Of a stretch of DNA of 64,000 nucleotides, positions 1 to 64,000 are shown piece by piece; the stretch's first letter is position 1; each line of letters opens with the position of its first letter. The stretch covers positions 62,001-126,000 of the forward strand of contig NZ_LR134313.1 in the NCBI RefSeq assembly GCF_900636765.1, given 5' to 3'. Source of the stretch: Neisseria canis (GTDB lineage: Bacteria; Pseudomonadota; Gammaproteobacteria; Burkholderiales; Neisseriaceae). The notes beneath the pieces are model-generated. The model made no database searches, was not told the DNA's origin, and worked only from the letters and a program-made list of their open reading frames with translations. The position numbers were made by a program, and so were the translations under genes.

Positions 1-1213
1 AATCCATTGCCGCCTGCGCCACAGCCGGCGCGATTTTCGCAATCAGACGCGGGTCGAACGGTTTCGGAATCAGATACTCCGGGCCGAAAGTCAGATCGGC
101 ATCCTCATATGCACCCGCCACTTCCGCACTTGACTCAGCCATCGCCAAATCGGCAATCGCGCGCACACATGCCAACTTCATTTCTTCGTTGATGGTGGTT
201 GCTCCCACATCCAGCGCGCCACGGAAAATGAACGGGAAACACAATACATTGTTCACTTGGTTGGGGAAATCCGAACGGCCCGTACCGATTACTACATCGG
301 GGCGCGCAGCTTTGGCTTCAGGCGGCCAAATTTCAGGCTGCGGGTTCGCCAAAGCCAGTACGATAGGCTTGTCGTTCATGGTTTTGAGCATATCCACGCT
401 CAAAAGATTCGGGCCGGAAAGGCCTAAGAAAATGTCTTTACCCACCACGGCATCGGCCAACACACGTTGCCCGTTATCTGCAATGGCATAGCGGATTTTA
501 GATTCGTCCATGCGTTCGCGGTCTTCGCGAGTTTGGTAAATCACACCTTTTGAATCGCAAACCGTGATGTTTTCGGTTTTCATACCCAGCGCAACCAACA
601 AATCCAAGCAGGCAATTGCGGCCGCACCGGCACCGGAACACACCAAACTCACATCGGCAATATTTTTGCCTACCACACGCAAGCCGTTGATTACCGCTGC
701 TGCGGTGATGATCGCCGTACCGTGCTGGTCATCGTGGAATACGGGGATATTACAGCGTTCGCGCAGCTTTTTCTCGATATAGAAACATTCGGGCGCTTTA
801 ATGTCTTCCAAATTGATACCGCCGAATGTCGGCTCCAAAGAAGCAATGATTTCCACCAATTTATCGGGGTCTGTTTCGTTTACTTCGATATCGAAAACAT
901 CAATACCGGCAAACTTTTTAAACAAAACGCCTTTACCTTCCATCACGGGTTTACCGGCCAGCGCGCCGATATTGCCCAATCCCAACACAGCCGTACCGTT
1001 CGAAATCACCGCAACCAAATTGCCCCGTGCAGTATATTTGTAAGAGGCAAGCGGATCATTATAAATTTCCATACAAGGCGCCGCTACGCCGGGCGAGTAC
1101 GCCAACGAAAGGTCATACTGGGTGGCCAAAGGCTTGGTTGGTGCCACTTGAATCTTGCCCGGAAACGGGTATTCATGGAAATGAAGTGCTGCTTCTTTGA
1201 TTAAATCGTCCAT
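1..1213 (-). CDS. maeB: NADP-dependent malic enzyme, 3' end outside window
   Basis: The product would decarboxylate malate to pyruvate with reduction of NAD(P), feeding gluconeogenesis or NADPH supply in the cytoplasm. The 404 visible residues begin [16 protein letters not shown] and carry the malic enzyme N-terminal domain ([24 protein letters not shown], then [10 protein letters not shown]) and the NAD-binding domain ([17 protein letters not shown]). The reading frame runs off the left edge, so whether the phosphotransacetylase-like C-terminal domain of long MaeB proteins is present cannot be told. The ATG at 1211-1213 fits the family start. Upstream is a 319-base gap that should hold its promoter. 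The family call is firm; the cofactor is inferred from similarity to MaeB-type enzymes. Confidence 0.9.
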
Positions 1214-1532
1214 TTTGTTTTCAATCCTAAATATCTGTATTTTTTGTGGGGTGTAATTTGGTGTAACCGTAATGTTAACACGGGAGGCGGTTATAAGGTA
1301 AGGCTTTTGCTGCGCGCGCCTGCTGGTTTTAACGGTTTCCTATGATGGTTAAACCAACTTGTTCGGCAATACCTGCCGCCAAGCATTATTGAAAAACAGA
1401 TACCCCAAGCAAGCTTAAGCATAACTTATCATCAATCAAGCAAAATGCCTGTCTGAAAGTTTTCAGACAGGCATTTGGTATCATGGTCTCATATGAAACC
1501 AGAAAGAAACCGGTGTTTCGTTTGCCGAAATC
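1214..1532. other. Intergenic gap between malic enzyme gene and fixH
   Basis: This stretch of 319 bases lies upstream of the malic enzyme gene and downstream of fixH, both on the minus strand. It holds the DUS-pair hairpin at 1443-1476 that ends the ccoG-fixH unit. The rest presumably contains the malic enzyme promoter, but no clear -35/-10 pair could be picked. No open frame of coding character was seen. Confidence 0.6.
1443..1476 (-). terminator. DUS-pair terminator after fixH
   Basis: Two DUS copies in inverted orientation form a stem of about 16 bases with a 2-base loop, flanked by A/T bases. It lies 57 bases past the fixH stop and probably ends the ccoG-fixH transcript. Confidence 0.7.
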
Positions 1533-2078
1533 TCAGCTGCCGGCCTCCGGCAGTTTTTCCATGGGAGACAGCGTTAAAGCGTTGCCTTTGTTTACCAGCC
1601 ATTTATCTTCCACTCGCCATTTGCCGTCAGCATCCTCCACTCGCACATACCAATGCTTGGCAGGCGGAAGCGGTTTGAACACGGCGTGATATTCATATTT
1701 ATCGCCGGATAAGCCTCCCGAACCCGCTTGCAGCGTTACGGTTTGATCATCTGCCTGACGTGCAGGATGCATAAACAGAATATTAATCTTTTCTTTAGGA
1801 TTGAAATCGCCGCTGATAAATACTTTGGCCGCATCATTCGAAGGGCTGATCAACACTTGCGCCTGAATATTGCGCTTCTGTGCTTCCTGATCCCGCTCGA
1901 TTTGCAGGTTGATGTATTTACCGTCTTTATAATAGTCATCAATTACCAAGTCCGAATTATTGGTTTTGGCAATGAAGAAAGTGGCTGTCGCGGCCACCAC
2001 CACAATGGCAGGGCCAGCCATAAGAATCCAAGGCCAGGGCTCTTTATACCAAACCTTGGATTTTTTCGGTTCGCTCAC
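1533..2078 (-). CDS. fixH: FixH-like cytochrome oxidase assembly protein
   Basis: FixH (CcoH) proteins assist assembly of cbb3-type cytochrome c oxidase in the inner membrane. The 181-residue product has a short cytoplasmic N-terminus, one membrane segment at about residues 16-38 (PWILMAGPAIVVVAATATFF) and a periplasmic domain that follows YYKDGKYIN, typical of the family. The start is a GTG at 2076-2078 with GGAG 8 bases upstream, and that ribosome site lies inside the end of ccoG. Only three bases separate the ccoG stop from this start, so the two are translationally linked. The oxidase genes themselves are not in the window. Confidence 0.85.
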   Translation of the reverse strand: MSEPKKSKVWYKEPWPWILMAGPAIVVVAATATFFIAKTNNSDLVIDDYYKDGKYINLQIERDQEAQKRNIQAQVLISPSNDAAKVFISGDFNPKEKINILFMHPARQADDQTVTLQAGSGGLSGDKYEYHAVFKPLPPAKHWYVRVEDADGKWRVEDKWLVNKGNALTLSPMEKLPEAGS

Positions 2079-2081
2079 GTT

Positions 2082-3554
2082 TTATTCTCCAACAAATGAG
2101 GATTTTTCTACCAGCTCCTCGGCATTTTCGGATGCTTCGGCCGCTTTTCTGTATTTGAATTTAAATTCAATCGGATGCGTGCCTTTATCGGCATATTCGG
2201 GATAAGTGGCAACCTGCACCGGCACGGTCAGCGTTTCACTTGGCGGCACGCGCAAACCTCCTTCAGGCAGCCCTGTCAGGACGATATCTTCAAAGCCGCT
2301 TACCGTTGCCGTAACGATTTGCTCTTCCTCGCTGTAGTTAACAACCCTCAGGTTATACGCATTTTCCAAACGGCCTTGTTTATTCTCGCGCACCATCACG
2401 CCACGGTCTTTAATGATGTCGACTTTCAAACTGTCGCGCGTAGAAAGGCCGAACAGTAATGCGGATACCGCGGCCAACAAAAACAAACCGTATCCAATCA
2501 CTCTAGGTCTGAGCAGGCGCTTTTTGATTTGCTCTTCGGGATATTGATGTTTGAGCGCCGCTTCGGTGGTGTATCGGATCAGGCCGCGCGGATAATTCAT
2601 CTTATCCATAATCTCGTCGCACGCATCGATACACGCGGCACAACCGATACACTCATATTGTAAACCGTCGCGGATGTCGATGCCGACAGGGCAAACTTGC
2701 ACACACATGGTGCAGTTGATACAGTCCCCCAGCCCGCTTTCCTCTTTGCTCATATTTTTCTTACGCGCCCCGCGAGGCTCGCCGCGCTCTTCATCGTAAG
2801 AAATAATCAGGGTATCCGGGTCAAACATGGCGCTTTGGAAACGCGCATACGGGCACATGTATTTACACACTTGTTCACGCATCATATGCGCCATCAGCCA
2901 AGTCATAAAGCCGTAAAACGCAGCAGCAATCATGGGGGCGGTGTTGGCCGTGCCGTTGAAAATATTCGGCACAAATTCGCGTATCGGCGTAAACCAACCC
3001 GCAAATGAAATACCCGTCCATGCACATACGGCAAAAATCAACAGGTATTTAGTGGCTTTAATACGGATTTTGGTGAAATTCCAAGGCGATTTTTCCAGCT
3101 TCAAACGCTTGTTCCGATCGCCCTCAACCAAATGGTCGATCCACAGCATTACTTCGGTATAAACCGTTTGCGGGCATGCATAGCCACACCACAAACGTCC
3201 GGCAATGGTTGTCCACCAAAACAGGCCGAAAGCCGACACAATCAAAAGGCCGGAAAGATAAATCAAATCACCCGTGCCTAACGACAAGCCGAAGATATAA
3301 AAATGCCTGTCGGGAATATCGAACAACACCGCCTGCCTGCCGTTAACATTGAGCCAGGGCAACACATAAAACACAAACTGCGTTGCAAAAATGGCCACCA
3401 CGCGCCAATTGGCAAAACGCCCTTTTGCCAGCTTGGGATGGATCCGCTTGCTGCCTTGATAAAGATTGATTACCTGCTCTTTAGGCTGGTTTCCAGCCTG
3501 TTTGGATGAGTTTGGTTTATGTTTGTCCGGCTGTGGGTTGGTTTGCTCAGACAT
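2082..3554 (-). CDS. ccoG: Cytochrome c oxidase accessory protein CcoG
   Basis: CcoG (FixG/RdxA) is a membrane-bound iron-sulfur protein acting in copper delivery to cbb3-type cytochrome oxidase. The 490-residue product has several membrane segments (for example FVFYVLPWLNV, DLIYLSGLLIVSAFGLFWW), the conserved GRLWCGYACPQTVYTE motif, and two ferredoxin-like 4Fe-4S clusters in GDCINCTMCVQVCP and ECIGCAACIDACD. A C-terminal immunoglobulin-like domain follows (VTATVSGFEDIVLTGLPEGG). It is the first gene of a two-gene unit with fixH. The length is normal for the family. No FNR-type palindrome was spotted upstream. Confidence 0.93.
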   Translation of the reverse strand: MSEQTNPQPDKHKPNSSKQAGNQPKEQVINLYQGSKRIHPKLAKGRFANWRVVAIFATQFVFYVLPWLNVNGRQAVLFDIPDRHFYIFGLSLGTGDLIYLSGLLIVSAFGLFWWTTIAGRLWCGYACPQTVYTEVMLWIDHLVEGDRNKRLKLEKSPWNFTKIRIKATKYLLIFAVCAWTGISFAGWFTPIREFVPNIFNGTANTAPMIAAAFYGFMTWLMAHMMREQVCKYMCPYARFQSAMFDPDTLIISYDEERGEPRGARKKNMSKEESGLGDCINCTMCVQVCPVGIDIRDGLQYECIGCAACIDACDEIMDKMNYPRGLIRYTTEAALKHQYPEEQIKKRLLRPRVIGYGLFLLAAVSALLFGLSTRDSLKVDIIKDRGVMVRENKQGRLENAYNLRVVNYSEEEQIVTATVSGFEDIVLTGLPEGGLRVPPSETLTVPVQVATYPEYADKGTHPIEFKFKYRKAAEASENAEELVEKSSFVGE

Positions 3555-3758
3555 ATCACGTTCCTTAAAATATTAACTTATCTTGGTAATGAATATAATC
3601 TTATGTTTATTATTTGTTTTTTTATAAAAACAAATCAGAAAGAGGAAATTTTATTAACAGCTTCCATATTTCCGACTTCTGATATGACTATTATAAAACT
3701 ATATGTGTAACGAAGAAAGCTGGCAGCCGTTTTTTTCAGAAACATCATCATAATAGAA

Positions 3759-3797
3759 ATGCCTGTCTGAACCGTTTACATCCGTTCAGACAGGCAT
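3759..3797 (-). terminator. DUS-pair terminator
   Basis: Inverted DUS copies with a loop of about 11 bases lie 16 bases past the stop of the gene at 3813-4478 and read as its terminator. Confidence 0.65.
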
Positions 3798-3812
3798 ATT
3801 CAAAAACTGCAA

Positions 3813-4478
3813 TCAAATTCTGGCAAATTTTAAGGCGTGGTTGATTTTAACAAATTGTTCTGATCTAGAATTTTCAGGCATCAATTTGCAAACCAATTCC
3901 ATAGAATTGGTAATCGTGCGCACACCCACACGACGCATTTCAGTAATGGCGCACAATGTATCTTCCGCATCAAACCCGCGGCAGGCAGCCAAATTTAAAA
4001 CGATATCCCAGTTGCCGAAAAAGCGTAACTGTTTAACCGTATCCTTTAAGCTGCGGTCTATTGCCGTGCCGCCTATAATCAAGGTAGATGCTTCCTGCTC
4101 CAGCAGCCATTCGATAAGCCCGGTACTCTTCAATTCTTCTTTATCGTGAAAACACAGGCTTTGATGCGCATCATTGGCGCAATTAACAGAAAAAATCTTG
4201 TGGTAACGGGACTCCGAAGGCATCCCTTGCAGCAGCTCGCTCCCCTCCATCGCATTAATCACATCAACAAAACCGGAACTCTTAAAAGGGGATTTACACG
4301 GCTGATCAAAAGCGTTCAATAAAGTATCAGGCTGGCTTCTGACCAAGATGCGTTGTTGGGCGAACAATGCGTTCTTGTTTAACTCTGCAACCATTTCCCC
4401 CATATAGGCTGCCGCAACCCTTCTCGATTGCCCGAGAAAGCTGCGTTGCGGTTGAAAGTCGATAGAAATGGTTTTCAT
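3813..4478 (-). CDS. Isochorismatase/nicotinamidase-fold protein without catalytic Cys
   Basis: The 221-residue product aligns by eye with the cysteine hydrolase (isochorismatase/nicotinamidase) fold. The start MKTISIDFQPQRSF matches the family's first strand with its catalytic aspartate (D7). STLIIGGTAIDRSL matches the usual 'IxGlAtDxCV' strand, and the end matches the helix-strand that follows (AACRGFDAEDT, GVRTITNS). Where the nucleophilic cysteine should be, the protein has serine (S143). K94 may be the family's lysine. It is therefore either a pseudoenzyme or a diverged binding protein. It stands alone between two terminators with an AT-rich upstream gap. The fold is likely; the function is unknown. 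Confidence 0.6.
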   Translation of the reverse strand: MKTISIDFQPQRSFLGQSRRVAAAYMGEMVAELNKNALFAQQRILVRSQPDTLLNAFDQPCKSPFKSSGFVDVINAMEGSELLQGMPSESRYHKIFSVNCANDAHQSLCFHDKEELKSTGLIEWLLEQEASTLIIGGTAIDRSLKDTVKQLRFFGNWDIVLNLAACRGFDAEDTLCAITEMRRVGVRTITNSMELVCKLMPENSRSEQFVKINHALKFARI

Positions 4479-4893
4479 GGTTGGGGGATGCCTGAAAATG
4501 ATTATTTAGGGTGTCATATAACCTTCTTAAAGATAAGTGGCATTCTAAACAGACAATCGGTATTTTCCAATATTTTTTTTCATATTTTTATTGCACCAAA
4601 TCAAACAACTTTCTTGATTATAAACTTAAGAAACCATATCGCCATGATTTATAACCAATTTATTTGTTTAACATATAAATAAACGTTTATCTCAAATAAA
4701 AACCGATTATTCCGATTTTTTCAACTTTTACACAACAATTATGATTATACGTCCCTTATAGCTTGACAAATACTTTTCACAACCGGTATTAACCCAAAGG
4801 TTCAAATAACAGAAGGCCAAAATACGGCAGATAAAACACAATGCCTGTCTGAAAACCGTTTCAGACAGGCATTGTGTTTTACATACAGCTTAT
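4479..4893. other. AT-rich intergenic gap
   Basis: This gap of 415 bases lies upstream of the isochorismatase-fold gene and downstream of prfC. It is clearly AT-rich and must hold the promoter of the former, but no single site stands out. The prfC terminator sits at its right end (4833-4880). No small gene was found. Confidence 0.55.
4833..4880 (-). terminator. Extended DUS-pair terminator after prfC
   Basis: An inverted DUS pair is extended on both sides by complementary AAAACACA/TGTGTTTT, giving a 22-base stem with a 4-base loop. On the minus strand it follows the prfC stop by 14 bases. Confidence 0.8.
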
Positions 4894-6492
4894 TTACTCA
4901 TTCAAATTTACCGCATGCTCGCGGGTTTCATGAAACACGATATCCGGCCAGCGCTCCTGCGTCAAATTCAGGTTCACACGGTTGGGCGCCAAGTAAGCCA
5001 AATTACCGCCTGCATCAATCGACAAATTAACGGCATTCGCTTTTTCAAACTCCGCCAGCTTTTTCTTGTCTTCGCAAGACACCCAGCGCGCCGACCAAAT
5101 GCCGACATTATCAAACACCGCTTCCACGCCGTATTCGGCAGCCAAACGCGATGTAACCACTTCAAACTGCAACACACCCACCGCGCCCAAAATCAAATCG
5201 CCGCCTGAATGCGGTTTAAACACCTGCACCGCACCTTCTTCGCCAAGCTGTTGCAAACCTTTTTGCAGCTGTTTGATTTTCAGAGGGTTTTTAATCCGAA
5301 CGCTACGAAACAGCTCCGGCGCAAAAAACGGAATACCGGTAAATGCCAACTGTTCACCCTCGGAAAAGCTGTCGCCGATTTGAATATTGCCGTGGTTGGG
5401 AATGCCGATGATGTCGCCGGCGTAAGCTTCTTCCACCAGCTCTCGGTCGTGCGACATAAACGTAACCACGCTGGAAGCGGCAATATCTCGGTTGATACGC
5501 AGATGTTTCATTTTCATGCCGCGCTCGAATTTGCCGGAGCACACGCGTAAAAAGGCAATACGGTCGCGGTGTTTCGGATCCATATTGGCTTGGATTTTAA
5601 ACACGAAACCGGAAAACTTTTCTTCAGACGGCTCAACCACGCGCACAGTAGCATCCCTGCCTTTCGGTGCAGGAGCCCAATCGATCAGCGAGTTAAGAAT
5701 TTCCTGAATGCCGAAATTATTGATGGCCGAGCCGAAAAACACGGGGGTCAACTCGCCGGCCAAAAATTCTTCAAGGTTAAATTCGTTTGATGCGGCCTGA
5801 ACCAATTCGATCTCGGCACGCAGGTTTTCCATTTCCAGCGGAAACAGCTCATCCAAGCGCGGATTATCAATGCCTTCGATAATCTCGAATTCATGCGGCA
5901 GCTTTTCCCCGCCCGCATCAAACAAATATACTTCGTCATTCAGAATGTGGTACACACCCTTGAAGTTTTTACCCATGCCTATCGGCCAGGTTACCGGCGC
6001 GCAGCAGATTTTCAGGATGCTCTCAACTTCATCCAAAAGCTCAAGCGAATCGCGCACTTCTCGGTCGTATTTGTTCATGAAAGTAACAATCGGCGTATTG
6101 CGCAGGCGGCAGACGTTCAAAAGCTTGATGGTTTGCGCTTCTACACCTTTGGCCGCATCAATCACCATCAACGCGCTGTCGACGGCGGTGAGCACGCGGT
6201 AAGTGTCTTCCGAGAAATCTTGGTGGCCGGGGGTGTCGAGCAGGTTGACGGTGTGGCCTTTATACTCGAACTGCATCACCGAAGAAGCAACGGAAATGCC
6301 GCGCTGCTTCTCGATTTCCATCCAGTCGGAAGTGGCGAATTTGCCGGTTTTCTTGCCTTTCACCGTGCCGGCGCTTTGAATGGCACCTGAAAACAGCAGC
6401 AGCTTTTCGGTCAAGGTGGTTTTACCCGCATCCGGGTGGGAAATAATGGCAAACGTGCGGCGGCGGCGCACTTCTGAAGGAATATTCGACAT
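4894..6492 (-). CDS. prfC: Peptide chain release factor 3
   Basis: RF3 is a translational GTPase that removes RF1/RF2 from the ribosome after peptide release. The 532-residue product has G1 [13 protein letters not shown] (residues 19-31), G3 DTPGHQDF and G4 NKYDRE in the GTPase domain, then a domain II with [16 protein letters not shown] and the RF3-type C-terminal domain ([11 protein letters not shown]). The length matches E. coli PrfC. The gene is monocistronic, with a terminator directly downstream. It starts at ATG 6490-6492 ([17 protein letters not shown]). Confidence 0.97.
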
Positions 6493-6686
6493 TTTTTATT
6501 CTCAAAACAGCGTCTAGCGAAAAAACCTAATCACGGCACGAGCACAAGGCCGGAATATTCGGCAAGGCTGTCGAATGATTAGGTTTCACAGTTTAATCAG
6601 GCAGCGGATTCACCGCACCTGCATCACATTAAAGATGCGCGATTGTACTAAAAAACACGTTTTCATTCAATGCAGAACCCAAACCA

Positions 6687-6716
6687 ATGCCTGTCTGAAA
6701 ATTTTCAGACAGGCAT
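6687..6716. repeat. Inverted DUS pair in a divergent promoter region
   Basis: Two DUS copies form a hairpin with almost no loop. Unlike most pairs in the window it follows no stop codon, because the genes on both sides are transcribed away from it. It may simply serve DNA uptake. Confidence 0.6.
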
Positions 6717-6863
6717 GTTCCAAGCCACAATACAGCAATAGCAAATAAAGCTTACCGGCTATCCGCTGCGGCGAAAAACCGCACACTTTGTCTACAATTC
6801 GTGCAAACCGCCGGCTTTCGGATAAAATCCGTCTATAACATTTATACCCATAATATTTATATC

Positions 6864-6918
6864 CACAGTCAGCCAAACTGCAACAACACCGCAGTAAAAG
6901 TTAAATTGGTTGACTGTA
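6864..6918. repeat. Short Correia-like element remnant
   Basis: About 55 bases with matching ends (ACAGTCAGCCAA on the left, TTGGTTGACTGT on the right). The right half equals that of the larger Correia-like elements in this window (CAACACCG...GTAAAAGTTAA). It looks like an internally deleted copy, 10 bases before the start at 6929. Confidence 0.55.
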
Positions 6919-6928
6919 TTTCCACATC

Positions 6929-8344
6929 ATGAAACGAATCCGCATACTCATTACCCTTATTTCCCTTATTGCCGGCATTTTCTATCTGCTGCCCGCCTGT
7001 CTCAAACACCGCGAGATCCGAGCCGCACAAGCCGATCTGCAACTTCTGGCTTCGGAAAACACGGAACCATCCAAGCATCCGAATAACGGCTACGCCGCAT
7101 TATGACTCTTGCCCTACCAAACCGGCTCTGCAGCCGAACGCACCGGCTTAATGAAAAAATACCAAGAAGCCCTGCACAATACCGACGCTGAAATACCGCA
7201 AGAATTACAGGCATTGGCACTGCCTCTGCCTCAAAATGAAGAAATGCGCTGCGCTCCTAACGCATCCGAATGCCTGTCTGAAATCAAAGCCAAGCTTCCC
7301 GAATACAAGCAAGCTCTTTATCGATACCGCGACCTCATCCGCAATATCGACGCGCTTGCAGATTATGAAAATCTGTATCTCGACCATCCGCCCGGCGATG
7401 GTTTGCCCCCGTTCAAACAGCGCCTGCCCCAACTCAACCTACTTTCCTACGGGCGCGCCGCTGCTGCCGTAGAATGGGCAGACAACCAACCCAAACAGGC
7501 CCTGCAACGCGCCTGCCGCCAAATCAAATTAGGCAAAACCCTGATCCAGAAGCAACAAGAACTCGTCTACGCCATGATGGGCGATGTTTTAGTTTCCGGT
7601 AACACCCGTTTGGTTGCGCACATGCTTTCGGAAAAGCCCGAATGGGCAACGCACCTGCCCGAAACATGCACTCAAGCGCTCATGCCGTTCACACAAAACG
7701 AACACAACATTTGCGGTTCAATAAAAAAAGAATTCCGTTCGATCCGCAACCTGAATCGACAAATGGGAGCAAATTCCTCTTTCAACATCCGCCTTGAGCT
7801 TCTTACCAAACCGGAAAACTCATGGTTTCTGCTGCTTGACGATAACGAACCCTTTTGGCCGTTGGCTCTCCAAGCCATGACGCTGCCGGTGTGCGATACG
7901 GAACACAATGAAGCCATCCTTGCCGCATCCTACGCACCTTTCTGCCGCTCATCTGCTTTGCAGGCCTCGAAACAAGATACCGGCCCTGTCTCAATGCCAG
8001 AAGCAATCAGCTATCACAGCTGGTCATGCAAAAGCAATGTACTCGGCTGCCGGTTCTTCGGCTCAACCCTTGTTGATTTCTCCGACTATCAAAACCGCCT
8101 GCAAGACACCCAAATGCTATTGCGTGCCATCCAAGCTGGCTTGGATTTGTACCGGTTACCGACACAGCAAAGACAAGTTGCATTAAATTCCATTTTAGAC
8201 CGCCATAGCAGCCCGTCCCGACAGCTACGGTGGGATACGGAAACACACCACATCACCTTCCCTCTCTATTTATTACACCCGCCATCAAGCACCCATGAGC
8301 ATACCGGTTGCATTATCCAGCCCATAAACCAAATGCCTGTCTGA
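6929..8344 (+). pseudogene. Membrane-anchored hypothetical protein broken by in-frame TGA
   Basis: One frame runs from ATG 6929 to TGA 8342-8344 (472 codons) but is cut by a TGA at 7103-7105. Before it are 58 residues with a membrane anchor (ILITLISLIAGIFYLLPAC) ending NNGYAAL. After it the frame resumes LLPYQTGSAAERTG and stays open for more than 400 codons. A TGG-to-TGA change (Trp) is the simplest cause. Translation could restart at TTG 7109 or ATG 7151, giving a product with no anchor. The gene's last codons, ATG CCT GTC TGA, are formed by a DUS. The family was not recognised. A sequencing error is possible. Confidence 0.6.
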
Positions 8345-8364
8345 AACATTTCAGACAGGCATTT
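8331..8364. terminator. Bidirectional DUS-pair terminator
   Basis: A perfect inverted pair (AAATGCCTGTCTGAAA and its complement) with a very short loop lies between convergent genes. Its left arm contains the stop codon of the gene at 6929-8344, and it also follows the nitrilase-family gene stop (8386) on the minus strand. Confidence 0.75.
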
Positions 8365-8385
8365 GTTATCGTGAAACAACGCTGC

Positions 8386-9189
8386 TCAAAGCATTTTATG
8401 CGACAAGGCCGGCAGCCTTGCGCGGACGCTTTTCAACCGCCCCACGTCCAACTCCGCCGTTACGATGCCCTCCCCTTCGCCCAAAACATTCAGTACCTCG
8501 CCCCACGGATCAACAATCATCGTATGCCCAAACGTTTTACGGCCGCTCTCATGCAAGCCGCCTTGTGCAGCCGCCACAACATAGCACTGGTTTTCCACCG
8601 CACGCGCGCGAAGCAACAGTTCCCAATGCGCCAAACCGGTCGTATAAGTAAACGCAGCCGGCAGCATCAACACATCAAAAGGCAATTGCGCTCGAAAAAA
8701 CTCAGGAAAGCGGACATCATAGCATACGCCCTGTGCCACGCCCCAACCATCAACCCGCAAGCTGGGCACCGACTGACCTGCCAAAATCGTATCGGCTTCG
8801 GCATAACGTTCGCCCAAACCCGAATAACCGAACAAATGCATTTTGTCATAGCAGCTCAAGCGCTCGCCATCCGCATCAAACACCAGCATGGTATTTAAAA
8901 CCTTATCCAGCTCTCTGCTTTTCAAAGGCACCGTTCCACCGAACAAAACCACACCGCATTCATGCGCCAGCTCACTCAAAGCCTGCTGAAACGGCCCGCA
9001 GCCCAAAGGCTCCGCCACAGCCAGCTTATCCGAATCCTGTTTGCCCATGAGCGGCCAATACTCCGGCAACAACACCCAATCCGCTTGCAATTTGGCAGCG
9101 CTCCGCACCAAATTTTTCATAGTTTCAAGGTTTTCATCCGGATGTGTAGAAGAAACCATTTGAATGGCCGCCACTTTAATATTATTCAT
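8386..9189 (-). CDS. Carbon-nitrogen hydrolase (nitrilase family)
   Basis: The 267-residue cytoplasmic enzyme belongs to the nitrilase superfamily, which hydrolyses amide C-N bonds with a Glu-Lys-Cys triad. The triad is visible in order: Glu in LLPEYW, Lys in CYDKMHLF, Cys in GVCYDVRFPE. The DKMHLFGYSG and WELLLRARAVENQCYV segments fit the Nit1-type branch that acts on deaminated glutathione or omega-amides, but the substrate is not proven here. It stands alone, converging on the preceding gene. The start MNNIKVAAIQMVSS is typical. Confidence 0.88.
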   Translation of the reverse strand: MNNIKVAAIQMVSSTHPDENLETMKNLVRSAAKLQADWVLLPEYWPLMGKQDSDKLAVAEPLGCGPFQQALSELAHECGVVLFGGTVPLKSRELDKVLNTMLVFDADGERLSCYDKMHLFGYSGLGERYAEADTILAGQSVPSLRVDGWGVAQGVCYDVRFPEFFRAQLPFDVLMLPAAFTYTTGLAHWELLLRARAVENQCYVVAAAQGGLHESGRKTFGHTMIVDPWGEVLNVLGEGEGIVTAELDVGRLKSVRARLPALSHKML

Positions 9190-9319
9190 ACTTATTCCTT
9201 ATTCGATACCGAAGTAACTTGATAATAACTGAAGCCACTAGATATCAGCAATGTTTTATCATCGAGTAACCGACACAGCCATATCAAATAAGTTTAAAAA
9301 TCAGCATACCTTCCACATT

Positions 9320-9379
9320 CGGGCTTGACCAGAGTATCTTGAGTTTTGTTAACTTTTGGAGATGCTCGGGTCAAGCCCG
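9320..9379. repeat. Palindromic intergenic repeat, CGGGCTTGACC type
   Basis: Arms of 20 bases (9320-9339 and 9360-9379) pair with two mismatches around a 20-base loop, and GAGTATGACG follows. Related arms occur at 17371-17404 and 18403-18481, so this is a dispersed repeat family, here called family B. Confidence 0.6.
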
Positions 9380-9424
9380 AGTATGACGAAACACAAAAAT
9401 ACAGTTTATTCACAATATAACAAA

Positions 9425-9465
9425 GCCTGTCTGAAAAACAGTTTACAAACACTTTTCAGACAGGC
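9425..9465 (-). terminator. DUS-pair hairpin downstream of rplS
   Basis: An inverted pair of partial DUS (GCCTGTCTGAAAA type) has a loop of about 13 bases. It is a second hairpin after the main rplS terminator. Confidence 0.5.
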
Positions 9466-9498
9466 ATATATCTAATCCCAAGTAATAAAGCCCAAATA

Positions 9499-9546
9499 AA
9501 AACTTCTCAAGCTCCGGCCATAAATCCGTTTAGCTTGAGAAGTTTT
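9499..9546 (-). terminator. Terminator of rpsP-rimM-trmD-rplS operon
   Basis: A 15-base perfect stem (AAAACTTCTCAAGCT with its complement) and an 18-base loop end in a T-rich tract on the minus strand, 28 bases after the rplS stop. It is one of the few terminators here not built from DUS. Confidence 0.85.
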
Positions 9547-9574
9547 ATCTTTGAAACTGAAAATATATTCGGTA

Positions 9575-9940
9575 TTAGCCTTTACGCGCAGGCAATTTTT
9601 CTTTAATACGGGCAGCTTTACCAGTCAAGCCACGCAGATAGTAAAGTTTGGCACGGCGCACATCACCACGGCGTTTCACTTCGATTTTCTCAAGACGCGG
9701 AGAATACAATGGGAAAGTACGCTCAACACCTTCACCGCTGGAAATTTTACGCACGATAAAGTTGCTGTTTAAGCCACGGTTGCGGCGTGAAATCACCACA
9801 CCTTCATAAGCTTGCAAACGGGTACGGTTACCCTCTACCACGCGCGCCCATACCACAACGGTGTCACCCGGAGCAAATTCAGGGATATCTTTGTTTAAAC
9901 GAGCAATTTCTTCTTGCTCTAATTGTTCAATCAGGTTCAT
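9575..9940 (-). CDS. rplS: 50S ribosomal protein L19
   Basis: L19 sits at the interface of the 30S and 50S subunits. The 121-residue product shows family signatures: [48 protein letters not shown] [16 protein letters not shown] and [19 protein letters not shown]. It is the last gene of the four-gene rpsP-rimM-trmD-rplS operon, 13 bases after the trmD stop, followed by a strong terminator. Length and start [11 protein letters not shown] are standard. Confidence 0.98.
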
Positions 9941-9953
9941 TTCATTTCCTTAA

Positions 9954-10706
9954 TTATGATTGGATTTTCCGTTGCTCTTCTTCAATTTCCTGTAAGAGTC
10001 GGATTTCCTCTGGGATTAAATTGCGCTTTTCCAGCAAATCCGGTCGGCGCAGTAAAGTGCGTTGCAGCGATTGTTTTAACCGCCACTTCGCTATCAAACC
10101 ATGGTTTCCCGAACGCAGCACATCCGGAATATCCATACCTCGAAACTCTAAAGGGCGTGTGTAGTGCGGGCAATCCAACAGACCGTCGGCAAAAGAATCC
10201 TGCTCTGCCGACTGACTGTCGCCCAACACGCCGGGAATCAGGCGCAGCACCGCGTCCATCAGCATCATGGCCGGCAACTCGCCGCCTGACACTACAAAAT
10301 CACCTATACTGATTTCTTGATCAACGCTTGTCGATAATATGCGTTCATCTACACCTTCATAGCGCCCACAAAGCAAAATCAAATCGCTCATCTGAGCGAA
10401 TTCTGCCACTTTTTGATGTGTCAGCGGCATACCTTGCGGGCTTAAATAAATCACAACAGGCTGATTACCGGAAAGATTTTCCTTTGCCGCATCAATAGCT
10501 GCCTGCAATGGCGGCGCCATCATAATCATTCCGGGTCCGCCGCCAAAAGGGCGGTCATCGATATAACCCAGTTTGTTATCGGCAAACCGGCGCGGGTTAA
10601 TGCTATCGAACTGCCACAATCCTTGCTTAAGGGCGCGGGAAGTTACGCCGTATTGCGTGATGCTCTCAAACATCTCGGGAAACAGGGTAATGGCTTGGAT
10701 TTTCAT
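9954..10706 (-). CDS. trmD: tRNA (guanine-N1)-methyltransferase
   Basis: TrmD methylates G37 of tRNAs, which prevents frameshifting. The 250-residue product has the SPOUT-fold knot motifs [30 protein letters not shown] and [15 protein letters not shown]. The start was set at ATG 10704-10706 ([13 protein letters not shown]). An upstream in-frame start adding six residues is possible, but that region belongs to rimM. The A of this ATG is the last base of the rimM TGA stop (TGATG), which suggests coupled translation. Confidence 0.97.
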
Positions 10707-11215
10707 CAATAATCCAAGCCCCAATCTACCGTAATGGATTGTGTTTCGGAATCAACGCGGTCGATATAGTGCGACACAAACGGTATCAGCTTCTTTCCGT
10801 AACTGCCGTTAACCATCAAAACATCATGCGCACCTGTTTCCATCAGGTTTTCGACTTTGCCTAACGAAACGCCGTCACGGTTGAATACTTCCATACCTAC
10901 CAAATCGGCCCAGTAGTATTCATCTTCTTCAACCGGAGCAAATTCTTCGCGGGGAATTTCAATCGTATAGCCGCGCAGAGCATGTGCGATGTCGCGGTCG
11001 TCAACTCCTTCAAATTTCACTTGAAGCTCGCCGCCGACCAGCTTTCCGCTTTCTACGGCAACATTATTGATTTGACCGTCTTTAACCAAGCGCCACTCGG
11101 CATAATCCAAAAGGCTATCAGGATATTCGGTATTTGCAGCCACTTTAACCCAGCCTTTAATACCGAACGCACCTTTAATGTAGCCCATAGCTATCCATTG
11201 CCGAGAGTCGTTCAT
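10706..11215 (-). CDS. rimM: 16S rRNA processing protein RimM
   Basis: RimM helps maturation of the 30S subunit head by binding near protein S19. The 169-residue product has the N-terminal beta-barrel ([16 protein letters not shown]) and the PRC-barrel C-terminal part ([39 protein letters not shown]), ending DWGLDY. It follows rpsP by 22 bases and overlaps trmD by one base, as expected in this conserved operon. Confidence 0.97.
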
Positions 11216-11237
11216 GGTGTATTTGCTTTATTGGAAC

Positions 11238-11486
11238 TTAAGCGGCAGCTTTTTGTTCTTTAACCAGTTTGGCTACTGCTTCGCTCACTTGCGCGCCTTG
11301 GCTTACCCAGTGGTTCAAACGCTCAGCATTCAAACGAACACGCTCTTGTTTTTCATTGGCAACAGGATTGTAGAAACCAACGCGCTCAATGAAACGGCCG
11401 TCGCGACGGCTGCGGCTGTCTGCTACGATAATGCTGTAAAAAGGGCGTTTTTTAGAGCCGCCACGGGCTAAACGGATAACTACCAT
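11238..11486 (-). CDS. rpsP: 30S ribosomal protein S16
   Basis: S16 is an assembly protein of the small subunit. The 82-residue product starts [19 protein letters not shown] and contains [15 protein letters not shown], both universal in S16. The frame stays open further upstream, but the ATG at 11484-11486 matches the family start and has CAAGGA upstream. It is the first gene of the rpsP-rimM-trmD-rplS operon, so the operon promoter should lie in 11487-11639. Confidence 0.97.
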
Positions 11487-11639
11487 GTTTAAAAATTCCT
11501 TGGAGAAAAATAGAATATATGGGAAACCGCTAATTTTAGGATAGTTTGGCGTTTTAATGCAAGTGTTTGTTGTATCAGTTTCATTTTTCCCGCTTGCCAA
11601 AATGTGTAAGTGTCGGATTTACACAGATTTCAAGCAGCA

Positions 11640-12716
11640 TCAACCGCCCAGCACACGGCGCAAGATTTCCATATCGTTGATCGGAGTAATACAGGCCTCG
11701 CCCAATCGGTTCAAACTGACAAAACGCATGGTTCCGCCGCTGACTTTTTTATCGTGCTGCATATGCTCGATCCAACGCTCGAAACCAAATTCCGGCGCCT
11801 CGGTGGGCAGCCCGGTCTTTGCAAGCAAACGGATAACACGCTGAGTGTCGGCTCCGCTCAATTTGCCCAATTCCTGCGACAAACGGCATGCCAGCACAGT
11901 ACCCGCGGCAACAGCCTCTCCGTGCAGCCATACTCCATACCCCATTTCCGCTTCAATGGCGTGGCCGAATGTGTGGCCGAGATTAAGCCATGCGCGTATA
12001 CCTTGCTCTTTTTCGTCAGCCGCCACGATTTGGGCTTTCATCTTGCAGCAATGGTAAACGGCATAACTTAATGCCTCTTCTTTTTGCTCCATCAAATCGT
12101 GGATATTGTTTTCCAGCCAAACAAGAAAATCGGCATCTCCCAGCAAAGCATACTTAATCACTTCGGCCATGCCCGCAGAAAATTCGCGCGGCGGTAACGT
12201 AGCCAAAGTAGATAAATCGGCCAATACGGCTTGCGGCTGGTAAAATGCGCCGATCATATTTTTGCCCAACGGGTGATTAACCGCCGTTTTTCCACCTACT
12301 GAAGAATCCACCTGGCTCAGCAAAGTGGTGGGCACTTGGATAAAAGGTGCGCCACGTTGGTACACCGCAGCGGCAAAACCGACCATATCGCCGATTACTC
12401 CTCCGCCCAATGCGATTAACGTGGTTTGCCGCTCTGCCCTGTTTTGGAGCAAACCATCGAAAATCAGGTTGAGCGTCTGCCAGTTTTTATGTTCTTCACC
12501 GTCCGGCAGGATGATGGGAAAGTGATCCACACCCAAACTATCCAAACCTTTTTGCATGACTTCCAAATAAAGCGGCGCAATGGTTTCATTGGTAACAACC
12601 GCGGCTTTTTGCTTGATATAAGGGCGCAATATTTCTATCTGGCTTTGGCTTAACAGATCTTTGCCTATAAAGATGGGATAACTGTGCGACGGGGTGTTGA
12701 CTGTGAGTGTTTGCAT
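11640..12716 (-). CDS. aroB: 3-dehydroquinate synthase
   Basis: AroB is the second enzyme of the shikimate pathway and converts DAHP to 3-dehydroquinate using NAD and a divalent metal. The 358-residue product shows [56 protein letters not shown] and metal-ligand helices with [19 protein letters not shown] and LHGEAVAAG. It lies 6 bases after aroK on the same strand, a conserved pair making consecutive-pathway enzymes. Confidence 0.97.
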
Positions 12717-12722
12717 TTAGGG

Positions 12723-13241
12723 TTACTCTTGAATCAGGTTCAATATGGTTTCAATGGTTTTGCGGCAACTTCCTTCGCCGGCCTCCACCACAGCCGCTGC
12801 GGCTTCGCGGTAAACGGGATCACGGGCTTCGTAAAGCTCCTGCAGCTTTTCCAGGGGATTGTCCACTTGCAGCAGCGGGCGGTTTTTATCGCAACGGGTG
12901 CGCTTGAGCAAAACTTCCGGGCTGGCATGCAGATAAACAACCAATCCGCGCTCTTGCAGGCAGCGGCGGTTTTCCTCACGCAGCACCGCGCCGCCGCCGG
13001 TAGCCAGAATAATACCTTTTTTGCCGGTTAATTCGTTAATGACACAAGCTTCTCTTGTGCGGAACCCTTCTTCTCCTTCCAACTCGAAAATAGTGGGAAT
13101 CGACACACCGGTTTTTTCACAGATAACATGGTCGCTATCGTAAAAAGGCTGCCCTAATTCTTGGGATAGCCGCCTGCCTATTGTGGTTTTGCCCGCACCC
13201 ATCAGGCCGATCAGAAATAGATTTTTTTTTGATGTGTTCAT
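12723..13241 (-). CDS. aroK: Shikimate kinase
   Basis: AroK phosphorylates shikimate with ATP in aromatic amino acid biosynthesis. The 172-residue product has the P-loop [14 protein letters not shown] (residues 13-26), the substrate-binding [32 protein letters not shown] and the lid segment [15 protein letters not shown]. It is first in the aroK-aroB pair. The ATG at 13239-13241 gives the normal N-terminus. Confidence 0.97.
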
Positions 13242-13381
13242 GGGCTTGATTGTAACTGAAAATCCGCCTGAAGCGGCGATGGAAATGCCTGTCTGAAGCC
13301 GGCTTTCCTAATTCTACCAAGCCCCGGGCTTACGACAAATACAAATCTGCTACAATCCCTGATTTTTGCGTATTCTTTGCC

Positions 13382-14131
13382 ATGCTCTGTAAAACAGATA
13401 TCGCCCGCCGCTTTACCCGCGCGCTGCCCTCTTACGCGCAAAACGCACCGGCACAAACCCAAATCGCCGGGAAGCTGCTTGCTCTGCTGAAGCAGCAGTT
13501 CTCCGGCGAAGCGGCGTGCGCGCTGGAAATCGGTTGCGGTTCGGGTATTTATTCCCGCTTGCTGCAAAGCAGCCTGCCCGTGCGAGAATGGCATGTCAAC
13601 GATCTATCTACGGCGTGCGAAGCGTGGGTAAGCGCCCACCGTTTTTTAGGCGGCGATATCGAAACGCTGGCTTTAAACACGCAATATGATTTAATTACCT
13701 CTTCTTCCACTTTCCAATGGCTTGCCGATCCCGCTGCTTTGGTGCGCAAACTCAATGCCTGTCTGAACACCGGCGGCATACTCGCCTTCAGTACGTTCAC
13801 ACCCGAAAACCTTTTTCAAATCAAATCTCTGACCGGAGCGGGTTTGGATTACCCAACCGAACAGGAATGGCGCCAGCTGCTGCTGGACTGCGGTTTTCAC
13901 GTTTGCCATACCGAATCCGAAAGCCTTACTTTATACTTCGACAGCCCTCTGGCCGTGTTGCAGCATTTGAAAAACACCGGCGTAACCGCGACGCAAAAAC
14001 AAATGTGGACAAAATCCCGCATGCAACATTTTGCCGAACTATACCGCAACCGCTACGCAACCGACGGCCGCTACCCGCTCACCTACACGCCGCTTTACAT
14101 TATGGCGCAAAAACCGCTTAACACACCATGA
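13382..14131 (+). CDS. bioC: Malonyl-ACP O-methyltransferase BioC
   Basis: BioC methylates malonyl-ACP so that the fatty acid machinery can build the pimeloyl chain of biotin. The 249-residue product opens with KTDIARRFTRALPSYAQNA, characteristic of BioC, then the SAM-binding motif LEIGCGSGIYSRLL (about residues 48-61), SSTFQWLADP and GGILAFSTFTPENLFQIKSL. It overlaps bioD by four bases (ATGA). A DUS inside the gene encodes NACLNTG. The BioC call rests on motifs plus its bioD partner. Confidence 0.92.
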   Translation: MLCKTDIARRFTRALPSYAQNAPAQTQIAGKLLALLKQQFSGEAACALEIGCGSGIYSRLLQSSLPVREWHVNDLSTACEAWVSAHRFLGGDIETLALNTQYDLITSSSTFQWLADPAALVRKLNACLNTGGILAFSTFTPENLFQIKSLTGAGLDYPTEQEWRQLLLDCGFHVCHTESESLTLYFDSPLAVLQHLKNTGVTATQKQMWTKSRMQHFAELYRNRYATDGRYPLTYTPLYIMAQKPLNTP

Positions 14132-14778
14132 CCCAACGCATTTTCCTTATCAGCGGCATCGATACCGACATCGGAAAAACCGTTGCCACCGCCCGCTACG
14201 CCCAAGAGCTTGCCGCACAAGGCCTTTCCGTAATCACGCAAAAAATGGTTCAGACAGGCAATACCGGCATCGCCCAAGACATTCTTACCCACCGGAAATT
14301 GCAGGGCGTGCCTCTGACCGAACACGATTTAAACGGCACCACCGCGCCCTATGTGTTCCCCTACCCATGCTCGCCGCATATGGCTGCCGAACGGGAAAAC
14401 ACGGTGATAGACCCCGACCGCATCCTGCAAGCCACCGCCACCTTGTTGCAGCACTATGACACCGTATTACTGGAAGGCGCTGGCGGCCTGATGGTGCCGC
14501 TTACCCGCGATGCCACCATCCTCGACTACGCCGCCCAACACCGCTACCCCATCATTCTGGTTACATCGGGCAAGCTGGGCAGCATCAACCACACCCTGCT
14601 CAGCATACACGCCGTCGCCCAACGCAACCTGCCCCTGCATCGGATAATCTATAACCGCTACCCCGAATACGACCCGGCCATCAACGCCGAAACCGAGCGC
14701 TTTTTACAAAACTATATCCGCACGCATTTTCCGCAAACCGAATGGCAGGTGCTTGAAAAGCTGACAATGCCTGTCTGA
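14128..14778 (+). CDS. bioD: Dethiobiotin synthetase
   Basis: BioD closes the ureido ring of dethiobiotin using CO2 and ATP. The 216-residue product has the P-loop GIDTDIGKTVATA (residues 10-22), LEGAGGLMVPLTRD and VTSGKLGSINHTLL. It is translationally coupled to bioC. Two DUS copies shape its sequence: one inside (VQTGNTG), and one at the end where ATG CCT GTC TGA gives the C-terminal Met-Pro-Val and the stop codon, so the terminator hairpin starts inside the gene. Confidence 0.96.
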   Translation: MTQRIFLISGIDTDIGKTVATARYAQELAAQGLSVITQKMVQTGNTGIAQDILTHRKLQGVPLTEHDLNGTTAPYVFPYPCSPHMAAERENTVIDPDRILQATATLLQHYDTVLLEGAGGLMVPLTRDATILDYAAQHRYPIILVTSGKLGSINHTLLSIHAVAQRNLPLHRIIYNRYPEYDPAINAETERFLQNYIRTHFPQTEWQVLEKLTMPV

Positions 14779-14798
14779 AACAGTTTTCAGACAGGCAT
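14767..14798. terminator. DUS-pair terminator containing the bioD stop
   Basis: The left DUS provides the last codons and stop of bioD; the right DUS is its inverted copy across a 4-base loop. pmbA converges from the other side (stop at 14823), so the hairpin may serve both strands. Confidence 0.75.
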
Positions 14799-14822
14799 CC
14801 GGCTTTTCAAGCATGAAGGGAT

Positions 14823-16151
14823 TCACGCCCCCGCCACCGTCATTTCCGAAACCAACAGCGAGCCGACTTTATGGTTGGAGCGGCGCAGTGCGTCATCCGC
14901 CACGCCGGCGATGTTCATAAACATATCCTGCAAGCGCGAGGCGATGGTGATTTCTTCCACGGGATAAACAATCACGCCGTTTTCCACCCAAAAGCCTGCC
15001 GCACCGCGCGAATAATCGCCGGTCAGCATATTCACGCCCTGCCCCATCAACTCGGTAACCAGCAGCCCCGTGCCCATTTCTTTCAACAGCGCCGCCTGTC
15101 CGGCATGGGTAGGCGCAAGAATCAGATTGTGCGCGCCGCCGGCATTGCCCGTGGTTTGCATGCCCAACTTGCGCGCGCTGTAACTGTTGAGAAAATAGCC
15201 CTGCACCACACCTTGCTCAACCACGAAACGCGGCCGGGTCGCCACGCCGTCTGCATCGAAATAAGTGCTGCTCCACGCCTGCGGAATGTGCGGCTCTTCG
15301 CGCAGATTGATGAAGTCGGAAAAAATCCGCTTGCCTAAGCTGTCGGTCAAAAAGCTGCTTTGGCGGTAAAGTGCACCGCCGCTCAAACCGCCTACCAAAT
15401 GCCCGATTAGGCCGGCGGCAACGGTTGTATCAAACAGCACGGGATAGTTGCCGGTAGGTACACTTCTCGCCCCCAAGCGGCGCACCGCGCGTTCCGCGGC
15501 GGTTTTGCCGATGGCTTCGGCACTTTCCAAGCCCGAAGCCGCTCGCGCCATATCATACCAATAATCGCGCTGCATACCGGACTCATCCTCCGCCACCACG
15601 CTGCACGAAATGCTGTGCCTCGTGCCCCGCTGGTGCTGCAAAAAGCCATGTGTGTTGCCGTAAACAAACTGATAATGATAAGTCTGAACCGAAGCGCCTT
15701 CCGAATTCTGAATGCGCCCGTCGGCATCCAGAGCCGCTTCCTCGCAACGCAAAGCCAGCGCCGCTGCGTCTGCGCTGCTCAAGTCCCACTCATGATATTT
15801 GTCGAGATCGCCGAACTGCGTAGCCATCAGCTCCGCATCGGCCAAGCCCGCGCAATCGTCTTCTGCCGTGTATTTAGCAATATCAACGGCAGACTGCACG
15901 GTTTCTTCCAAAGCCGCCCGCGAAAAATCGGCGGTGCTGGCGCGGCCCTTGCGCTGCCCCACATACACCGTGAGATCAAGCGATTTATCTTGTTGGTATT
16001 CAATCTGCTCGGTTTGGCGCAAACGCACCTGCACACTCTGCCCCTGCGATTCGCTCAAATCCGCCTCGGCAGCCGTAGCCCCTTTTTGTTTGCCCAAATC
16101 CAACACCTGTGCGCACAGGTTGCCCAAATCCTCTGAAGTGTGGTGAAACAT
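14823..16151 (-). CDS. pmbA: Metalloprotease-related protein PmbA (TldE)
   Basis: PmbA/TldE is the partner of the TldD zinc protease. The heterodimer degrades unfolded peptides and matures some microcins such as MccB17. The 442-residue product carries family segments YVGQRKGRASTADFS, SCSVVAEDESGMQRDYWYD, TVAAGLIGHLVGGLSGGALY, GNAGGAHNLIL and DYSRGAAGFWVENG. Like other TldE subunits it lacks an HExxH motif. tldD is not in the window. The gene diverges from darP across 112 bases. Confidence 0.95.
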   Translation of the reverse strand: MFHHTSEDLGNLCAQVLDLGKQKGATAAEADLSESQGQSVQVRLRQTEQIEYQQDKSLDLTVYVGQRKGRASTADFSRAALEETVQSAVDIAKYTAEDDCAGLADAELMATQFGDLDKYHEWDLSSADAAALALRCEEAALDADGRIQNSEGASVQTYHYQFVYGNTHGFLQHQRGTRHSISCSVVAEDESGMQRDYWYDMARAASGLESAEAIGKTAAERAVRRLGARSVPTGNYPVLFDTTVAAGLIGHLVGGLSGGALYRQSSFLTDSLGKRIFSDFINLREEPHIPQAWSSTYFDADGVATRPRFVVEQGVVQGYFLNSYSARKLGMQTTGNAGGAHNLILAPTHAGQAALLKEMGTGLLVTELMGQGVNMLTGDYSRGAAGFWVENGVIVYPVEEITIASRLQDMFMNIAGVADDALRRSNHKVGSLLVSEMTVAGA

Positions 16152-16263
16152 ATTTTTTCCTGTTTGAAAACTAAAGGTATTTTAACCTTTTTCGGTAGCA
16201 GCCGTTGAAGAAATCGGCTATGGCTATGTTAGAATGCGGAAATCCTTAAATCGAGTATGAAAC

Positions 16264-16794
16264 ATGAGTGAGCAGCAAGAAGAGCGCATCAGCAAAACGC
16301 AAATGAAAAAGCGCATGGACGAATTGCAGGATTTGGGCATGGAATTAACCCGCCTTTCCGCCGAAACCCTGAAAAAAATCGACCTGCCCGAAGATTTGTA
16401 TGAAGCGGTGCGCGAATACAAAAAAATCACTTCCAACGGCGCGCTCAAACGCCAAACCCAATACATCGGCCGCCTGATGCGCGAAACCGATCCCGCTCCG
16501 ATACGCGAATTTCTCGCCAAGCTCAAAGGCGAAAACACCGCACACAATGCCTTTTTGCAGCGCATCGAGCAAATGCGCGCGCGGCTTTTGGCGAATGACG
16601 ACGCGCTTACCGCATTTGTAGCCGACTACCCGCATGCCGATACCGGCGCCTTGCGCACCTTAATCCGCAACACACGCAAAGAACAAGAGCTGGGCAAGCC
16701 GCCGAAAAATTTCCGCGCCCTGTATCAGGAAATCAAAGCCGTGATGTCGGATGGCAGCAGCGCAGACGGTTCAGCCGACAAAGCCGAAGAATAA
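16264..16794 (+). CDS. darP: Ribosome-associated protein DarP (YjgA)
   Basis: DarP (YjgA, DUF615) associates with late 50S assembly intermediates. The 176-residue charged protein contains the family core SKTQMKKRMDELQDLGMEL, TLKKIDLPEDLYEAVREYK, GALKRQTQYIGRLMRE and the C-terminal LRTLIRNTRKEQELGKPPK. It is followed 10 bases later by the DUF2750-like gene, probably in one transcript. Confidence 0.93.
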   Translation: MSEQQEERISKTQMKKRMDELQDLGMELTRLSAETLKKIDLPEDLYEAVREYKKITSNGALKRQTQYIGRLMRETDPAPIREFLAKLKGENTAHNAFLQRIEQMRARLLANDDALTAFVADYPHADTGALRTLIRNTRKEQELGKPPKNFRALYQEIKAVMSDGSSADGSADKAEE

Positions 16795-16804
16795 AGGTTC
16801 CGCT

Positions 16805-17272
16805 ATGTACACCGCATTTGAAGATTCCGAATACCAGCGTTTTATCGACACTTTGCTCGACACCCAAACCGTTTACACGCTTGCCGACGAAAACGGCGTG
16901 GCCGAATGCCCTTCCACAGAATACAACGGTGCCGACGGCGAACCGGTAGCCGTTTTATGCTATTGGTCCTCAGCCGAAGCGGCGCGCGCCTGCCAAAGCG
17001 AAGAATGGAGCATTTATCAGATTGAAGCCGTGTCTCTGGCCGAATTCATGAGCACTTGGCTGATTAATATGGATGAAGACCAATGCTTGGCCGGCATAGA
17101 ATTCGACGCCGGTTTGTACGGATTGGAAATCGAGCCCATCGAGCTTCTCGGCGATTTGATGGACAACGCCCAAAAACGCGGCATCACGCTGGACATCCCC
17201 GACTATGAAGAGCTGGTCGCCTACCGCCTCGAATGGGAACGCATGGCCGCCGGGCAAACTTTATTAAACTGA
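16805..17272 (+). CDS. DUF2750-like hypothetical protein
   Basis: The 155-residue acidic cytoplasmic protein resembles the DUF2750 family. TVYTLADENGVAECPS, VLCYWSSAEAARACQSEEW and LAEFMSTWLINMDEDQCLAG fit that family's pattern of a Trp-rich core. No catalytic motif is known or visible. The start was set at ATG 16805; a longer frame begins inside darP and is unlikely to be used. It probably shares a transcript with darP and ends before the DUS hairpin at 17295. Confidence 0.75.
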   Translation: MYTAFEDSEYQRFIDTLLDTQTVYTLADENGVAECPSTEYNGADGEPVAVLCYWSSAEAARACQSEEWSIYQIEAVSLAEFMSTWLINMDEDQCLAGIEFDAGLYGLEIEPIELLGDLMDNAQKRGITLDIPDYEELVAYRLEWERMAAGQTLLN

Positions 17273-17294
17273 CCGCCGCCATAATGCCGGATAA

Positions 17295-17330
17295 GCCTGT
17301 CTGAAAACCATCCGTATGTTTCAGACAGGC
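17295..17330 (+). terminator. DUS-pair terminator
   Basis: Inverted partial DUS copies with a loop of about 12 bases lie 23 bases after the stop of the DUF2750-like gene. Confidence 0.65.
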
Positions 17331-17341
17331 ATTTAATTCAA

Positions 17342-17581
17342 TATAGCCAACCTACTTACATAACAACACCGTCATACTCGGGCTTACCCGTGTATCTCCT
17401 AAAGTTACTGAAGCTCAAGATACTATAGTTAATCAAATTAATTTTTAATACAAGGCAGCAAGCCGAAGACAGTACAGATAGTACGGCAAGGCGCAGCAAC
17501 GCCGTAGTAAAAGTTAAGTTGATTAACTATAGAGGCAAGCTGAGAATGACGGGTGTACTATGGTTAAGCCGATTCACTATA
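17342..17581. repeat. Composite family B element interrupted by Correia-like element
   Basis: The unit opens TATAGCCAACC, carries the left palindrome arm (GTCATACTCGGGCTTACCCG), is interrupted at 17424-17531 by a Correia-like element, then continues with a degenerate right arm (GAGAATGACGG) and closes CGATTCACTATA. A related uninterrupted copy lies at 18379-18513. Confidence 0.55.
17424..17531. repeat. Correia-like element, short form, 108 bp
   Basis: Terminal inverted repeats TATAGTTAATCAA and TTGATTAACTATA enclose AATACAAGGCAGCAAGCCG, a GACAGTACAGATAGTACGG core and AACGCCGTAGTAAAAG. The ends, core and exact 108-base length resemble the short Correia repeat enclosed elements of meningococcus and gonococcus. 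Confidence 0.85.
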
Positions 17582-17655
17582 TCATGCCGGCCGGCGCAGC
17601 CCTCCTTCAACCTGCTTTCAGACAGGCATCATCCCAAACACACACCACCTTTTCC

Positions 17656-18303
17656 ATGAACCTAAAAAAACTGATCCCGCCACCCGGCCTTTTACTGATG
17701 CTGTTCCTCGGCATCCTCATTCCCCTGCTGATTATCGGGGAAATCGCCGAACACCTGTTGGTACACGAACGCTTCGCCTTTGAGCAGCCTTTGATGCTGG
17801 CCGTCCGCCAGCATACCCAAAACTGCCCGATCACTTATCTTGCCCTCATCCTGCACTGGATAGGCAAATGGCCCGCCGCCACATCAATCGCCGCCCTGAT
17901 TGCCTGGTACGAACTGCGCAACCTCCGCCCCAACCGGGCCGTGTTCGTGATTCTCAGCACCGCCCTGCCCACCGCCGTTATGAGTGCTGCCAAAGCCTTC
18001 TTCAGCCGCACCCGCCCCGAATTCTGGCCGCGCATCGTTGAAGAACAAAGCGCCTCATTCCCCAGCGGCCACAGCACTTTTGCCGCCGCACTAGCCACCA
18101 CCGTCGTGATTTTGTGTTGGCAAAGCCCCCACCGCGCCTGGATTATCCTCGGTGCCCTCAGTTTTACCCTGCTGGCAGGCTTCTCCCGCATCGTCTTAGG
18201 CGTTCACTACCCCACCGACGTACTCGTCGGCTGGCTTACCGGCATGAGCACCGTAATCGGCATCTATCAACTGATGCGCAATAAAATCAAACAATCGCGC
18301 TGA
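17656..18303 (+). CDS. PAP2-family membrane phosphatase
   Basis: The 215-residue inner membrane protein has about six hydrophobic segments and the three PAP2 phosphatase motifs in order: KAFFSRTRP, PSGHSTFAAA and SRIVLGVHYPTDV. Such enzymes remove phosphate from lipid phosphates such as undecaprenyl pyrophosphate or phosphatidylglycerophosphate. The exact substrate cannot be told from sequence. The start was set at ATG 17656 (MNLKKLIPPPG) because upstream in-frame codons fall within repeats. A DUS pair follows the stop. Confidence 0.87.
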   Translation: MNLKKLIPPPGLLLMLFLGILIPLLIIGEIAEHLLVHERFAFEQPLMLAVRQHTQNCPITYLALILHWIGKWPAATSIAALIAWYELRNLRPNRAVFVILSTALPTAVMSAAKAFFSRTRPEFWPRIVEEQSASFPSGHSTFAAALATTVVILCWQSPHRAWIILGALSFTLLAGFSRIVLGVHYPTDVLVGWLTGMSTVIGIYQLMRNKIKQSR

Positions 18304-18312
18304 ACACACAAT

Positions 18313-18366
18313 ATGCCTGTCTGAAAAGAGGTTCTGCAAAAAGAAACCCGCTTTTCAGACAGGCAT
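18313..18366 (+). terminator. DUS-pair terminator after PAP2 gene
   Basis: Inverted DUS copies, extended by AAAG/CTTT, enclose a loop of about 22 bases and are followed by TTTTCTT on the plus strand. Confidence 0.7.
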
Positions 18367-18378
18367 TTTCTTATATAA

Positions 18379-18513
18379 GATAGCCAACCCACACCCTAAC
18401 AACACCGTCATACCCAGGCCTGATCCAAGTATCTTGAGTCCCAGTAAGGTCGGGAGATACTCGGAGCCAGCCCGAGTATGACGAGCGTACTATTTCTAAG
18501 TTGATTAACTATA
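18379..18513. repeat. Family B palindromic element, 135 bp
   Basis: The element opens GATAGCCAACC, contains a long interrupted palindrome (CGTCATACCCAGGCCTGATC on the left, CAGCCCGAGTATGACG on the right) and closes TTGATTAACTATA, the same end as the Correia-like elements here. This suggests the two families share a mobiliser. Confidence 0.55.
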
Positions 18514-18626
18514 TAACCCAAGCATCCGATAGACCTTGCCAAGCTTTTGCATTAACATACGGCCCAATCCGCACCAATCCCAAACGGTTGATTATCTATG
18601 GCGCGGATACACGTTTCCCTATTCAC

Positions 18627-18667
18627 GCCTGTCTGAAAACAGCGGCAACAGCGCTTTTCAGACAGGC
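18627..18667. repeat. Inverted DUS pair upstream of trpC
   Basis: The pair (GCCTGTCTGAAAA and its complement) lies between the likely promoter and the trpC start, where a terminator would block expression. It may act as an attenuating hairpin or only as an uptake signal. Confidence 0.5.
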
Positions 18668-18688
18668 ATATCCAAACGGCCGCATACC

Positions 18689-19471
18689 ATGAACGACATC
18701 CTGCAAAAAATCCTCGCCACTAAAGCCGAAGAAGTTGCCGCCGCCAAAGCCGCAGTTTCTCCTGAAGCCATCCGCCACCAAGCCGAACATGCTGGGCCTG
18801 TGCGCAACTTCACCGAAGCCATCCGCGCCAAACATGCGCAAGGCCTGCCCGCCATCATTGCGGAAATCAAAAAAGCCAGCCCGTCCAAAGGCTTGATCCG
18901 CCCTGATTTCAACCCGGCCGCCCATGCGCAGGATTACGAACGCGCCGGCGCCGCCTGCCTTTCCGTGCTGACCGACGAGCAATATTTCCAAGGCTCGCCC
19001 GAATACATGAAGCAGGCACGCGCCGCCGTTAGACTGCCCGTGTTGCGCAAAGATTTTATCGTTGACGAATACCAAATCTACCAAGCGCGCGCATGGGGCG
19101 CCGATGCCATTTTGCTGATTGCCGCCACACTCGGCGCCGAAGAACTGGAGCGTTTCGAGCAAACCGCCCATGCGCTGGGGATGTCGGTATTGCTGGAGCT
19201 GCACGACCCTGCCGAGCTGGAGAAATGCCGCCGCCTCACTACACCTTTGCGCGGTGTAAACAACCGCAATTTACGCACGTTCGAAGTGAACATGCAGCAA
19301 ACCCTCGTTCTGCTGCCACAGCTCGAAGGCCATATCGTGATCGCCGAAAGCGGCATCCGAGGCAAAGAAGATGTGGATTTCATGCGCAGCCACGGCGTGC
19401 ATACTTTCTTAATCGGCGAAACCTTCATGCGTGCCGACGATATTGAAGCCGAAGTGAAAAAGCTGTTTTGA
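18689..19471 (+). CDS. trpC: Indole-3-glycerol phosphate synthase
   Basis: TrpC closes the indole ring in tryptophan biosynthesis. The 260-residue TIM-barrel protein starts [16 protein letters not shown] and shows [50 protein letters not shown] and IAESGI. The start was set at ATG 18689; the frame is open upstream but only through intergenic repeats. It is a single gene here with no other trp genes, as is common in Neisseria. Confidence 0.96.
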
Positions 19472-19527
19472 TTTACCGCTGCGAGCAGAGGTTTAAACCA
19501 TATTGCAAATCAACTGTATCTTTACCA

Positions 19528-19661
19528 TATAATTAATCAACTTAAATTTTAGGGCTAATCTACTTCAGCCTCTAACTTTTACTACGGTGTTGCTGCGCCT
19601 TGCCGTACTATCTGTACTGTCTTCGGCTTGCTGCCTATTAAAAATGTGTTGATTAACTATA
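19528..19661. repeat. Correia-like element with extra internal bases
   Basis: The element runs from TATAATTAATCAACTTAA to TTGATTAACTATA in the opposite orientation to the copy at 17424. It has the ACGGTGTTGCTGCG and GCCGTACTATCTGTACTGTC core plus about 26 additional bases (around AGGGCTAATCTACTTCAGCC), total 134. Confidence 0.75.
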
Positions 19662-19827
19662 AGTGAGCCTGTCTGAAAGATTTTTTGACAGCGGGTAGAT
19701 TGATTTAGGCCGTAGGCCGTAGGCCGTAACCCAACACCCAATCTAAATACTGACAATGCGAATGTTCGGTTTTCGCTGTGCTGCAACCCAACATACCCAA
19801 CTGCGTTGCAACATTGTTTGCCATACA

Positions 19828-19860
19828 AAATGCCTGTCTGAAACTTTCAGACAGGCATTT
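19828..19860 (-). terminator. DUS-pair terminator after lepB
   Basis: A perfect 16-base inverted pair with a 1-base centre (AAATGCCTGTCTGAAA and its complement) lies 16 bases after the lepB stop. Confidence 0.75.
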
Positions 19861-19875
19861 GCCGTTTGCACAACT

Positions 19876-20871
19876 TTATTTGATTGACGTGCCGATGCGG
19901 CTGCGGTCGCTAAAGTTCAACCAAATGAAAAACGCTTTACCCACCAGCAACTTGTCGTCTACAAAGCCCCAATAACGCGAATCTTCGCTGGCATCCCGGT
20001 TATCGCCGAGCACGAAGTAATTGCCTTCGGGCACTTTGCAGCGGAACCATGAACCGTCGCGCGAATAATCGCAGTTTTCACGGTATGCGAAGTTGGCACG
20101 TACATGGCTGGGCGAGAATGCCGGGTTGCCGTTGATGCGCAAAGTTTGATACTCGCGCCCGTTCAAACGCTCCTCATATTGATCGGCCTGCACTTCCTGC
20201 AAACCGAAAGGGGTGTTTTCCTGATAGTGGTACAGCCCTTCCGATTTCGCTTCCACTTCCTCTCCGTTAACAAACAGGGTTTTGTTGCGGTATTCCACCA
20301 CATCGCCCGGCACGCCGATAGCGCGTTTAATATAATTGATGCTGTTGTCTTCAGGGTAATTAAACACCACCACATCGCCGCGCTCCACCTGCCCGGTAGG
20401 AATCAAAACCGTATTCAAAATCGGCACGCGGATGCCGTAAGACGATTTTTTCACCAAGATAAAGTCGCCCACCACCAAACCCGGGCGCATCGAGCTTGAA
20501 GGAATCTGAAACGGCTCGGCGATAAACGTGCGCAACACAAATACCAGCAGGATAATCGGGAAAAAGCCGCTCATATAATCGCGGAAATGGTTATCGTCGC
20601 TAATCCTTTCCGACACTTCCGGCGCCCATTTCGACGTGAGCTTATGCCAAACCCATATCACACCGGTAAACAGAACAAAAATAAGCAACACAGCAGTAAA
20701 GCTCATCATGGCGGCGAGCAAACCGAACACCCCCACCATCATTAAAAGGTAGCCCCATTGCAGGCCGTTGCTCCATTCGCCCTTGATATTGCGCTCTTTA
20801 TCGCTGGCCGCATACAAAACTCCGCCGACAACCAGCGCCAGCGCCGCCATTACAACCCATTGGTTAACCAT
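19876..20871 (-). CDS. lepB: Signal peptidase I
   Basis: LepB removes signal peptides from exported proteins at the periplasmic face of the inner membrane. The 331-residue product has two N-terminal membrane segments (WVVMAALALVVGGVLYA, then FGLLAAMMSFTAVLLIFVLF), a serine nucleophile in IPSSSMRPGL, and the lysine base in NYIKRAIGVPGDVVEY. Box E GDNRDASEDSRYWG follows. It lies 3 bases after lepA, the conserved lepA-lepB pair. Confidence 0.97.
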   Translation of the reverse strand: MVNQWVVMAALALVVGGVLYAASDKERNIKGEWSNGLQWGYLLMMVGVFGLLAAMMSFTAVLLIFVLFTGVIWVWHKLTSKWAPEVSERISDDNHFRDYMSGFFPIILLVFVLRTFIAEPFQIPSSSMRPGLVVGDFILVKKSSYGIRVPILNTVLIPTGQVERGDVVVFNYPEDNSINYIKRAIGVPGDVVEYRNKTLFVNGEEVEAKSEGLYHYQENTPFGLQEVQADQYEERLNGREYQTLRINGNPAFSPSHVRANFAYRENCDYSRDGSWFRCKVPEGNYFVLGDNRDASEDSRYWGFVDDKLLVGKAFFIWLNFSDRSRIGTSIK

Positions 20872-20874
20872 GCT

Positions 20875-22668
20875 TTATTTATCTCCCACTTGTAAAATCG
20901 CCAAAAACGCGCTTTGCGGAATTTCCACATTGCCCACCTGCTTCATGCGGCGTTTACCTGCTTTTTGCTTTTCCAACAATTTCTTCTTACGCGTAATATC
21001 GCCGCCGTAACACTTGGCCAATACGTTTTTACGCAATGCCTTCACGTTTTCGCGCGCGATAATCTGGCTGCCGATGGCTGCCTGAACGGCAATATCAAAC
21101 ATCTGGCGCGGAATCAGTTCGCGCATTTTGGCGGCCAGCTCACGCCCACGGTGAACGGCGCTCTGGCGGTGCACAATCAGGCTCAAGGCATCCACTTTTT
21201 CACTGTTTACCATAATATCGAGCTTAATCAAATCGGAAGGCTGGAATTCTTTGAATTCGTAATCCAAAGAAGCATAACCGCGCGAAGTGGATTTAAGCTT
21301 GTCGAAGAAATCCATCACCACTTCGTTCATCGGCAAATCGTAAGTGAGCATTACCTGGCGGCCCATGTATTGCATATTGACCTGCACACCGCGCTTTTGG
21401 TTGCACAAAGTCATTACGTTGCCCACATATTCCTGCGGCACCAAAATAGTAGCCGTAATAATCGGTTCCAAAATCGTTTCGATGCTGCCGATATCGGGCA
21501 GCTTAGAGGGGTTTTCCACCTCGATTTTTTCACCGTTTTTCATGATTACTTCATACACCACCGTCGGCGCGGTGGTAATCAAGTCCATATCGAACTCGCG
21601 TTCCAAACGCTCCTGCACGATTTCCAAATGCAGAAGGCCGAGGAAACCGCAACGGAAACCGAATCCCAAAGCCTGCGATACTTCCGGCTCGAATTTCAGC
21701 GAGGCATCGTTCAATTGCAGCTTTTCCAGCGCTTCGCGCAAAGCTTCGTAATCGTGGCTTTCAACGGGATACAAGCCGGCAAACACCTGCGATTGCACCT
21801 CTTGAAAGCCCGGCAGCGGTTCGACGGCGGGATTGGACACCAGCGTTACCGTGTCGCCCACTTTAGCCTGCCCCAGCTCTTTCACGCCGGTAATCAGAAA
21901 GCCCACTTCTCCCGCGCCCAGCTGCTGCTTGGCAACGGATTTCGGTGTGAACACGCCCAGCTGCTCTACCAGCGTTTCCGCTTTGGTCGACATAAAACGG
22001 ACTTTGTCTTTAAGCTTCAAAGTGCCGTTTTTCACGCGGATCAGCATCACCACGCCCACATAATTGTCAAACCATGAGTCGATAATCATGGCTTGCAGAG
22101 GCGCTTCGGGGTCGCCGGTCGGAGCGGGGATTTTTGCCACGATTTCTTCCAGCACATCTTCCACACCCAAGCCGCTTTTGGCCGAACAGGTTACCGCACC
22201 CACTGCGTCGATGCCGATAATGTCTTCAATCTCCTGAGCCACACGGTCGGGGTCGGCAGCGGGCAGGTCGATTTTGTTCAATACCGGCACCACTTCCACA
22301 CCCAAATCAATCGCGGTGTAACAGTTGGCAACGGTTTGCGCTTCCACGCCCTGAGAAGCGTCCACCACCAGCAGCGCCCCTTCGCAGGCAGACAGTGAAC
22401 GCGATACTTCATATGAAAAATCGACGTGTCCGGGCGTGTCGATCAGGTTGAGCTGGTAAACCTGCCCGTCGCGCGCTTTGTAGTTTAACGCTGCGGTTTG
22501 CGCCTTAATGGTAATGCCGCGCTCTTTTTCAATGTCCATAGAATCAAGCACTTGAGTGCTCATTTCGCGCATTTCCAAGCCACCGCAATATTGGATGAAG
22601 CGGTCGGCCAGCGTGGATTTGCCGTGGTCGATATGGGCGATGATAGAGAAATTTCGGATATTGTTCAT
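20875..22668 (-). CDS. lepA: Translation elongation factor 4
   Basis: LepA (EF4) is a ribosome-dependent GTPase that helps initiation and back-translocation under stress. The 597-residue product starts [20 protein letters not shown], then [15 protein letters not shown] and [10 protein letters not shown], with the LepA-specific C-terminal domain ([32 protein letters not shown]). The start was set at the ATG at 22666-22668 by family length; an ATG nine bases upstream is possible. The frame stays open to 22806, but through a DUS hairpin. Confidence 0.97.
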
Positions 22669-22696
22669 AGTGTTCATGATGATGCAGTATTTTGAA

Positions 22697-22726
22697 ATGC
22701 CTGTCTGAACGCTTTCAGACAGGCAT
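22697..22726. repeat. DUS-pair hairpin upstream of lepA
   Basis: An inverted DUS pair with the short loop CGCT lies in the lepA leader region, not after a gene end. Confidence 0.6.
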
Positions 22727-22804
22727 TCGGTATCAGGCCAAATAGCAGAATATTTTAACCTAAAAAACCGCCAAACGCCGCAAAACTTTATCGGCAGGCA
22801 ACAC

Positions 22805-22838
22805 AAATGCCTGTCTGAAAGCGTTCAGACAGGCATTT
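22805..22838. repeat. DUS-pair hairpin, inverted copy of the previous one
   Basis: The loop and flanks (AAAGCGTT) are the reverse complement of those at 22697-22726 (AACGCTTT). The two hairpins therefore form a larger inverted repeat around 78 bases. Confidence 0.6.
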
Positions 22839-23011
22839 CGAAATACCGCGCCGATATAAATCGAATCGGCTAAAAACAGCACACGGTCATACTCTCTTTA
22901 ATTAAGTTTGTTTGCGATAAAAAGCGCTTCAAGGCGGCTCACTCCGCCCGATGCCTGTCTGAAAACAGCATTTCACTATATAATCTTTCTCTCCCAACCA
23001 GCGGTAAAACC

Positions 23012-23926
23012 ATGAAAAACTCCTCCTCCAAACGCAAAATCAGCGGCGTATTGCTGCTCGACAAACCCGCCGGACTTTCCAGCAATACCGCGCTGCAAAA
23101 AGCCCGCCGTTTGTTTAATGCAGAAAAAGCAGGCCACACCGGCGTGCTCGACCCGCTGGCTACCGGGCTTTTGCCCGTATGTTTCGGCGAAGCCGCCAAG
23201 TTCGCCCAATATCTTTTGGATGCCGACAAAGCCTACACCGCCACGCTCAAGCTCGGCGAAGCCACCACCACTGGTGATGCCGAAGGCGAAATCATTGCCA
23301 CCGCGCCCATACCCGGCCGCAAAGCCGACTTCCAATCCGCCTGTGCCGCCCTCACCGGTGCCATACGCCAAGTGCCGCCCATGTTTTCCGCGCTCAAACA
23401 TGAAGGCCGCCCGCTTTACGAATACGCGCGCAAAGGTATCGTGATTGAGCGCAAACCGCGCGACATTATCATCTACTCTATTGATATTGCAGAATTTTCA
23501 CCACCTAAAGCCGTGATTAACGTGCGTTGCAGCAAAGGCACCTATATCCGTACCCTCAGCGAAGATATTGCCAAACAAATGGGCACTTTCGCCCACCTTA
23601 CCGCTCTGCGCCGCACCGAAACCGCGGGTTTCACCATCAGCCAAACTCATACCCTCGAAGCGTTGGAGGCACTTAGCGAAACCGAGCGCGACGCCCTGCT
23701 GCTGCCTTGCGACGCTTTGGTACAGCATCTCCTAGCCATCCGGCTGACTGACGCCGACATCAAAATGCTGCGTTTCGGCCGGCAACCGGCTTTCAACACA
23801 CCGAATACACCGGCAGAAACACCACTGCGTGCATACAGCACAGAAAACGAGTTTGTCGGCCTGGTTGAATATCTGCCCCGCAATGCCTGTCTGAAAAGCA
23901 TGAGGCTGATGAATACAGGCAGCTAA
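23012..23926 (+). CDS. truB: tRNA pseudouridine-55 synthase
   Basis: TruB makes pseudouridine 55 in the T-loop of tRNAs. The 304-residue product has GVLLLDKPAGLSSNTALQ, the catalytic aspartate in GHTGVLDPLATGLLPV, and QVPPMFSALKHEGRPLYEYAR, RCSKGTYIRTL and the PUA-like C-terminal part. Its last residues (NACLKSMRLMNTGS) are partly encoded by a DUS near 23881. The start MKNSSSKRKISG fits the family. Confidence 0.96.
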   Translation: MKNSSSKRKISGVLLLDKPAGLSSNTALQKARRLFNAEKAGHTGVLDPLATGLLPVCFGEAAKFAQYLLDADKAYTATLKLGEATTTGDAEGEIIATAPIPGRKADFQSACAALTGAIRQVPPMFSALKHEGRPLYEYARKGIVIERKPRDIIIYSIDIAEFSPPKAVINVRCSKGTYIRTLSEDIAKQMGTFAHLTALRRTETAGFTISQTHTLEALEALSETERDALLLPCDALVQHLLAIRLTDADIKMLRFGRQPAFNTPNTPAETPLRAYSTENEFVGLVEYLPRNACLKSMRLMNTGS

Positions 23927-24010
23927 AATAAGCCTTCTACATTCGACCGACGGAATGCGCCAACTTCACAATCAATCATGCCAATGTCTATTCCAAAGCC
24001 AAATACCGCA

Positions 24011-24047
24011 GAATGCCTGCCTGAAAACGGATTTCAGACAGGCATTC
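24011..24047 (+). terminator. DUS-pair terminator with variant left arm
   Basis: The left arm is TGCCTGCCTGAA (one change from the DUS), the right arm is perfect, and TTT follows on the plus strand. It lies about 85 bases after the truB stop. Confidence 0.6.
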
Positions 24048-24217
24048 TTTAAAAAGCCCTTTGCGCTCTGTCTCGACAGCTACGCAAACGCCTTTAAAAA
24101 TAAAGGTTTGCCAAACACCTGTGCATTATACCCCTCGAAAACACATGGAACACGGCATCAAACACACATCAGAAATGTTACAATACGCCATTCTTTCCAC
24201 CACCGAACCCTCTAAAA

Positions 24218-24925
24218 ATGACCCAAATCACTCTATCCCATATCCAAGCCGCCGCTTTCGATTTAGACGGCACACTTTGTGATTCCATCCCCGATTTGGC
24301 CGCCGCCGCCAACGCCACCCGCCGGCATATGGGGCTGCCCGCCTTACCTGATAAAGTGGTCGAAAGCCATGTGGGTGACGGGATTGCGAAACTGGTTCAC
24401 CGCGTGCTTACCGATACCCGCGAAGAGGAAGCGCCGCAAGCACAATGGGAAGAAGCATTTTCCTTTTTTGTGAAATACTACCGCGAACATTTATCCGACT
24501 TTACCCGCTCTTATCCCGAAACGGAAACAGGTTTGGGCTTACTCAAATCGCTCGGCATCCCGCTCGCCGTGGTTACTAACAAAAACGAACTGCTGGCCGT
24601 TGAGCTGCTCAAACAACTCAACCTTGCCGACTACTTCAGCCTGATTCTCGGCGGCGACAGCCTGTCTGAAAAGAAGCCCAGCCCTCTTCCACTGCAACAT
24701 ACGGCGCAAGTGTTGGGTGTGGATGTCAAAAATATGATTATGGTAGGCGATTCGCACAATGATATTCTGGCGGCAAAAGCAGCAGGCTGCATAAGCGTAG
24801 GCGTGTCTTTCGGCTACGGAAATATGATGGAACTTTCAAAAAACAGTGCGACCAAACCCGACTGGGTTATCAACTCACTGCCTGAAATCTACGAAAACCT
24901 GCGGCCGCAAAAAGAGCAAGGATAG
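24218..24925 (+). CDS. gph: Phosphoglycolate phosphatase (HAD family)
   Basis: Gph removes phosphate from 2-phosphoglycolate, a by-product of DNA repair. The 235-residue HAD hydrolase has FDLDGTLCDSIPDL (nucleophile Asp17), a helical cap domain, the lysine motif EKKPSPLPL and the metal-binding motif MVGDSHNDILAAKAAG. A DUS within the gene encodes part of SLSEKK. The length fits Gph, although other HAD phosphatases of subfamily IA look similar. A DUS terminator follows. Confidence 0.9.
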   Translation: MTQITLSHIQAAAFDLDGTLCDSIPDLAAAANATRRHMGLPALPDKVVESHVGDGIAKLVHRVLTDTREEEAPQAQWEEAFSFFVKYYREHLSDFTRSYPETETGLGLLKSLGIPLAVVTNKNELLAVELLKQLNLADYFSLILGGDSLSEKKPSPLPLQHTAQVLGVDVKNMIMVGDSHNDILAAKAAGCISVGVSFGYGNMMELSKNSATKPDWVINSLPEIYENLRPQKEQG

Positions 24926-24938
24926 CGAATAAAATATT

Positions 24939-24972
24939 TATGCCTGTCTGAAAACGATTCAGACAGGCATAA
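24939..24972 (+). terminator. DUS-pair terminator after gph
   Basis: The inverted pair TTATGCCTGTCTGAA and complement with a short AAACGA loop lies 13 bases after the gph stop. Confidence 0.75.
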
Positions 24973-25142
24973 GTGCTTCTATGCTAGTTCAGCTTAACTA
25001 CATCTGTTGCTGCGCCGTAACTCAAAGAAAATAATTGTACAAAATATCGAAAGCAACAACACAATCAGTTTCTTACCATTATTCTGCTTCTGAATTTCCA
25101 CACAGCTCAAATACTTATCCTAATTAAAACGATTAAAACAAC

Positions 25143-25592
25143 ATGCCTCCGAAATCCCTACGCGCCCGCGCCCTTGATATCCTTTCACGCAGAGAAATCA
25201 GCCGTGCAGAGCTCAAGCGCAAACTTGCTCCGTATGCAGAAAGTGAAGCAGAAGTGGAAAAAGTGCTGAATGAGTTTGCCGAACGCAATTGGCAATCAGA
25301 CCAGCGCTTTACTGAAGCATTTGTTCACTGCAAAAGCCGCAAATATGGCTCACGCAAACTGAAGCAGGCGCTGTTAGACAAAGGTATCGATGCAGACACT
25401 GCCCAAACTTTTATGCCGAGTGAAACAGAAGAATTAGAAGCCGCTCAAAATGTGCTGCTCAAAAAATTCAAGCATCCTCCTACGGATTTAGCAGAAAAAC
25501 ATAAATATATGCGTTTTCTCGCTTACCGCGGCTTTGATATGGATACCATTAACCGTGCTATTAAATCAGCTTGGAATAACGAATACAAATAA
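25143..25592 (+). CDS. recX: Regulatory protein RecX
   Basis: RecX binds RecA filaments and modulates recombination; in gonococcus it promotes RecA-dependent events such as pilin variation and transformation. The 149-residue product shows the RecX three-helix repeats: RALDILSRREISRAELKRKL, NEFAERNWQSDQRFTEAFV, SRKYGSRKLKQALLDKGI and RFLAYRGFDMDTINRAIKSA. It converges with the pilus operon across a shared terminator. Confidence 0.94.
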   Translation: MPPKSLRARALDILSRREISRAELKRKLAPYAESEAEVEKVLNEFAERNWQSDQRFTEAFVHCKSRKYGSRKLKQALLDKGIDADTAQTFMPSETEELEAAQNVLLKKFKHPPTDLAEKHKYMRFLAYRGFDMDTINRAIKSAWNNEYK

Positions 25593-25596
25593 AATA

Positions 25597-25623
25597 AAAC
25601 GGCACCATCAATAGGTGCCGTTT
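25597..25623. terminator. Bidirectional terminator between recX and pilQ
   Basis: A 10-base stem AAACGGCACC/GGTGCCGTTT with a 7-base loop and A/T runs on both sides lies between convergent recX and pilQ. It is not DUS-derived. Confidence 0.85.
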
Positions 25624-25636
25624 ATTCGTTTCATTA

Positions 25637-27778
25637 TCAATAACGCAAATTGCTGCCTTGATAATCGATGATGCGCGGAGTGATAAAAATCAACAGCTCG
25701 CTGCGCTCTTCGCTACGAGTACGCGATTTGAACAGATTACCAACCACCGGAATATCACCCAACAAAGGTACTTTTCTTATACCATTGGAATTCACTTCCT
25801 CATAAATGCCGCCGAGAACCAAAGTTCCGCCGTCTTCAACCATGGCGCGTGTTTCCAAGTTATTGGTATCAATACAAGGCTCACCGTTGCTACCACCGCA
25901 GCTCTGGTTTACAGAATCTTTATTGATTTTCACATCCATAATGATTTGACCGTCAGGCGTAATATGCGGCGTTACACGCAAGCCCAATACAGCTTTTTTA
26001 AACTCTACATCAGTCGCGCCGCTGGATGTTTCAGAAGTATAAGGAATCTCAGTACCCGATTCAATTACCGCTTCTTTTCTGTCTTGAGTTAAAACTCGCG
26101 GATTCGAAATGGTTTTAGCCTTATTCTGAGCTTGCTGGGCTTGCAATTCCAAACTCAATGCGCCAGATGCCATTTTATGGATTAATGCAACACTAGAAGT
26201 AGCTGCAGCAATAGGTAAGTTAACATTAGGATCCCATGAATAAGGCGTAAGTGCAGGAGCTTGGTCACTATTACGTGCATTATATCTTGCTCGTGCATTC
26301 TCAACATAAGCATTGTTGTTGTTAATGGCATTGTTAAGATTATTTCCCCAGCTGTTGGTTCCATTTGAACCGGCATAACCAAACTTCACACCAATATCGC
26401 GCGAGAATCCATCGGAGGCACGCACAATACGAGCCTCAACCATTACTTGGCGGGTAGGAACATCCAACTCTTCTATAAGCTTTTGGAATTTCCGGATAAC
26501 CGTATTGTTATCAGTAATAATCAGCGTGTTGGTGCCTGGATCAATTAAAGCGCTACCGCGTTTACTTAAAATGCTGTTTGCAGTATTGTTGCTGCCGCCT
26601 TCTTCAAGTCTCAAAACTTTACGGAACTCTTCTACGTTTTTGTACTTGAGTTGGAATGTTTGGGAATATAAAGGCCCTAAATCGTTAATTTCATTTTGAG
26701 CCTGCAAAGTGGCTTTATCTTTGGCTAATAATTCATCTCTCGGAGCAACATTGATAATGTTACCTTGACGGCGCATATCCAAGTTACGCGCTTCTAACAC
26801 TAAATCTAGTGCCTGATCCCACGGTACATCTTTTAAGCTAAGCGTCATTTTGCCGTTTACGCTATCGCTGGCAACGATATTCATGCCCGACTCTTTAGCC
26901 AAAATCTGCAAGATGGTACGTACTTCTACGTCTTGGAAATCAAAAGATACTCTACGGCCAGTAAAGTTTTTATTTCTTTTATTATTCTGCAATCCCGAAT
27001 CTGCAACATTTGCTTTGGGGAAAACTTCAAAAGACATGTGTCCGCCTGAAACTTTCTCACGAACATCCCAGCCGCCTTTGTTCCTGATAACGATTTCAGT
27101 ATCATTACCGATTCGCTTCAATACTATACCACGCACAGGAGTATTGAAATCAGAAACATCCAAACTACGCTGTGCTTGTGCGGGCAATGGATGATTTTTC
27201 AATGTAATCACAACGCGGTCATTCTGGCGCTTAATAGTCGGATTGCCACTAAACGAAGGTGCACTAACATCGACAATACCTGTATTACCGCTTCCTTTAC
27301 GGAAATCAACTGATGCAGAACTTACTGCTTGCTCCTGTTTTTTAACAATCACACGCTCGTTCGTAACAGTTTGAGCAGATGCGGTAGAACCTTCCGGCGC
27401 TTCATTCACATAAATCCATACTTCGTTTCCTTTGATTTCAGAAGTATATCGTCCTGCTTTGTTCAAACTTAACACAACCCGAGCCTGACTGCCGTTTTTA
27501 GCAGCACTAATTTGATTCAACAAAGGATCAGCATATTCCAGCACAGGCTGCTGCAAATTAAGACCTGTGGTAGGAAAATCCAGTGCAATTCTAGCCGGAG
27601 AGTTAGTTACAAATCCACTGGGAGACACTACATCACGGTCGAATTTAATTTTGATAATTTTTTGGTTGCTCGGCAAAGTTGATACATTAATATCTGTAAT
27701 ATTGCCTGCAAAAGCTGAAGCCTGCATAGCCAAGCCTAAGCTGATAGCTGAAATGGTTTTCATACTGATAGGTTTCAT
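25637..27778 (-). CDS. pilQ: Type IV pilus secretin PilQ
   Basis: PilQ forms the outer membrane ring through which type IV pili and transforming DNA pass. The 713-residue precursor has a signal peptide ([16 protein letters not shown]), two AMIN domains, a secretin/TonB N-terminal domain ([40 protein letters not shown]), an N1 domain and the secretin pore ending [20 protein letters not shown] and [10 protein letters not shown]. It is the last gene of pilMNOPQ. Meningococcal PilQ is somewhat longer and carries octapeptide repeats that are not obvious here. Confidence 0.97.
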
Positions 27779-27798
27779 TAAAAGTTACCCCTTAAATA

Positions 27799-28335
27799 TT
27801 AATTGTCTGTTTTAATGCTCTGATTGTCTTTACTATTATCCAACAGTAGCTCGGCATTACGGAAAGTCCAATTACCATCGGAATTCTCAATAACCTCGGT
27901 AATGACCAACTTATCCGGCATAATCGAAGTAATCCTACCAAAATTTTGGCCTATATAATTACCCGTTTTTACTGTATAAACATGACCATCTATTTCGATA
28001 TAACCTGTTTTTTGCTTACCTGAAATAAATGATCCTACATACTTCATATTTTCCAAGCTAAATGCTTCCAACACTTCCTTAGGTCGATTGGTATTCGGCG
28101 CATTATTGCCGGAAAGCCCCTCGTTCAACCGTTTTGCATTAAAAGCATTCAAACCTAATGTTTTGGGTGGGATGTAAGTAACAGAAGGGTTAACAGTCGG
28201 TTGCTCAAATGGTTGTATATGTTTCTGGGCATCTTTTTGTGTTTGTTCCATCCATTCTCTTAAATCTTCATGCGCAGGGGAACATGCTGTAACCATTAAC
28301 ACCATTAAGCCTGGGAGTAAGATTTTATGATTCAT
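27799..28335 (-). CDS. pilP: Type IV pilus assembly lipoprotein PilP
   Basis: PilP is an inner membrane lipoprotein that links the PilN/PilO platform to the PilQ secretin. The 178-residue precursor has a lipoprotein signal with lipobox VTAC (Cys18), an unstructured linker and the beta-domain (EAFSLENMKYVGSFI, GYIEIDGHVYTVKTGNYIG, ITSIMPDKLVITE). It is the fourth gene of the operon, 21 bases after pilO. Confidence 0.96.
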   Translation of the reverse strand: MNHKILLPGLMVLMVTACSPAHEDLREWMEQTQKDAQKHIQPFEQPTVNPSVTYIPPKTLGLNAFNAKRLNEGLSGNNAPNTNRPKEVLEAFSLENMKYVGSFISGKQKTGYIEIDGHVYTVKTGNYIGQNFGRITSIMPDKLVITEVIENSDGNWTFRNAELLLDNSKDNQSIKTDN

Positions 28336-28356
28336 TGTTTTATTCCTCTCGTAATG

Positions 28357-29004
28357 TTACTGCTGATTTTGCTCGTCAGTATTGCCTGCTTGAGAAGCAG
28401 CTTTTTGTTCCGCAGCAACTTCCTCCGCCGGTCTCGCTTTATAGGTATTAGCAGTAGCAGTTAAGGTTAGCTTATCTCCTTTTTCTTCATTACTTAGGTT
28501 AATAGATTCCAAAGTAATGATTCGGGAAAGAGAACCCACATCTCTCGCAAACTGGCTAATTTGATCATATTTACCGGCAATTGAAATGGCATAAGGCAAA
28601 ATCTGAATAGGGCCGTCATTTTGCGTAGGCTGTGGCGTCACACTATTCATGCTCATTCCGTTAGTTGCCCCTGCTTGATGCAGCTCCTGAATCAGATTAG
28701 GAATTTCGGCATCTGTCGGTAACTGCTTCAATAAAACGTCAAATGATGAGCGAATCGCAACTAATTCGGCTTTAAGATTGTCCAAGCTGGCCGCTTGAAT
28801 GGTTTTTTCGGCATAACTTACTTTTAACTCTTCTTCTTTTTGCTTACTGGCTGCCAATTCTTCTAACTGTGTCCGGAAGACTGCAAAATAACCTGCACCC
28901 AATACAGCCACAACAACCAAAGCAGCTATTGCCAATTTAGCCGGTTTATTAAGCAAATGAAGCGTTTGTAAATCAACGTCTTTTAGTTTCTTATTGTTGG
29001 CCAT
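28357..29004 (-). CDS. pilO: Type IV pilus assembly protein PilO
   Basis: PilO dimerises with PilN in the inner membrane to align the pilus machine. The 215-residue product starts MANNKKLKDVDLQTLHLLNK, has one membrane segment (LAIAALVVVAVLGAGYFAVF), a coiled coil and a ferredoxin-like periplasmic domain, with a Gln/Glu/Ala-rich tail. ATG 29002-29004 was chosen because AGGGG lies 9 bases upstream. It overlaps the end of pilN by 14 bases. Confidence 0.95.
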   Translation of the reverse strand: MANNKKLKDVDLQTLHLLNKPAKLAIAALVVVAVLGAGYFAVFRTQLEELAASKQKEEELKVSYAEKTIQAASLDNLKAELVAIRSSFDVLLKQLPTDAEIPNLIQELHQAGATNGMSMNSVTPQPTQNDGPIQILPYAISIAGKYDQISQFARDVGSLSRIITLESINLSNEEKGDKLTLTATANTYKARPAEEVAAEQKAASQAGNTDEQNQQ

Positions 29005-29614
29005 TGTTTTCATCCCCTGTATTTTCCAACTTAGCCTCATTAGTATTACCGTTTTTTTGTACAGGTGCACTATATTGATTCAACAATACCTTTAGTGAAA
29101 ATTCCTGTACTTTATCAACCTGCTTGATACTTAAAAGCTCAGGTTGCATAAACAAACCCGTACTGGGTATTGATCGCATAAATATTGCAATCTTATTGTC
29201 ACTTGTTGCTTTCCCATTGATAAGATATGTATTTGGATTGTCACCCACTTTAATCGAAGTAAGCTGAGTTCCTTCTGGAATTAATACATTTAAAGTATCA
29301 ACAATGTAGGCTGCTTGAAACCTCTTATGTTGAAGTTCTTCAATTTTTTGCTTTCTATCCAAAAAGTTGCGCTTCTCTTGACTAAGCTTTTTGATTTCAA
29401 TCAGTTTTTTGTCTTCTTTTTCGATTTCTTGAGTTAAAAAAGAATTTCTTTCCTCTTGTTTACTGATGGCTGCCCCAATTCCCATATAGGCTACTGCTGA
29501 CAAACCAATACCGGTTGCAAATGCCAAAAGCATTAAAGTTTTAAAGCGCTGCTTTTGACGCTGCTCAATCTGCTCCCGATAAGGTAGAAGATTAATTCGC
29601 ATTAATTCAATCAT
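28991..29614 (-). CDS. pilN: Type IV pilus assembly protein PilN
   Basis: PilN binds cytoplasmic PilM through its conserved N-terminal tail INLLPYREQ, visible at residues 7-15. A membrane segment (LMLLAFATGIGLSAVAYMGI), a coiled coil and a periplasmic domain follow, 207 residues in all. The start could also be the ATG four codons in. It begins one base after the pilM stop and overlaps pilO, consistent with tight co-translation. Confidence 0.96.
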   Translation of the reverse strand: MIELMRINLLPYREQIEQRQKQRFKTLMLLAFATGIGLSAVAYMGIGAAISKQEERNSFLTQEIEKEDKKLIEIKKLSQEKRNFLDRKQKIEELQHKRFQAAYIVDTLNVLIPEGTQLTSIKVGDNPNTYLINGKATSDNKIAIFMRSIPSTGLFMQPELLSIKQVDKVQEFSLKVLLNQYSAPVQKNGNTNEAKLENTGDENNGQQ

Positions 29615-29615
29615 T

Positions 29616-30713
29616 TTATAAACCCCTTAGTGCTAAGCCGAAAGCTGTTGTCAACAATGCGGCATCTTGCTGTAATTGTGATAAATCAATTTTTTTACTG
29701 TGTGTAGCATAAATAATCGGGCTAACACACTGAGTTGCCGTATTGGTTTGTGAAAATACGGTTTCAGGCAAGCCCTCTTGAAGTGAAGCAGATCCGGTAA
29801 GAAAAATGTGTTTTACACTTGAAAACTGATCACTTGCTTGTGTCGTATAATAAAATTGGAGAACACGCTGTATTTCTTGAGCAACTTGGATATTGAAGCG
29901 ATCTGCTATTTGTGATTGATAATCAAGCGGCCTACTTTCCATTGAAGTTTTCATGTTCTCAGCTTCGTCTTCTGTAACTTGGTAGGTACGTTGAATCAAC
30001 TGAATCAACTGCTCGCCACTAACAGTTGTTTCTTGCTTGTAAAGAATCTGGCCTTTTTGCAACACCATCGCCTGCATTTGGTTATCACCAACATCAATAA
30101 CTGCAATTTTTTCGTCGGTAAGCTCGGGAGCATGTTGGTTAATCCAAAAAGAAAACGCATTACTTTGCGCAAACAAATCGACATCCATATAAGCTGGATT
30201 CAGATTGGCACTTTCCAATGCCTCAATTCGCGGCTCAATGTCTTCCTTGCGTGCAGCAACCAATAAAACTTGTTTGCCCAACGGCATGATTGAGTTACCC
30301 ATCACTTGGTAATCGTAATTCATCTCTTCAATTGCACCAAATTGAGAGATCTCATTTTCCACAAATGCCTCTAAACTCATCTCACTTTCACGAGGATGTA
30401 TGGCGGTTTCAACAGTAGCCATTCCTTGTGGCATTGCTGCTACAATATTTTTACTGGTGGTATTCAGCTGATTGTAAGCATGTTGCAAATAAGATACTAA
30501 TTGATCGTAATCTTGAATTTGATTACCGCGAATGATATTTTTTGGTAGCTTTGTAATAACGTACTTTTCCAACTGAATTTGGTTTAAACTACGCCCCGTC
30601 AGCTGAACCATTTTAATGGCTTTCTGACTAATATCCACACCTACCGATCCGCGTGAAGTAAGACCTGCCGAAGCTTTGTTCGTTGTATTATTTTGGTTTT
30701 TCAATAAACGCAT
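29616..30713 (-). CDS. pilM: Type IV pilus assembly protein PilM
   Basis: PilM is an actin-like ATP-binding cytoplasmic protein that anchors the pilus alignment complex by binding PilN. The 365-residue product has SVGVDISQKAIKMVQL, AVIDVGDNQMQAMVLQKG and FLTGSASLQEGLPE, matching phosphate-binding segments of the actin fold. It is the first gene of pilMNOPQ and diverges from ponA across 153 bases, as in other Neisseria. Confidence 0.96.
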   Translation of the reverse strand: MRLLKNQNNTTNKASAGLTSRGSVGVDISQKAIKMVQLTGRSLNQIQLEKYVITKLPKNIIRGNQIQDYDQLVSYLQHAYNQLNTTSKNIVAAMPQGMATVETAIHPRESEMSLEAFVENEISQFGAIEEMNYDYQVMGNSIMPLGKQVLLVAARKEDIEPRIEALESANLNPAYMDVDLFAQSNAFSFWINQHAPELTDEKIAVIDVGDNQMQAMVLQKGQILYKQETTVSGEQLIQLIQRTYQVTEDEAENMKTSMESRPLDYQSQIADRFNIQVAQEIQRVLQFYYTTQASDQFSSVKHIFLTGSASLQEGLPETVFSQTNTATQCVSPIIYATHSKKIDLSQLQQDAALLTTAFGLALRGL

Positions 30714-30866
30714 AATGTAAGTTTCCTGCCAAGTAGAGTAAGCAACAGTGTTGGCTTCCGTAAGTTGTTTAAGTATATTTTATGGATTAAATTCAAGTAT
30801 TCCACGAAATATTTGTATCATTTTACTTTATTTACTGCCACCAATGGCAAAATTTATTATCCAATT
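30714..30866. promoter_or_regulatory. Divergent promoter region pilM / ponA
   Basis: The 153 AT-rich bases between the two divergent start codons must carry the promoter of the pilus operon and that of ponA. Individual -35/-10 elements could not be assigned with confidence. Confidence 0.5.
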
Positions 30867-33257
30867 ATGATTAAAAAAATTATTACCGTACTCTTAGGAC
30901 TTTTTTTAGGATTAACACTGTTTGCGATCGGCTTGCTTGCCATTGCAATATTGGTTACCTATCCTAAGCTTCCGTCATTAGATACAGTTCAACACTATCA
31001 ACCTAGAATGCCCCTCACTATTTATTCCTCTGATGGAAAACTGATTGGCTTATATGGTGAAGAAAGACGTGCTTTTACCAAGATAGAGGATTTCCCAAAA
31101 GTTTTAAAAGATGCTGTATTGGCAGCGGAAGACAAACGTTTTTATAACCACTGGGGTGTTGATGTTATCGGGGTTGGTCGTGCCATCATCAGCAATATGA
31201 CCGGTGGTGTGCGTTCCGGCGCCAGCACAATCACACAACAGGTTGCAAGAAACTTCTTTTTAACAAACGAGCGAACGTTTACCCGTAAATTCAATGAAGC
31301 CTTGTTGGCATACAAAATTGAGCAGTCTTTAACCAAAGACCAAATTTTGGAACTGTATTTCAACCAAATCTACTTAGGCCAACGCGCATACGGTTTTGCG
31401 GCAGCCTCTCAAATTTATTTCAACAAGCCCGTACAGAAACTCACCTTGGCAGAAGCAACGATTTTGGCCGGTCTGCCCAAAGCTCCGTCAACATTCAACC
31501 CCATTGTTAACCCCGAGCGCGCCAAACTCCGCCAAGAGTATATTTTGAACAACATGGTTCAAGAAAAAATGATTACTCCGGATGAGCGCGCCCAAGCCTT
31601 GAACGAAAAGCTGCATTACGAGCGCTATGTGCAGCAAATCGATCAAAGTGCTCTGTATGTGGCAGAAATGGTTCGACAAGAGCTTTATGAAAAATACGGC
31701 GAATCGGCTTATACCCAAGGCTTTAAAGTCTATACAACTGTCAGCACAGAAAACCAAAAAGTAGCAACGGAAGCTTTGCGCCGGACATTACGCGGCTTTG
31801 ACCGTGGCAGCAGCTATCGCGGAGCCGAACATTACATTGATTTAGAGAAAAGTGAAAACGAAGAAGAAGAAATCGGCGATTATCTGTCTAAATTATATGA
31901 CGTAGACGGTATGGTGCCTGCCGTGGTTACTTCTGCCGGAAAAAAAGGCGTGCAAGTCCAACTGCCTAACGGTAAAAGAACCAACGTTAACCTCGGTTTC
32001 GCAGCCCGTGCCTTAAACAATTCAAAAATGGGTGATGCGCAGATCCGACGCGGTGCCGTTATCCGTTTGAGCAAGCTGAAAGGTGGCGGCTGGACTGTTG
32101 TACAAGAGCCGCTCCTACAAGGCGCCCTAGTATCTCTCGAAGCAAAAACAGGAGCGATCAGAGCATTAGTAGGCGGCTATGATTTCCACAGCAAAAGCTT
32201 CAACCGCGCCACCCAGGCGCAACGCCAACCCGGCTCGACCTTTAAACCTTTTATTTATTCGGCTGCCTTGGCCAAAGGCATGACTGCCGCCACTGTAATA
32301 AACGATGCGCCTTTATCGCTTCCCGGACACGGTGCCGGCGGAAAACCCTGGCAGCCTAAAAATGCAGATGGAACATATTCGGGTTTTATCACATTGCGTC
32401 AGGCTCTTACTAAATCTAAAAACATGGTATCCATCAGGATTTTGATGTCTATCGGCATCCCTTACGCCCAACAATATATTCAGCGCTTTGGATTTAACCC
32501 CGCAGACCATCCTGCAGGCCTGTCTATGTCTCTCGGTACGGGTTTGGCAACGCCTTTACAAGTTGCTGAAGGTTATGCCGTGTTTGCCAACGGCGGTTAT
32601 AAAGTGTCGTCTTTTGTGATCGATAAAATTTATGACAGCAACAATAATCTGCGCGCGCAAATGAAACCTTTGGTAGCAGGAGAAACCGCACCTCAAGTAA
32701 TTGACCCGCGCAACGCCTACATTATGTACAAAATGATGCAGGATGTCATACGCCGGGGCACAGCTACCCGTGCCAACGCATTAGGCCGTTCGGATATTGC
32801 CGGCAAAACGGGTACGACCAATGACAACAAAGACGCATGGTTTGTCGGCTTCAACCCCGAAGTTGTTACGGCCGTTTATATCGGCTTTGACAAACCGACC
32901 AGCATGGGGCGTGCAGGCTACGGCGGCACCATCGCCCTGCCTGTTTGGGTAAGCTATATGCGTTTTGCCCTCAAAGGCACGCCGAGTAAAGGTATGGCGG
33001 TTCCTTCCGGGTTGGTTAACCGTGGTGGTGAGTATTTCTTGAAAGAACAACAATCTACCAACCCCAAACTGGCTCTTGATAACCGTGCCAGCGGACCGAT
33101 TACCGCTCAAAGACGCCCGAATACCAACGCTTCCAAACCGCGTTCTTCAGGCAATACTTCTAACTCAAATCAAGAGACCGTTGTAGAGCCTATTAACAAG
33201 CCCACGCCTGAAAATTCAGGAAGAAGAAGCAACAACAATCTGGATGCTTTATTCTAA
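30867..33257 (+). CDS. ponA: Penicillin-binding protein 1A
   Basis: PBP1A is a bifunctional peptidoglycan polymerase at the inner membrane. The 796-residue product has an N-terminal anchor (ITVLLGLFLGLTLFAIGLLA), the glycosyltransferase domain with AAEDKRFYNHWGVDVIG and GASTITQQVARN, and the transpeptidase domain with the active-site serine in QPGSTFKPF, the SKN triad in KSKNMVS and KTGTTN. A low-complexity polar tail ends the protein. The start was set at ATG 30867 (MIKKIITVL), since the upstream open frame is in the promoter region. Confidence 0.97.
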   Translation: MIKKIITVLLGLFLGLTLFAIGLLAIAILVTYPKLPSLDTVQHYQPRMPLTIYSSDGKLIGLYGEERRAFTKIEDFPKVLKDAVLAAEDKRFYNHWGVDVIGVGRAIISNMTGGVRSGASTITQQVARNFFLTNERTFTRKFNEALLAYKIEQSLTKDQILELYFNQIYLGQRAYGFAAASQIYFNKPVQKLTLAEATILAGLPKAPSTFNPIVNPERAKLRQEYILNNMVQEKMITPDERAQALNEKLHYERYVQQIDQSALYVAEMVRQELYEKYGESAYTQGFKVYTTVSTENQKVATEALRRTLRGFDRGSSYRGAEHYIDLEKSENEEEEIGDYLSKLYDVDGMVPAVVTSAGKKGVQVQLPNGKRTNVNLGFAARALNNSKMGDAQIRRGAVIRLSKLKGGGWTVVQEPLLQGALVSLEAKTGAIRALVGGYDFHSKSFNRATQAQRQPGSTFKPFIYSAALAKGMTAATVINDAPLSLPGHGAGGKPWQPKNADGTYSGFITLRQALTKSKNMVSIRILMSIGIPYAQQYIQRFGFNPADHPAGLSMSLGTGLATPLQVAEGYAVFANGGYKVSSFVIDKIYDSNNNLRAQMKPLVAGETAPQVIDPRNAYIMYKMMQDVIRRGTATRANALGRSDIAGKTGTTNDNKDAWFVGFNPEVVTAVYIGFDKPTSMGRAGYGGTIALPVWVSYMRFALKGTPSKGMAVPSGLVNRGGEYFLKEQQSTNPKLALDNRASGPITAQRRPNTNASKPRSSGNTSNSNQETVVEPINKPTPENSGRRSNNNLDALF

Positions 33258-33279
33258 AAGAACCAATACCTAGATAAAG

Positions 33280-33309
33280 AAAGCCGGCTGTACACAAACA
33301 GTCGGCTTT
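33280..33309 (+). terminator. Terminator of ponA
   Basis: The stem AAAGCCGGCTGT/ACAGTCGGCTTT (one mismatch) with a loop of about 6 bases is followed by TATTATT, 22 bases after the ponA stop. It is not DUS-derived. Confidence 0.8.
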
Positions 33310-33353
33310 ATTATTGGTTACGGCAATTAAAAAAGCTTTCCACCTGCCGCCAT

Positions 33354-33389
33354 AATACCTGTCTGAAAACTGTTTTTCAGACAGGCATT
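33354..33389. repeat. DUS-pair hairpin with variant arm
   Basis: The left arm TACCTGTCTGAA has one change and the right arm is perfect. It may be a second ponA terminator. Confidence 0.5.
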
Positions 33390-33486
33390 ATGCACCTTCG
33401 TATCATTACGGCCACTCAAAATACTCAAATCAAATCCAAGTATGACAAATATGCGATTTCAAGCTATTCATCATAGCTAAGCTGGC

Positions 33487-33642
33487 TATAGTCAATCAAC
33501 ACATTTTTAATACAAGGCAGCAAGCCGAAGACAGTACTGATAGTACGGGACTGATTTTGTTGCTGCTTCAGCAGCTTACAAAATCGTTCTCTTTGAGCTA
33601 AGACGCAGTAACGCCGTATTAAAAATGTGTTGATTAACTATA
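33487..33642. repeat. Correia-like element, long form, 156 bp
   Basis: TATAGTCAATCAACACATTT and AATGTGTTGATTAACTATA bound the element. Relative to the short form it has about 50 additional bases containing TTGCTGCTTCAGCAGCTTAC and CGTTCTCTTTGAGCTAAG. The length of 156 and this insert (which in meningococcal elements carries an IHF-binding site) match the known long Correia form. Confidence 0.85.
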
Positions 33643-33680
33643 TACCATCCTCCCTCCTTCATATCAAACATATCAAAACA

Positions 33681-33713
33681 AAATGCCTGTCTGAAAACTT
33701 TCAGGCAGGCATT
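33681..33713 (-). terminator. DUS-pair terminator after groEL
   Basis: The left arm is a perfect DUS and the right arm has one change (TTCAGGCAGGCA). It lies about 30 bases after the groEL stop on the minus strand. Confidence 0.65.
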
Positions 33714-33744
33714 CCAAAATAAACCAAAGGGTTTCAGACAGGCA

Positions 33745-35421
<1,677 letters not shown>

Positions 35422-35426
35422 TTAAA

Positions 35427-35828
35427 TTATCGGATTTTCCTATATTGCCCGGCAAGCGAGCCGCCGCCGGAGCAAAAATAATGAAGTGTGGTTTTATTTT
35501 TCGAGCGGATATCCAGCTTATTTTTTCCGAATATCAAATAGAAGCGCCCGGCTTCCGAATCTGCCGACAAAGTATGTTTATCTGCAGGCTTGGCGATGAA
35601 CGAACCGGAACAGGTCGGCTTTTTAATATCGTTGCGTGATTTCACCACTACGCGGTAGTACCGGTTTTTCAAAGGTTCAACGTGTACACCCACCCAATCA
35701 TGGCCCTGTTTACGCTTGACATAACCATCATCGGCATAAAAACCGGCAAACGGATTTTTCGACGGAGGTGCTGCATGGCAAACTGCGCCAAATAGCAGAA
35801 TAAACAGCGGAAAACCAATTTTCTTCAT
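35427..35828 (-). CDS. Small secreted protein between groES and groEL
   Basis: The 133-residue precursor has a clear signal peptide (KKIGFPLFILLFGAVCHAAP) and a basic, beta-rich mature part with two cysteines (KKPTCSGSFIAK and LHYFCSGGGSLAGQYRK) that could form a disulfide. No family was recognised. It sits between groES (17 bases after its stop) and groEL (38 bases before its start), on the same strand, so it is probably co-transcribed under heat shock. This suggests an envelope stress role, but that is only inferred from position. Confidence 0.7.
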   Translation of the reverse strand: MKKIGFPLFILLFGAVCHAAPPSKNPFAGFYADDGYVKRKQGHDWVGVHVEPLKNRYYRVVVKSRNDIKKPTCSGSFIAKPADKHTLSADSEAGRFYLIFGKNKLDIRSKNKTTLHYFCSGGGSLAGQYRKIR

Positions 35829-35845
35829 TAACGTTACAGCAAAGC

Positions 35846-36133
35846 TTATTCAACGATACCGAAGATATCTTCTTCGCGCATCACCAACAGCTCTTCTCCG
35901 TCGGCCTTAACGGTTTGACCGCTGTATTTGCCGAAAATCACTTTATCGCCCACTTTCACATCCAGCTGACGGCGTTGGCCGTCTTTACCGATTTTGCCTT
36001 CGCCCACAGCAATCACTTCGCCCATATCGGGCTTTTCAGCGGCCGCGCCCGGCAACACAATACCGGATGCGGTTTTCTCTTCAGCTTCCAAACGTTTTAC
36101 AACTACACGGTCGTGTAAAGGACGGATACGCAT
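35846..36133 (-). CDS. groES: 10 kDa co-chaperonin GroES
   Basis: GroES caps the GroEL chamber. The 95-residue product starts [20 protein letters not shown], has the mobile loop [15 protein letters not shown] and ends [12 protein letters not shown] 36131-36133 was chosen by family length, with TAGGAG about 8 bases upstream. A sigma-32 type promoter lies about 80 bases upstream. It is first in the transcript that should also include the small secreted protein and groEL. Confidence 0.97.
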
Positions 36134-36212
36134 AAAATAGCTCCTAAAATAACTCAACTCATAACCGTTTGTTTTACAGAAATAAAACAAACTTACCTTA
36201 TTAACGGAAAGC

Positions 36213-36241
36213 TAGATAAGGTTTTTAGCCGGAAATTCAAG
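36213..36241 (-). promoter_or_regulatory. Heat-shock (sigma-32 type) promoter of groES
   Basis: On the minus strand CTTGAA is followed after 14 bases by CCTTATCTA, close to the sigma-32 consensus CTTGAA-N13/15-CCCCATNTA. It is placed 80 bases before the groES ATG. Confidence 0.7.
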
Positions 36242-36404
36242 AGACCTGCGCCAAATTTTTTCAGACAGGCATTCCTTGCCAACCCCTCTTCCACATCATA
36301 CCTATGCCAATCCCTACTCCTTAATCAAGTATAAATTCTAAGTTTTTATATCCAGCACACATCAAAATTGAGGATAAACCCTATGCACTCCTCCCCCTTA
36401 TTTA

Positions 36405-37498
36405 AAATGTGAAGAACCTGCGGGCGACGGCAACTCTACGAACCAAGTGGAAACCATCGGTGCCAACTTAAACCTCGGCAGCCGCCTGTTTGACCGCCTT
36501 ACTTTGAAATACGGCCTCAACTGGCGCCGGTAAGAATCCACACTGGGCAGCCGTATCTACAGACCGCGCGGTGGCCGCGGTCAGTCTAAGCTGCTGAATA
36601 CGGTTAACGAGAAAAAACCGACGTAGGCGCCTATGTTGAAGGCATTTGGGATTTGCACCCGGTAACGTTCACCACCGGCCTGCGTCACGACTATTACAAA
36701 ATGCGCACATCCCGCGGCAAAGAAGTGTCCGGCAGCAACCTCAACCCCAGTATCGGCGTGATTTACGATGTAACCGATAATTTGTCGCTCAACACCAGCC
36801 TTGCCTACGCCACCCACAGCCCACACATGTATGAAGCCACTTTGGCAGGCGGGCGCAATATTTCCTATGAAGGCGATCTGAAGGCCGAACGTTCGCGCAA
36901 TCTCGAACTCGGCATCAAATACAATTGGAATTCCGCACTGTCGCTGACCGGCAGCGTGTTCCACCAATCCATCAAAGACGTTCAAGCCTACACCAGTGAT
37001 GCCGAAAACATCACTTGGTATAACGGCGGTAAGCTGAAAAACAAAGGTTACGAGCTGGGTGCGGCCTACAAATGGGGCGGCTTAACCGCCCGTGCCGGCG
37101 TGGCATACAGTAAACCGAAGCCGGACAGCCAAACTGCCGACACCATCACCACAGCCATCCCGATGGGCCGCACTTGGACAACCAGGCTGGCTTACCAATT
37201 TGACAATCCAAATCTAGAAATCGGCTGGCGCGGCCGTTATATGCAAAATGCCGGCAACACCCAAAGCTCCCGCGGCTCTAACGGTTCGGTTTCATCTTCT
37301 CCGGTGCGGCGCTCCGGCTACGGCGTGAACGATATTTATGCCAACTGGAAACCGACCGGCAAAGACGATCTGAACGTCAACTTCTCCATCAACAACGTGC
37401 TGGATAAAAACTATAAAAACCACAGCCAGCGTGCAGGCACCAACAGCCTGACCGAGCCCGGTCGGGATTTCCACCTGAACGTAAATTACCGCTTCTAA
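36405..37498 (+). pseudogene. Decayed TonB-dependent receptor (FetA-like), C-terminal part only
   Basis: Only the beta-barrel end of an outer membrane siderophore receptor remains. The first frame (NQVETIGANLNLGSRLF) meets a TAA at 36531-36533. A frameshift follows in the A-run near 36613, where one more A would restore the reading ending EKKTDVGAYVEGIWDLHP. The last 281 codons are intact (TTGLRHDYYKMRTSRGKEVS, INNVLDKNYKNHSQRAG) and end at the aromatic NYRF expected of a barrel. The plug domain, signal peptide and start are missing. The fetB-like gene directly downstream suggests it was fetA. Confidence 0.8.
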
Positions 37499-37522
37499 TC
37501 GGTGCGGCAACGGCAGCTATTT

Positions 37523-37546
37523 TTCAGACAGGCATGCCTGTCTGAA
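37523..37546. repeat. Two DUS abutting head to head, 24-base perfect palindrome
   Basis: TTCAGACAGGCA is joined directly to TGCCTGTCTGAA. The order is opposite to the terminator pairs, and there is no loop. It lies between the receptor remnant and the fetB-like gene. Confidence 0.8.
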
Positions 37547-37581
37547 TCACTGAACGCACGCATCAAGGAGTGAACCTGATT

Positions 37582-38553
37582 ATGAACCGCCGTTTAACCA
37601 CTTTATTGGCACTGGCAGCACTTGCCGCCTGCTCCTCTCAAGAGGAAAAACCGGCAGGCCATGCATCCGCCCCCACCTCACATACCGCGCCCGCGGCTGC
37701 TAAAATCACCGGCGAGGCCGTAACCATAGAAACCGCCCGCGGCTCGGCGCAAGTGCCGAAAAATCCTAAAAACATCGCCGTGTATGACTGGGGCATGATG
37801 GATACCCTCAATGCGTTGGGCGTTGCGGTTGGCGCCGGCACCGATGACATCAGTCTTGAAAATATTGAAGCGGCCAACCAAAACCGCGTAAAAGTCGGCA
37901 CCCTGTTCGAGCCGAACTACGAAGCGCTGAACGCATTCAAACCCGATTTAATCATAACCGGTTCCCATACAGCCAAAGCATTTGACCGGCTCAATGCCAT
38001 CGCGCCGACCATCGAAATGACAGCCGATACCCACAACATGCGCATCAACGTAGAAGATCGCATCGATGCGTTTGCCAAAATCTTCAGTAAAGAGCAGGAA
38101 GCCGAAGCGCTTAAAGCCAAAATCAATACTGCATTCGACGAAGCCAGAGCGGCAGCCGCAGGCAAAGGCAAGGGCTTGATTGTTTTAACAAACGACGGAA
38201 AAATTGCCGCATTCGGCCAAAACTCCCGCTTCGGCTGGATTCATAAAGACGTAGGCGTGCCGTTAGCCGATGCCCTCATCAAAGAAAACGGCCAACCCGC
38301 TTCATTTGAATACATCAAACAAATCAATCCCGACTGGCTGTTCGTCATGGACCGCAGCGCCGCCATCGGCAAAGGTACGCCCGACAACGCCGCCGCTAAA
38401 GTGCTGGACAATCCGCTGGTCAATGAAACCAACGCTTGGAAAAAAGGCCAAGTGGTTTACCTGCTTTCATCCAATTATTTGGCCGCAGGCGGCGCACAAC
38501 AATTAATCGACGCCACAGCACAAGTGCGTAATGCGTTCAAAGCAACAAAATAA
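37582..38553 (+). CDS. fetB: Iron-siderophore binding lipoprotein, FetB-like
   Basis: The 323-residue precursor starts MNRRLTTLLALAALAACSS with a lipobox LAAC, then a class III periplasmic binding fold: NIAVYDWGMMDTLNALGV, EPNYEALNAFKPDLIITGS, KGLIVLTNDGKIAAFG, YIKQINPDWLFVMDRS and GQVVYLLSSNYLAAGG. It should deliver ferric siderophore to an ABC permease. An AAGGAG lies 11 bases before ATG 37582. The gene upstream is a broken receptor and the one downstream a permease remnant, so this lipoprotein may now be an orphan. The family is firm, the symbol by analogy. Confidence 0.85.
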   Translation: MNRRLTTLLALAALAACSSQEEKPAGHASAPTSHTAPAAAKITGEAVTIETARGSAQVPKNPKNIAVYDWGMMDTLNALGVAVGAGTDDISLENIEAANQNRVKVGTLFEPNYEALNAFKPDLIITGSHTAKAFDRLNAIAPTIEMTADTHNMRINVEDRIDAFAKIFSKEQEAEALKAKINTAFDEARAAAAGKGKGLIVLTNDGKIAAFGQNSRFGWIHKDVGVPLADALIKENGQPASFEYIKQINPDWLFVMDRSAAIGKGTPDNAAAKVLDNPLVNETNAWKKGQVVYLLSSNYLAAGGAQQLIDATAQVRNAFKATK

Positions 38554-38726
38554 GCCGGTTAATATCCGTTCATACATAACCAATAAACTTATTTTTCATG
38601 ATTTCGCCATACCGGATGAATCCGGGTATGGCGGAGAAATTATTTTTCAACTTATTTGTGCAGGCATACCAAGCTGCCGAACGTTTTCAGACAGGCATTG
38701 ATCTGTTTTCCTCCGCCCCTCGCCCC

Positions 38727-38948
38727 ATGTTGCAAAAATCTTTTTTCTTAAACCTATTCAGCTTGCTGTTTTTCATGGGCCTGTCGGCTGGCCTGGCCGA
38801 TTTATGCGGTGCAACCCGTTTGCCCGGTCGCACACGATGTGCAGCTGCTGATGACCAACCGGCTGTCGCGCCCTTTTGCCATTGTGTTAACCGGCGCGTT
38901 ACCGATGGGAGGCGACATAATTATGCAACCCCTGATTCGTAACTTATT
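38727..38948 (+). pseudogene. Remnant of FecCD-type iron permease
   Basis: Two fragments in different frames look like the start of a siderophore permease. The first reads MLQKSFFLNLFSLLFFMGLS; the second reads AHDVQLLMTNRLSRPFAIVL and then TGALPMGGDIIMQPLIRN, which parallels the family's 'R-L-P-R-T...G-A-A-L...G-x-x-M-Q...R-N' signature. The frame breaks near 38800 and the rest of the protein is absent. Position after the fetB-like gene supports the call, which rests on visual similarity only. Confidence 0.5.
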
Positions 38949-38966
38949 TAATATATCAATGAAAAA

Positions 38967-38993
38967 TGCCTGTCTGAAAATTTTCAGACAGGC
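38967..38993 (+). terminator. DUS-pair hairpin
   Basis: An inverted DUS pair with almost no loop lies just after the permease remnant and probably ends the former iron operon. Confidence 0.6.
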
Positions 38994-39152
38994 TTCTAAC
39001 TGTATGATTTAAGAATCTTAGTTCATCAAGCCGATTTAAAACGGCAAAGTTTTCGAGAAATCATTTTGCATAAAAAATAAATTTAAATTATAATATCTAT
39101 GTGGAATATTTTTTATTTCACTATATTACTTTCAAATTATAAGGAGATAGAT

Positions 39153-39332
39153 ATGCAAACATTAAATACACATGAATTAGAACAAGTAAGCGGCGGATTT
39201 ACTTGGACGCCTTCTTGTAGTTTTATCTCTACGCTTGCTAATTTCCTCAAAACTATAGATCCTGAAATTAGTTTATTGCCAACAAGAATTGCCATTGAAA
39301 TGGCAAGTGATGTTTGTGCCCCACATTTTTAA
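39153..39332 (+). CDS. Double-glycine leader peptide, microcin-like precursor 1
   Basis: The 59-residue product begins MQTLNTHELEQVSGG, a textbook double-glycine leader, followed by a 44-residue core (FTWTPSCSFISTLANF at its start, DVCAPHF at its end) with two cysteines. AAGGAG lies 6 bases before the ATG at 39153, and a DUS terminator follows. It is the only precursor of the island on the plus strand and lies outside the main operon, but its leader matches those of the others, so the same C39 transporter should process it. The function of the core is unknown; a bacteriocin or signal are both possible. Confidence 0.8.
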   Translation: MQTLNTHELEQVSGGFTWTPSCSFISTLANFLKTIDPEISLLPTRIAIEMASDVCAPHF

Positions 39333-39341
39333 TTGATATTA

Positions 39342-39381
39342 AAACAATGCCTGTCTGAAGTCTTTCAGACAGGCATTGTTT
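39342..39381 (+). terminator. DUS-pair terminator after precursor 1
   Basis: The DUS pair is extended by AAACA/TGTTT on its flanks and has a short GTC-containing loop. It begins 10 bases after the stop. Confidence 0.75.
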
Positions 39382-39419
39382 ATTGATGACACACAATGTC
39401 ATAAATATTCAGGAACAAC

Positions 39420-39531
39420 TATAGTTAATCAAATTAATTTTCAATACAAGGCAGCAAAGCCACAGAGAGTACGGGTAGCACAGCAAGGCGCAGCAACACC
39501 GTAGTAATAAAAGTTAAGTTGATTGACTATA
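39420..39531. repeat. Correia-like element, short form, 112 bp
   Basis: Bounded by TATAGTTAATCAA and TTGATTGACTATA, with AATACAAGGCAGCAAAGCC and AACACCGTAGTAATAAAAG inside. The core is more diverged (GAGAGTACGGGTAGCACAGC) than in the other copies. Confidence 0.75.
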
Positions 39532-39579
39532 TTCATCTTAATTATTGAAGCTCATAAGTTTTTAGTAACAAAAACGAAA

Positions 39580-39627
39580 GCACAGCTAAAAAATAATTCA
39601 ATAAACAGAATTATCTCTAAGCTGTGC
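39580..39627 (-). terminator. Hairpin after precursor 2
   Basis: GCACAGCT (39580-39587) pairs with AGCTGTGC (39620-39627), and inside it ATAATTC pairs with GAATTAT. It lies 36 bases past the stop of the precursor at 39664-39846 on the minus strand. Confidence 0.55.
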
Positions 39628-39663
39628 CCATTTAAAACTGGAAATTAAAAATTTTTATTATTC

Positions 39664-39846
39664 TTAATCGTCACAGTCATAATAACCGTAGCCCCAACCA
39701 TAGGAAGGAACAGGTACGGGAACAACAGGAACAACCGGTACTACCGGCACTGCTACTGCAGCAACATGCCAAGTAGGACCATAACCACAACAATATCCGT
39801 AACCGCCGGACACTTGTTCTACTTCTTTTATATTAAGAATTTCCAT
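39664..39846 (-). CDS. Double-glycine leader peptide, microcin-like precursor 2 (Pro/Val/Tyr repeats)
   Basis: The 60-residue product begins MEILNIKEVEQVSGG. The 45-residue core starts YGYCCGYGPTWH, continues with tandem Pro-Val-Val/Pro-Val steps (VPVVPVVPVVPVPVP) and ends SYGWGYGYYDCDD. Such a Gly/Tyr- and Pro/Val-rich core is unlike common bacteriocins. GGAG lies about 10 bases before ATG 39844-39846. It is on the same strand as the transporter genes but downstream of them, behind an AT-rich gap of about 250 bases that may hold its own promoter. Three cysteines could cross-link or bind metal. Confidence 0.78.
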   Translation of the reverse strand: MEILNIKEVEQVSGGYGYCCGYGPTWHVAAVAVPVVPVVPVVPVPVPSYGWGYGYYDCDD

Positions 39847-40097
39847 GATTATTAAGCTCCATATTTGTTTAAAGTGTTTGAGGTTATGTAACCCCATAAG
39901 CATAATATCATTTTATCATAAATAATTCTATTAAATTTATTAATCTTGCATACAAAATAATATGTTTTTCTCAATAAAAAGCCAATAGAAAATATATTTT
40001 TTTACAATATTACTATTAATATTATTAATAAAATTAAAATTTCAACAAAAATATAAATTAATAATTATAATACCTCAATATACTAAATAGTGCTTAT

Positions 40098-42191
40098 TCA
40101 GAATCCTTTTTCAAAATCCAAAACCCTATCTGCAGCATCTATAGTTTCTTTCCTATGAGCCACTACGATTTTAGTCACATTCAGGCTTTTGAGGTTTTCA
40201 TTAATCGCTCTTTCGTTTTCCACATCTAAGTTACTTGTTGCTTCATCTAAAAATAAAATTTTGGGTTCTTTGTATAAAGCCCGCGCCAAAATGATCCGTT
40301 GTTTTTGCCCTCCCGACAAAGCGCTTCCCATATCACCTATCAGAGTTTCATAAGTCATCGGCATTCTCATAATATCTTCATGTATCCTTGCAATAGCGGC
40401 GCATTGTACAATTTTTTGCTGATCGGGAGATTCATCAAAAAAGCAGATGTTTTCACTTATAGAGCCTGCAAATAACACATCATCTTGCGTTACCGTACCA
40501 ATCAGCCCCCTGATAAAGCGAGGAGAAGTTTTATGGATATCATGACCGTTAACCATTACCGTACCTGTTTCCGGTTTTAAATTACCGATCAGAATATTCA
40601 TTAAAGTCGACTTACCACAACCTGAACTACCGACAAATGCTACTGACTCACCTTGTTTAATATTTAGATTGATATTCTGCAGAATATACGGTTCATTATC
40701 AGAATATCGGAAAGAAACATTATTTACCTCAATATTGAGGTCGCCTTCTATTTCAGGAACAAACATTTCCTCTACTTTTTCAGTTTCCGTTTCCGTCAGC
40801 ACAATATCAGCCAGCCTTTCTGCATGAAGACTGAGCATTTTGATTTTGATAAACTGATCAATCAATTCCCCTATCCGGGTTTCAAACTGGTTTTTATATG
40901 CCCAAAATGCTGTGAGTGCACCTACCGAAAAAACACCGTCTAAAATATCATTGGCACCAAGATAAATAATCACGATACCTTCGATACCAAATAATAATTT
41001 ATTTGCGAAATCAAAAACATTGGTTAATTTTTGAGTAGTCAGATTGGTATTAACAGTATCTACAAACAAAGTCATCCACGAGCTATGCCTCTGCTCGTTT
41101 TTTTCAAACAGTTTTACAGTATGAATACCTCGAACCGTTTCCATAAAATAAGTGTTTTGCTTTGCTTCATGTACGATGTTCTCTTCTGTCGCATTCCGCA
41201 ACGGATAATAAGCCACGATTCTGATTATGATGTATAAAACCAGAGCCACAAGCACAACTACCGACAAAAGCCAGCTGTATAAAAACATCAACACAAGCGT
41301 AAATATCGCCATAATACCGCTTAAAACTGCTTTAAATGCGGTCGAAGTTAATGTTTCTTGGATTGAATCAATTGACCCGAATCGTGAAATCACATCACCC
41401 AAGTGCCGTTTGGAAAAATAATCGGCCGGTAATTCCAAAAGCCGTTTGAACATATTGGCTTTCCACTGAACATTCAAAGTGGTAGCCAAATGCATATTTA
41501 CCCACGCTTGTAACAGACCAGTAAGTTGTTCCAGTATTTTTAACAAACCGAAGGCCAGCACCAAAGTAATCAATAAGTTCTTATCGGCCGATAAAACCAC
41601 ATGGTCGATTACCCATTGCATCAAAAAAGGGCTGACCAAAGTAAAGATTTCCAATACCACGGCCAGTATCAACACTTGTGCCAAAGAGCGTTTAATACCT
41701 GTAACGCCTTTGAGCAAGGTAAGGATTCTAACTTTCTGTTTTTCCTCTTTTTCTTCAAAGTGCGTATTAGGCCAAAGTTCGAGCGCGATACCTGTGAATT
41801 TTTGGGAAACTTCCTCAAGTTTGATTTTGCGCATACCCATTGCAGGGTCCATGATGACAATACCGTCTTTAACCACCGATTTTAAAACAACAAAATGGTT
41901 TAAATCCCAATGTAAAATACATGGTACACGCAGGTTTTCCAAATCACCCAAATCCAATCGCAATGCGCGCGAAGTCAGATTCAGATCATTGGCAAAACGC
42001 ACAATATCGGCAAGCGTTGATCCCTTTTGTGATAAAGAATATTTGTGGCGCATCGTACGTAAATCAGTATGATAGCCATGATAACCCGCAATTGCTGTTA
42101 AGCAGGCCAAGCCGCATTCCGCAATTTCCGTTTGAAGTACGACAGGAAGTTTTTTTCCAAATCCAAAAGATAGGCGTTCTAAATATTTCAT
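40098..42191 (-). CDS. C39 peptidase-containing ABC transporter (microcin exporter)
   Basis: The 697-residue inner membrane protein joins leader cleavage and export, like CvaB. Residues 15-145 form a C39 cysteine peptidase: Cys26 in TEIAECGLACLTAIAG, His99 in HWDLNHFVVL and Asp115 in DPAMGMR. Then come six membrane helices (about 165-440) and an ATPase domain with Walker A GSSGCGKST (about 515), signature LSGGQKQR (about 625), Walker B ILFLDEATS and H-loop AHRKE. All catalytic residues are present. Its ATG overlaps the stop of the membrane fusion gene (TGATG). It should cut the ten GG-leader precursors around it. Confidence 0.95.
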   Translation of the reverse strand: MKYLERLSFGFGKKLPVVLQTEIAECGLACLTAIAGYHGYHTDLRTMRHKYSLSQKGSTLADIVRFANDLNLTSRALRLDLGDLENLRVPCILHWDLNHFVVLKSVVKDGIVIMDPAMGMRKIKLEEVSQKFTGIALELWPNTHFEEKEEKQKVRILTLLKGVTGIKRSLAQVLILAVVLEIFTLVSPFLMQWVIDHVVLSADKNLLITLVLAFGLLKILEQLTGLLQAWVNMHLATTLNVQWKANMFKRLLELPADYFSKRHLGDVISRFGSIDSIQETLTSTAFKAVLSGIMAIFTLVLMFLYSWLLSVVVLVALVLYIIIRIVAYYPLRNATEENIVHEAKQNTYFMETVRGIHTVKLFEKNEQRHSSWMTLFVDTVNTNLTTQKLTNVFDFANKLLFGIEGIVIIYLGANDILDGVFSVGALTAFWAYKNQFETRIGELIDQFIKIKMLSLHAERLADIVLTETETEKVEEMFVPEIEGDLNIEVNNVSFRYSDNEPYILQNINLNIKQGESVAFVGSSGCGKSTLMNILIGNLKPETGTVMVNGHDIHKTSPRFIRGLIGTVTQDDVLFAGSISENICFFDESPDQQKIVQCAAIARIHEDIMRMPMTYETLIGDMGSALSGGQKQRIILARALYKEPKILFLDEATSNLDVENERAINENLKSLNVTKIVVAHRKETIDAADRVLDFEKGF

Positions 42192-43468
42192 CAGTTAAAC
42201 TTCCCTGTGATGCTGTAAAGCGGGTCAAGCACCCATTCATAAAGTTTCTTACGCTCATGCAAAATATCTGCTTCGGCTACCATCCCGATTTGTAGAGGCC
42301 TCTCTTCACCATAAACTTTTATCGTTTGCTTCTCCAATTTAACTTTGACCAAATAAACAGGTTCATTACTCCTAGCCTGTGTTTGGTCGGAAAAAATGCT
42401 GCCTAAACTTGCCAGCTCCTGTTTACCCAAAGCAGTTTTCGCCACAGAAATAATTTTGCCCTTCGCATGGCCGAATTTTTCGTAAGGATAAGCTTGATAA
42501 CGCAACACCACTTCATCGTTAGACTTAATAAAACCTATTGCGCTGCTGGGCACATAAAGATTAGCAATCAACTCGGTATTACCCGGAACAATACTTAATA
42601 AAAGCGTAGACGGTTCGACTTGCTGCCCAACCTCCACATTCGAAGTACTTACATAGCCCGACCTGCTGGCACGAATCGTTTGCTCTTGCTGTAAATCCAG
42701 ATTTAACTCTTCCTGTGTTACTTCCGATACCGTACGATTGAGTTGGCTTAATTCCGATTTCTGCTTTTCGGGCAAATCAGCCAAACTCTGCTGCTGGCTG
42801 TTTAATTCTCTCAAAATACTGGCTTCTTCGCGTTTTAAAGCATTCAATTGTGAAACCTGATCCAAATAATCGTTTTCATAACCTATCATTTGTTGTTCGG
42901 AAATAAAGCCTTGTTTCATCAAAGGGCGGTATTTGTCTATAATCTGTTTTGCCAAAGCAACCCTTTTCTTCTGGCCGCTTTGCTGGCTTTTCACGTCAGA
43001 CAATTGGGTTTGAAGCTTATGGATACTGTCTTTTAATGTTTTTGCTTCGCCTTTTTGTAGATTTTTTTTCTGTTCGATTTCTTGCAACAACATTTTCTTC
43101 TTGGTTTCGGCCTCCCTCACTAATTCGGCACGAATATCTCCCTGCCCGTTATAACGGGGCATTGATAAGGTCAGGAGCTCATCGCCTTCTCTTACCAAAT
43201 CTCCATCAGAAACTTTCTTATCAGTAATAAAACCCGTATCCGGCGCATAAACCCGCGCCAAACCGGATACAGGAAGCAACTGACCTTCCACCGTAGTTTT
43301 TCGGGTGTAACTACCCCAGAATGCAAAAATAACAATCACCGCAGCAACTGCTACCGCACACCATGTTAAGAACACAAAAGAAAATGGCCGGGTCATAACC
43401 ACATGACCAGTCCATTTATTTTTCTTTGCTTCAAAAACTTCGGGACGGAAAAAATTGTCTGAACTCAT
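42191..43468 (-). CDS. HlyD-family membrane fusion protein of the peptide exporter
   Basis: The 425-residue adaptor bridges the ABC transporter and the outer membrane channel, as CvaA does. It has a cytoplasmic N-terminus, one membrane segment (FVFLTWCAVAVAAVIVIFAF), a lipoyl half (VEGQLLPVSGLARVYAPDTG), a long coiled coil (about residues 95-275) and the second lipoyl/barrel part (RASRSGYVSTSNVEVGQQVE, PLQIGMVAEADI). It is translationally coupled to the ABC gene by a one-base overlap. A hairpin (43590-43620) separates it from the precursor genes upstream. Confidence 0.93.
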   Translation of the reverse strand: MSSDNFFRPEVFEAKKNKWTGHVVMTRPFSFVFLTWCAVAVAAVIVIFAFWGSYTRKTTVEGQLLPVSGLARVYAPDTGFITDKKVSDGDLVREGDELLTLSMPRYNGQGDIRAELVREAETKKKMLLQEIEQKKNLQKGEAKTLKDSIHKLQTQLSDVKSQQSGQKKRVALAKQIIDKYRPLMKQGFISEQQMIGYENDYLDQVSQLNALKREEASILRELNSQQQSLADLPEKQKSELSQLNRTVSEVTQEELNLDLQQEQTIRASRSGYVSTSNVEVGQQVEPSTLLLSIVPGNTELIANLYVPSSAIGFIKSNDEVVLRYQAYPYEKFGHAKGKIISVAKTALGKQELASLGSIFSDQTQARSNEPVYLVKVKLEKQTIKVYGEERPLQIGMVAEADILHERKKLYEWVLDPLYSITGKFN

Positions 43469-43589
43469 AAAATTGCCAAAATAGCTTTCTTAATGGAAAT
43501 CTAAAGTATCACAAGACCTGAGTAAATTTCAGTTCATTTTTGAGATAGTAATTTTACAAAATAGTTCAACTTAAATTGCAATATAACTA

Positions 43590-43620
43590 GGGGTTCAACT
43601 TAGGCTATTAAGCGAACCCC
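43590..43620 (-). terminator. Hairpin between precursor genes and exporter genes
   Basis: GGGGTTC (43590-43596) pairs with GAACCCC (43614-43620) around a 17-base loop. There is no strong U-run after it on the minus strand, so partial termination or RNA processing that lowers exporter levels relative to precursors is more likely than full termination. Confidence 0.4.
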
Positions 43621-43675
43621 CTGTTTTAAAAATAACCAATAGATAACTTAATGATTCAAACTTAGCACTGCCAAG

Positions 43676-43846
43676 TTAATAAGGCATCAAGCGAACAATA
43701 TCGACAATAGTAGTATAGATATTAAAAGGTGAATCGCGTGGCTCAGTACTAGGTATACTAGGAAAAATAATGTTTAAATCATCATCCATAATAATCATCA
43801 CACCACCCACTGCATTTCTTAACTCTCCGGCCGTCAAAGTTTTCAT
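43676..43846 (-). CDS. Double-glycine leader peptide, microcin-like precursor 3
   Basis: The 56-residue product begins MKTLTAGELRNAVGG, with a core of 41 residues starting VMIIMDDDLNIIFPSIPS and ending VDIVRLMPY. AAGGAGATAG lies just before the ATG (43844-43846). The core is acidic near its start and hydrophobic after, without cysteine. It is the last precursor before the exporter genes on the same strand. The leader fits the island consensus less well at one position (NAV for xxV). Confidence 0.75.
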   Translation of the reverse strand: MKTLTAGELRNAVGGVMIIMDDDLNIIFPSIPSTEPRDSPFNIYTTIVDIVRLMPY

Positions 43847-43862
43847 CAAACTATCTCCTTGG

Positions 43863-43997
43863 TTAAATAAATTTGAATAGCTCGGAAATTCTAGAACCAT
43901 CCCACCAAACACCATCTTTATCAAAAAATGGAGGCGGGTCAATAAATCTGCGGCCACCCGATACAATCTCAAATTCTTGTAATTCTAAAACGCTCAT
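43863..43997 (-). CDS. Double-glycine leader peptide, microcin-like precursor 4
   Basis: This short gene of 44 codons encodes MSVLELQEFEIVSGG followed by a core of 29 residues that starts RRFIDPPPFFDKDG and ends RISELFKFI. The ATG is at 43995-43997, the TAA at 43863-43865, and GGAG lies about 9 bases upstream. It sits 16 bases upstream of precursor 3. The leader's E-x-x-x-V-S-G-G pattern matches its neighbours, which is the main reason to accept so small a gene. The core is aromatic and mixed-charge. Confidence 0.72.
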   Translation of the reverse strand: MSVLELQEFEIVSGGRRFIDPPPFFDKDGVWWDGSRISELFKFI

Positions 43998-44027
43998 TTC
44001 TCACAGCTCCATAAAAAATGAACAGAA

Positions 44028-44204
44028 TCAGTAAGGATTCGGACAAACTACATCGGGGCACTTATCTCCTGGAGGACAAGGATAACAAGGCACCCAAGGA
44101 TCAATCGGGCGGGGTATCGGTATAGGCTTCCATCTATCAAACCAATCATCCCAAAAACCACCTCCGGCTACATTTTTTAGCTCATTACTGGTCAAAGCTT
44201 TCAT
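44028..44204 (-). CDS. Double-glycine leader peptide, microcin-like precursor 5 (Pro/Cys-rich)
   Basis: The gene of 58 codons encodes MKALTSNELKNVAGG and a 43-residue core that starts GFWDDWFDRWKPIPIPRP and continues DPWVPCYPCPPGDKC, then PDVVCPNPY. Four cysteines and many prolines suggest a disulfide-bonded or metal-binding peptide. The ATG is at 44202-44204 with AAGGAG about 7 bases before it. It is 30 bases upstream of precursor 4 and on the same strand. No homologue is known to me. Confidence 0.77.
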   Translation of the reverse strand: MKALTSNELKNVAGGGFWDDWFDRWKPIPIPRPIDPWVPCYPCPPGDKCPDVVCPNPY

Positions 44205-44244
44205 TACATTATCTCCTTATGATTAAATTTATTAATTAAATTTC

Positions 44245-44436
44245 TTAATCTTTCAGAATTTCTCGAATTTCGCGCCAATCATCACGAATTTCGCGCCAGT
44301 CATCACGGATATTTTTACCTGCTTCCGAAAAAGCATCACCCAAAGTATTAAAACTTTCTTTAATCAGATCGCGAAATACCTTCCAGTTAGCGCCACCAGA
44401 AACTTGTTGCAATTGGTTTTTATCAAGCTCTTTCAT
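44245..44436 (-). CDS. Double-glycine leader peptide, microcin-like precursor 6 (heptad repeat)
   Basis: The 63-residue product begins MKELDKNQLQQVSGG. The core starts ANWKVFRDLIKESFNTL and ends with tandem 7-residue repeats IRDDWRE-IRDDWRE-IREILKD, encoded by 21-base direct repeats near 44250-44320. The core is a strongly charged amphipathic helix. A ribosome site AAGGAG precedes ATG 44434-44436. Repeat-driven change in copy number could alter core length. It is 40 bases upstream of precursor 5 in the same direction. Confidence 0.8.
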   Translation of the reverse strand: MKELDKNQLQQVSGGANWKVFRDLIKESFNTLGDAFSEAGKNIRDDWREIRDDWREIREILKD

Positions 44437-44927
44437 AAAAGTTCACTCCTTATAAAATTTAGGAATATCGAAAAATAATAAGTTAACCAGGCATTAAACC
44501 CTCTTACATACTATCGCCACTTAAAAAATAATTCAATTGTCATTTTTTTATTTTCGGAAATTTTACGTTTACATTTACAATACAAAAATTTATTAACAAG
44601 CCAACAAAAAGTTCTAACAGAAACAATACAAAATGTATATTTATTCTTGCTTTTTTATAGTTTTAACACTAGAAGGATAGTTGGCTCAAACACAAAATAT
44701 GAAAGCAAGGATGATCAATGATTATAGAAATGCCTGTCTGAGAGAGTTTTCAGACAGGCATTATTTATACTACCAAAAATCCTGCAGCTTTAAGTGTAGC
44801 ATTAGAGCTAAATTTACTCGAATTTCTTACCATATATAACGGTTTGTTGAGATACAGACGAACCCAACAACTACATTTAGTTGCTCTTTCCTATACAATT
44901 ACTAACCCCAATGAGCCACATCACTAC
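44437..44927. other. AT-rich gap inside the peptide island
   Basis: The gap of 491 bases carries a DUS-pair terminator (44728-44762) that ends the unit containing precursor 7. The right-hand side of precursor 6 (44440-44720) is very AT-rich and probably holds the promoter of precursors 6-3 and the exporter. No further GG-leader peptide was found on either strand. Confidence 0.55.
44728..44762 (-). terminator. DUS-pair terminator after precursor 7
   Basis: The left arm is TGCCTGTCTGAG (one change) and the right arm is perfect. It lies about 165 bases after the stop of precursor 7 on the minus strand. Confidence 0.6.
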
Positions 44928-45074
44928 TTATCTGAATTGTCTGAGCCACTGCGCCCATTGCCAAGCAAGAAGCTTAGCGCGAAGGGCAGGACTCGGTGGA
45001 GGGGGAACCGGAAACCGGAATCCACCACTAACATTTTCTAATTCATGCAACTTTAATTCAACCATGTTATTCAT
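44928..45074 (-). CDS. Double-glycine leader peptide, microcin-like precursor 7 (Pro/Trp-rich)
   Basis: The gene of 48 codons encodes MNNMVELKLHELENVSGG, a leader nearly identical to those of precursors 8 and 9. The 30-residue core starts FRFPVPPPPSPALRAK and ends LLAWQWAQWLRQFR. This is a Pro-rich segment followed by a cationic Trp-rich helix, a composition seen in membrane-active peptides. The ATG is at 45072-45074 with AAGGA about 9 bases upstream. It lies just downstream of the remnant at 45107-45163 and upstream of a DUS terminator. Confidence 0.77.
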   Translation of the reverse strand: MNNMVELKLHELENVSGGFRFPVPPPPSPALRAKLLAWQWAQWLRQFR

Positions 45075-45106
45075 AATAAATATCCTTAAGTTAATAAATC
45101 TTGAAA

Positions 45107-45163
45107 TTATTTAAGGCTACTTAATCCCAGAACAATACCAGCTAAAAAACCCAACAGCTTTGT
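45107..45163 (-). pseudogene. Remnant of the 28-residue hydrophobic peptide gene
   Basis: The 18 codons before TAA 45107-45109 read TKLLGFLAGIVLGLSSLK, parallel to the end of the intact peptide at 45545-45631 (VGFLSGVFVGLNSLK). An in-frame stop precedes it and no ATG is available, so it looks like a 5'-truncated copy. Confidence 0.5.
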
Positions 45164-45267
45164 TTATACAGATTGTTACAAAAGTTATGATGTATTGATA
45201 TCAGCGAATTCAATCATTTTTGCATCAATTACAGTACACATTTTGATCAACAGCAAAACCGCATGAT

Positions 45268-45437
45268 ATTGAGAACTTTTGGAATCAGGCAAAACGGTCA
45301 TTATGCGTAAGTTCAATGACATTCCTAAAGCCCATTTTGAGCTATACTCGAAAGGATATGAACTGCGTTTTAATCACAGTAAAATAAAGTTTCAATTATC
45401 CGTTTTGAAACAATTAGTAAGCGACAATTTAGCCTAG
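45268..45437 (+). pseudogene. IS1016-like (IS1595 family) transposase remnant
   Basis: The plus strand encodes IENFWNQAKRS (from 45268), then after a frame change RKFNDIPKAHFELYSKGYEL and RFNHSKIKFQLS, ending TAG 45435-45437. This order (IENFWxxxKR, RKFNGIPxxHFxLYLKExExRFN) is the C-terminus of IS1595-family transposases such as those of IS1016. The rest of the element is gone. It marks past transposition inside the peptide island. Confidence 0.65.
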
Positions 45438-45544
45438 TTATCTAATAAGACAACACTCAATTATATTAATTTTCAAGGATTTGATTTTTCTAAATTTTTA
45501 ATTTTTATTAATGATCATTGACTTAGTAAATTCTTGAATAAAAT

Positions 45545-45631
45545 TTACTTAAGACTATTCAAACCAACAAAAACTCCACTCAAAAATCCTACGGATCCTA
45601 AAATTGCTAAAGCAAATATAATTAGATTCAT
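45545..45631 (-). CDS. 28-residue hydrophobic peptide, possible immunity or accessory peptide
   Basis: A short frame encodes MNLIIFALAILGSVGF followed by LSGVFVGLNSLK, one membrane-spanning helix with no GG leader. ATG is at 45629-45631 with GGAAAGAG upstream. It lies about 107 bases after precursor 8 on the same strand, and a truncated second copy occurs upstream of precursor 7. The pairing of a precursor with this small membrane peptide suggests an immunity or accessory role, but this is inference from position and size; it could also be a chance frame. Confidence 0.45.
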   Translation of the reverse strand: MNLIIFALAILGSVGFLSGVFVGLNSLK

Positions 45632-45738
45632 TTTTACTCTTTCCATTTGTCAATAAACCTTATTTTAATTTGAGAATTTTAAGTTGTGGCAGTTAGGCTT
45701 GCATAACACTGAACGCGTGCAAGCCTAATCTAATAAAG

Positions 45739-45933
45739 TTAGTGTTTTTGACCAAAATACCTTGCAAACTTATATCCACCATAAGCTGTACCAGCGGTTA
45801 TAGCAGCGCCTCCGACAACACCTGCAACAATTTTCAATCCTTTAATCACGGCAGGAGCCACCAAAAAAGCAGGCAGCGCACCACCATTAACATATTCCAA
45901 CTCATGCGATTTTAATTCAACCATATTACTCAC
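45739..45933 (-). CDS. Double-glycine leader peptide, microcin-like precursor 8
   Basis: The 64-residue product begins MSNMVELKSHELEYVNGG using GTG 45931-45933, with GGAG 7 bases upstream; an in-frame ATG lies three codons later. The core starts ALPAFLVAPAVIKGLKIV, contains a small-residue stretch (VVGGAAITAGTAY) and ends GGYKFARYFGQKH. This glycine/alanine-rich hydrophobic core with a cationic tail resembles class II microcins. Precursor 9 next door shares the leader and the end, so the two arose by duplication. Confidence 0.82.
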   Translation of the reverse strand: MSNMVELKSHELEYVNGGALPAFLVAPAVIKGLKIVAGVVGGAAITAGTAYGGYKFARYFGQKH

Positions 45934-45990
45934 AAACAAACTCCTATTACAATAAACAAATTTATTAACTAAAATTTAATAAAGTAAAAA

Positions 45991-46158
45991 CTAGTGTTTT
46001 TGACCGAAATATCTTGCAAACTTATATCCACCATAAGCTGCAACACCAGTTACAACAACACCCCCTACAATCCTAAGACCCCAAACAACCAAAGCAGGCA
46101 GCGCACCACCATTAACATATTCCAACTCATGCGATTTTAATTCAACCATATTATTCAT
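45991..46158 (-). CDS. Double-glycine leader peptide, microcin-like precursor 9
   Basis: The 55-residue product begins MNNMVELKSHELEYVNGG and has a shorter core, ALPALVVWGLRIVGGVV to AAYGGYKFARYFGQKH. Compared with precursor 8 the leader and last 15 residues are the same, while the middle lacks about nine residues. The upstream sequence (TTAATAAATTTGTTTATTG) is shared with precursor 8 too. ATG is at 46156-46158. The pair might act together as a two-peptide system or represent recent diversification. Confidence 0.82.
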   Translation of the reverse strand: MNNMVELKSHELEYVNGGALPALVVWGLRIVGGVVVTGVAAYGGYKFARYFGQKH

Positions 46159-46238
46159 AAATAAAATCCTAATTACAATAAACAAATTTATTAACTAAAA
46201 AATATATAACTAAAGTTCTGCAATATTTATTCTGCGCA

Positions 46239-46376
46239 TTAATCTTTTAAAGAAGCAAGACCTACTGTGATCCCCGAACCAAAGCCAGTAGCTGCAAGTG
46301 CTGCATACGCACCGATCAATGCTGGAATTACACCACCTGCTACATTTTCCAATTCATATTGATTCAATTCTTTCAT
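46239..46376 (-). CDS. Double-glycine leader peptide, microcin-like precursor 10
   Basis: The gene of 45 codons encodes MKELNQYELENVAGG and a 30-residue core starting VIPALIGAYAALAATGFG and ending SGITVGLASLKD. It is a glycine/alanine-rich hydrophobic peptide typical of class II microcins. ATG is at 46374-46376 with GGAG about 10 bases upstream. It is the first precursor gene of the minus-strand series and faces the tolC-like gene. A 22-base palindrome lies 44 bases upstream. Confidence 0.8.
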   Translation of the reverse strand: MKELNQYELENVAGGVIPALIGAYAALAATGFGSGITVGLASLKD

Positions 46377-46781
46377 TACTTAATACTCCATAGGTTAAAA
46401 TTCAATGTAAATAAATATCAAGATCTTAAATTTAAGACCTTGTCATAATCAGAGCCCGCTGCCTCAATTTTGTTTCATTAAGTTTTGCATTTTTATGTAA
46501 ATTTATTTGTTTGTCATAAAATGCTGTTTAGAAAAAATAGCCAACACTAGTGAAACTCTATAATTCCGAATAACCACAATCATAAAAAGCAAACACGAGT
46601 CATACCGCAACTGGAATTTATCCATTTTCTGAATAATATAAAGAACATTTAAAATAAAACGGTCATTTATCTATCTTCTTCCTAACCACAAACCATTACT
46701 GAAACAACACCTTAAATTATGGAACTATTAAAAAAAATACCATTCAAACTCTTTTTAATACCAATAATCCTCTAAAGAATC
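46377..46781. promoter_or_regulatory. Divergent control region, peptide operon / tolC-like gene
   Basis: The 405 AT-rich bases separate the divergent precursor series and the tolC-like gene, so promoters for both should lie here. A near-perfect 22-base palindrome (46420-46441) is the best operator candidate. No DUS and no GG-leader gene were found in this stretch. Confidence 0.5.
46420..46441. promoter_or_regulatory. Candidate operator palindrome
   Basis: The half-sites AAGATCTTAAA and TTTAAGACCTT match in reverse complement at all but one position. It lies between the start of precursor 10 and the expected promoter. No regulator gene was found in the island to pair it with. Confidence 0.4.
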
Positions 46782-48098
46782 ATGTCTCGACTCAAATTCT
46801 TAGCAGCTGTATTTCCCATTATTTTCTTCTCATCATCAAACAGTTATGCTTTCTCTCTTGCAGAAGCATGGAAAGCAGCAGTTGACTATTCGGCGGATTA
46901 TTCAGCTTCAAAACATGAACGCGATGCTGAAGCAGAACAAAAACGGATAGCCCGATCGGCCTTACTGCCCAAAATTACAGCAAACGCTTCTTATCAAAGG
47001 CATCCTTCATCCAGTTCTTCAGAAACCCGCTCTCAAGGCTGGAATATTCAAGCCAGCCAAGTTTTGTTTGATAAAAGCCGCTATGCTCAATATAAGCAGG
47101 GGAAACTTGCAGAAGAATCGGCCAATGCCAAATTAGACAGTAAAGAAGGAGAGCTGCTGCTTAATGTTTCAAAAGCATATTTCGATGTTTTACTTCAAAA
47201 AGACAAGCTTTCTGCCATACGCAAAGAAAAATCTGCGTATGAGCAGCAAATGAAACAAGCAAAAGAAATGTTCAAGCAAGGTGCTGCCACGATTATTGAT
47301 ACCCACGAAGCTAAATCCGGTTATGATGCGGCATTGTCAAAAGAAATTGAAACACTTACACAATTGGAAATTGCTGAAAATACTCTGGCCGATATGACCG
47401 GTTTAAATCCCAAACTCATTAGAACCATTAAAATTTCTCCCAATAACACAAATTTGCTCGGCTATACCAAAGAACAAGACTGGCAGTCGCTGGCAGAGAG
47501 TCATAACCCTGAATGGCTTCAACAAAAATTAGCCTTGGCAAGTTCCAAAGAAGGGCTTAAAGCAGCCAAAGGAAAACATTGGCCTACGGTCACGCTCAAC
47601 GGAGGCTACCAAAACAATATGAATACGGTAGAAAACGAAGCTTACGGCGGTGAATATAAGTATCGCAGCAAAGGCGGCACCATCTCGGTTGATGTCAACA
47701 TGCCCCTCTACACCGGAGGAGAAACCTCCAGCCTAATCCGGCAGGCTGCGGCGCAAGAAATGCAGAATCAGGATCTATTAACCGCAACAGAGCGTAAAAT
47801 CAAACTGGCAATAAAACAAGCTTACCGATCCACCAGCAGCAATAAAATTTTGATGATGGCTCAAGAGCGGCTGCTGGTAACCAACCAAGCTAAACTGGAT
47901 TCGACCAAATTAGGCCGCCAAGTCGGCGTACGAAACAACTTAGAAGAAATACAGGCCCAACAAAACAAGGCAGAAGCCGAACAAAAACTCGCAGAAGCAA
48001 AATACGCTTATGTACAGTCTTATTTACAGCTGCTACAAAGTGCCGGCGTACTTACCGAACCCGAACGCCAAATCCAGATCCATCAAACACTCTATTAA
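46782..48098 (+). CDS. TolC-like outer membrane efflux channel
   Basis: The 438-residue precursor has a signal peptide (FLAAVFPIIFFSSSNSYAF) and the two-fold coiled-coil pattern of TolC proteins: SLAEAWKAAVDYSADYSASK, ARSALLPKITANASYQ, LLLNVSKAYFDVLLQKDKL, then LAESHNPEWLQQKLALASSK, VTLNGGYQNN and VDVNMPLYTGGETSS in the second half. It diverges from the peptide operon and would complete a tripartite exporter with the C39 ABC protein and the HlyD-type protein. It may also serve the RTX protein encoded at 53135-54904. A DUS terminator follows. Confidence 0.92.
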   Translation: MSRLKFLAAVFPIIFFSSSNSYAFSLAEAWKAAVDYSADYSASKHERDAEAEQKRIARSALLPKITANASYQRHPSSSSSETRSQGWNIQASQVLFDKSRYAQYKQGKLAEESANAKLDSKEGELLLNVSKAYFDVLLQKDKLSAIRKEKSAYEQQMKQAKEMFKQGAATIIDTHEAKSGYDAALSKEIETLTQLEIAENTLADMTGLNPKLIRTIKISPNNTNLLGYTKEQDWQSLAESHNPEWLQQKLALASSKEGLKAAKGKHWPTVTLNGGYQNNMNTVENEAYGGEYKYRSKGGTISVDVNMPLYTGGETSSLIRQAAAQEMQNQDLLTATERKIKLAIKQAYRSTSSNKILMMAQERLLVTNQAKLDSTKLGRQVGVRNNLEEIQAQQNKAEAEQKLAEAKYAYVQSYLQLLQSAGVLTEPERQIQIHQTLY

Positions 48099-48127
48099 AG
48101 TAAATCCCGTTTATTGGGCTTCTCCCT

Positions 48128-48162
48128 AAATGCCTGTCTGAAAACCTTTTCAGACAGGCATT
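48128..48162 (+). terminator. DUS-pair terminator after tolC-like gene
   Basis: Inverted DUS copies with a 5-base loop lie 30 bases after the stop. A further single DUS lies near 48222. Confidence 0.7.
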
Positions 48163-48283
48163 CTTCACACTTCATTTGACTACATCCCGCTACATTGCTA
48201 ACAATACTTCCCTATTCCCTTTTTCAGACAGGCATACCGCCTGCCTTCAAGCTTCACATCATTAATAAGGCAAAAGACACATC

Positions 48284-50986
48284 ATGCAATTTCATCAAAT
48301 CAACAACCCGAAAGACGCCCCGCTGGCCGAAGACGCCGCATTTTTAGGCCAAGCCCTTATCCGCATGCTGGAAAACGAAACCAGCGAAGCCGTAATTTCC
48401 GTGGTCAAACAGCTTGCCGAAAGCCAAGACAGCACCCGCATCATCGCCGCCGCGCTGCCCAATCTCAACGCCAAGCAAACCCAAAACCTGATTATCGCGT
48501 GCAGCCTGTTTTCCCAAATGCTCAATATCGCCGAAGACGTGCACCACCAGCGCCGCCGCCGCGCCCACGAACAAGGCAGCAACCGGCATGCCGAAGGCAG
48601 CGTATCCGGGTTGATCGAAAAGCTCAAAAATGCCGGCATTGATTCGGCAACCCTGCAAAACCAACTTGAACAAACCACCGTAGCCGCCGTGTTAACCGCC
48701 CACCCGACGGAAGTGCAGCGGCAGGCCACCTTGAATTTCCACCGCCGCATACGCGCACTCTTACCCTTGCGCGAACAATGTATCGGCCAAGACGAATTAA
48801 ACAGCCTCCAGCGCGAAATCGAAACCGTGTTGTTGGCTTTGTGGCAAACCAGCGAAACCCGCCATTACAAAATCACCGTAGAAAACGAAATCAATAACGG
48901 CGTATCCATTTTCCCGCTCAGCTTCTTTCAGGCCGTGCCGCAGCTCTACCGCAGCATGCAGCAAACTTTTCAGACAGGCTTTCCCGAAATCAAGCTGCCC
49001 GATTTACTGCACATCGGCGGCTGGATAGGCGGCGACCGCGACGGCAACCCGTTTGTTTCCGCCAAAACCCTGCGCCACGCCTTCAAGCAGCACGCCGACG
49101 CCGTGTTCCACTACTACCGCAAACAGCTTGGCGAACTCTTCGCCGACCTGCCTTTATCCACCCGCCGCGTGCAGGTCAGCAACGCCGTGTTGTCGCTCTC
49201 CGAACAATCGCCCGACAACGAAATCGCCCATTTTGAAGAGCCTTACCGCCGCGCCATTGCGCTGATTTCCTCGCGCATCGTCGCCACCGGCCATGCTCTC
49301 GGCCTCACGCTCGGCTGCCGCTGGGGCTTGGGCGAACCTTATCCTGACGCAGAAGCATTTATCAGCGATTTGCGCACTTTGCAGCAATCCCTGTTCGACA
49401 ACGGCAGCCGCCTGCTGGCTGAAGCACGTATTGCCGATTTGATACGCGCCGCTTCCGTGTTCCGCTTCCATTTAATGCCGCTCGATTTGCGCCAACATGC
49501 CGCCAAACACGGCGAAGTAGTGGCCGAACTGTTCCGCCACGCCGGTTTGGAAGCCTACCAATCGCTGGGCGAAGCCGAAAAACAAACCGTTTTGCTGCGC
49601 GAGCTGCACACCCAGCGCCCGCTTTACAACCCCTATGTTACTTACAGCGAACACACGCAGCACGAGTTGGATATTTTCCACGAAGCCCGCCGCGTGAAAA
49701 ACGAATTCGGCGAGCAGGCCATCTGCCAAAGCATCATTTCCAACTGCGGGCAGCCCAGCGACCTGCTCGCTCTCGCCCTGATTCTGAAAGAAAGCGGCCT
49801 ACTCTCCATCAAAGAAGGCCTGCCTGAAAGCCGCATCAACATCGTGCCGCTGTTTGAAACCATCGAAGCCCTGCAAAACGCCACCCGCGTGATGGACACC
49901 CTGTTTTCCCTGCCGTGGTACCAAGCCCTGCTCAAAAGCCGCGGCCATATCCAAGAAATCATGCTCGGCTATTCCGACAGCAATAAAGACGGCGGCTATG
50001 TCACCAGCTCATGGTGCCTCTATCAGGCCGAGCAGGAATTGGTCGAACTCTTCCGCCGCCGCAACGTGCGCTTACGCCTGTTCCACGGGCGCGGCGGCAG
50101 CGTCGGGCGCGGCGGCGGCCCCTCTTACCAAGCCATTCTCGCCCAACCTGCCGGCAGCGTGGCCGGCCGCATCCGCATCACCGAGCAAGGCGAAGTCATC
50201 ACCGCCAAATACGCCGACCCGGCCAACGCCTGCCGCAACCTCGAAACCCTGGTCAGCGCCACGCTGGAAGCCAGCCTGCTGCCCTATGCAGGCGGAGAAC
50301 CCGACCCGCAACTGATGCAGGCACTTTCAGAACACGCGTTCAACCACTACCGCGCCCTCATCACCCACCCCGATTTTATCGACTATTTCCTGCAAACCAG
50401 CCCGATTCAGGAAATCGCCACCCTGAATCTCGGCAGCCGCCCCGCCAGCCGCAAAACACTGGCGCGCATTCAAGATTTGCGCGCCATTCCCTGGGTATTC
50501 TCCTGGACGCAAAACCGCCTGATGCTCCCCGCCTGGTACGGTTTCGGCACCGCCGTCGCCACACTTTGCCGAGAAGCCGGCAAGCTCGAGGCCTTGCAGG
50601 AACACGCCCGCAACAACGCCTTTTTCCGCGCCATGCTTTCCAACATGGAGCAAGTGATGGCCAAAACCGACCTGACCATCGCAGAAAACTACACCACCTT
50701 GAGCAACCGCCCCGAAGCCACCCGCGCCTTATTCGACATGATCAAACAAGAATACCAAGCCAGCCGCGAAGCCCTGCTCAAGATCCTGCAAACCGACGGG
50801 CTGCTCAGCGAAAACCGCAGCCTCGCCCGCTCCCTCGCCTTGCGCATTCCTTACCTAAACGCACTCAACAGCCTGCAAGTGCTGCTGCTAAAAGAACTGC
50901 GCCGCTCGCCGGAAAATCAGGAAATCCTCAAACTCGTCCACCTTACCATCAACGGTGTGGCACAAGGATTACGCAACACAGGTTAA
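48284..50986 (+). CDS. ppc: Phosphoenolpyruvate carboxylase
   Basis: Ppc fixes bicarbonate onto phosphoenolpyruvate to give oxaloacetate and refill the TCA cycle. The 900-residue product has the first catalytic site [39 protein letters not shown], the second site [16 protein letters not shown], the [20 protein letters not shown] loop and the universal C-terminus GLRNTG. An internal DUS encodes FQTGFPE. The gene is strikingly GC-rich compared with the peptide island that precedes it. It is followed by a DUS terminator and an insertion sequence. Confidence 0.97.
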
Positions 50987-51004
50987 GCCCCCGATTGCTT
51001 TGCC

Positions 51005-51050
51005 AACCAAAATGCCTGTCTGAAAACTTTTTCAGACAGGCATTGTTTGG
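51005..51050 (+). terminator. DUS-pair terminator after ppc
   Basis: The DUS pair is extended to a long stem by CCAA..../....TTGG flanks, 19 bases after the ppc stop and 17 bases before the insertion sequence. Confidence 0.75.
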
Positions 51051-51066
51051 TTGGAACTCCCTGGCG

Positions 51067-52138
51067 GATTCGGATTTGAAGTGCAACTTTCCATAACAGA
51101 AAAAGGCCGGTATGCGGTAGCATACGGCCTTTCCTGCAAGAAAGATTGCCATGAGCTACACACAACTGACCCAAGACGAACGATACCGCATCCAATACCT
51201 GTCCCGCCACCACACCGTTACCGAAATCGCCAAACTGCTTAACCGCCACAAAAGCACCATCAGCCGCGAAATCAGACGGCACAGTACACAGAAAAAGCCA
51301 TACAACGCCGAAAAAGCCCAACAGCAAAGCCGGCTTACCAAACAGCGTAAGCGAAAACCCTATAAGCTCCATTCCCGGCTGATTCAACACATCGACACCC
51401 TCATCCGACTCAAACTCAGTCCCGAACAAGTGTGCGCCTATCTGTACAAGCACCACCAAATCACACTCCACCACAGCACCGTTTACCGCTATCTGCGTCA
51501 AGACAAAAGCAACGGCGGCACTTTGCGGCAGCATCTCAGAATAGCCGGCAAATCCTACCGTAAACGCTACGGCAGTACATGGAGCAGAGGCAAAGTACCC
51601 GACCGCATCGGCATAGAAAACCGACCCGCCATCGTCGACCAAAAATCCCGCATCGGCGATTGGGAAGCCGATACCATCGTCGGCAAAGATCAGAAAAGCG
51701 CATTACTGACCTTGGTCGAGCGGGTTACCCGCTACACCATCATCTGCAAGTTGAAGAACTTCAAAGCCAAAGACACCGCCCGCGCAGTCATCAGGGTATT
51801 GAAGGCGCATAAAAACAGGGTACACACCATCACCATGGATAACGGCAAAGAATTCTACCGACACATCCGAATAGCCCGGGCATTGGAGGCAGAAACCTAT
51901 TTTTGCCGCCCCTACCATTCTTGGGAGAAAGGGCTGAATGAAAATACCAACGGACTCATCCGCCAATATTTCCCCAAACAAACCGATTTCCGCAACATCA
52001 GCCATCGGGAGATACGCAGGGTTCAAGATGAACTGAACCATAGGCCAAGAAAAACACTTGGCTATGAAACGCCAAGTGTTTTATTCTTGAATCTGTTCCA
52101 ACCTCTACTGCCTGAGTGTTGCACTTGAAATTCGAATC
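51067..52138 (+). mobile_element. IS30-family insertion sequence, IS1655-like
   Basis: Terminal inverted repeats of about 25 bases (left GATTCGGATTTGAAGTGCAA, right complement GATTCGAATTTCAAGTGCAA) bound a 1072-base element with one transposase gene. An internal hairpin near 51100-51132 (AAAGGCCG with CGGCCTTT) lies before the gene and would block read-through from outside, as in other IS30 elements. IS1655 of Neisseria is the same size and family. Confidence 0.85.
51151..52128 (+). CDS. IS30-family transposase
   Basis: The 325-residue transposase has the N-terminal helix-turn-helix of IS30 (MSYTQLTQDERYRIQYLSRH, TEIAKLLNRHKSTISREI) and the DDE catalytic core: GDWEADTIVG (first Asp), TMDNGKEF (second Asp) and WEKGLNENTNGLIRQYFPK (Glu). 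HRPRKTLGYETPSVLF ends the conserved part. The frame is intact and the ends of the element match, so it may be active. Confidence 0.93.
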   Translation: MSYTQLTQDERYRIQYLSRHHTVTEIAKLLNRHKSTISREIRRHSTQKKPYNAEKAQQQSRLTKQRKRKPYKLHSRLIQHIDTLIRLKLSPEQVCAYLYKHHQITLHHSTVYRYLRQDKSNGGTLRQHLRIAGKSYRKRYGSTWSRGKVPDRIGIENRPAIVDQKSRIGDWEADTIVGKDQKSALLTLVERVTRYTIICKLKNFKAKDTARAVIRVLKAHKNRVHTITMDNGKEFYRHIRIARALEAETYFCRPYHSWEKGLNENTNGLIRQYFPKQTDFRNISHREIRRVQDELNHRPRKTLGYETPSVLFLNLFQPLLPECCT

Positions 52139-52148
52139 TAAGGAGCCA

Positions 52149-52359
52149 TATAGTACGGAACTGATTTTGTTGCTGCTTCGGCAGCTTACAAAACCGTTCT
52201 CTTTGAACTAAGGCGCAGCAATGCCGTGACAGAAATATAGTCAATCCACTTAACTTTTACTACGGCGTTGCTGCGCCTTGCCGTACTACCTGTACTGTCT
52301 GCGGCTTGCTGCCTTGTATTAAAAATTAAGTGGATTGACTATAAAGTTTATTTGCTATA
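52149..52359. repeat. 5'-truncated Correia-like element (long form), interrupted
   Basis: From TAGTACGGAACTGATTTTG through the CGTTCTCTTTGAACTAAGG insert to GCCGTGACAGAAA (52235) it follows the long form. Its left end is missing beside the insertion sequence. The end resumes after the nested element as AAGTTTATTTGCTATA (52344-52359). Confidence 0.65.
52236..52343. repeat. Correia-like element, short form, 108 bp, nested
   Basis: Ends TATAGTCAATCCACTTAA and TTAAGTGGATTGACTATA pair over 24 bases with one mismatch, the best-preserved copy here. It is in reverse orientation to 17424-17531 and lies within the 3' end of another element, flanked by TA. Confidence 0.85.
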
Positions 52360-52676
52360 TAAATCCTGCACAATGGATGCCTGTCTGAAACCCTCTGTTC
52401 CGCCAAGCCCAACCGTCAAAAGTTCAAGAATCTAAACCAATTTTACCTGCCGCAAAATTTATTGACTCTGCATAGCCACTCAATCTGCCTGAAACGCCCG
52501 CTATTTAAGGAATGCACGGCCATCCGCCTGCAATCGGCCGTATTTGTTGAAAATTACCCAAAAATGTTCAAATTATCCCGCTTTTAACGCCTGTTTACGC
52601 CAAAGCCGCTAGCATGGGAACCGCTGCAACCCGCAGCTTATATCTATATATTTTTAAAAACAGAGAGAGATCGAAT

Positions 52677-53015
52677 ATGAAAAAATTAGTTGTATTGGCA
52701 TCGTCATTATTGGTTTCAGGCAGCCTGCTGGCTGCGCCGGACACTCCCAATCTGCCGACACCTGACCAACCGACTTCCCTGCCGTCAACGCCGGTAGCCG
52801 CCCCTGTTAACCAAACCGCACCTGTTCCGCCTGCTCCGCCTGCCGATGCGGAAACCAGCGCCGCGGTTGACAAGGAAGTGAAAAAAGAGAAAAAGGCCAA
52901 ATCTGCCAAGGCCAAAAAGAAAAACGCCAAAAAGCAGAAAGCTAAAAAATCATTGAACAACCAGACCGAAGCGCCGAAACAGGAAGCTGATCCTGCCTTA
53001 CAGGGTCAGCCTTAA
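52677..53015 (+). CDS. Pro/Lys-rich secreted protein of unknown function
   Basis: The 112-residue precursor has a signal peptide (KKLVVLASSLLVSGSLLAA), a Pro/Thr-rich part (NLPTPDQPTSLPSTP, APVPPAPPADA) and a Lys/Ala-rich basic part (KKEKKAKSAKAKKKNAKKQK). No conserved domain was recognised. Such low-complexity basic tails can bind peptidoglycan, nucleic acid or lipids, but nothing here decides. Start ATG 52677 follows a purine-rich AGAGAGA site. It converges with the RTX gene. Confidence 0.7.
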   Translation: MKKLVVLASSLLVSGSLLAAPDTPNLPTPDQPTSLPSTPVAAPVNQTAPVPPAPPADAETSAAVDKEVKKEKKAKSAKAKKKNAKKQKAKKSLNNQTEAPKQEADPALQGQP

Positions 53016-53033
53016 TCCGGCCGGCCAAGACTA

Positions 53034-53100
53034 AAATGCCTGTCTGAAAACTTTCAGCTTCGCAGAAACCCGCGCCGCTTGTTTTCAGACAGGCATTCTT
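53034..53100. terminator. Wide DUS-pair terminator between convergent genes
   Basis: Inverted DUS copies lie 36 bases apart with a further paired CTGAAAACTTTCAG segment within. It lies between the Pro/Lys-rich gene and the RTX gene and may end both. Confidence 0.6.
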
Positions 53101-53134
53101 TATGGTTTGAACCGGCTAAGCGGTTACCGCGTTA

Positions 53135-54904
53135 TTACACAATCCCGGCGTTCGCCACCAATTCTTCCAGCTCCAAATCAGCCGAAGCGTTTTGAACGGT
53201 AATGCTGTTTTGATAGGTGTGGCCGTCTTTCACGCCGGTAAAGCTCAATACACCGGTAGAAGCGTTCCAGTTCAGTTTGGAAGCGTCGTTCAAATCGGTA
53301 AACACGATTTTGTCGTAGCCGCGGGTGAAATCGGTAATCACATCTTTGCCGCTGTTGCTGTTGGCCGAGAACACAAACACGTCTTTACCTGCGTTGCCGG
53401 TAAGCGTGTCGTTGCCCGCTCCGCCGATTAAGATGTCGTTGTTGTGGCTGCCCACCAGTTTGTCGTCTCCGCCCTGCGGGTTGGTATCGACCAAATCTTT
53501 GTAGTTTTCGCGCACAAAGCGGATCACTTCCTCATCGCTGCTGGAAATGCCGTTGGCTTTCAGATAATCGCGGATACCGGCCACGGCGTTGTCGTAGCTG
53601 CTGCCTTTTACGGTGGTGCCGTCAGACTGCCAGCTCAGATGGTCGATATTCAAACGGTCGCCGACCAAAATGTCTGATGAGCTTGATGAGGCGCGCGTGC
53701 CGGCAATGATGGTGTCGTTGCCTGCCGCACCGTTAAACGCATCGCCCAGCAGCAGATCGGAATCATCTATACCGCCGACCAGTTTGGCCGAGCCGCTCAC
53801 ACGGTTGTCTCCCGCCAAAATTTTGCCCTTGTCTTCTACAAAAATACCGAAATCGCCCTCGAAATGACCCCAGTCATAACTCACCCTCAAGGTGGATTTG
53901 TCGGTTTGCTGGCCGTTACTTACGGTGTAGGTAACTTCCGGCGTTTCGTAAACGGTGTATGCACCGTTGGAAACAAATTCGTAATCGCCGTTGGCTTTCA
54001 GCTGCAAAGTGCCGCCGTCAAACTGGATTTTGTCGCCCGGCTTGTGACCCATACCGCTTTCTTTGAAGCTGGTTACACCCAAGCTTCCGAAAGGCTTGCC
54101 GCCCAGCGTGCTGCTGGCGTTGTCCAGCACATTACCGCGGATATCCGCATAAAGCTCATCTTTGTCGATTAAGATGCTTTCTTTGTCGGATGGCTCGCGC
54201 AATACTAAGTTGGAAGAAGAAGCAGCATAACCGTTGCTCACGGTAAACGCGATTACCGGTATTTTGGCGCCTTCTTTCAAATCGTCGGCTTTGATGGTGT
54301 AGGAGCCGTCGCGGTTAACCGTCACTTCGCCGAAGTTGTCCACTTCCACGGTCTGCCCGCTGGCATAATAGGCGTTGCCCACACGGAAGCCTGCGATATA
54401 AGGCTTGTCGGAACCTTCGTAATTATGCAGCACATTGCCGCTGGATTCTCCGTCGTTCAATACGCCTGTGGTGTTCAAATCCACCGACACATTGGCTTTC
54501 ACATTGGCCTCGGGATAAACCTCGGCTTTTACCTGTTTGTCCAGCGTAATGGTTAATTCGGACTGGTCGGTTTGACCGCCGCTTTTCACGGTGTAACGCA
54601 CCACGGGCATTTTTACCGCATCAACGCGCTGGCCTTCCACCGAGAAATCATACATACCGTTTGCATTCAGCTTGAACGTACCGATGCCGAAAATCGCGGC
54701 AGTCTCTCCCGCTTTGTAGGTCATCCCGTTAATGGAATAGCTTTCTACCTTAGCCGGCTCGTCCGCATTACCCGTATTGCCCAACACATAACCCACAAGC
54801 TTGTTGCTGGTTGCTTGAACGGCTTCGTCTCCATCGGTAAACCGGCTTACCGCAGCATTGGCCGCTTGGTTGCCCGCGGCCAAAATAGTTTGATTTTCTC
54901 TCAT
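53135..54904 (-). CDS. RTX-type type I secretion substrate
   Basis: The 589-residue protein lacks a signal peptide and ends with features of a type I secreted adhesin. There are repeated VCBS-like domains (TFKLNANGMYDFSV, VTVNRDGSYTIKADD, TLQLKANGDYEFVS), calcium-binding RTX nonapeptides (GAAGNDTIIAG, GGDDKLVGSHNNDILIG, GGAGNDTLTGNAGKDVFVF) and a C-terminal secretion signal (SADLELEELVANAGIV). Start ATG 54902-54904 was chosen (MRENQTILAAGNQ). No ABC transporter or fusion protein of its own is adjacent; the TolC-like channel at 46782 could be shared. It probably forms a surface or released adhesin. Confidence 0.85.
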   Translation of the reverse strand: MRENQTILAAGNQAANAAVSRFTDGDEAVQATSNKLVGYVLGNTGNADEPAKVESYSINGMTYKAGETAAIFGIGTFKLNANGMYDFSVEGQRVDAVKMPVVRYTVKSGGQTDQSELTITLDKQVKAEVYPEANVKANVSVDLNTTGVLNDGESSGNVLHNYEGSDKPYIAGFRVGNAYYASGQTVEVDNFGEVTVNRDGSYTIKADDLKEGAKIPVIAFTVSNGYAASSSNLVLREPSDKESILIDKDELYADIRGNVLDNASSTLGGKPFGSLGVTSFKESGMGHKPGDKIQFDGGTLQLKANGDYEFVSNGAYTVYETPEVTYTVSNGQQTDKSTLRVSYDWGHFEGDFGIFVEDKGKILAGDNRVSGSAKLVGGIDDSDLLLGDAFNGAAGNDTIIAGTRASSSSSDILVGDRLNIDHLSWQSDGTTVKGSSYDNAVAGIRDYLKANGISSSDEEVIRFVRENYKDLVDTNPQGGDDKLVGSHNNDILIGGAGNDTLTGNAGKDVFVFSANSNSGKDVITDFTRGYDKIVFTDLNDASKLNWNASTGVLSFTGVKDGHTYQNSITVQNASADLELEELVANAGIV

Positions 54905-55275
54905 ATTACATTTTCTCTTATATGTTATTACCTTAAACAGACTGCTCATCAATCATCATTTTTTGCAGTCATATTAAAGACGCTTTTCATGCCTCATTAG
55001 TTCATTACAAATTGAAGGGCAATATACTTATCGAACCTAATTATTTTCAAGATATGGCTTTATTCTATTTTCATTAAATATACATGTTCACCATAATTAG
55101 ACAAACGGCAGCTATCAGGGTCAAACGCTTAAAGATTGCCGCCCGTAAAACCGGGTTTGGCAACACCCCGGTTTCAGACAGGCATCGGCATTTCCACCAC
55201 ACCAAATCCACATGCCTGATGGGCGCATCCGCCGTTTTCCATTACAATCCGTTTTCCATTTCATGAATCCACATT
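54905..55275. other. Divergent gap between RTX gene and lpxL
   Basis: The 371 bases separate the RTX gene (minus) and lpxL (plus) and should hold both promoters. The left part is AT-rich. One DUS lies near 55171. No separate gene was seen. Confidence 0.5.
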
Positions 55276-56151
55276 ATGCAGAGCCTCTTATTTTTCCTGT
55301 TCCGCTGTTTGGCCGCCTTACCGCTTTCCTGGCTGCACCGCTTGGGCGCGCTATTGGGCAATCTGGCATTTTATTTCGACTCATCCGACAAACAGCGCAT
55401 TAAGGCCAACCTGCAAGCCGCCGGCCTGAATGCGGACAATGCAACGGTAAAAGCCGTGTTTCAGGAAACCGCCAAAGGCGGCTTGGAGCTGCCCGTAGCC
55501 TTTTTCAGGCCGCCGGAACGCATTGAAACTTTGTTTAAAGCGGTACACGGCTGGGAACACGTTGAATCCGCATTAAACGCAGGCGAAGGGCTGCTGTTTA
55601 TCACTCCGCATATCGGCAGCTACGATTTGGCCGGCCGCTACATCAGCCAGCAGCTGCCTTTTCCACTAACCGCCATGTACAAACCGCCGAAAATCAAAGC
55701 ATTCGATGCCGTGATGCAGGCAGGCCGCGTGCGCGGCAAAGGCAAAACCGCGCCTACCAATATGCAAGGCGTCAAGCAAATCATCAAAGCCCTGCGCGCA
55801 GGCGAAGCAACCATCGTTTTGCCCGACCATGTACCCGCACCCGAAGAAGGCGACGGCGTATGGGCCAAGTTTTTCGGGCGCGACGCCTACACCATGACGC
55901 TGGCCGGCAAACTCGCCCAAGTAAAAGGCGTAAAAACCCTGTTTTTCTGCGGCGAAAGGCTGCCGGACGGTCAAGGCTTCGTGCTGCACATCGAGCCGTT
56001 GCAAGGCGGACTCAACGGCGACAAAGCCCACGACGCCCAAATCATCAATAACAACGTCGAATACTGGGTGCGCCGCTTCCCCACCCAATACCTGTTTGCC
56101 TACAACCGCTACAAACATCCCGCAGGCGCCCCGCAAGCGCCAAACCAATAA
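55276..56151 (+). CDS. lpxL: Lipid A biosynthesis acyltransferase
   Basis: The enzyme adds a secondary acyl chain to lipid A at the inner membrane. The 291-residue product has an N-terminal hydrophobic segment (SLLFFLFRCLAALPLSWL), the catalytic HX4D in ITPHIGSYDL, AGRVRGKGKTAPTN and ATIVLPDHVPAP-like motifs, and ends with YLFAYNRYK. It belongs to the LpxL/HtrB/LpxM family; which acyl position it serves is not certain. It precedes metK as in other Neisseria. A DUS terminator follows. Confidence 0.9.
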   Translation: MQSLLFFLFRCLAALPLSWLHRLGALLGNLAFYFDSSDKQRIKANLQAAGLNADNATVKAVFQETAKGGLELPVAFFRPPERIETLFKAVHGWEHVESALNAGEGLLFITPHIGSYDLAGRYISQQLPFPLTAMYKPPKIKAFDAVMQAGRVRGKGKTAPTNMQGVKQIIKALRAGEATIVLPDHVPAPEEGDGVWAKFFGRDAYTMTLAGKLAQVKGVKTLFFCGERLPDGQGFVLHIEPLQGGLNGDKAHDAQIINNNVEYWVRRFPTQYLFAYNRYKHPAGAPQAPNQ

Positions 56152-56190
56152 ATATGCCTGTCTGAAAACACTTTTCAGACAGGCATATTT
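56151..56190 (+). terminator. DUS-pair terminator after lpxL
   Basis: The DUS pair is extended by AAATA/TATTT to a stem of about 18 bases directly after the TAA. Confidence 0.75.
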
Positions 56191-56381
56191 TCAGTTTACC
56201 CAAAATTAATACCAAGCTCAGTAATCAAGCGGCACGAAACAATCCGGTTTAACGCGCAAATTGTTTGTTTTGCCGCCGGATAAAAGCGCCTTTCCGCCCC
56301 GTTCTCTGCTATAATTTGCGCCGTTTGGTTTCTATCGGCAAACGGAAAATCTGTTTGCCCTTTTGCAGAAAGAATTTCCCA

Positions 56382-57551
56382 ATGAGCGAATATCTATTCA
56401 CTTCCGAATCCGTTTCCGAAGGCCATCCCGACAAAGTTGCCGACCAAATTTCCGATGCCATTCTCGATGCCATTCTGGCGCAAGACCCTACCGCCCGCGT
56501 GGCAGCGGAAACCCTTGTCAACACAGGCTTATGCGTGTTGGCAGGCGAAGTTACCACCACCGCGCAGGTTGACTACATCAAAGTTGCCCGCGAAACCATC
56601 CGGCGCATCGGCTACAACTCTTCCGAGCTGGGCTTCGACGCCAACGGCTGCGCCGTAATGATGTGTTACGACCAGCAATCGCCCGACATCGCACAAGGCG
56701 TGAACGAAGGCGAAGGTTTGGATTTGGAACAAGGTGCCGGCGACCAGGGTTTGATGTTCGGCTACGCCTGCGACGAAACCCCGACCCTGATGCCTTTTGC
56801 CATTTATTACAGCCACCGCCTGATGCAGCGCCAAAGCGAAGTACGCCGCGACGGCCGCCTGCCGTGGCTGCGCCCCGATGCAAAAGCCCAAATCACCTGC
56901 GTTTACGATGCCGAAACCGGCAAGGTGAAACGCATCGACACCGTGGTGCTTTCCACACAACACGAGCCGGAAATCGGGCATGACGCCTTATGCGAAGCCG
57001 TAATGGAACACATCATCAAACCCGTATTGCCCGCAGAAATGCTCACGCCCGAAACCAAATACCTGATCAACCCGACCGGCCGCTTCGTAATCGGCGGCCC
57101 GCAAGGCGATTGCGGCTTGACCGGCCGTAAAATCATTGTCGACAGCTACGGCGGCGCAGCACCGCACGGCGGCGGCGCTTTTTCAGGCAAAGACCCGACC
57201 AAAGTCGACCGCTCCGCTGCCTATGCCTGCCGCTATGTCGCAAAAAACATCGTTGCCGCAGGTTTGGCAACCCAATGCCAGATCCAAGTTTCCTACGCCA
57301 TCGGCATTGCCGAACCCACTTCGATTTCCATCGACACGTTCGGCACAGGCAAATTAGACGAAGAAGCCCTTATCACTTTGGTACGCAAACATTTTGATTT
57401 GCGCCCCAAAGGCATCGTGCAGATGCTCGACCTGTTGCGCCCGATTTACAGCAAAACCGCCGCCTACGGCCACTTCGGCCGCGAAGAACCGGAATTCACT
57501 TGGGAGCGCACCGACAAAGCAGCCGCTTTGAAAGCCGAGGCGGGCTTGTAA
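56382..57551 (+). CDS. metK: S-adenosylmethionine synthetase
   Basis: MetK makes S-adenosylmethionine from methionine and ATP. The 389-residue product has [17 protein letters not shown], the ATP-binding [30 protein letters not shown] and the P-loop-like [23 protein letters not shown] 56382 was chosen because [18 protein letters not shown] is the family start; the open frame upstream is not conserved-looking. No SAM riboswitch was apparent upstream. Confidence 0.97.
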
Positions 57552-57588
57552 GCCTTCCGAATCCTTAGCAGCACACCAAATAAAATTA

Positions 57589-57623
57589 AAATGCCTGTCT
57601 GAAACCTTTTCAGACAGGCATTT
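57589..57623. terminator. DUS-pair terminator between metK and the His-rich gene
   Basis: A 15-base stem from inverted DUS copies with a 5-base loop lies 37 bases after metK and 22 bases after the convergent His-rich gene stop. Confidence 0.75.
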
Positions 57624-57645
57624 GTATTAAGCCACCGATAACGGC

Positions 57646-57984
57646 TTATTTCACAATCTCAACCGGGCCGTGGTCATCGCAATGATCGCCGTGTTGATGG
57701 TGCAGGCGGCCGTTTACGATATAGTCGATATGATCGCCGTGCGGCACCGCTTCGTGGCCGCAACCTTCGCCGTGAACATGGCCTGCGCAATCGTGCACCG
57801 GTCGGCAACCGTCGGGATTGGTTTCGTTCACTTCTAAAACATGCTCGTCATAATGGCCGTTGTGCTCGTGATGCAGGTGGCCGTCGTGCAGATAATCAAC
57901 ATGATCGCCATGTTTGATGGCGGTGTGTCTGCAATCTTTTCCGTGCACATGATCATGGCTTTGATGGATTTTACAGTCGCTCAT
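57646..57984 (-). CDS. Histidine-rich metal-binding protein
   Basis: The 112-residue soluble protein is about one-fifth histidine. It has two tandem copies of one module: HVHGKDCRHTAIKHGDHVDY with DGHLHHEHNGHYDEH, and HVHGEGCGHEAVPHGDHIDY with NGRLHHQHGDHCDDH. The His, Cys and Asp spacing suggests zinc or nickel binding, and similar small proteins occur near zinc homeostasis genes, but no such gene is adjacent here. No signal peptide is visible. AAGGAG precedes the ATG 57982-57984. Confidence 0.75.
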   Translation of the reverse strand: MSDCKIHQSHDHVHGKDCRHTAIKHGDHVDYLHDGHLHHEHNGHYDEHVLEVNETNPDGCRPVHDCAGHVHGEGCGHEAVPHGDHIDYIVNGRLHHQHGDHCDDHGPVEIVK

Positions 57985-58100
57985 GGCAAACTCCTTTTCT
58001 GATTGAGGTGGAAGTATTAACCATCATACACGACCTGTTTTTATCTGTAAACCATTGTTATTACATAACATTACATCAAAACAAGCTGTTTTTTCCGCAC

Positions 58101-59018
58101 TCAATCCGCCGCTGCCAGCCACAAACAGGCCACCCACACCAGCACCGAAATGCTCCACTTCGGCAAAAGCCTGTCCAAAGCCTTAATGCCTGTCTGAAAC
58201 ACTTGATAAAGATGAATGCCCGAAAGCAGCGCAAGCATGATATTCAGACAGGCATAGGCCGTACCGTCGAACACATGCGCCAACCACACCAGCCACAAAA
58301 CAAAAGCGGTGCCGCACATCACAGCATGGTAACGCTTGGCACCCGCCGGCCCCAAACGCGCAGCAACCGTCATTTTTCCCGCAGCCAAATCATCATCCAT
58401 ATCGCGCATATTGTTCAGATTCAGCACCATGCTGCACCATAAGCCCAATGCCGTTGCCGGCAGTAAGGACCAGCCTTGCAGCGCGCCTGTTTGCAGATAT
58501 TCGCTACCGAGCACGCCCAGCCAGCCGAAAAACACCAGCACCGCCAAATCGCCCCACCCTGCATAACCGTAAGGCTTACTGCCCGCGGTGTAACCGAATG
58601 CCGCGGCAACTGCCGCAGCGCCCAAGCCCAGCCACAGCAGCCACATGCCAAAGCCATGCCGCCCAATCGCAGGCAGCGCCTGCGCCAGCAGCGCCATGCC
58701 GCTGACGCAACACATCCCGGCCGCAAACAGCAATGCTCGACGCATCGCCTGTTGGGTAATCCGCCCCGAAGCCACCATCCGCGGCGGCTGTTTATCCGCC
58801 TTATCCACACCGTGGCAGGCGTCGCCATAATCGTTGGCCAGATTACTGAACGCCTGCAAAGCAACCGCAGTCAGGCAACACAGCAATGTAACCGAACCAT
58901 CATGCCGTTGATCCAATTTCGCCAGCAAAGCGCCGCATAAAACAGAGGCTGCCGCCAAAGGCAAAGTTCGGATGCGTAAAGCAGCCAGCCAATCACATAG
59001 GGAAGCAGTATTTTTCAT
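58101..59018 (-). CDS. menA: 1,4-dihydroxy-2-naphthoate prenyltransferase MenA
   Basis: MenA attaches the polyprenyl tail during menaquinone synthesis in the inner membrane. The 305-residue product has about eight membrane segments and the two Asp-rich motifs of the UbiA superfamily: NLANDYGDACHGVDKAD and NLNNMRDMDDDLAAGK. The motif spacing favours MenA over UbiA. ATG 59016-59018 was chosen; an upstream TTG lies within the DUS hairpin. Two DUS in opposite orientation lie within the 3' part (encoding YACLNIM and FQTGIK). No other men genes are in the window. Confidence 0.88.
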   Translation of the reverse strand: MKNTASLCDWLAALRIRTLPLAAASVLCGALLAKLDQRHDGSVTLLCCLTAVALQAFSNLANDYGDACHGVDKADKQPPRMVASGRITQQAMRRALLFAAGMCCVSGMALLAQALPAIGRHGFGMWLLWLGLGAAAVAAAFGYTAGSKPYGYAGWGDLAVLVFFGWLGVLGSEYLQTGALQGWSLLPATALGLWCSMVLNLNNMRDMDDDLAAGKMTVAARLGPAGAKRYHAVMCGTAFVLWLVWLAHVFDGTAYACLNIMLALLSGIHLYQVFQTGIKALDRLLPKWSISVLVWVACLWLAAAD

Positions 59019-59026
59019 ATCAAACA

Positions 59027-59058
59027 AATGCCTGTCTGAAAAATTTCAGACAGGCATT
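59027..59058 (-). terminator. DUS-pair terminator after rne
   Basis: Inverted DUS copies with almost no loop lie 17 bases after the rne stop and 9 bases before the menA start, both on the minus strand. Confidence 0.65.
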
Positions 59059-59074
59059 CCATATCGAACCGCGG

Positions 59075-61954
59075 TTATGACGAAGTGGTTTCCACTTGCT
59101 GTAAAGGTTCGCCGGCTTCCGAATCCTGCGCGGCAGGGCGCGGAACATCGGAGCGGCGGCGGCCTTTCGGCAGCTCGGGCTGTTCGGCTTGCGCAGCGGC
59201 GGCCAGAGCAGAATTATCGGTTTGCACCAACACCAAACCGCCTAAGTCCAATTCGGGCTTTTTGCTCTTCGGTGCAGCCGCTTTCCGCTTCGGTTTCGCA
59301 GGCGTATCCTGCTTGGGTTCGGGTTGTTCAGCTTGCGGTGCGGTTTCTCCCGCCGCCACTTCCACCTCTCCCAGAATCAGGCGCACGGCTTCTTTCACTT
59401 TTGCACTGCTTTGAGCAATGATAGCAGCATCTTCGTCCTCTTCAAGCGCAAACAAAACAGACACGGAAGCAGGCACATCTACCACAGGTTCGGGAATCGT
59501 AATAACCAGCGGGGCATTGGAAACCTCTTCCTCAAAACCCGTTACCGAAACCACCACCGGCGCCGCTTTGTTTTCACCAAACACATGGGCCACGGCATCG
59601 CGCACCCGGTCGCCGACAGCCGCAATCATCAGATTGCGCTCGATTTTCTCGGCTGAAGGAATGTTGCGTTTTTTCTCACCGCGTCCGCCTCGGCGGTCAT
59701 TCGAGCGGTTGCGTTCGTTACGCTCGCGGTTATTGCGGCGCTGTTTGTCGGCATTTTCGGCCTTGGCTGTTTGCTCCGCCTTGTTGCCTTTGCCTGCTTT
59801 GGCGGTTTTTTCTGCCGCAACGTTCCCAACCGCTGCATCATCCGCCATAGCAGCCTTCTTAACTGCATCAACCGCTTCGGTTTGCGCCGGCACCTGTACC
59901 GCCGGAACCGCATCCTCATGATTGCGCCCTTTGCGGTTATTGCGGCGGCGGTTGTCTTGCTGTTCGTTCTGAACGGCTTTCACAGTTTCGTCCGTTACCG
60001 AATCACGCGGTTCGTTGCGCTCTTTACGGTTGTCGCGGCGCTCCTGATTACGCTCTTCCTTGCGGTTGCTTTGACGGCGGTTTTGCGGCTGCTTCGCTTG
60101 CTCTTGCGCGCTTGTTTCCTCACGGTTTTTATCGCCGCTCTCGGCATCTGCATCGGCATGACGGGCGGCATTACGGCGGTTGCCGCCGCGGCGCCCGCTA
60201 TGCCGGCTGTTTTTCATATTGCGGCGGCTGTTGCCTTTACGCTGCGGCTCGGGCTTGGCTTCTTCTTTCTTGCCGCCGCCGAACAGGCCTTTAAACCAAG
60301 ATTTAAAGTTATCCCACCAGGAATCTTTTTTCTCTTCAACCACCGGCGCAGGCTGATCGTGGCGCACGCCTTTTACCGCAGGTTCCGGGCGCGCGGCTTT
60401 GGTTGCTTTATTGGCCGCAAAGGGCACGGTGTCTTCTTTTTCCGGCTCTGCCACGCGTTTATAGCTCGGCGCCGCATCTTCGTCCACATCGTCAACCCGC
60501 ACACGGGTTACTTCATAATGCGGATTCTCCAAATGAATATTGGGTATCAGCACCACCGAAACATCCAAACGCTCTTCCATGCCAAACAATTCGGCACGCT
60601 TCTCATTCAGTAGGAAGGTTGCCACATCCACCGGAACTTGTGCATGCACTTCGCCGGTGTTGTCTTTCATCGCCTCTTCCTGAATGATGCGCAACACATG
60701 CAGCGCAGTCGATTCGATGCCGCGGATAACGCCCGTACCCGCGCAGCGCGGGCAGGCAATATGACTGCTTTCGCCCAAAGCGGGTTTCAAGCGCTGGCGG
60801 GAAAGCTCCAGCAGGCCGAAACGGGAAAGTTTGCCCATCTGAACACGGGCGCGGTCTTTCTTCAAAGCATCGCGCAACACGTTTTCCACATCGCGTTGGT
60901 GCTTGGGGTTTTCCATATCGATAAAATCGATTACCACCAAGCCGCCCAAATCGCGCAAACGCATCTGGCGCGCCACTTCTTCGGCCGCTTCCATATTGGT
61001 TTTGAAAGCCGTGTCTTCAATATCGGCGCCGCGTGTAGCGCGGGCGGAGTTCACATCAATCGAAACCAGTGCTTCGGTGTGGTCGATAACAATCGCGCCG
61101 CCGCCGGGCAGGCTCACGCTGCGTGAAAACGCGCTTTCAATCTGATGCTCGATTTGGAAACGGGAAAACAGGGGCGTGTGGTCTTGGTAAAGCTTCAACC
61201 GCCCGACATTGCTCGGCATCACATAGCTCATGAATTCCGAAACCTGATCATGCACTTCCTGATTATCCACCAGAATTTCGCCGATGTCGGGTCGGAAATA
61301 GTCGCGGATGGCGCGTATCAGCAGCGAGCTTTCCATAAACAAAAGATACGGCTCTTGATGCGCTTTGCCCGCTTCTTCAATCGCCTGCCACAATTGCAGC
61401 AAATAATTGAAATCCCATTGCAATTCTTCAACGCTTCTGCCGATACCTGCCGTGCGGGCGATCAGGCTCATGCCGCGCGGCACGTCCAATTCCGCCATTG
61501 CCGCTTTCAACTCTTGGCGCTCGTCGCCTTCGATGCGGCGCGACACGCCGCCGCCGCGCGGATTGTTCGGCATCAAAACCAGATAGCGTCCGGCCAGGCT
61601 GATGAAAGTGGTTAAGGCCGCGCCTTTATTGCCGCGCTCGTCTTTTTCCACCTGCACGATAACCTGCATGCCTTCTTTGAGCACATCCTGAATGCGCGCA
61701 CGACCGCCTTCGTAGTCTTGAAAATAGGAACGGGAAACTTCTTTGAACGGGAGAAAGCCGTGGCGGTCGGTGCCGTAGTCAACGAAACATGCCTCCAACG
61801 ACGGTTCGATGCGGGTAATCACACCCTTATAGATATTGCCTTTACGCTGCTCTTTACCCAGCGTTTCGATGTCCAAATCCAGCAGGGTTTGGCCATCCAC
61901 AATCGCCACGCGCAGCTCTTCGGCTTGCGTGGCATTGAACAACATGCGTTTCAT
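59075..61954 (-). CDS. rne: Ribonuclease E
   Basis: RNase E is the main endonuclease for mRNA decay and rRNA/tRNA maturation. The 959-residue product has the S1 domain ([36 protein letters not shown]), the DNase I-like site with catalytic residues in [13 protein letters not shown] and VVIDFIDM, and the zinc-link CPRCAGTG. The rest (about 520-959) is Arg- and Ala-rich low complexity ([19 protein letters not shown]) that should scaffold a degradosome and bind RNA. ATG 61952-61954 has AAGAGG upstream. The long upstream gap fits an autoregulated leader. Confidence 0.95.
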
Positions 61955-62591
61955 TTTATTATAACCTCTTGGTTTTAAATATTTTTTAAAACCCAATAAG
62001 GCACTATTACGAAGCGCGTAACCAGTATTTGGACTTTGCTTCCGCAAGTGTTCATGCCTGTCTGAAAAATATGAAGGCCGGTGGTTTGTATGGTTTGTTC
62101 AAACGGCGGCGGCATGTGCGGATGTTAATTAAAGAAGGAAAATAAAGAACGATAGGCTGCGTGTGAGCCTGCCGGGCGGAACCCGGTATGTTTACGGTGC
62201 CGTTGCGGGATAAATCCAGCCGCCAACGACACTCCGAATAGAGCCATCAACTTCTTAAATTATTATTTGAGCGGTCTTCCGCCCGAAGCGGCGTTGTGTT
62301 TAACGTCTTACGGCTGTAGCGGCTGCCATGCTCAAATTTTAAGTCAAACTTAATTACTGTGTCCGGCTGTCGGGCTTGGCGGCAAGCCGGAAGAAATGCT
62401 TTGTAGAGTGCGTTTTTAATATAAAATAGCCTACCAAACCCTGAATCAAACTGGATTTTTATCATTCGGCGCGCTTGTGCTCTGATTACTCCCGAGGCTT
62501 TCGGCTTGGCCGTTGCAGTAGCGGATACAGGTTTGGTATCAATCAATTAACCTGCCTGTTTTAAAAGCAGGCTTGCGGATTATATTAGAAA
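61955..62591. other. Long divergent gap between rne and rluC, likely rne leader
   Basis: The gap of 637 bases lies between divergent rne and rluC, and one DUS (about 62053) is present. In many proteobacteria rne has a long structured leader used for autoregulation, and the length here fits that idea; GC-rich stretches that could fold lie at 62170-62340. No defined structure was worked out, and the minus-strand open frame there lacks coding character. Confidence 0.5.
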
Positions 62592-63578
62592 ATGCCTGTA
62601 ATTAGCAAAGACTTAGTCAACCATTTGAATATTTCTGAAAATGATGCGGGGCAACGCCTTGATAACTTTCTGTTTAAAGTTTTGAAAGGCGTGCCCAAGA
62701 GCCATGTTTTGCGCATTATCCGCGCCGGCGAAGTACGTTTGAACAAGAAGCGCTGCAAGCCTTCCGACCGTATCGAAACAGGCGATATTCTGCGCATTCC
62801 CCCGGTGCGCACGGCTGAAAAGCAGGCCCGGCCTGCGCAAACCGTGCCGGCGCGCGAGTTTGACATTGTTTATGAAGACGATGCCATGCTGGTGGTGAAC
62901 AAGCCTTGCGGCGTGGCGGTTCACGGCGGCAGCGGGGTGAGCTTCGGCGTAATCGAACAAATCCGTCGCGCCCGCCCCGAAGCCAAATATCTGGAACTGG
63001 TGCACCGCCTCGACAAAGACACCAGCGGCTTGCTGATGATTGCCAAAAAGCGCAGCGCGCTGGTCAGGCTGCACGAAGCCATCCGCAACGACCATCCGAA
63101 AAAAGTTTATCTCGCGCTGGGTGTAGGCAGGCTGCCGAACAATAAATGCCATGTCAAGCTACCGCTGTTCAAATATACCGGCGCGCAGGGCGAAAAGATG
63201 GTGCGCGTGAGCGAAGACGGCCAATCCGCCCACACCATCTTGCGCGTGCTCAACCATTTTTCAGGCGCAACGCTGCACCGGATAGGCCTGTCTGAACTGA
63301 CTTTGGCGGAAGCCACTTTAAAAACCGGCCGCACCCATCAAATCCGTGTGCATATGCAGTCGCAACACTGCCCCATCGCCGGAGACGAGCGCTACGGCGA
63401 CTATCAGGCCAACAAACGCCTGCAGAAGCTGGGCTTGAAAAGAATGTTTCTGCACGCCGCGGAGCTGCACCTCAACCACCCGCTGAGCGGAGAGAAACTG
63501 CTGCTTAAGGCGGAATTGCCGAAGGAGCTTCAGCAATTCCTGATGCTGCTGAGCAAGGCTGAAACTGAGGGTTGTTAA
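62592..63578 (+). CDS. rluC: 23S rRNA pseudouridine synthase RluC
   Basis: RluC converts uridines 955, 2504 and 2580 of 23S rRNA to pseudouridine. The 328-residue product has an N-terminal S4 RNA-binding domain (GQRLDNFLFKVLKGVPKSHV, RAGEVRLNKKRCKPSDRI), the catalytic Asp in VHRLDKDTSGLLMIAKK, and the C-terminal KTGRTHQIRVHMQ and PIAGDERYGD. It diverges from rne, as in E. coli and many relatives. A DUS terminator follows. Confidence 0.95.
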   Translation: MPVISKDLVNHLNISENDAGQRLDNFLFKVLKGVPKSHVLRIIRAGEVRLNKKRCKPSDRIETGDILRIPPVRTAEKQARPAQTVPAREFDIVYEDDAMLVVNKPCGVAVHGGSGVSFGVIEQIRRARPEAKYLELVHRLDKDTSGLLMIAKKRSALVRLHEAIRNDHPKKVYLALGVGRLPNNKCHVKLPLFKYTGAQGEKMVRVSEDGQSAHTILRVLNHFSGATLHRIGLSELTLAEATLKTGRTHQIRVHMQSQHCPIAGDERYGDYQANKRLQKLGLKRMFLHAAELHLNHPLSGEKLLLKAELPKELQQFLMLLSKAETEGC

Positions 63579-63595
63579 ACCGCTCCCTATAAAAC

Positions 63596-63631
63596 AATGC
63601 CTGTCTGAAAAACTTTTCAGACAGGCATTTT
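63596..63631. terminator. DUS-pair terminator after rluC
   Basis: An inverted DUS pair with a 5-base loop and a T-run lies 18 bases after rluC and 29 bases after the convergent membrane-protein gene. Confidence 0.8.
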
Positions 63632-63659
63632 TAGGAATCCAAACCACGGCCGACGGGCT

Positions 63660-64000
63660 TTATCGCCAGACCAAATACAACAACCTAGCCAAAAACGCCG
63701 CTACCAACAAAGCCAATACCGCATATTCCATCCAGCGCATAAACCGCCCAACCAAGCGGTAACACCTGCGCGGCAAATAGCAAACCGCCACCTCGAGCAG
63801 CAATCTGAATCCGAAACACAATATCGCCGCAAACAAAATCTGCTCGGCCAAACCGGCAAACCGCACAACGCCGCCGAATTTACCGGGCACCCAAATCCCT
63901 TTTCCGGCATACCCCCGATAAGCATAAAGCATCGCCGCAGCAGCGACCGCAACATAAATCAATCTGCGCCTTAAAGACAAACGGTTTTCGGTATAGGTTG
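63660..64000 (-). CDS. Membrane protein, 5' end outside window
   Basis: The visible 112 codons encode a hydrophobic protein with segments LIYVAVAAAAMLYAYRG, LAEQILFAAILCFGFRLLLE and YAVLALLVAAFLARLLYLVW. The frame is open to the window edge, with a possible TTG start at 63978-63980 but no good ribosome site, so the true start is probably outside. No family was recognised. It converges on rluC across a shared DUS terminator. Confidence 0.5.
   Translation of the reverse strand, partial: TYTENRLSLRRRLIYVAVAAAAMLYAYRGYAGKGIWVPGKFGGVVRFAGLAEQILFAAILCFGFRLLLEVAVCYLPRRCYRLVGRFMRWMEYAVLALLVAAFLARLLYLVWR

Follow-up and report, generated by a model that had tools for sequence, protein, structure and literature searches.

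A probable multi-peptide double-glycine secretion island with a swappable repertoire in Neisseria

The DNA analysed here (a stretch of 64 kb, called the window throughout) comes from a Neisseria genome near N. wadsworthii and carries an island that we regard, on balance, as an exporter-centred double-glycine (GG) secretion system for multiple peptides, of class II bacteriocin (microcin) type, with a swappable repertoire and most likely antagonistic. An exporter, ten mostly unlike peptide genes and a scattered larger set with swapped active parts together suggest that the peptides are probably a changeable chemical arsenal and not a single bacteriocin, with antagonism likely rather than proven.

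The exporter and the ten precursors

The export machinery proposed by the first-pass annotation is borne out in all its parts by domain matches and alignment. The exporter (40098–42191, reverse strand; 697 residues) carries Peptidase_C39, ABC_membrane and ABC_tran domains, with Walker A, signature and Walker B motifs all present, and its peptidase triad of Cys26, His99 and Asp115, correctly numbered, is invariant across 12 aligned sequences. Solved structures related to it over its full length include an ABC-type bacteriocin transporter (PDB ID: 4ry2) and ComA. PADLOC matches the exporter to mad3 and mad8, the stretches shown falling in the ATPase part. An HlyD-type periplasmic adaptor (42191–43468, reverse strand; PF13437 and PF16576 over their cut-offs) has one base in common with the exporter gene by coordinates, and a TolC-like outer membrane channel of 438 residues (46782–48098, forward strand) matches the OEP family (PF02321) with 195 bits. 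As established for these protein families, the exporter would bind the common leader and cleave after GG, and the cores would be released through exporter, adaptor and channel.

A strict GG-leader pattern fits exactly ten open reading frames in the window, all within 39153–46376, in agreement with the ten precursors first proposed there, and each of the ten has an ATG and a Shine-Dalgarno-like pentamer. Shuffling positions 38501–48500 in blocks of two bases (300 shuffles) gave a mean of 0.09 matches and at most 1, which rules out a chance origin of ten leaders at about 0.09 expected per 10 kb. The island has a GC content of 0.359 compared to 0.496 in the remaining window; terminator-like sites are numerous (16 vs 5.5 expected), and a promoter scan gave no excess (26 sites vs 30.1 in shuffles).

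Precursor 1 (39153–39332) has a 44-residue core with two Cys and lies on the forward strand, opposite to the other nine. Precursor 2 (39664–39846) has Gly/Tyr/Cys ends and a Pro-Val repeat, and both it and precursor 1 have orthologues in N. wadsworthii 9715 (L009). Precursor 3 (43676–43846) is the most diverged from its N. wadsworthii counterpart, precursor 4 (43863–43997) carries the GG-leader pattern, and the core of precursor 5 (44028–44204) is Trp-rich and then Pro/Cys-rich. Precursor 6 (44245–44436) is a conserved amphipathic helical peptide and the constant member of islands of this type, while the core of precursor 7 (44928–45074) is Pro-rich and then Trp-rich and cationic, with a net charge of +5. 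Precursor 8 (45739–45933) is Gly/Ala-rich and has a GTG start with an alternative ATG at 45924, precursor 9 (45991–46158) is its close paralogue, and precursor 10 (46239–46376) is a possible partner of the two. Counting Lys and Arg minus Asp and Glu, seven of the ten cores are not cationic, five being acidic (−2 to −4) and two neutral. The cores had been described as all unlike; this holds for most, though precursors 8 and 9 are close paralogues and, together with precursor 10, exceed the cut-off of one class IIb model.

Precursor 1 passes the cut-offs of both the ComC pheromone-precursor model (22.0 vs 20.4) and the bacteriocin_sig model (17.5 vs 15.7), which are leader models, and four further precursors match ComC below its cut-off. 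The cores might accordingly be peptide pheromones that neighbours sense, the inducers being the helical peptide or other members of the set, and the published account of meningococcal GG peptides proposes them as bacteriocins or pheromones (PMC2784325). We consider such signalling quite unlikely here, as a leader match to ComC is uninformative on the core, no receptor kinase or regulator was seen by eye in the list of open reading frames between 39099 and 46782, and ten distinct simultaneous signals would be unusual.

Leaders and the helical peptide across the genus

The ten comprise every strict leader match in the window; in the genome, 13 leader matches are found at E≤0.1, three of them outside the island (at 1,587,377, 1,587,592 and 2,508,954), and a further match at 2,394,351 (E=0.57) is also a GG open reading frame. 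A match at E=1.38 was set aside, lying in a frame of 528 residues. The window exporter provides the single C39 domain in the genome at E≤1e-5 and, as the only C39 protein found there, would probably serve the unlinked precursors too.

Among 46 genomes of the genus, seven carry an exporter at least 79% identical to that of the window, a line chosen after seeing the data, and these have 9–33 leader matches each compared to 0–6 in the other 39 (one-sided Mann-Whitney p 2.9e-7), where counts may be low because the leader profile was derived from the seven genomes' own leaders. Six genomes with exporters 65–73% identical have 0–1 matches each, and three genomes (G025, G029 and G042) have 2, 3 and 6 matches yet lack a C39-ABC exporter.

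The helical peptide follows the exporter. Matches of at least 65 bits occur in exactly the seven exporter-bearing genomes, with a search model built from members in those same seven, and they span 56–57 of the 57 positions in six genomes and positions 1–38 in G010, so that exporter and peptide co-occur in 7 of 7. Its hydrophobic moment is reached by a fraction of 0.007 of 1000 shuffles, and AlphaFold places a helix at residues 18–62 with low confidence (mean pLDDT 63.8), from which we suggest that the peptide may form a helix.

Conserved cores, exchanged cores

Six of the ten window precursors have orthologues in N. wadsworthii L009 and the other four have none. Five of the six orthologous core pairs, pooled, give an omega of 0.136 (0.06–0.25), and these five cores are, as judged from substitution rates, evidently under purifying selection; the pair of precursor 3 was omitted owing to poor alignment, and its inclusion would raise the estimate. 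A decaying heap of duplicated leaders with drifting cores is very improbable as an account of the island: drift is ruled out for the five pooled pairs by the upper bound of 0.25, and start and ribosome-binding-like sites accompany all ten precursors. The traces that would speak for decay are the core of precursor 3, where amino-acid change is nearly as fast as silent change (pN 0.298, pS 0.320), the four precursors lacking an orthologue, and an insertion sequence (IS) remnant and a degraded membrane-peptide copy in the block described below.

Comparison of the genomes shows a modular repertoire, in which the helical peptide is retained while the other precursors turn over, being gained and lost as small cassettes. 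Cores seem also to be exchanged behind a conserved upstream-plus-leader segment. For instance, one such pair of DNA segments is 99.8% identical over 648 nt, stops at GG and continues into unrelated cores, and in 15 upstream-plus-leader pairs with differing cores homology stops 0–18 nt beyond GG. One could go further and picture a diversity-generating system, in which a constant helical peptide and one exporter are combined with genome-wide short cores recombined exactly at the GG boundary, the constant peptide being a shared partner, carrier or antidote, a role that would explain the near absence of immunity genes beside short cores. We rate this more specific version as possible, though unlikely.

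A 1.9-kb block (44796–46711) with four precursors, a 33-residue membrane peptide and the IS remnant is missing in N. wadsworthii 9715, whose sequence aligns to 46712 and resumes at 44795 with 17 bases between. The remnant frame (45279–45434) has no Pfam match over cut-off, and the block is linked to IS sequence by 75% DNA identity over 143 nt to one relative (L105). The membrane peptide (45545–45646, reverse strand) has a single membrane helix and no GG leader. Similar 32-residue frames (22–56% identity) adjoin peptide pairs in L136 and L139, and a model of the peptide gives strong matches in G000, G007 and G021 alone, the genomes that supplied it; degraded relatives were seen by eye in L102 and in the window near 45110–45170. 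It is a weak candidate for an immunity or partner peptide of one cassette.

Two-peptide candidates and immunity-like genes

The class IIb model TIGR03949 (lactobin A/cerein 7B, cut-off 21.5 bits) was applied to eight precursors (43863 and 44028 being left out); precursors 8, 9 and 10 pass with 23.4, 27.2 and 39.9 bits and five fail. Precursor 10 adjoins 8 and 9, and a similar-looking pair stands in the same order in L105 (3708 and 4077), of which clustering joins one member, in a loose family. This family contains 32 mostly Gly-rich cores, that of precursor 10 included, and is not taken as homology. Among three by-eye peptide pairs regarded as conserved cassettes, clustering joins both members only for G007/G021 (L139/L136), one of the two within the loose family; there, two peptides and a membrane peptide keep their order. 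Class IIb two-peptide bacteriocins are expected to have GxxxG motifs in both peptides; there are two each in precursors 8, 10 and 2 and none in precursor 9, counted without a chance control. The most likely targets of the peptides are competing bacteria, and some of the peptides might work in pairs of two.

Alternatively, the peptides could target host cells or protists, or have a role in shaping surface or biofilm; immunity would then be unneeded. Trp is enriched in the 88 short cores counted across the seven genomes (0.056 compared to 0.009 in window frames of at least 300 residues), and NapC, a gonococcal GG peptide, is reported to lyse red blood cells (PMC11798529). The class IIb bacteriocin model, fitting three of eight scanned precursors, argues against such a role, which we also find rather doubtful.

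A search of the 200 nt downstream of each window precursor, on its own strand, gave no membrane protein of 45–100 residues for any of the ten; among short cores in general, these ten included, 2 of 92 have an immunity-like gene. This scarcity counts towards the signalling and host-directed readings, and also towards self-lysis (see below). It counts against our preferred reading, as do the seven non-cationic cores, the three genomes with leader matches but no exporter and the lack of antimicrobial activity in the gonococcal Naps (see below). The related long-core Gly-rich precursors are followed by a membrane protein of 49–90 residues in 11 of 24 cases, compared to 0 of 231 control genes, and so seem on sequence to resemble classical microcins with immunity-like genes.

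Relation to known systems

Several described systems share parts of this organization. N. meningitidis 8013, in which two C39 secretion units are reported to accompany five GG peptides, has a C39-ABC exporter, adaptor and TolC-like channel with several small Gly-rich GG peptides in the same genus, though fewer than here (PMC2784325); it probably groups with the 65–73% identical exporters and longer precursors (L108–L112 type), not with islands of the window type. A similar picture emerges for the pneumococcal blp operon, with eleven putative GG bacteriocin genes across strains behind BlpAB, thought to be two-peptide bacteriocins (PMC4860687), and for rtg (PMC7018657). Both have several strain-variable GG peptides per C39 exporter, with leaders recombined between genes; however, they are Gram-positive, and blp has a dedicated pheromone, two-component regulation and many immunity genes, for which we recognised no counterpart here.

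Moraxella catarrhalis McbABCI likewise exports a GG bacteriocin by a C39-ABC exporter and adaptor, but with a single bacteriocin and an immunity gene that overlaps it (PMC2761928), and it is the locus at 2,508,954, not the window island, that resembles it. Two other Moraxella genomes (L014 and L015) have 57% identical exporters. The class II microcins of Enterobacterales also combine precursor, C39-ABC exporter, adaptor and TolC, and two pairs of the ten verified ones have a common export system (PMC9746304). By the five components that define the class there, the island has GG leaders, a C39-ABC triad, and HlyD adaptor with TolC-like channel, while antibacterial activity is putative here; the downstream search gave no cognate immunity protein beside the peptides, whereas the verified microcins carry ones of 51–216 residues (PMC9746304).

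The gonococcal nap island is also an AT-rich Neisseria island of small GG peptides (38% vs 53% GC), with three cationic peptides and a demonstrated role in autolysis, and the Naps tested there are reported to have shown no antimicrobial activity (PMC11798529). By analogy, the peptides might hit the producer population in stationary phase, releasing DNA, and not competitors. We think this unlikely. Nap relies on a stand-alone C39 peptidase (NapP) and a FapF-like channel (NapF), while the window has C39 fused to ABC domains, an HlyD adaptor, an OEP-family channel and one C39 domain in the genome; immunity-like genes do accompany 11 of the 24 long precursors; and core replacement and repertoire turnover would suit competition better than a fixed lysis role.

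The multi-peptide system first proposed stands as a GG secretion island with a maintained repertoire (omega 0.14 for five of six orthologous cores; exporter and helical peptide in 7 of 7). Its supposed novelty needs qualification, given multi-peptide C39 precedents in meningococcus, nap and blp. Our searches of the open-licence PMC literature gave no account of a Neisseria genome with as many as 33 leader-profile matches, of GG precursors dispersed around a single C39-ABC exporter, of a helical peptide kept constant, or of cores replaced at the GG codons.

Significance

The comparison shows Gram-negative species with a fast-changing, blp-like peptide repertoire on an unusual scale, with up to 33 leader matches per single C39-ABC exporter, and the GG junctions suggest a route by which new cores emerge behind an old leader. 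Judging by an identical named peptide, this system also appears to be present in N. musculi, a commensal of mice for which mutant libraries are published, so that peptide export, peptide activity and what the constant peptide does should be directly testable. The 88 short cores of the seven genomes are candidates for new secreted activities.

Anatomy and setting of the island

Ten small open reading frames with leaders close to MKxLxxxELxxVxGG lie in the window, one on the plus strand (start 39153) and nine on the minus strand (39664, 43676, 43863, 44028, 44245, 44928, 45739, 45991 and 46239). They are the only matches to the strict leader pattern in the 64 kb, and shuffled versions of the 10-kb island region give a mean of 0.09 matches, so the ten double-glycine (GG) precursors named in the first-pass annotation are borne out. 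Between and beside them are genes for a C39-ABC exporter (40098–42191, minus strand), an HlyD-type adaptor that overlaps it by one base (42191–43468, minus strand) and, on the opposite strand, a TolC-like channel (46782–48098). The exporter triad Cys26, His99 and Asp115 had been numbered correctly and is invariant across 12 aligned sequences. GC content is 0.359 in 39100–46780 compared to 0.496 in the remainder of the window. By charge, the ten cores divide into five acidic, two neutral and three cationic ones.

Bordering the island at 36653–38553 are what look, on visual inspection, like the last part of a TonB-receptor-like frame and a periplasmic iron-compound-binding-like lipoprotein. The word TGCCTGTCTGAA, presumably a DNA uptake sequence of the N. 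wadsworthii type, occurs 64 times in the 64-kb window, counting both strands, with inverted pairs at 39348/39364 and 48131/48149. At 45160–45296 lies an insertion-sequence remnant that shares 75% identity across 143 nt with an insertion sequence of L105, the N. yangbaofengii-like island, where the insertion-sequence frame matches DDE_Tnp_IS1595.

Five orthologous cores are maintained between two species

N. wadsworthii 9715 (locus L009) has an exporter 99% identical to the one here, and DNA identity across the 18-kb locus is 82–96% in long aligned blocks. Orthologues exist there for six of the ten precursors. Block 44796–46711, with four precursors, is missing from N. wadsworthii, which has one additional precursor between the counterparts of 44245 and 44028; L009 contains 955 Ns, the observed run ending at 3561, past the channel gene, and there is no N run at the position of the missing block. 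For five orthologue pairs the pooled core omega is 0.136 (bootstrap 0.06–0.25; 205 codons), compared to 0.111 for their leaders (75 codons) and 0.03–0.06 for exporter, adaptor and channel. The sixth pair, 43676, was too diverged to be pooled (core pN 0.298, pS 0.320). The five pooled cores are thus maintained between the two species; random drift of the cores would have spoken against a functional system. Synonymous divergence from L009 is uneven among neighbours (dS 0.23 for exporter, 0.77 for adaptor, 0.35 for channel), a pattern suggestive of recombinational exchange of island segments.

Precursors beyond the island

The system extends beyond the window. A profile built from 38 leaders finds, at E≤0.1 in the N. 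canis genome (one contig, 2,569,389 bases), the ten island precursors and three more at 1,587,377, 1,587,592 and 2,508,954, with a further match at 2,394,351 (E=0.57). A search of that genome at E≤1e-5 gives a single C39 domain, and therefore the unlinked peptides, if C39-processed, must use this exporter.

Leaders and exporter co-occur across the genus: seven genomes with an exporter at least 79% identical, N. canis included, have 33, 17, 17, 14, 13, 13 and 9 leader matches compared to 0–6 in the other 39 of 46 (one-sided Mann–Whitney p 2.9e-7), a comparison that is partly circular because the profile leaders came from the same seven genomes. The 79% line was drawn after seeing the data, since six genomes with exporters 65–73% identical have 0–1 matches. 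By a stricter frame count over fetched loci, which cover not every match, the 33 become 24. Family-wide, 14 of 83 genomes have matches at E≤0.01, all within this genus, with the same partial circularity. Leader matches without such an exporter occur in G042 (6), G025 (2) and G029 (3); no C39 domain was found in G025 or G029, whose precursors may be remnants or belong to drafts missing the exporter. The exporter of G014 (L099/L112) has one in-frame TGA.

A constant helical peptide

One precursor, the amphipathic helical peptide 44245, is constant. It matches at 65 bits or more in exactly the seven exporter genomes, in eight copies at the exporter locus; matches span 56–57 of 57 positions in six genomes and 1–38 in G010. 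The model was built from these same members, so the informative part is its absence elsewhere. Matches of no more than about 30 bits, spanning mainly the leader, occur in the seven genomes and once in G025. Among 5.8 billion proteins there were 16 matches, of which the three with a species name are all Neisseria; identical named peptides point to N. yangbaofengii for G043, N. musculi for G020 and N. chenwenguii for G007. No precursor lies closer than this peptide to the channel gene, or to what remains of it, in six islands (L009, L102, L103, L104, L105, L107); in the window a 1.9-kb block separates the two. Beside the G043 island (L105 1946–2170) the TolC-like channel matches over its first 75 residues only, and the gene looks truncated or replaced.

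Core replacement at the double glycine

Around this constant peptide the other precursors turn over, the largest island (G010, L104) holding 14 by strict count. Two loci, L136 (G021) and L139 (G007), have two peptide families in common; their order is conserved, and after them comes a 32-residue membrane peptide that resembles window 45545–45646. Two further pairs look conserved, judging from leaders, gene order and visual inspection, but clustering of the cores does not join them: N. canis 1,587,377/1,587,568 compared to two precursors within the island of G010, and 46239 plus 45991/45739 compared to L105 3708 and 4077.

The clearest junction is in G007, where upstream-plus-leader DNA of the precursors at 528,679 and 539,536 is 99.8% identical over 648 nt and stops at the GG codons, the cores being unrelated. 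Among 107 precursors from seven genomes (5,671 pairs), 21 pairs have homology that extends 65 nt or more upstream from the end of GG. It stops 0–18 nt past GG in the 15 with different core families (at 0 in ten) and 14–137 nt past it in the six with related cores; the pairs are non-independent, in most the homology extends barely beyond the initiation codon, and visual inspection shows partial core similarity in three of the 15. In one database protein, P0021, the leader comes from one G043 precursor and the core from a second, although such a fusion might equally result from a deletion or from an assembly joint.

The first-pass annotation did not recognise the system as described. C39 export of GG peptides is already known as a kind: it has been described with five GG peptides in N. 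meningitidis 8013 (PMC2784325), and with eleven putative bacteriocin genes across strains, with leader recombination, in pneumococcal blp (PMC4860687). Our searches of the open-licence PMC literature gave no description of such a scale or dispersal, of a constant helical peptide or of core replacement at GG.

Two precursor classes and possible function

We examined the gene downstream of 116 precursors (123 minus seven rows of other systems). A small membrane protein gene is next in 11 of 24 with cores of at least 50 residues, in 2 of 92 with shorter cores, one of them probably a membrane frame miscalled as a precursor, and in 0 of 231 control frames of at least 200 residues from the same loci. 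The N. canis precursor at 2,508,954 shares 11 bases with the gene of a 78-residue membrane protein, much as McbC and McbI of Moraxella do (PMC2761928), and part of the set therefore resembles classical microcins. The short cores are Trp-rich, 73 of 88 containing this residue (5.6% of residues). In a second Neisseria exporter group (L106, L108, L109, L110, L111; exporters 66–73% identical) several precursors with different cores share a C-terminal motif, e.g. SGNNYDGTNY or GNNYCDDGTDY, possibly a site of modification or a tag for a receptor.

The ten precursors of the window are all in the short class (cores of 29–48 residues), and none is followed by a small membrane protein gene of this kind. 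This lack of immunity genes is the main weakness of a reading as antagonism and the ground for considering its rivals, namely that the peptides cause Nap-like self-lysis, serve signalling or have targets other than bacteria. On the reading we prefer, exporter, adaptor and channel would form a machine that cleaves after GG and exports the cores, with unlinked precursors served in trans; some peptides may act as two-peptide pairs, and antagonism would be the main use.
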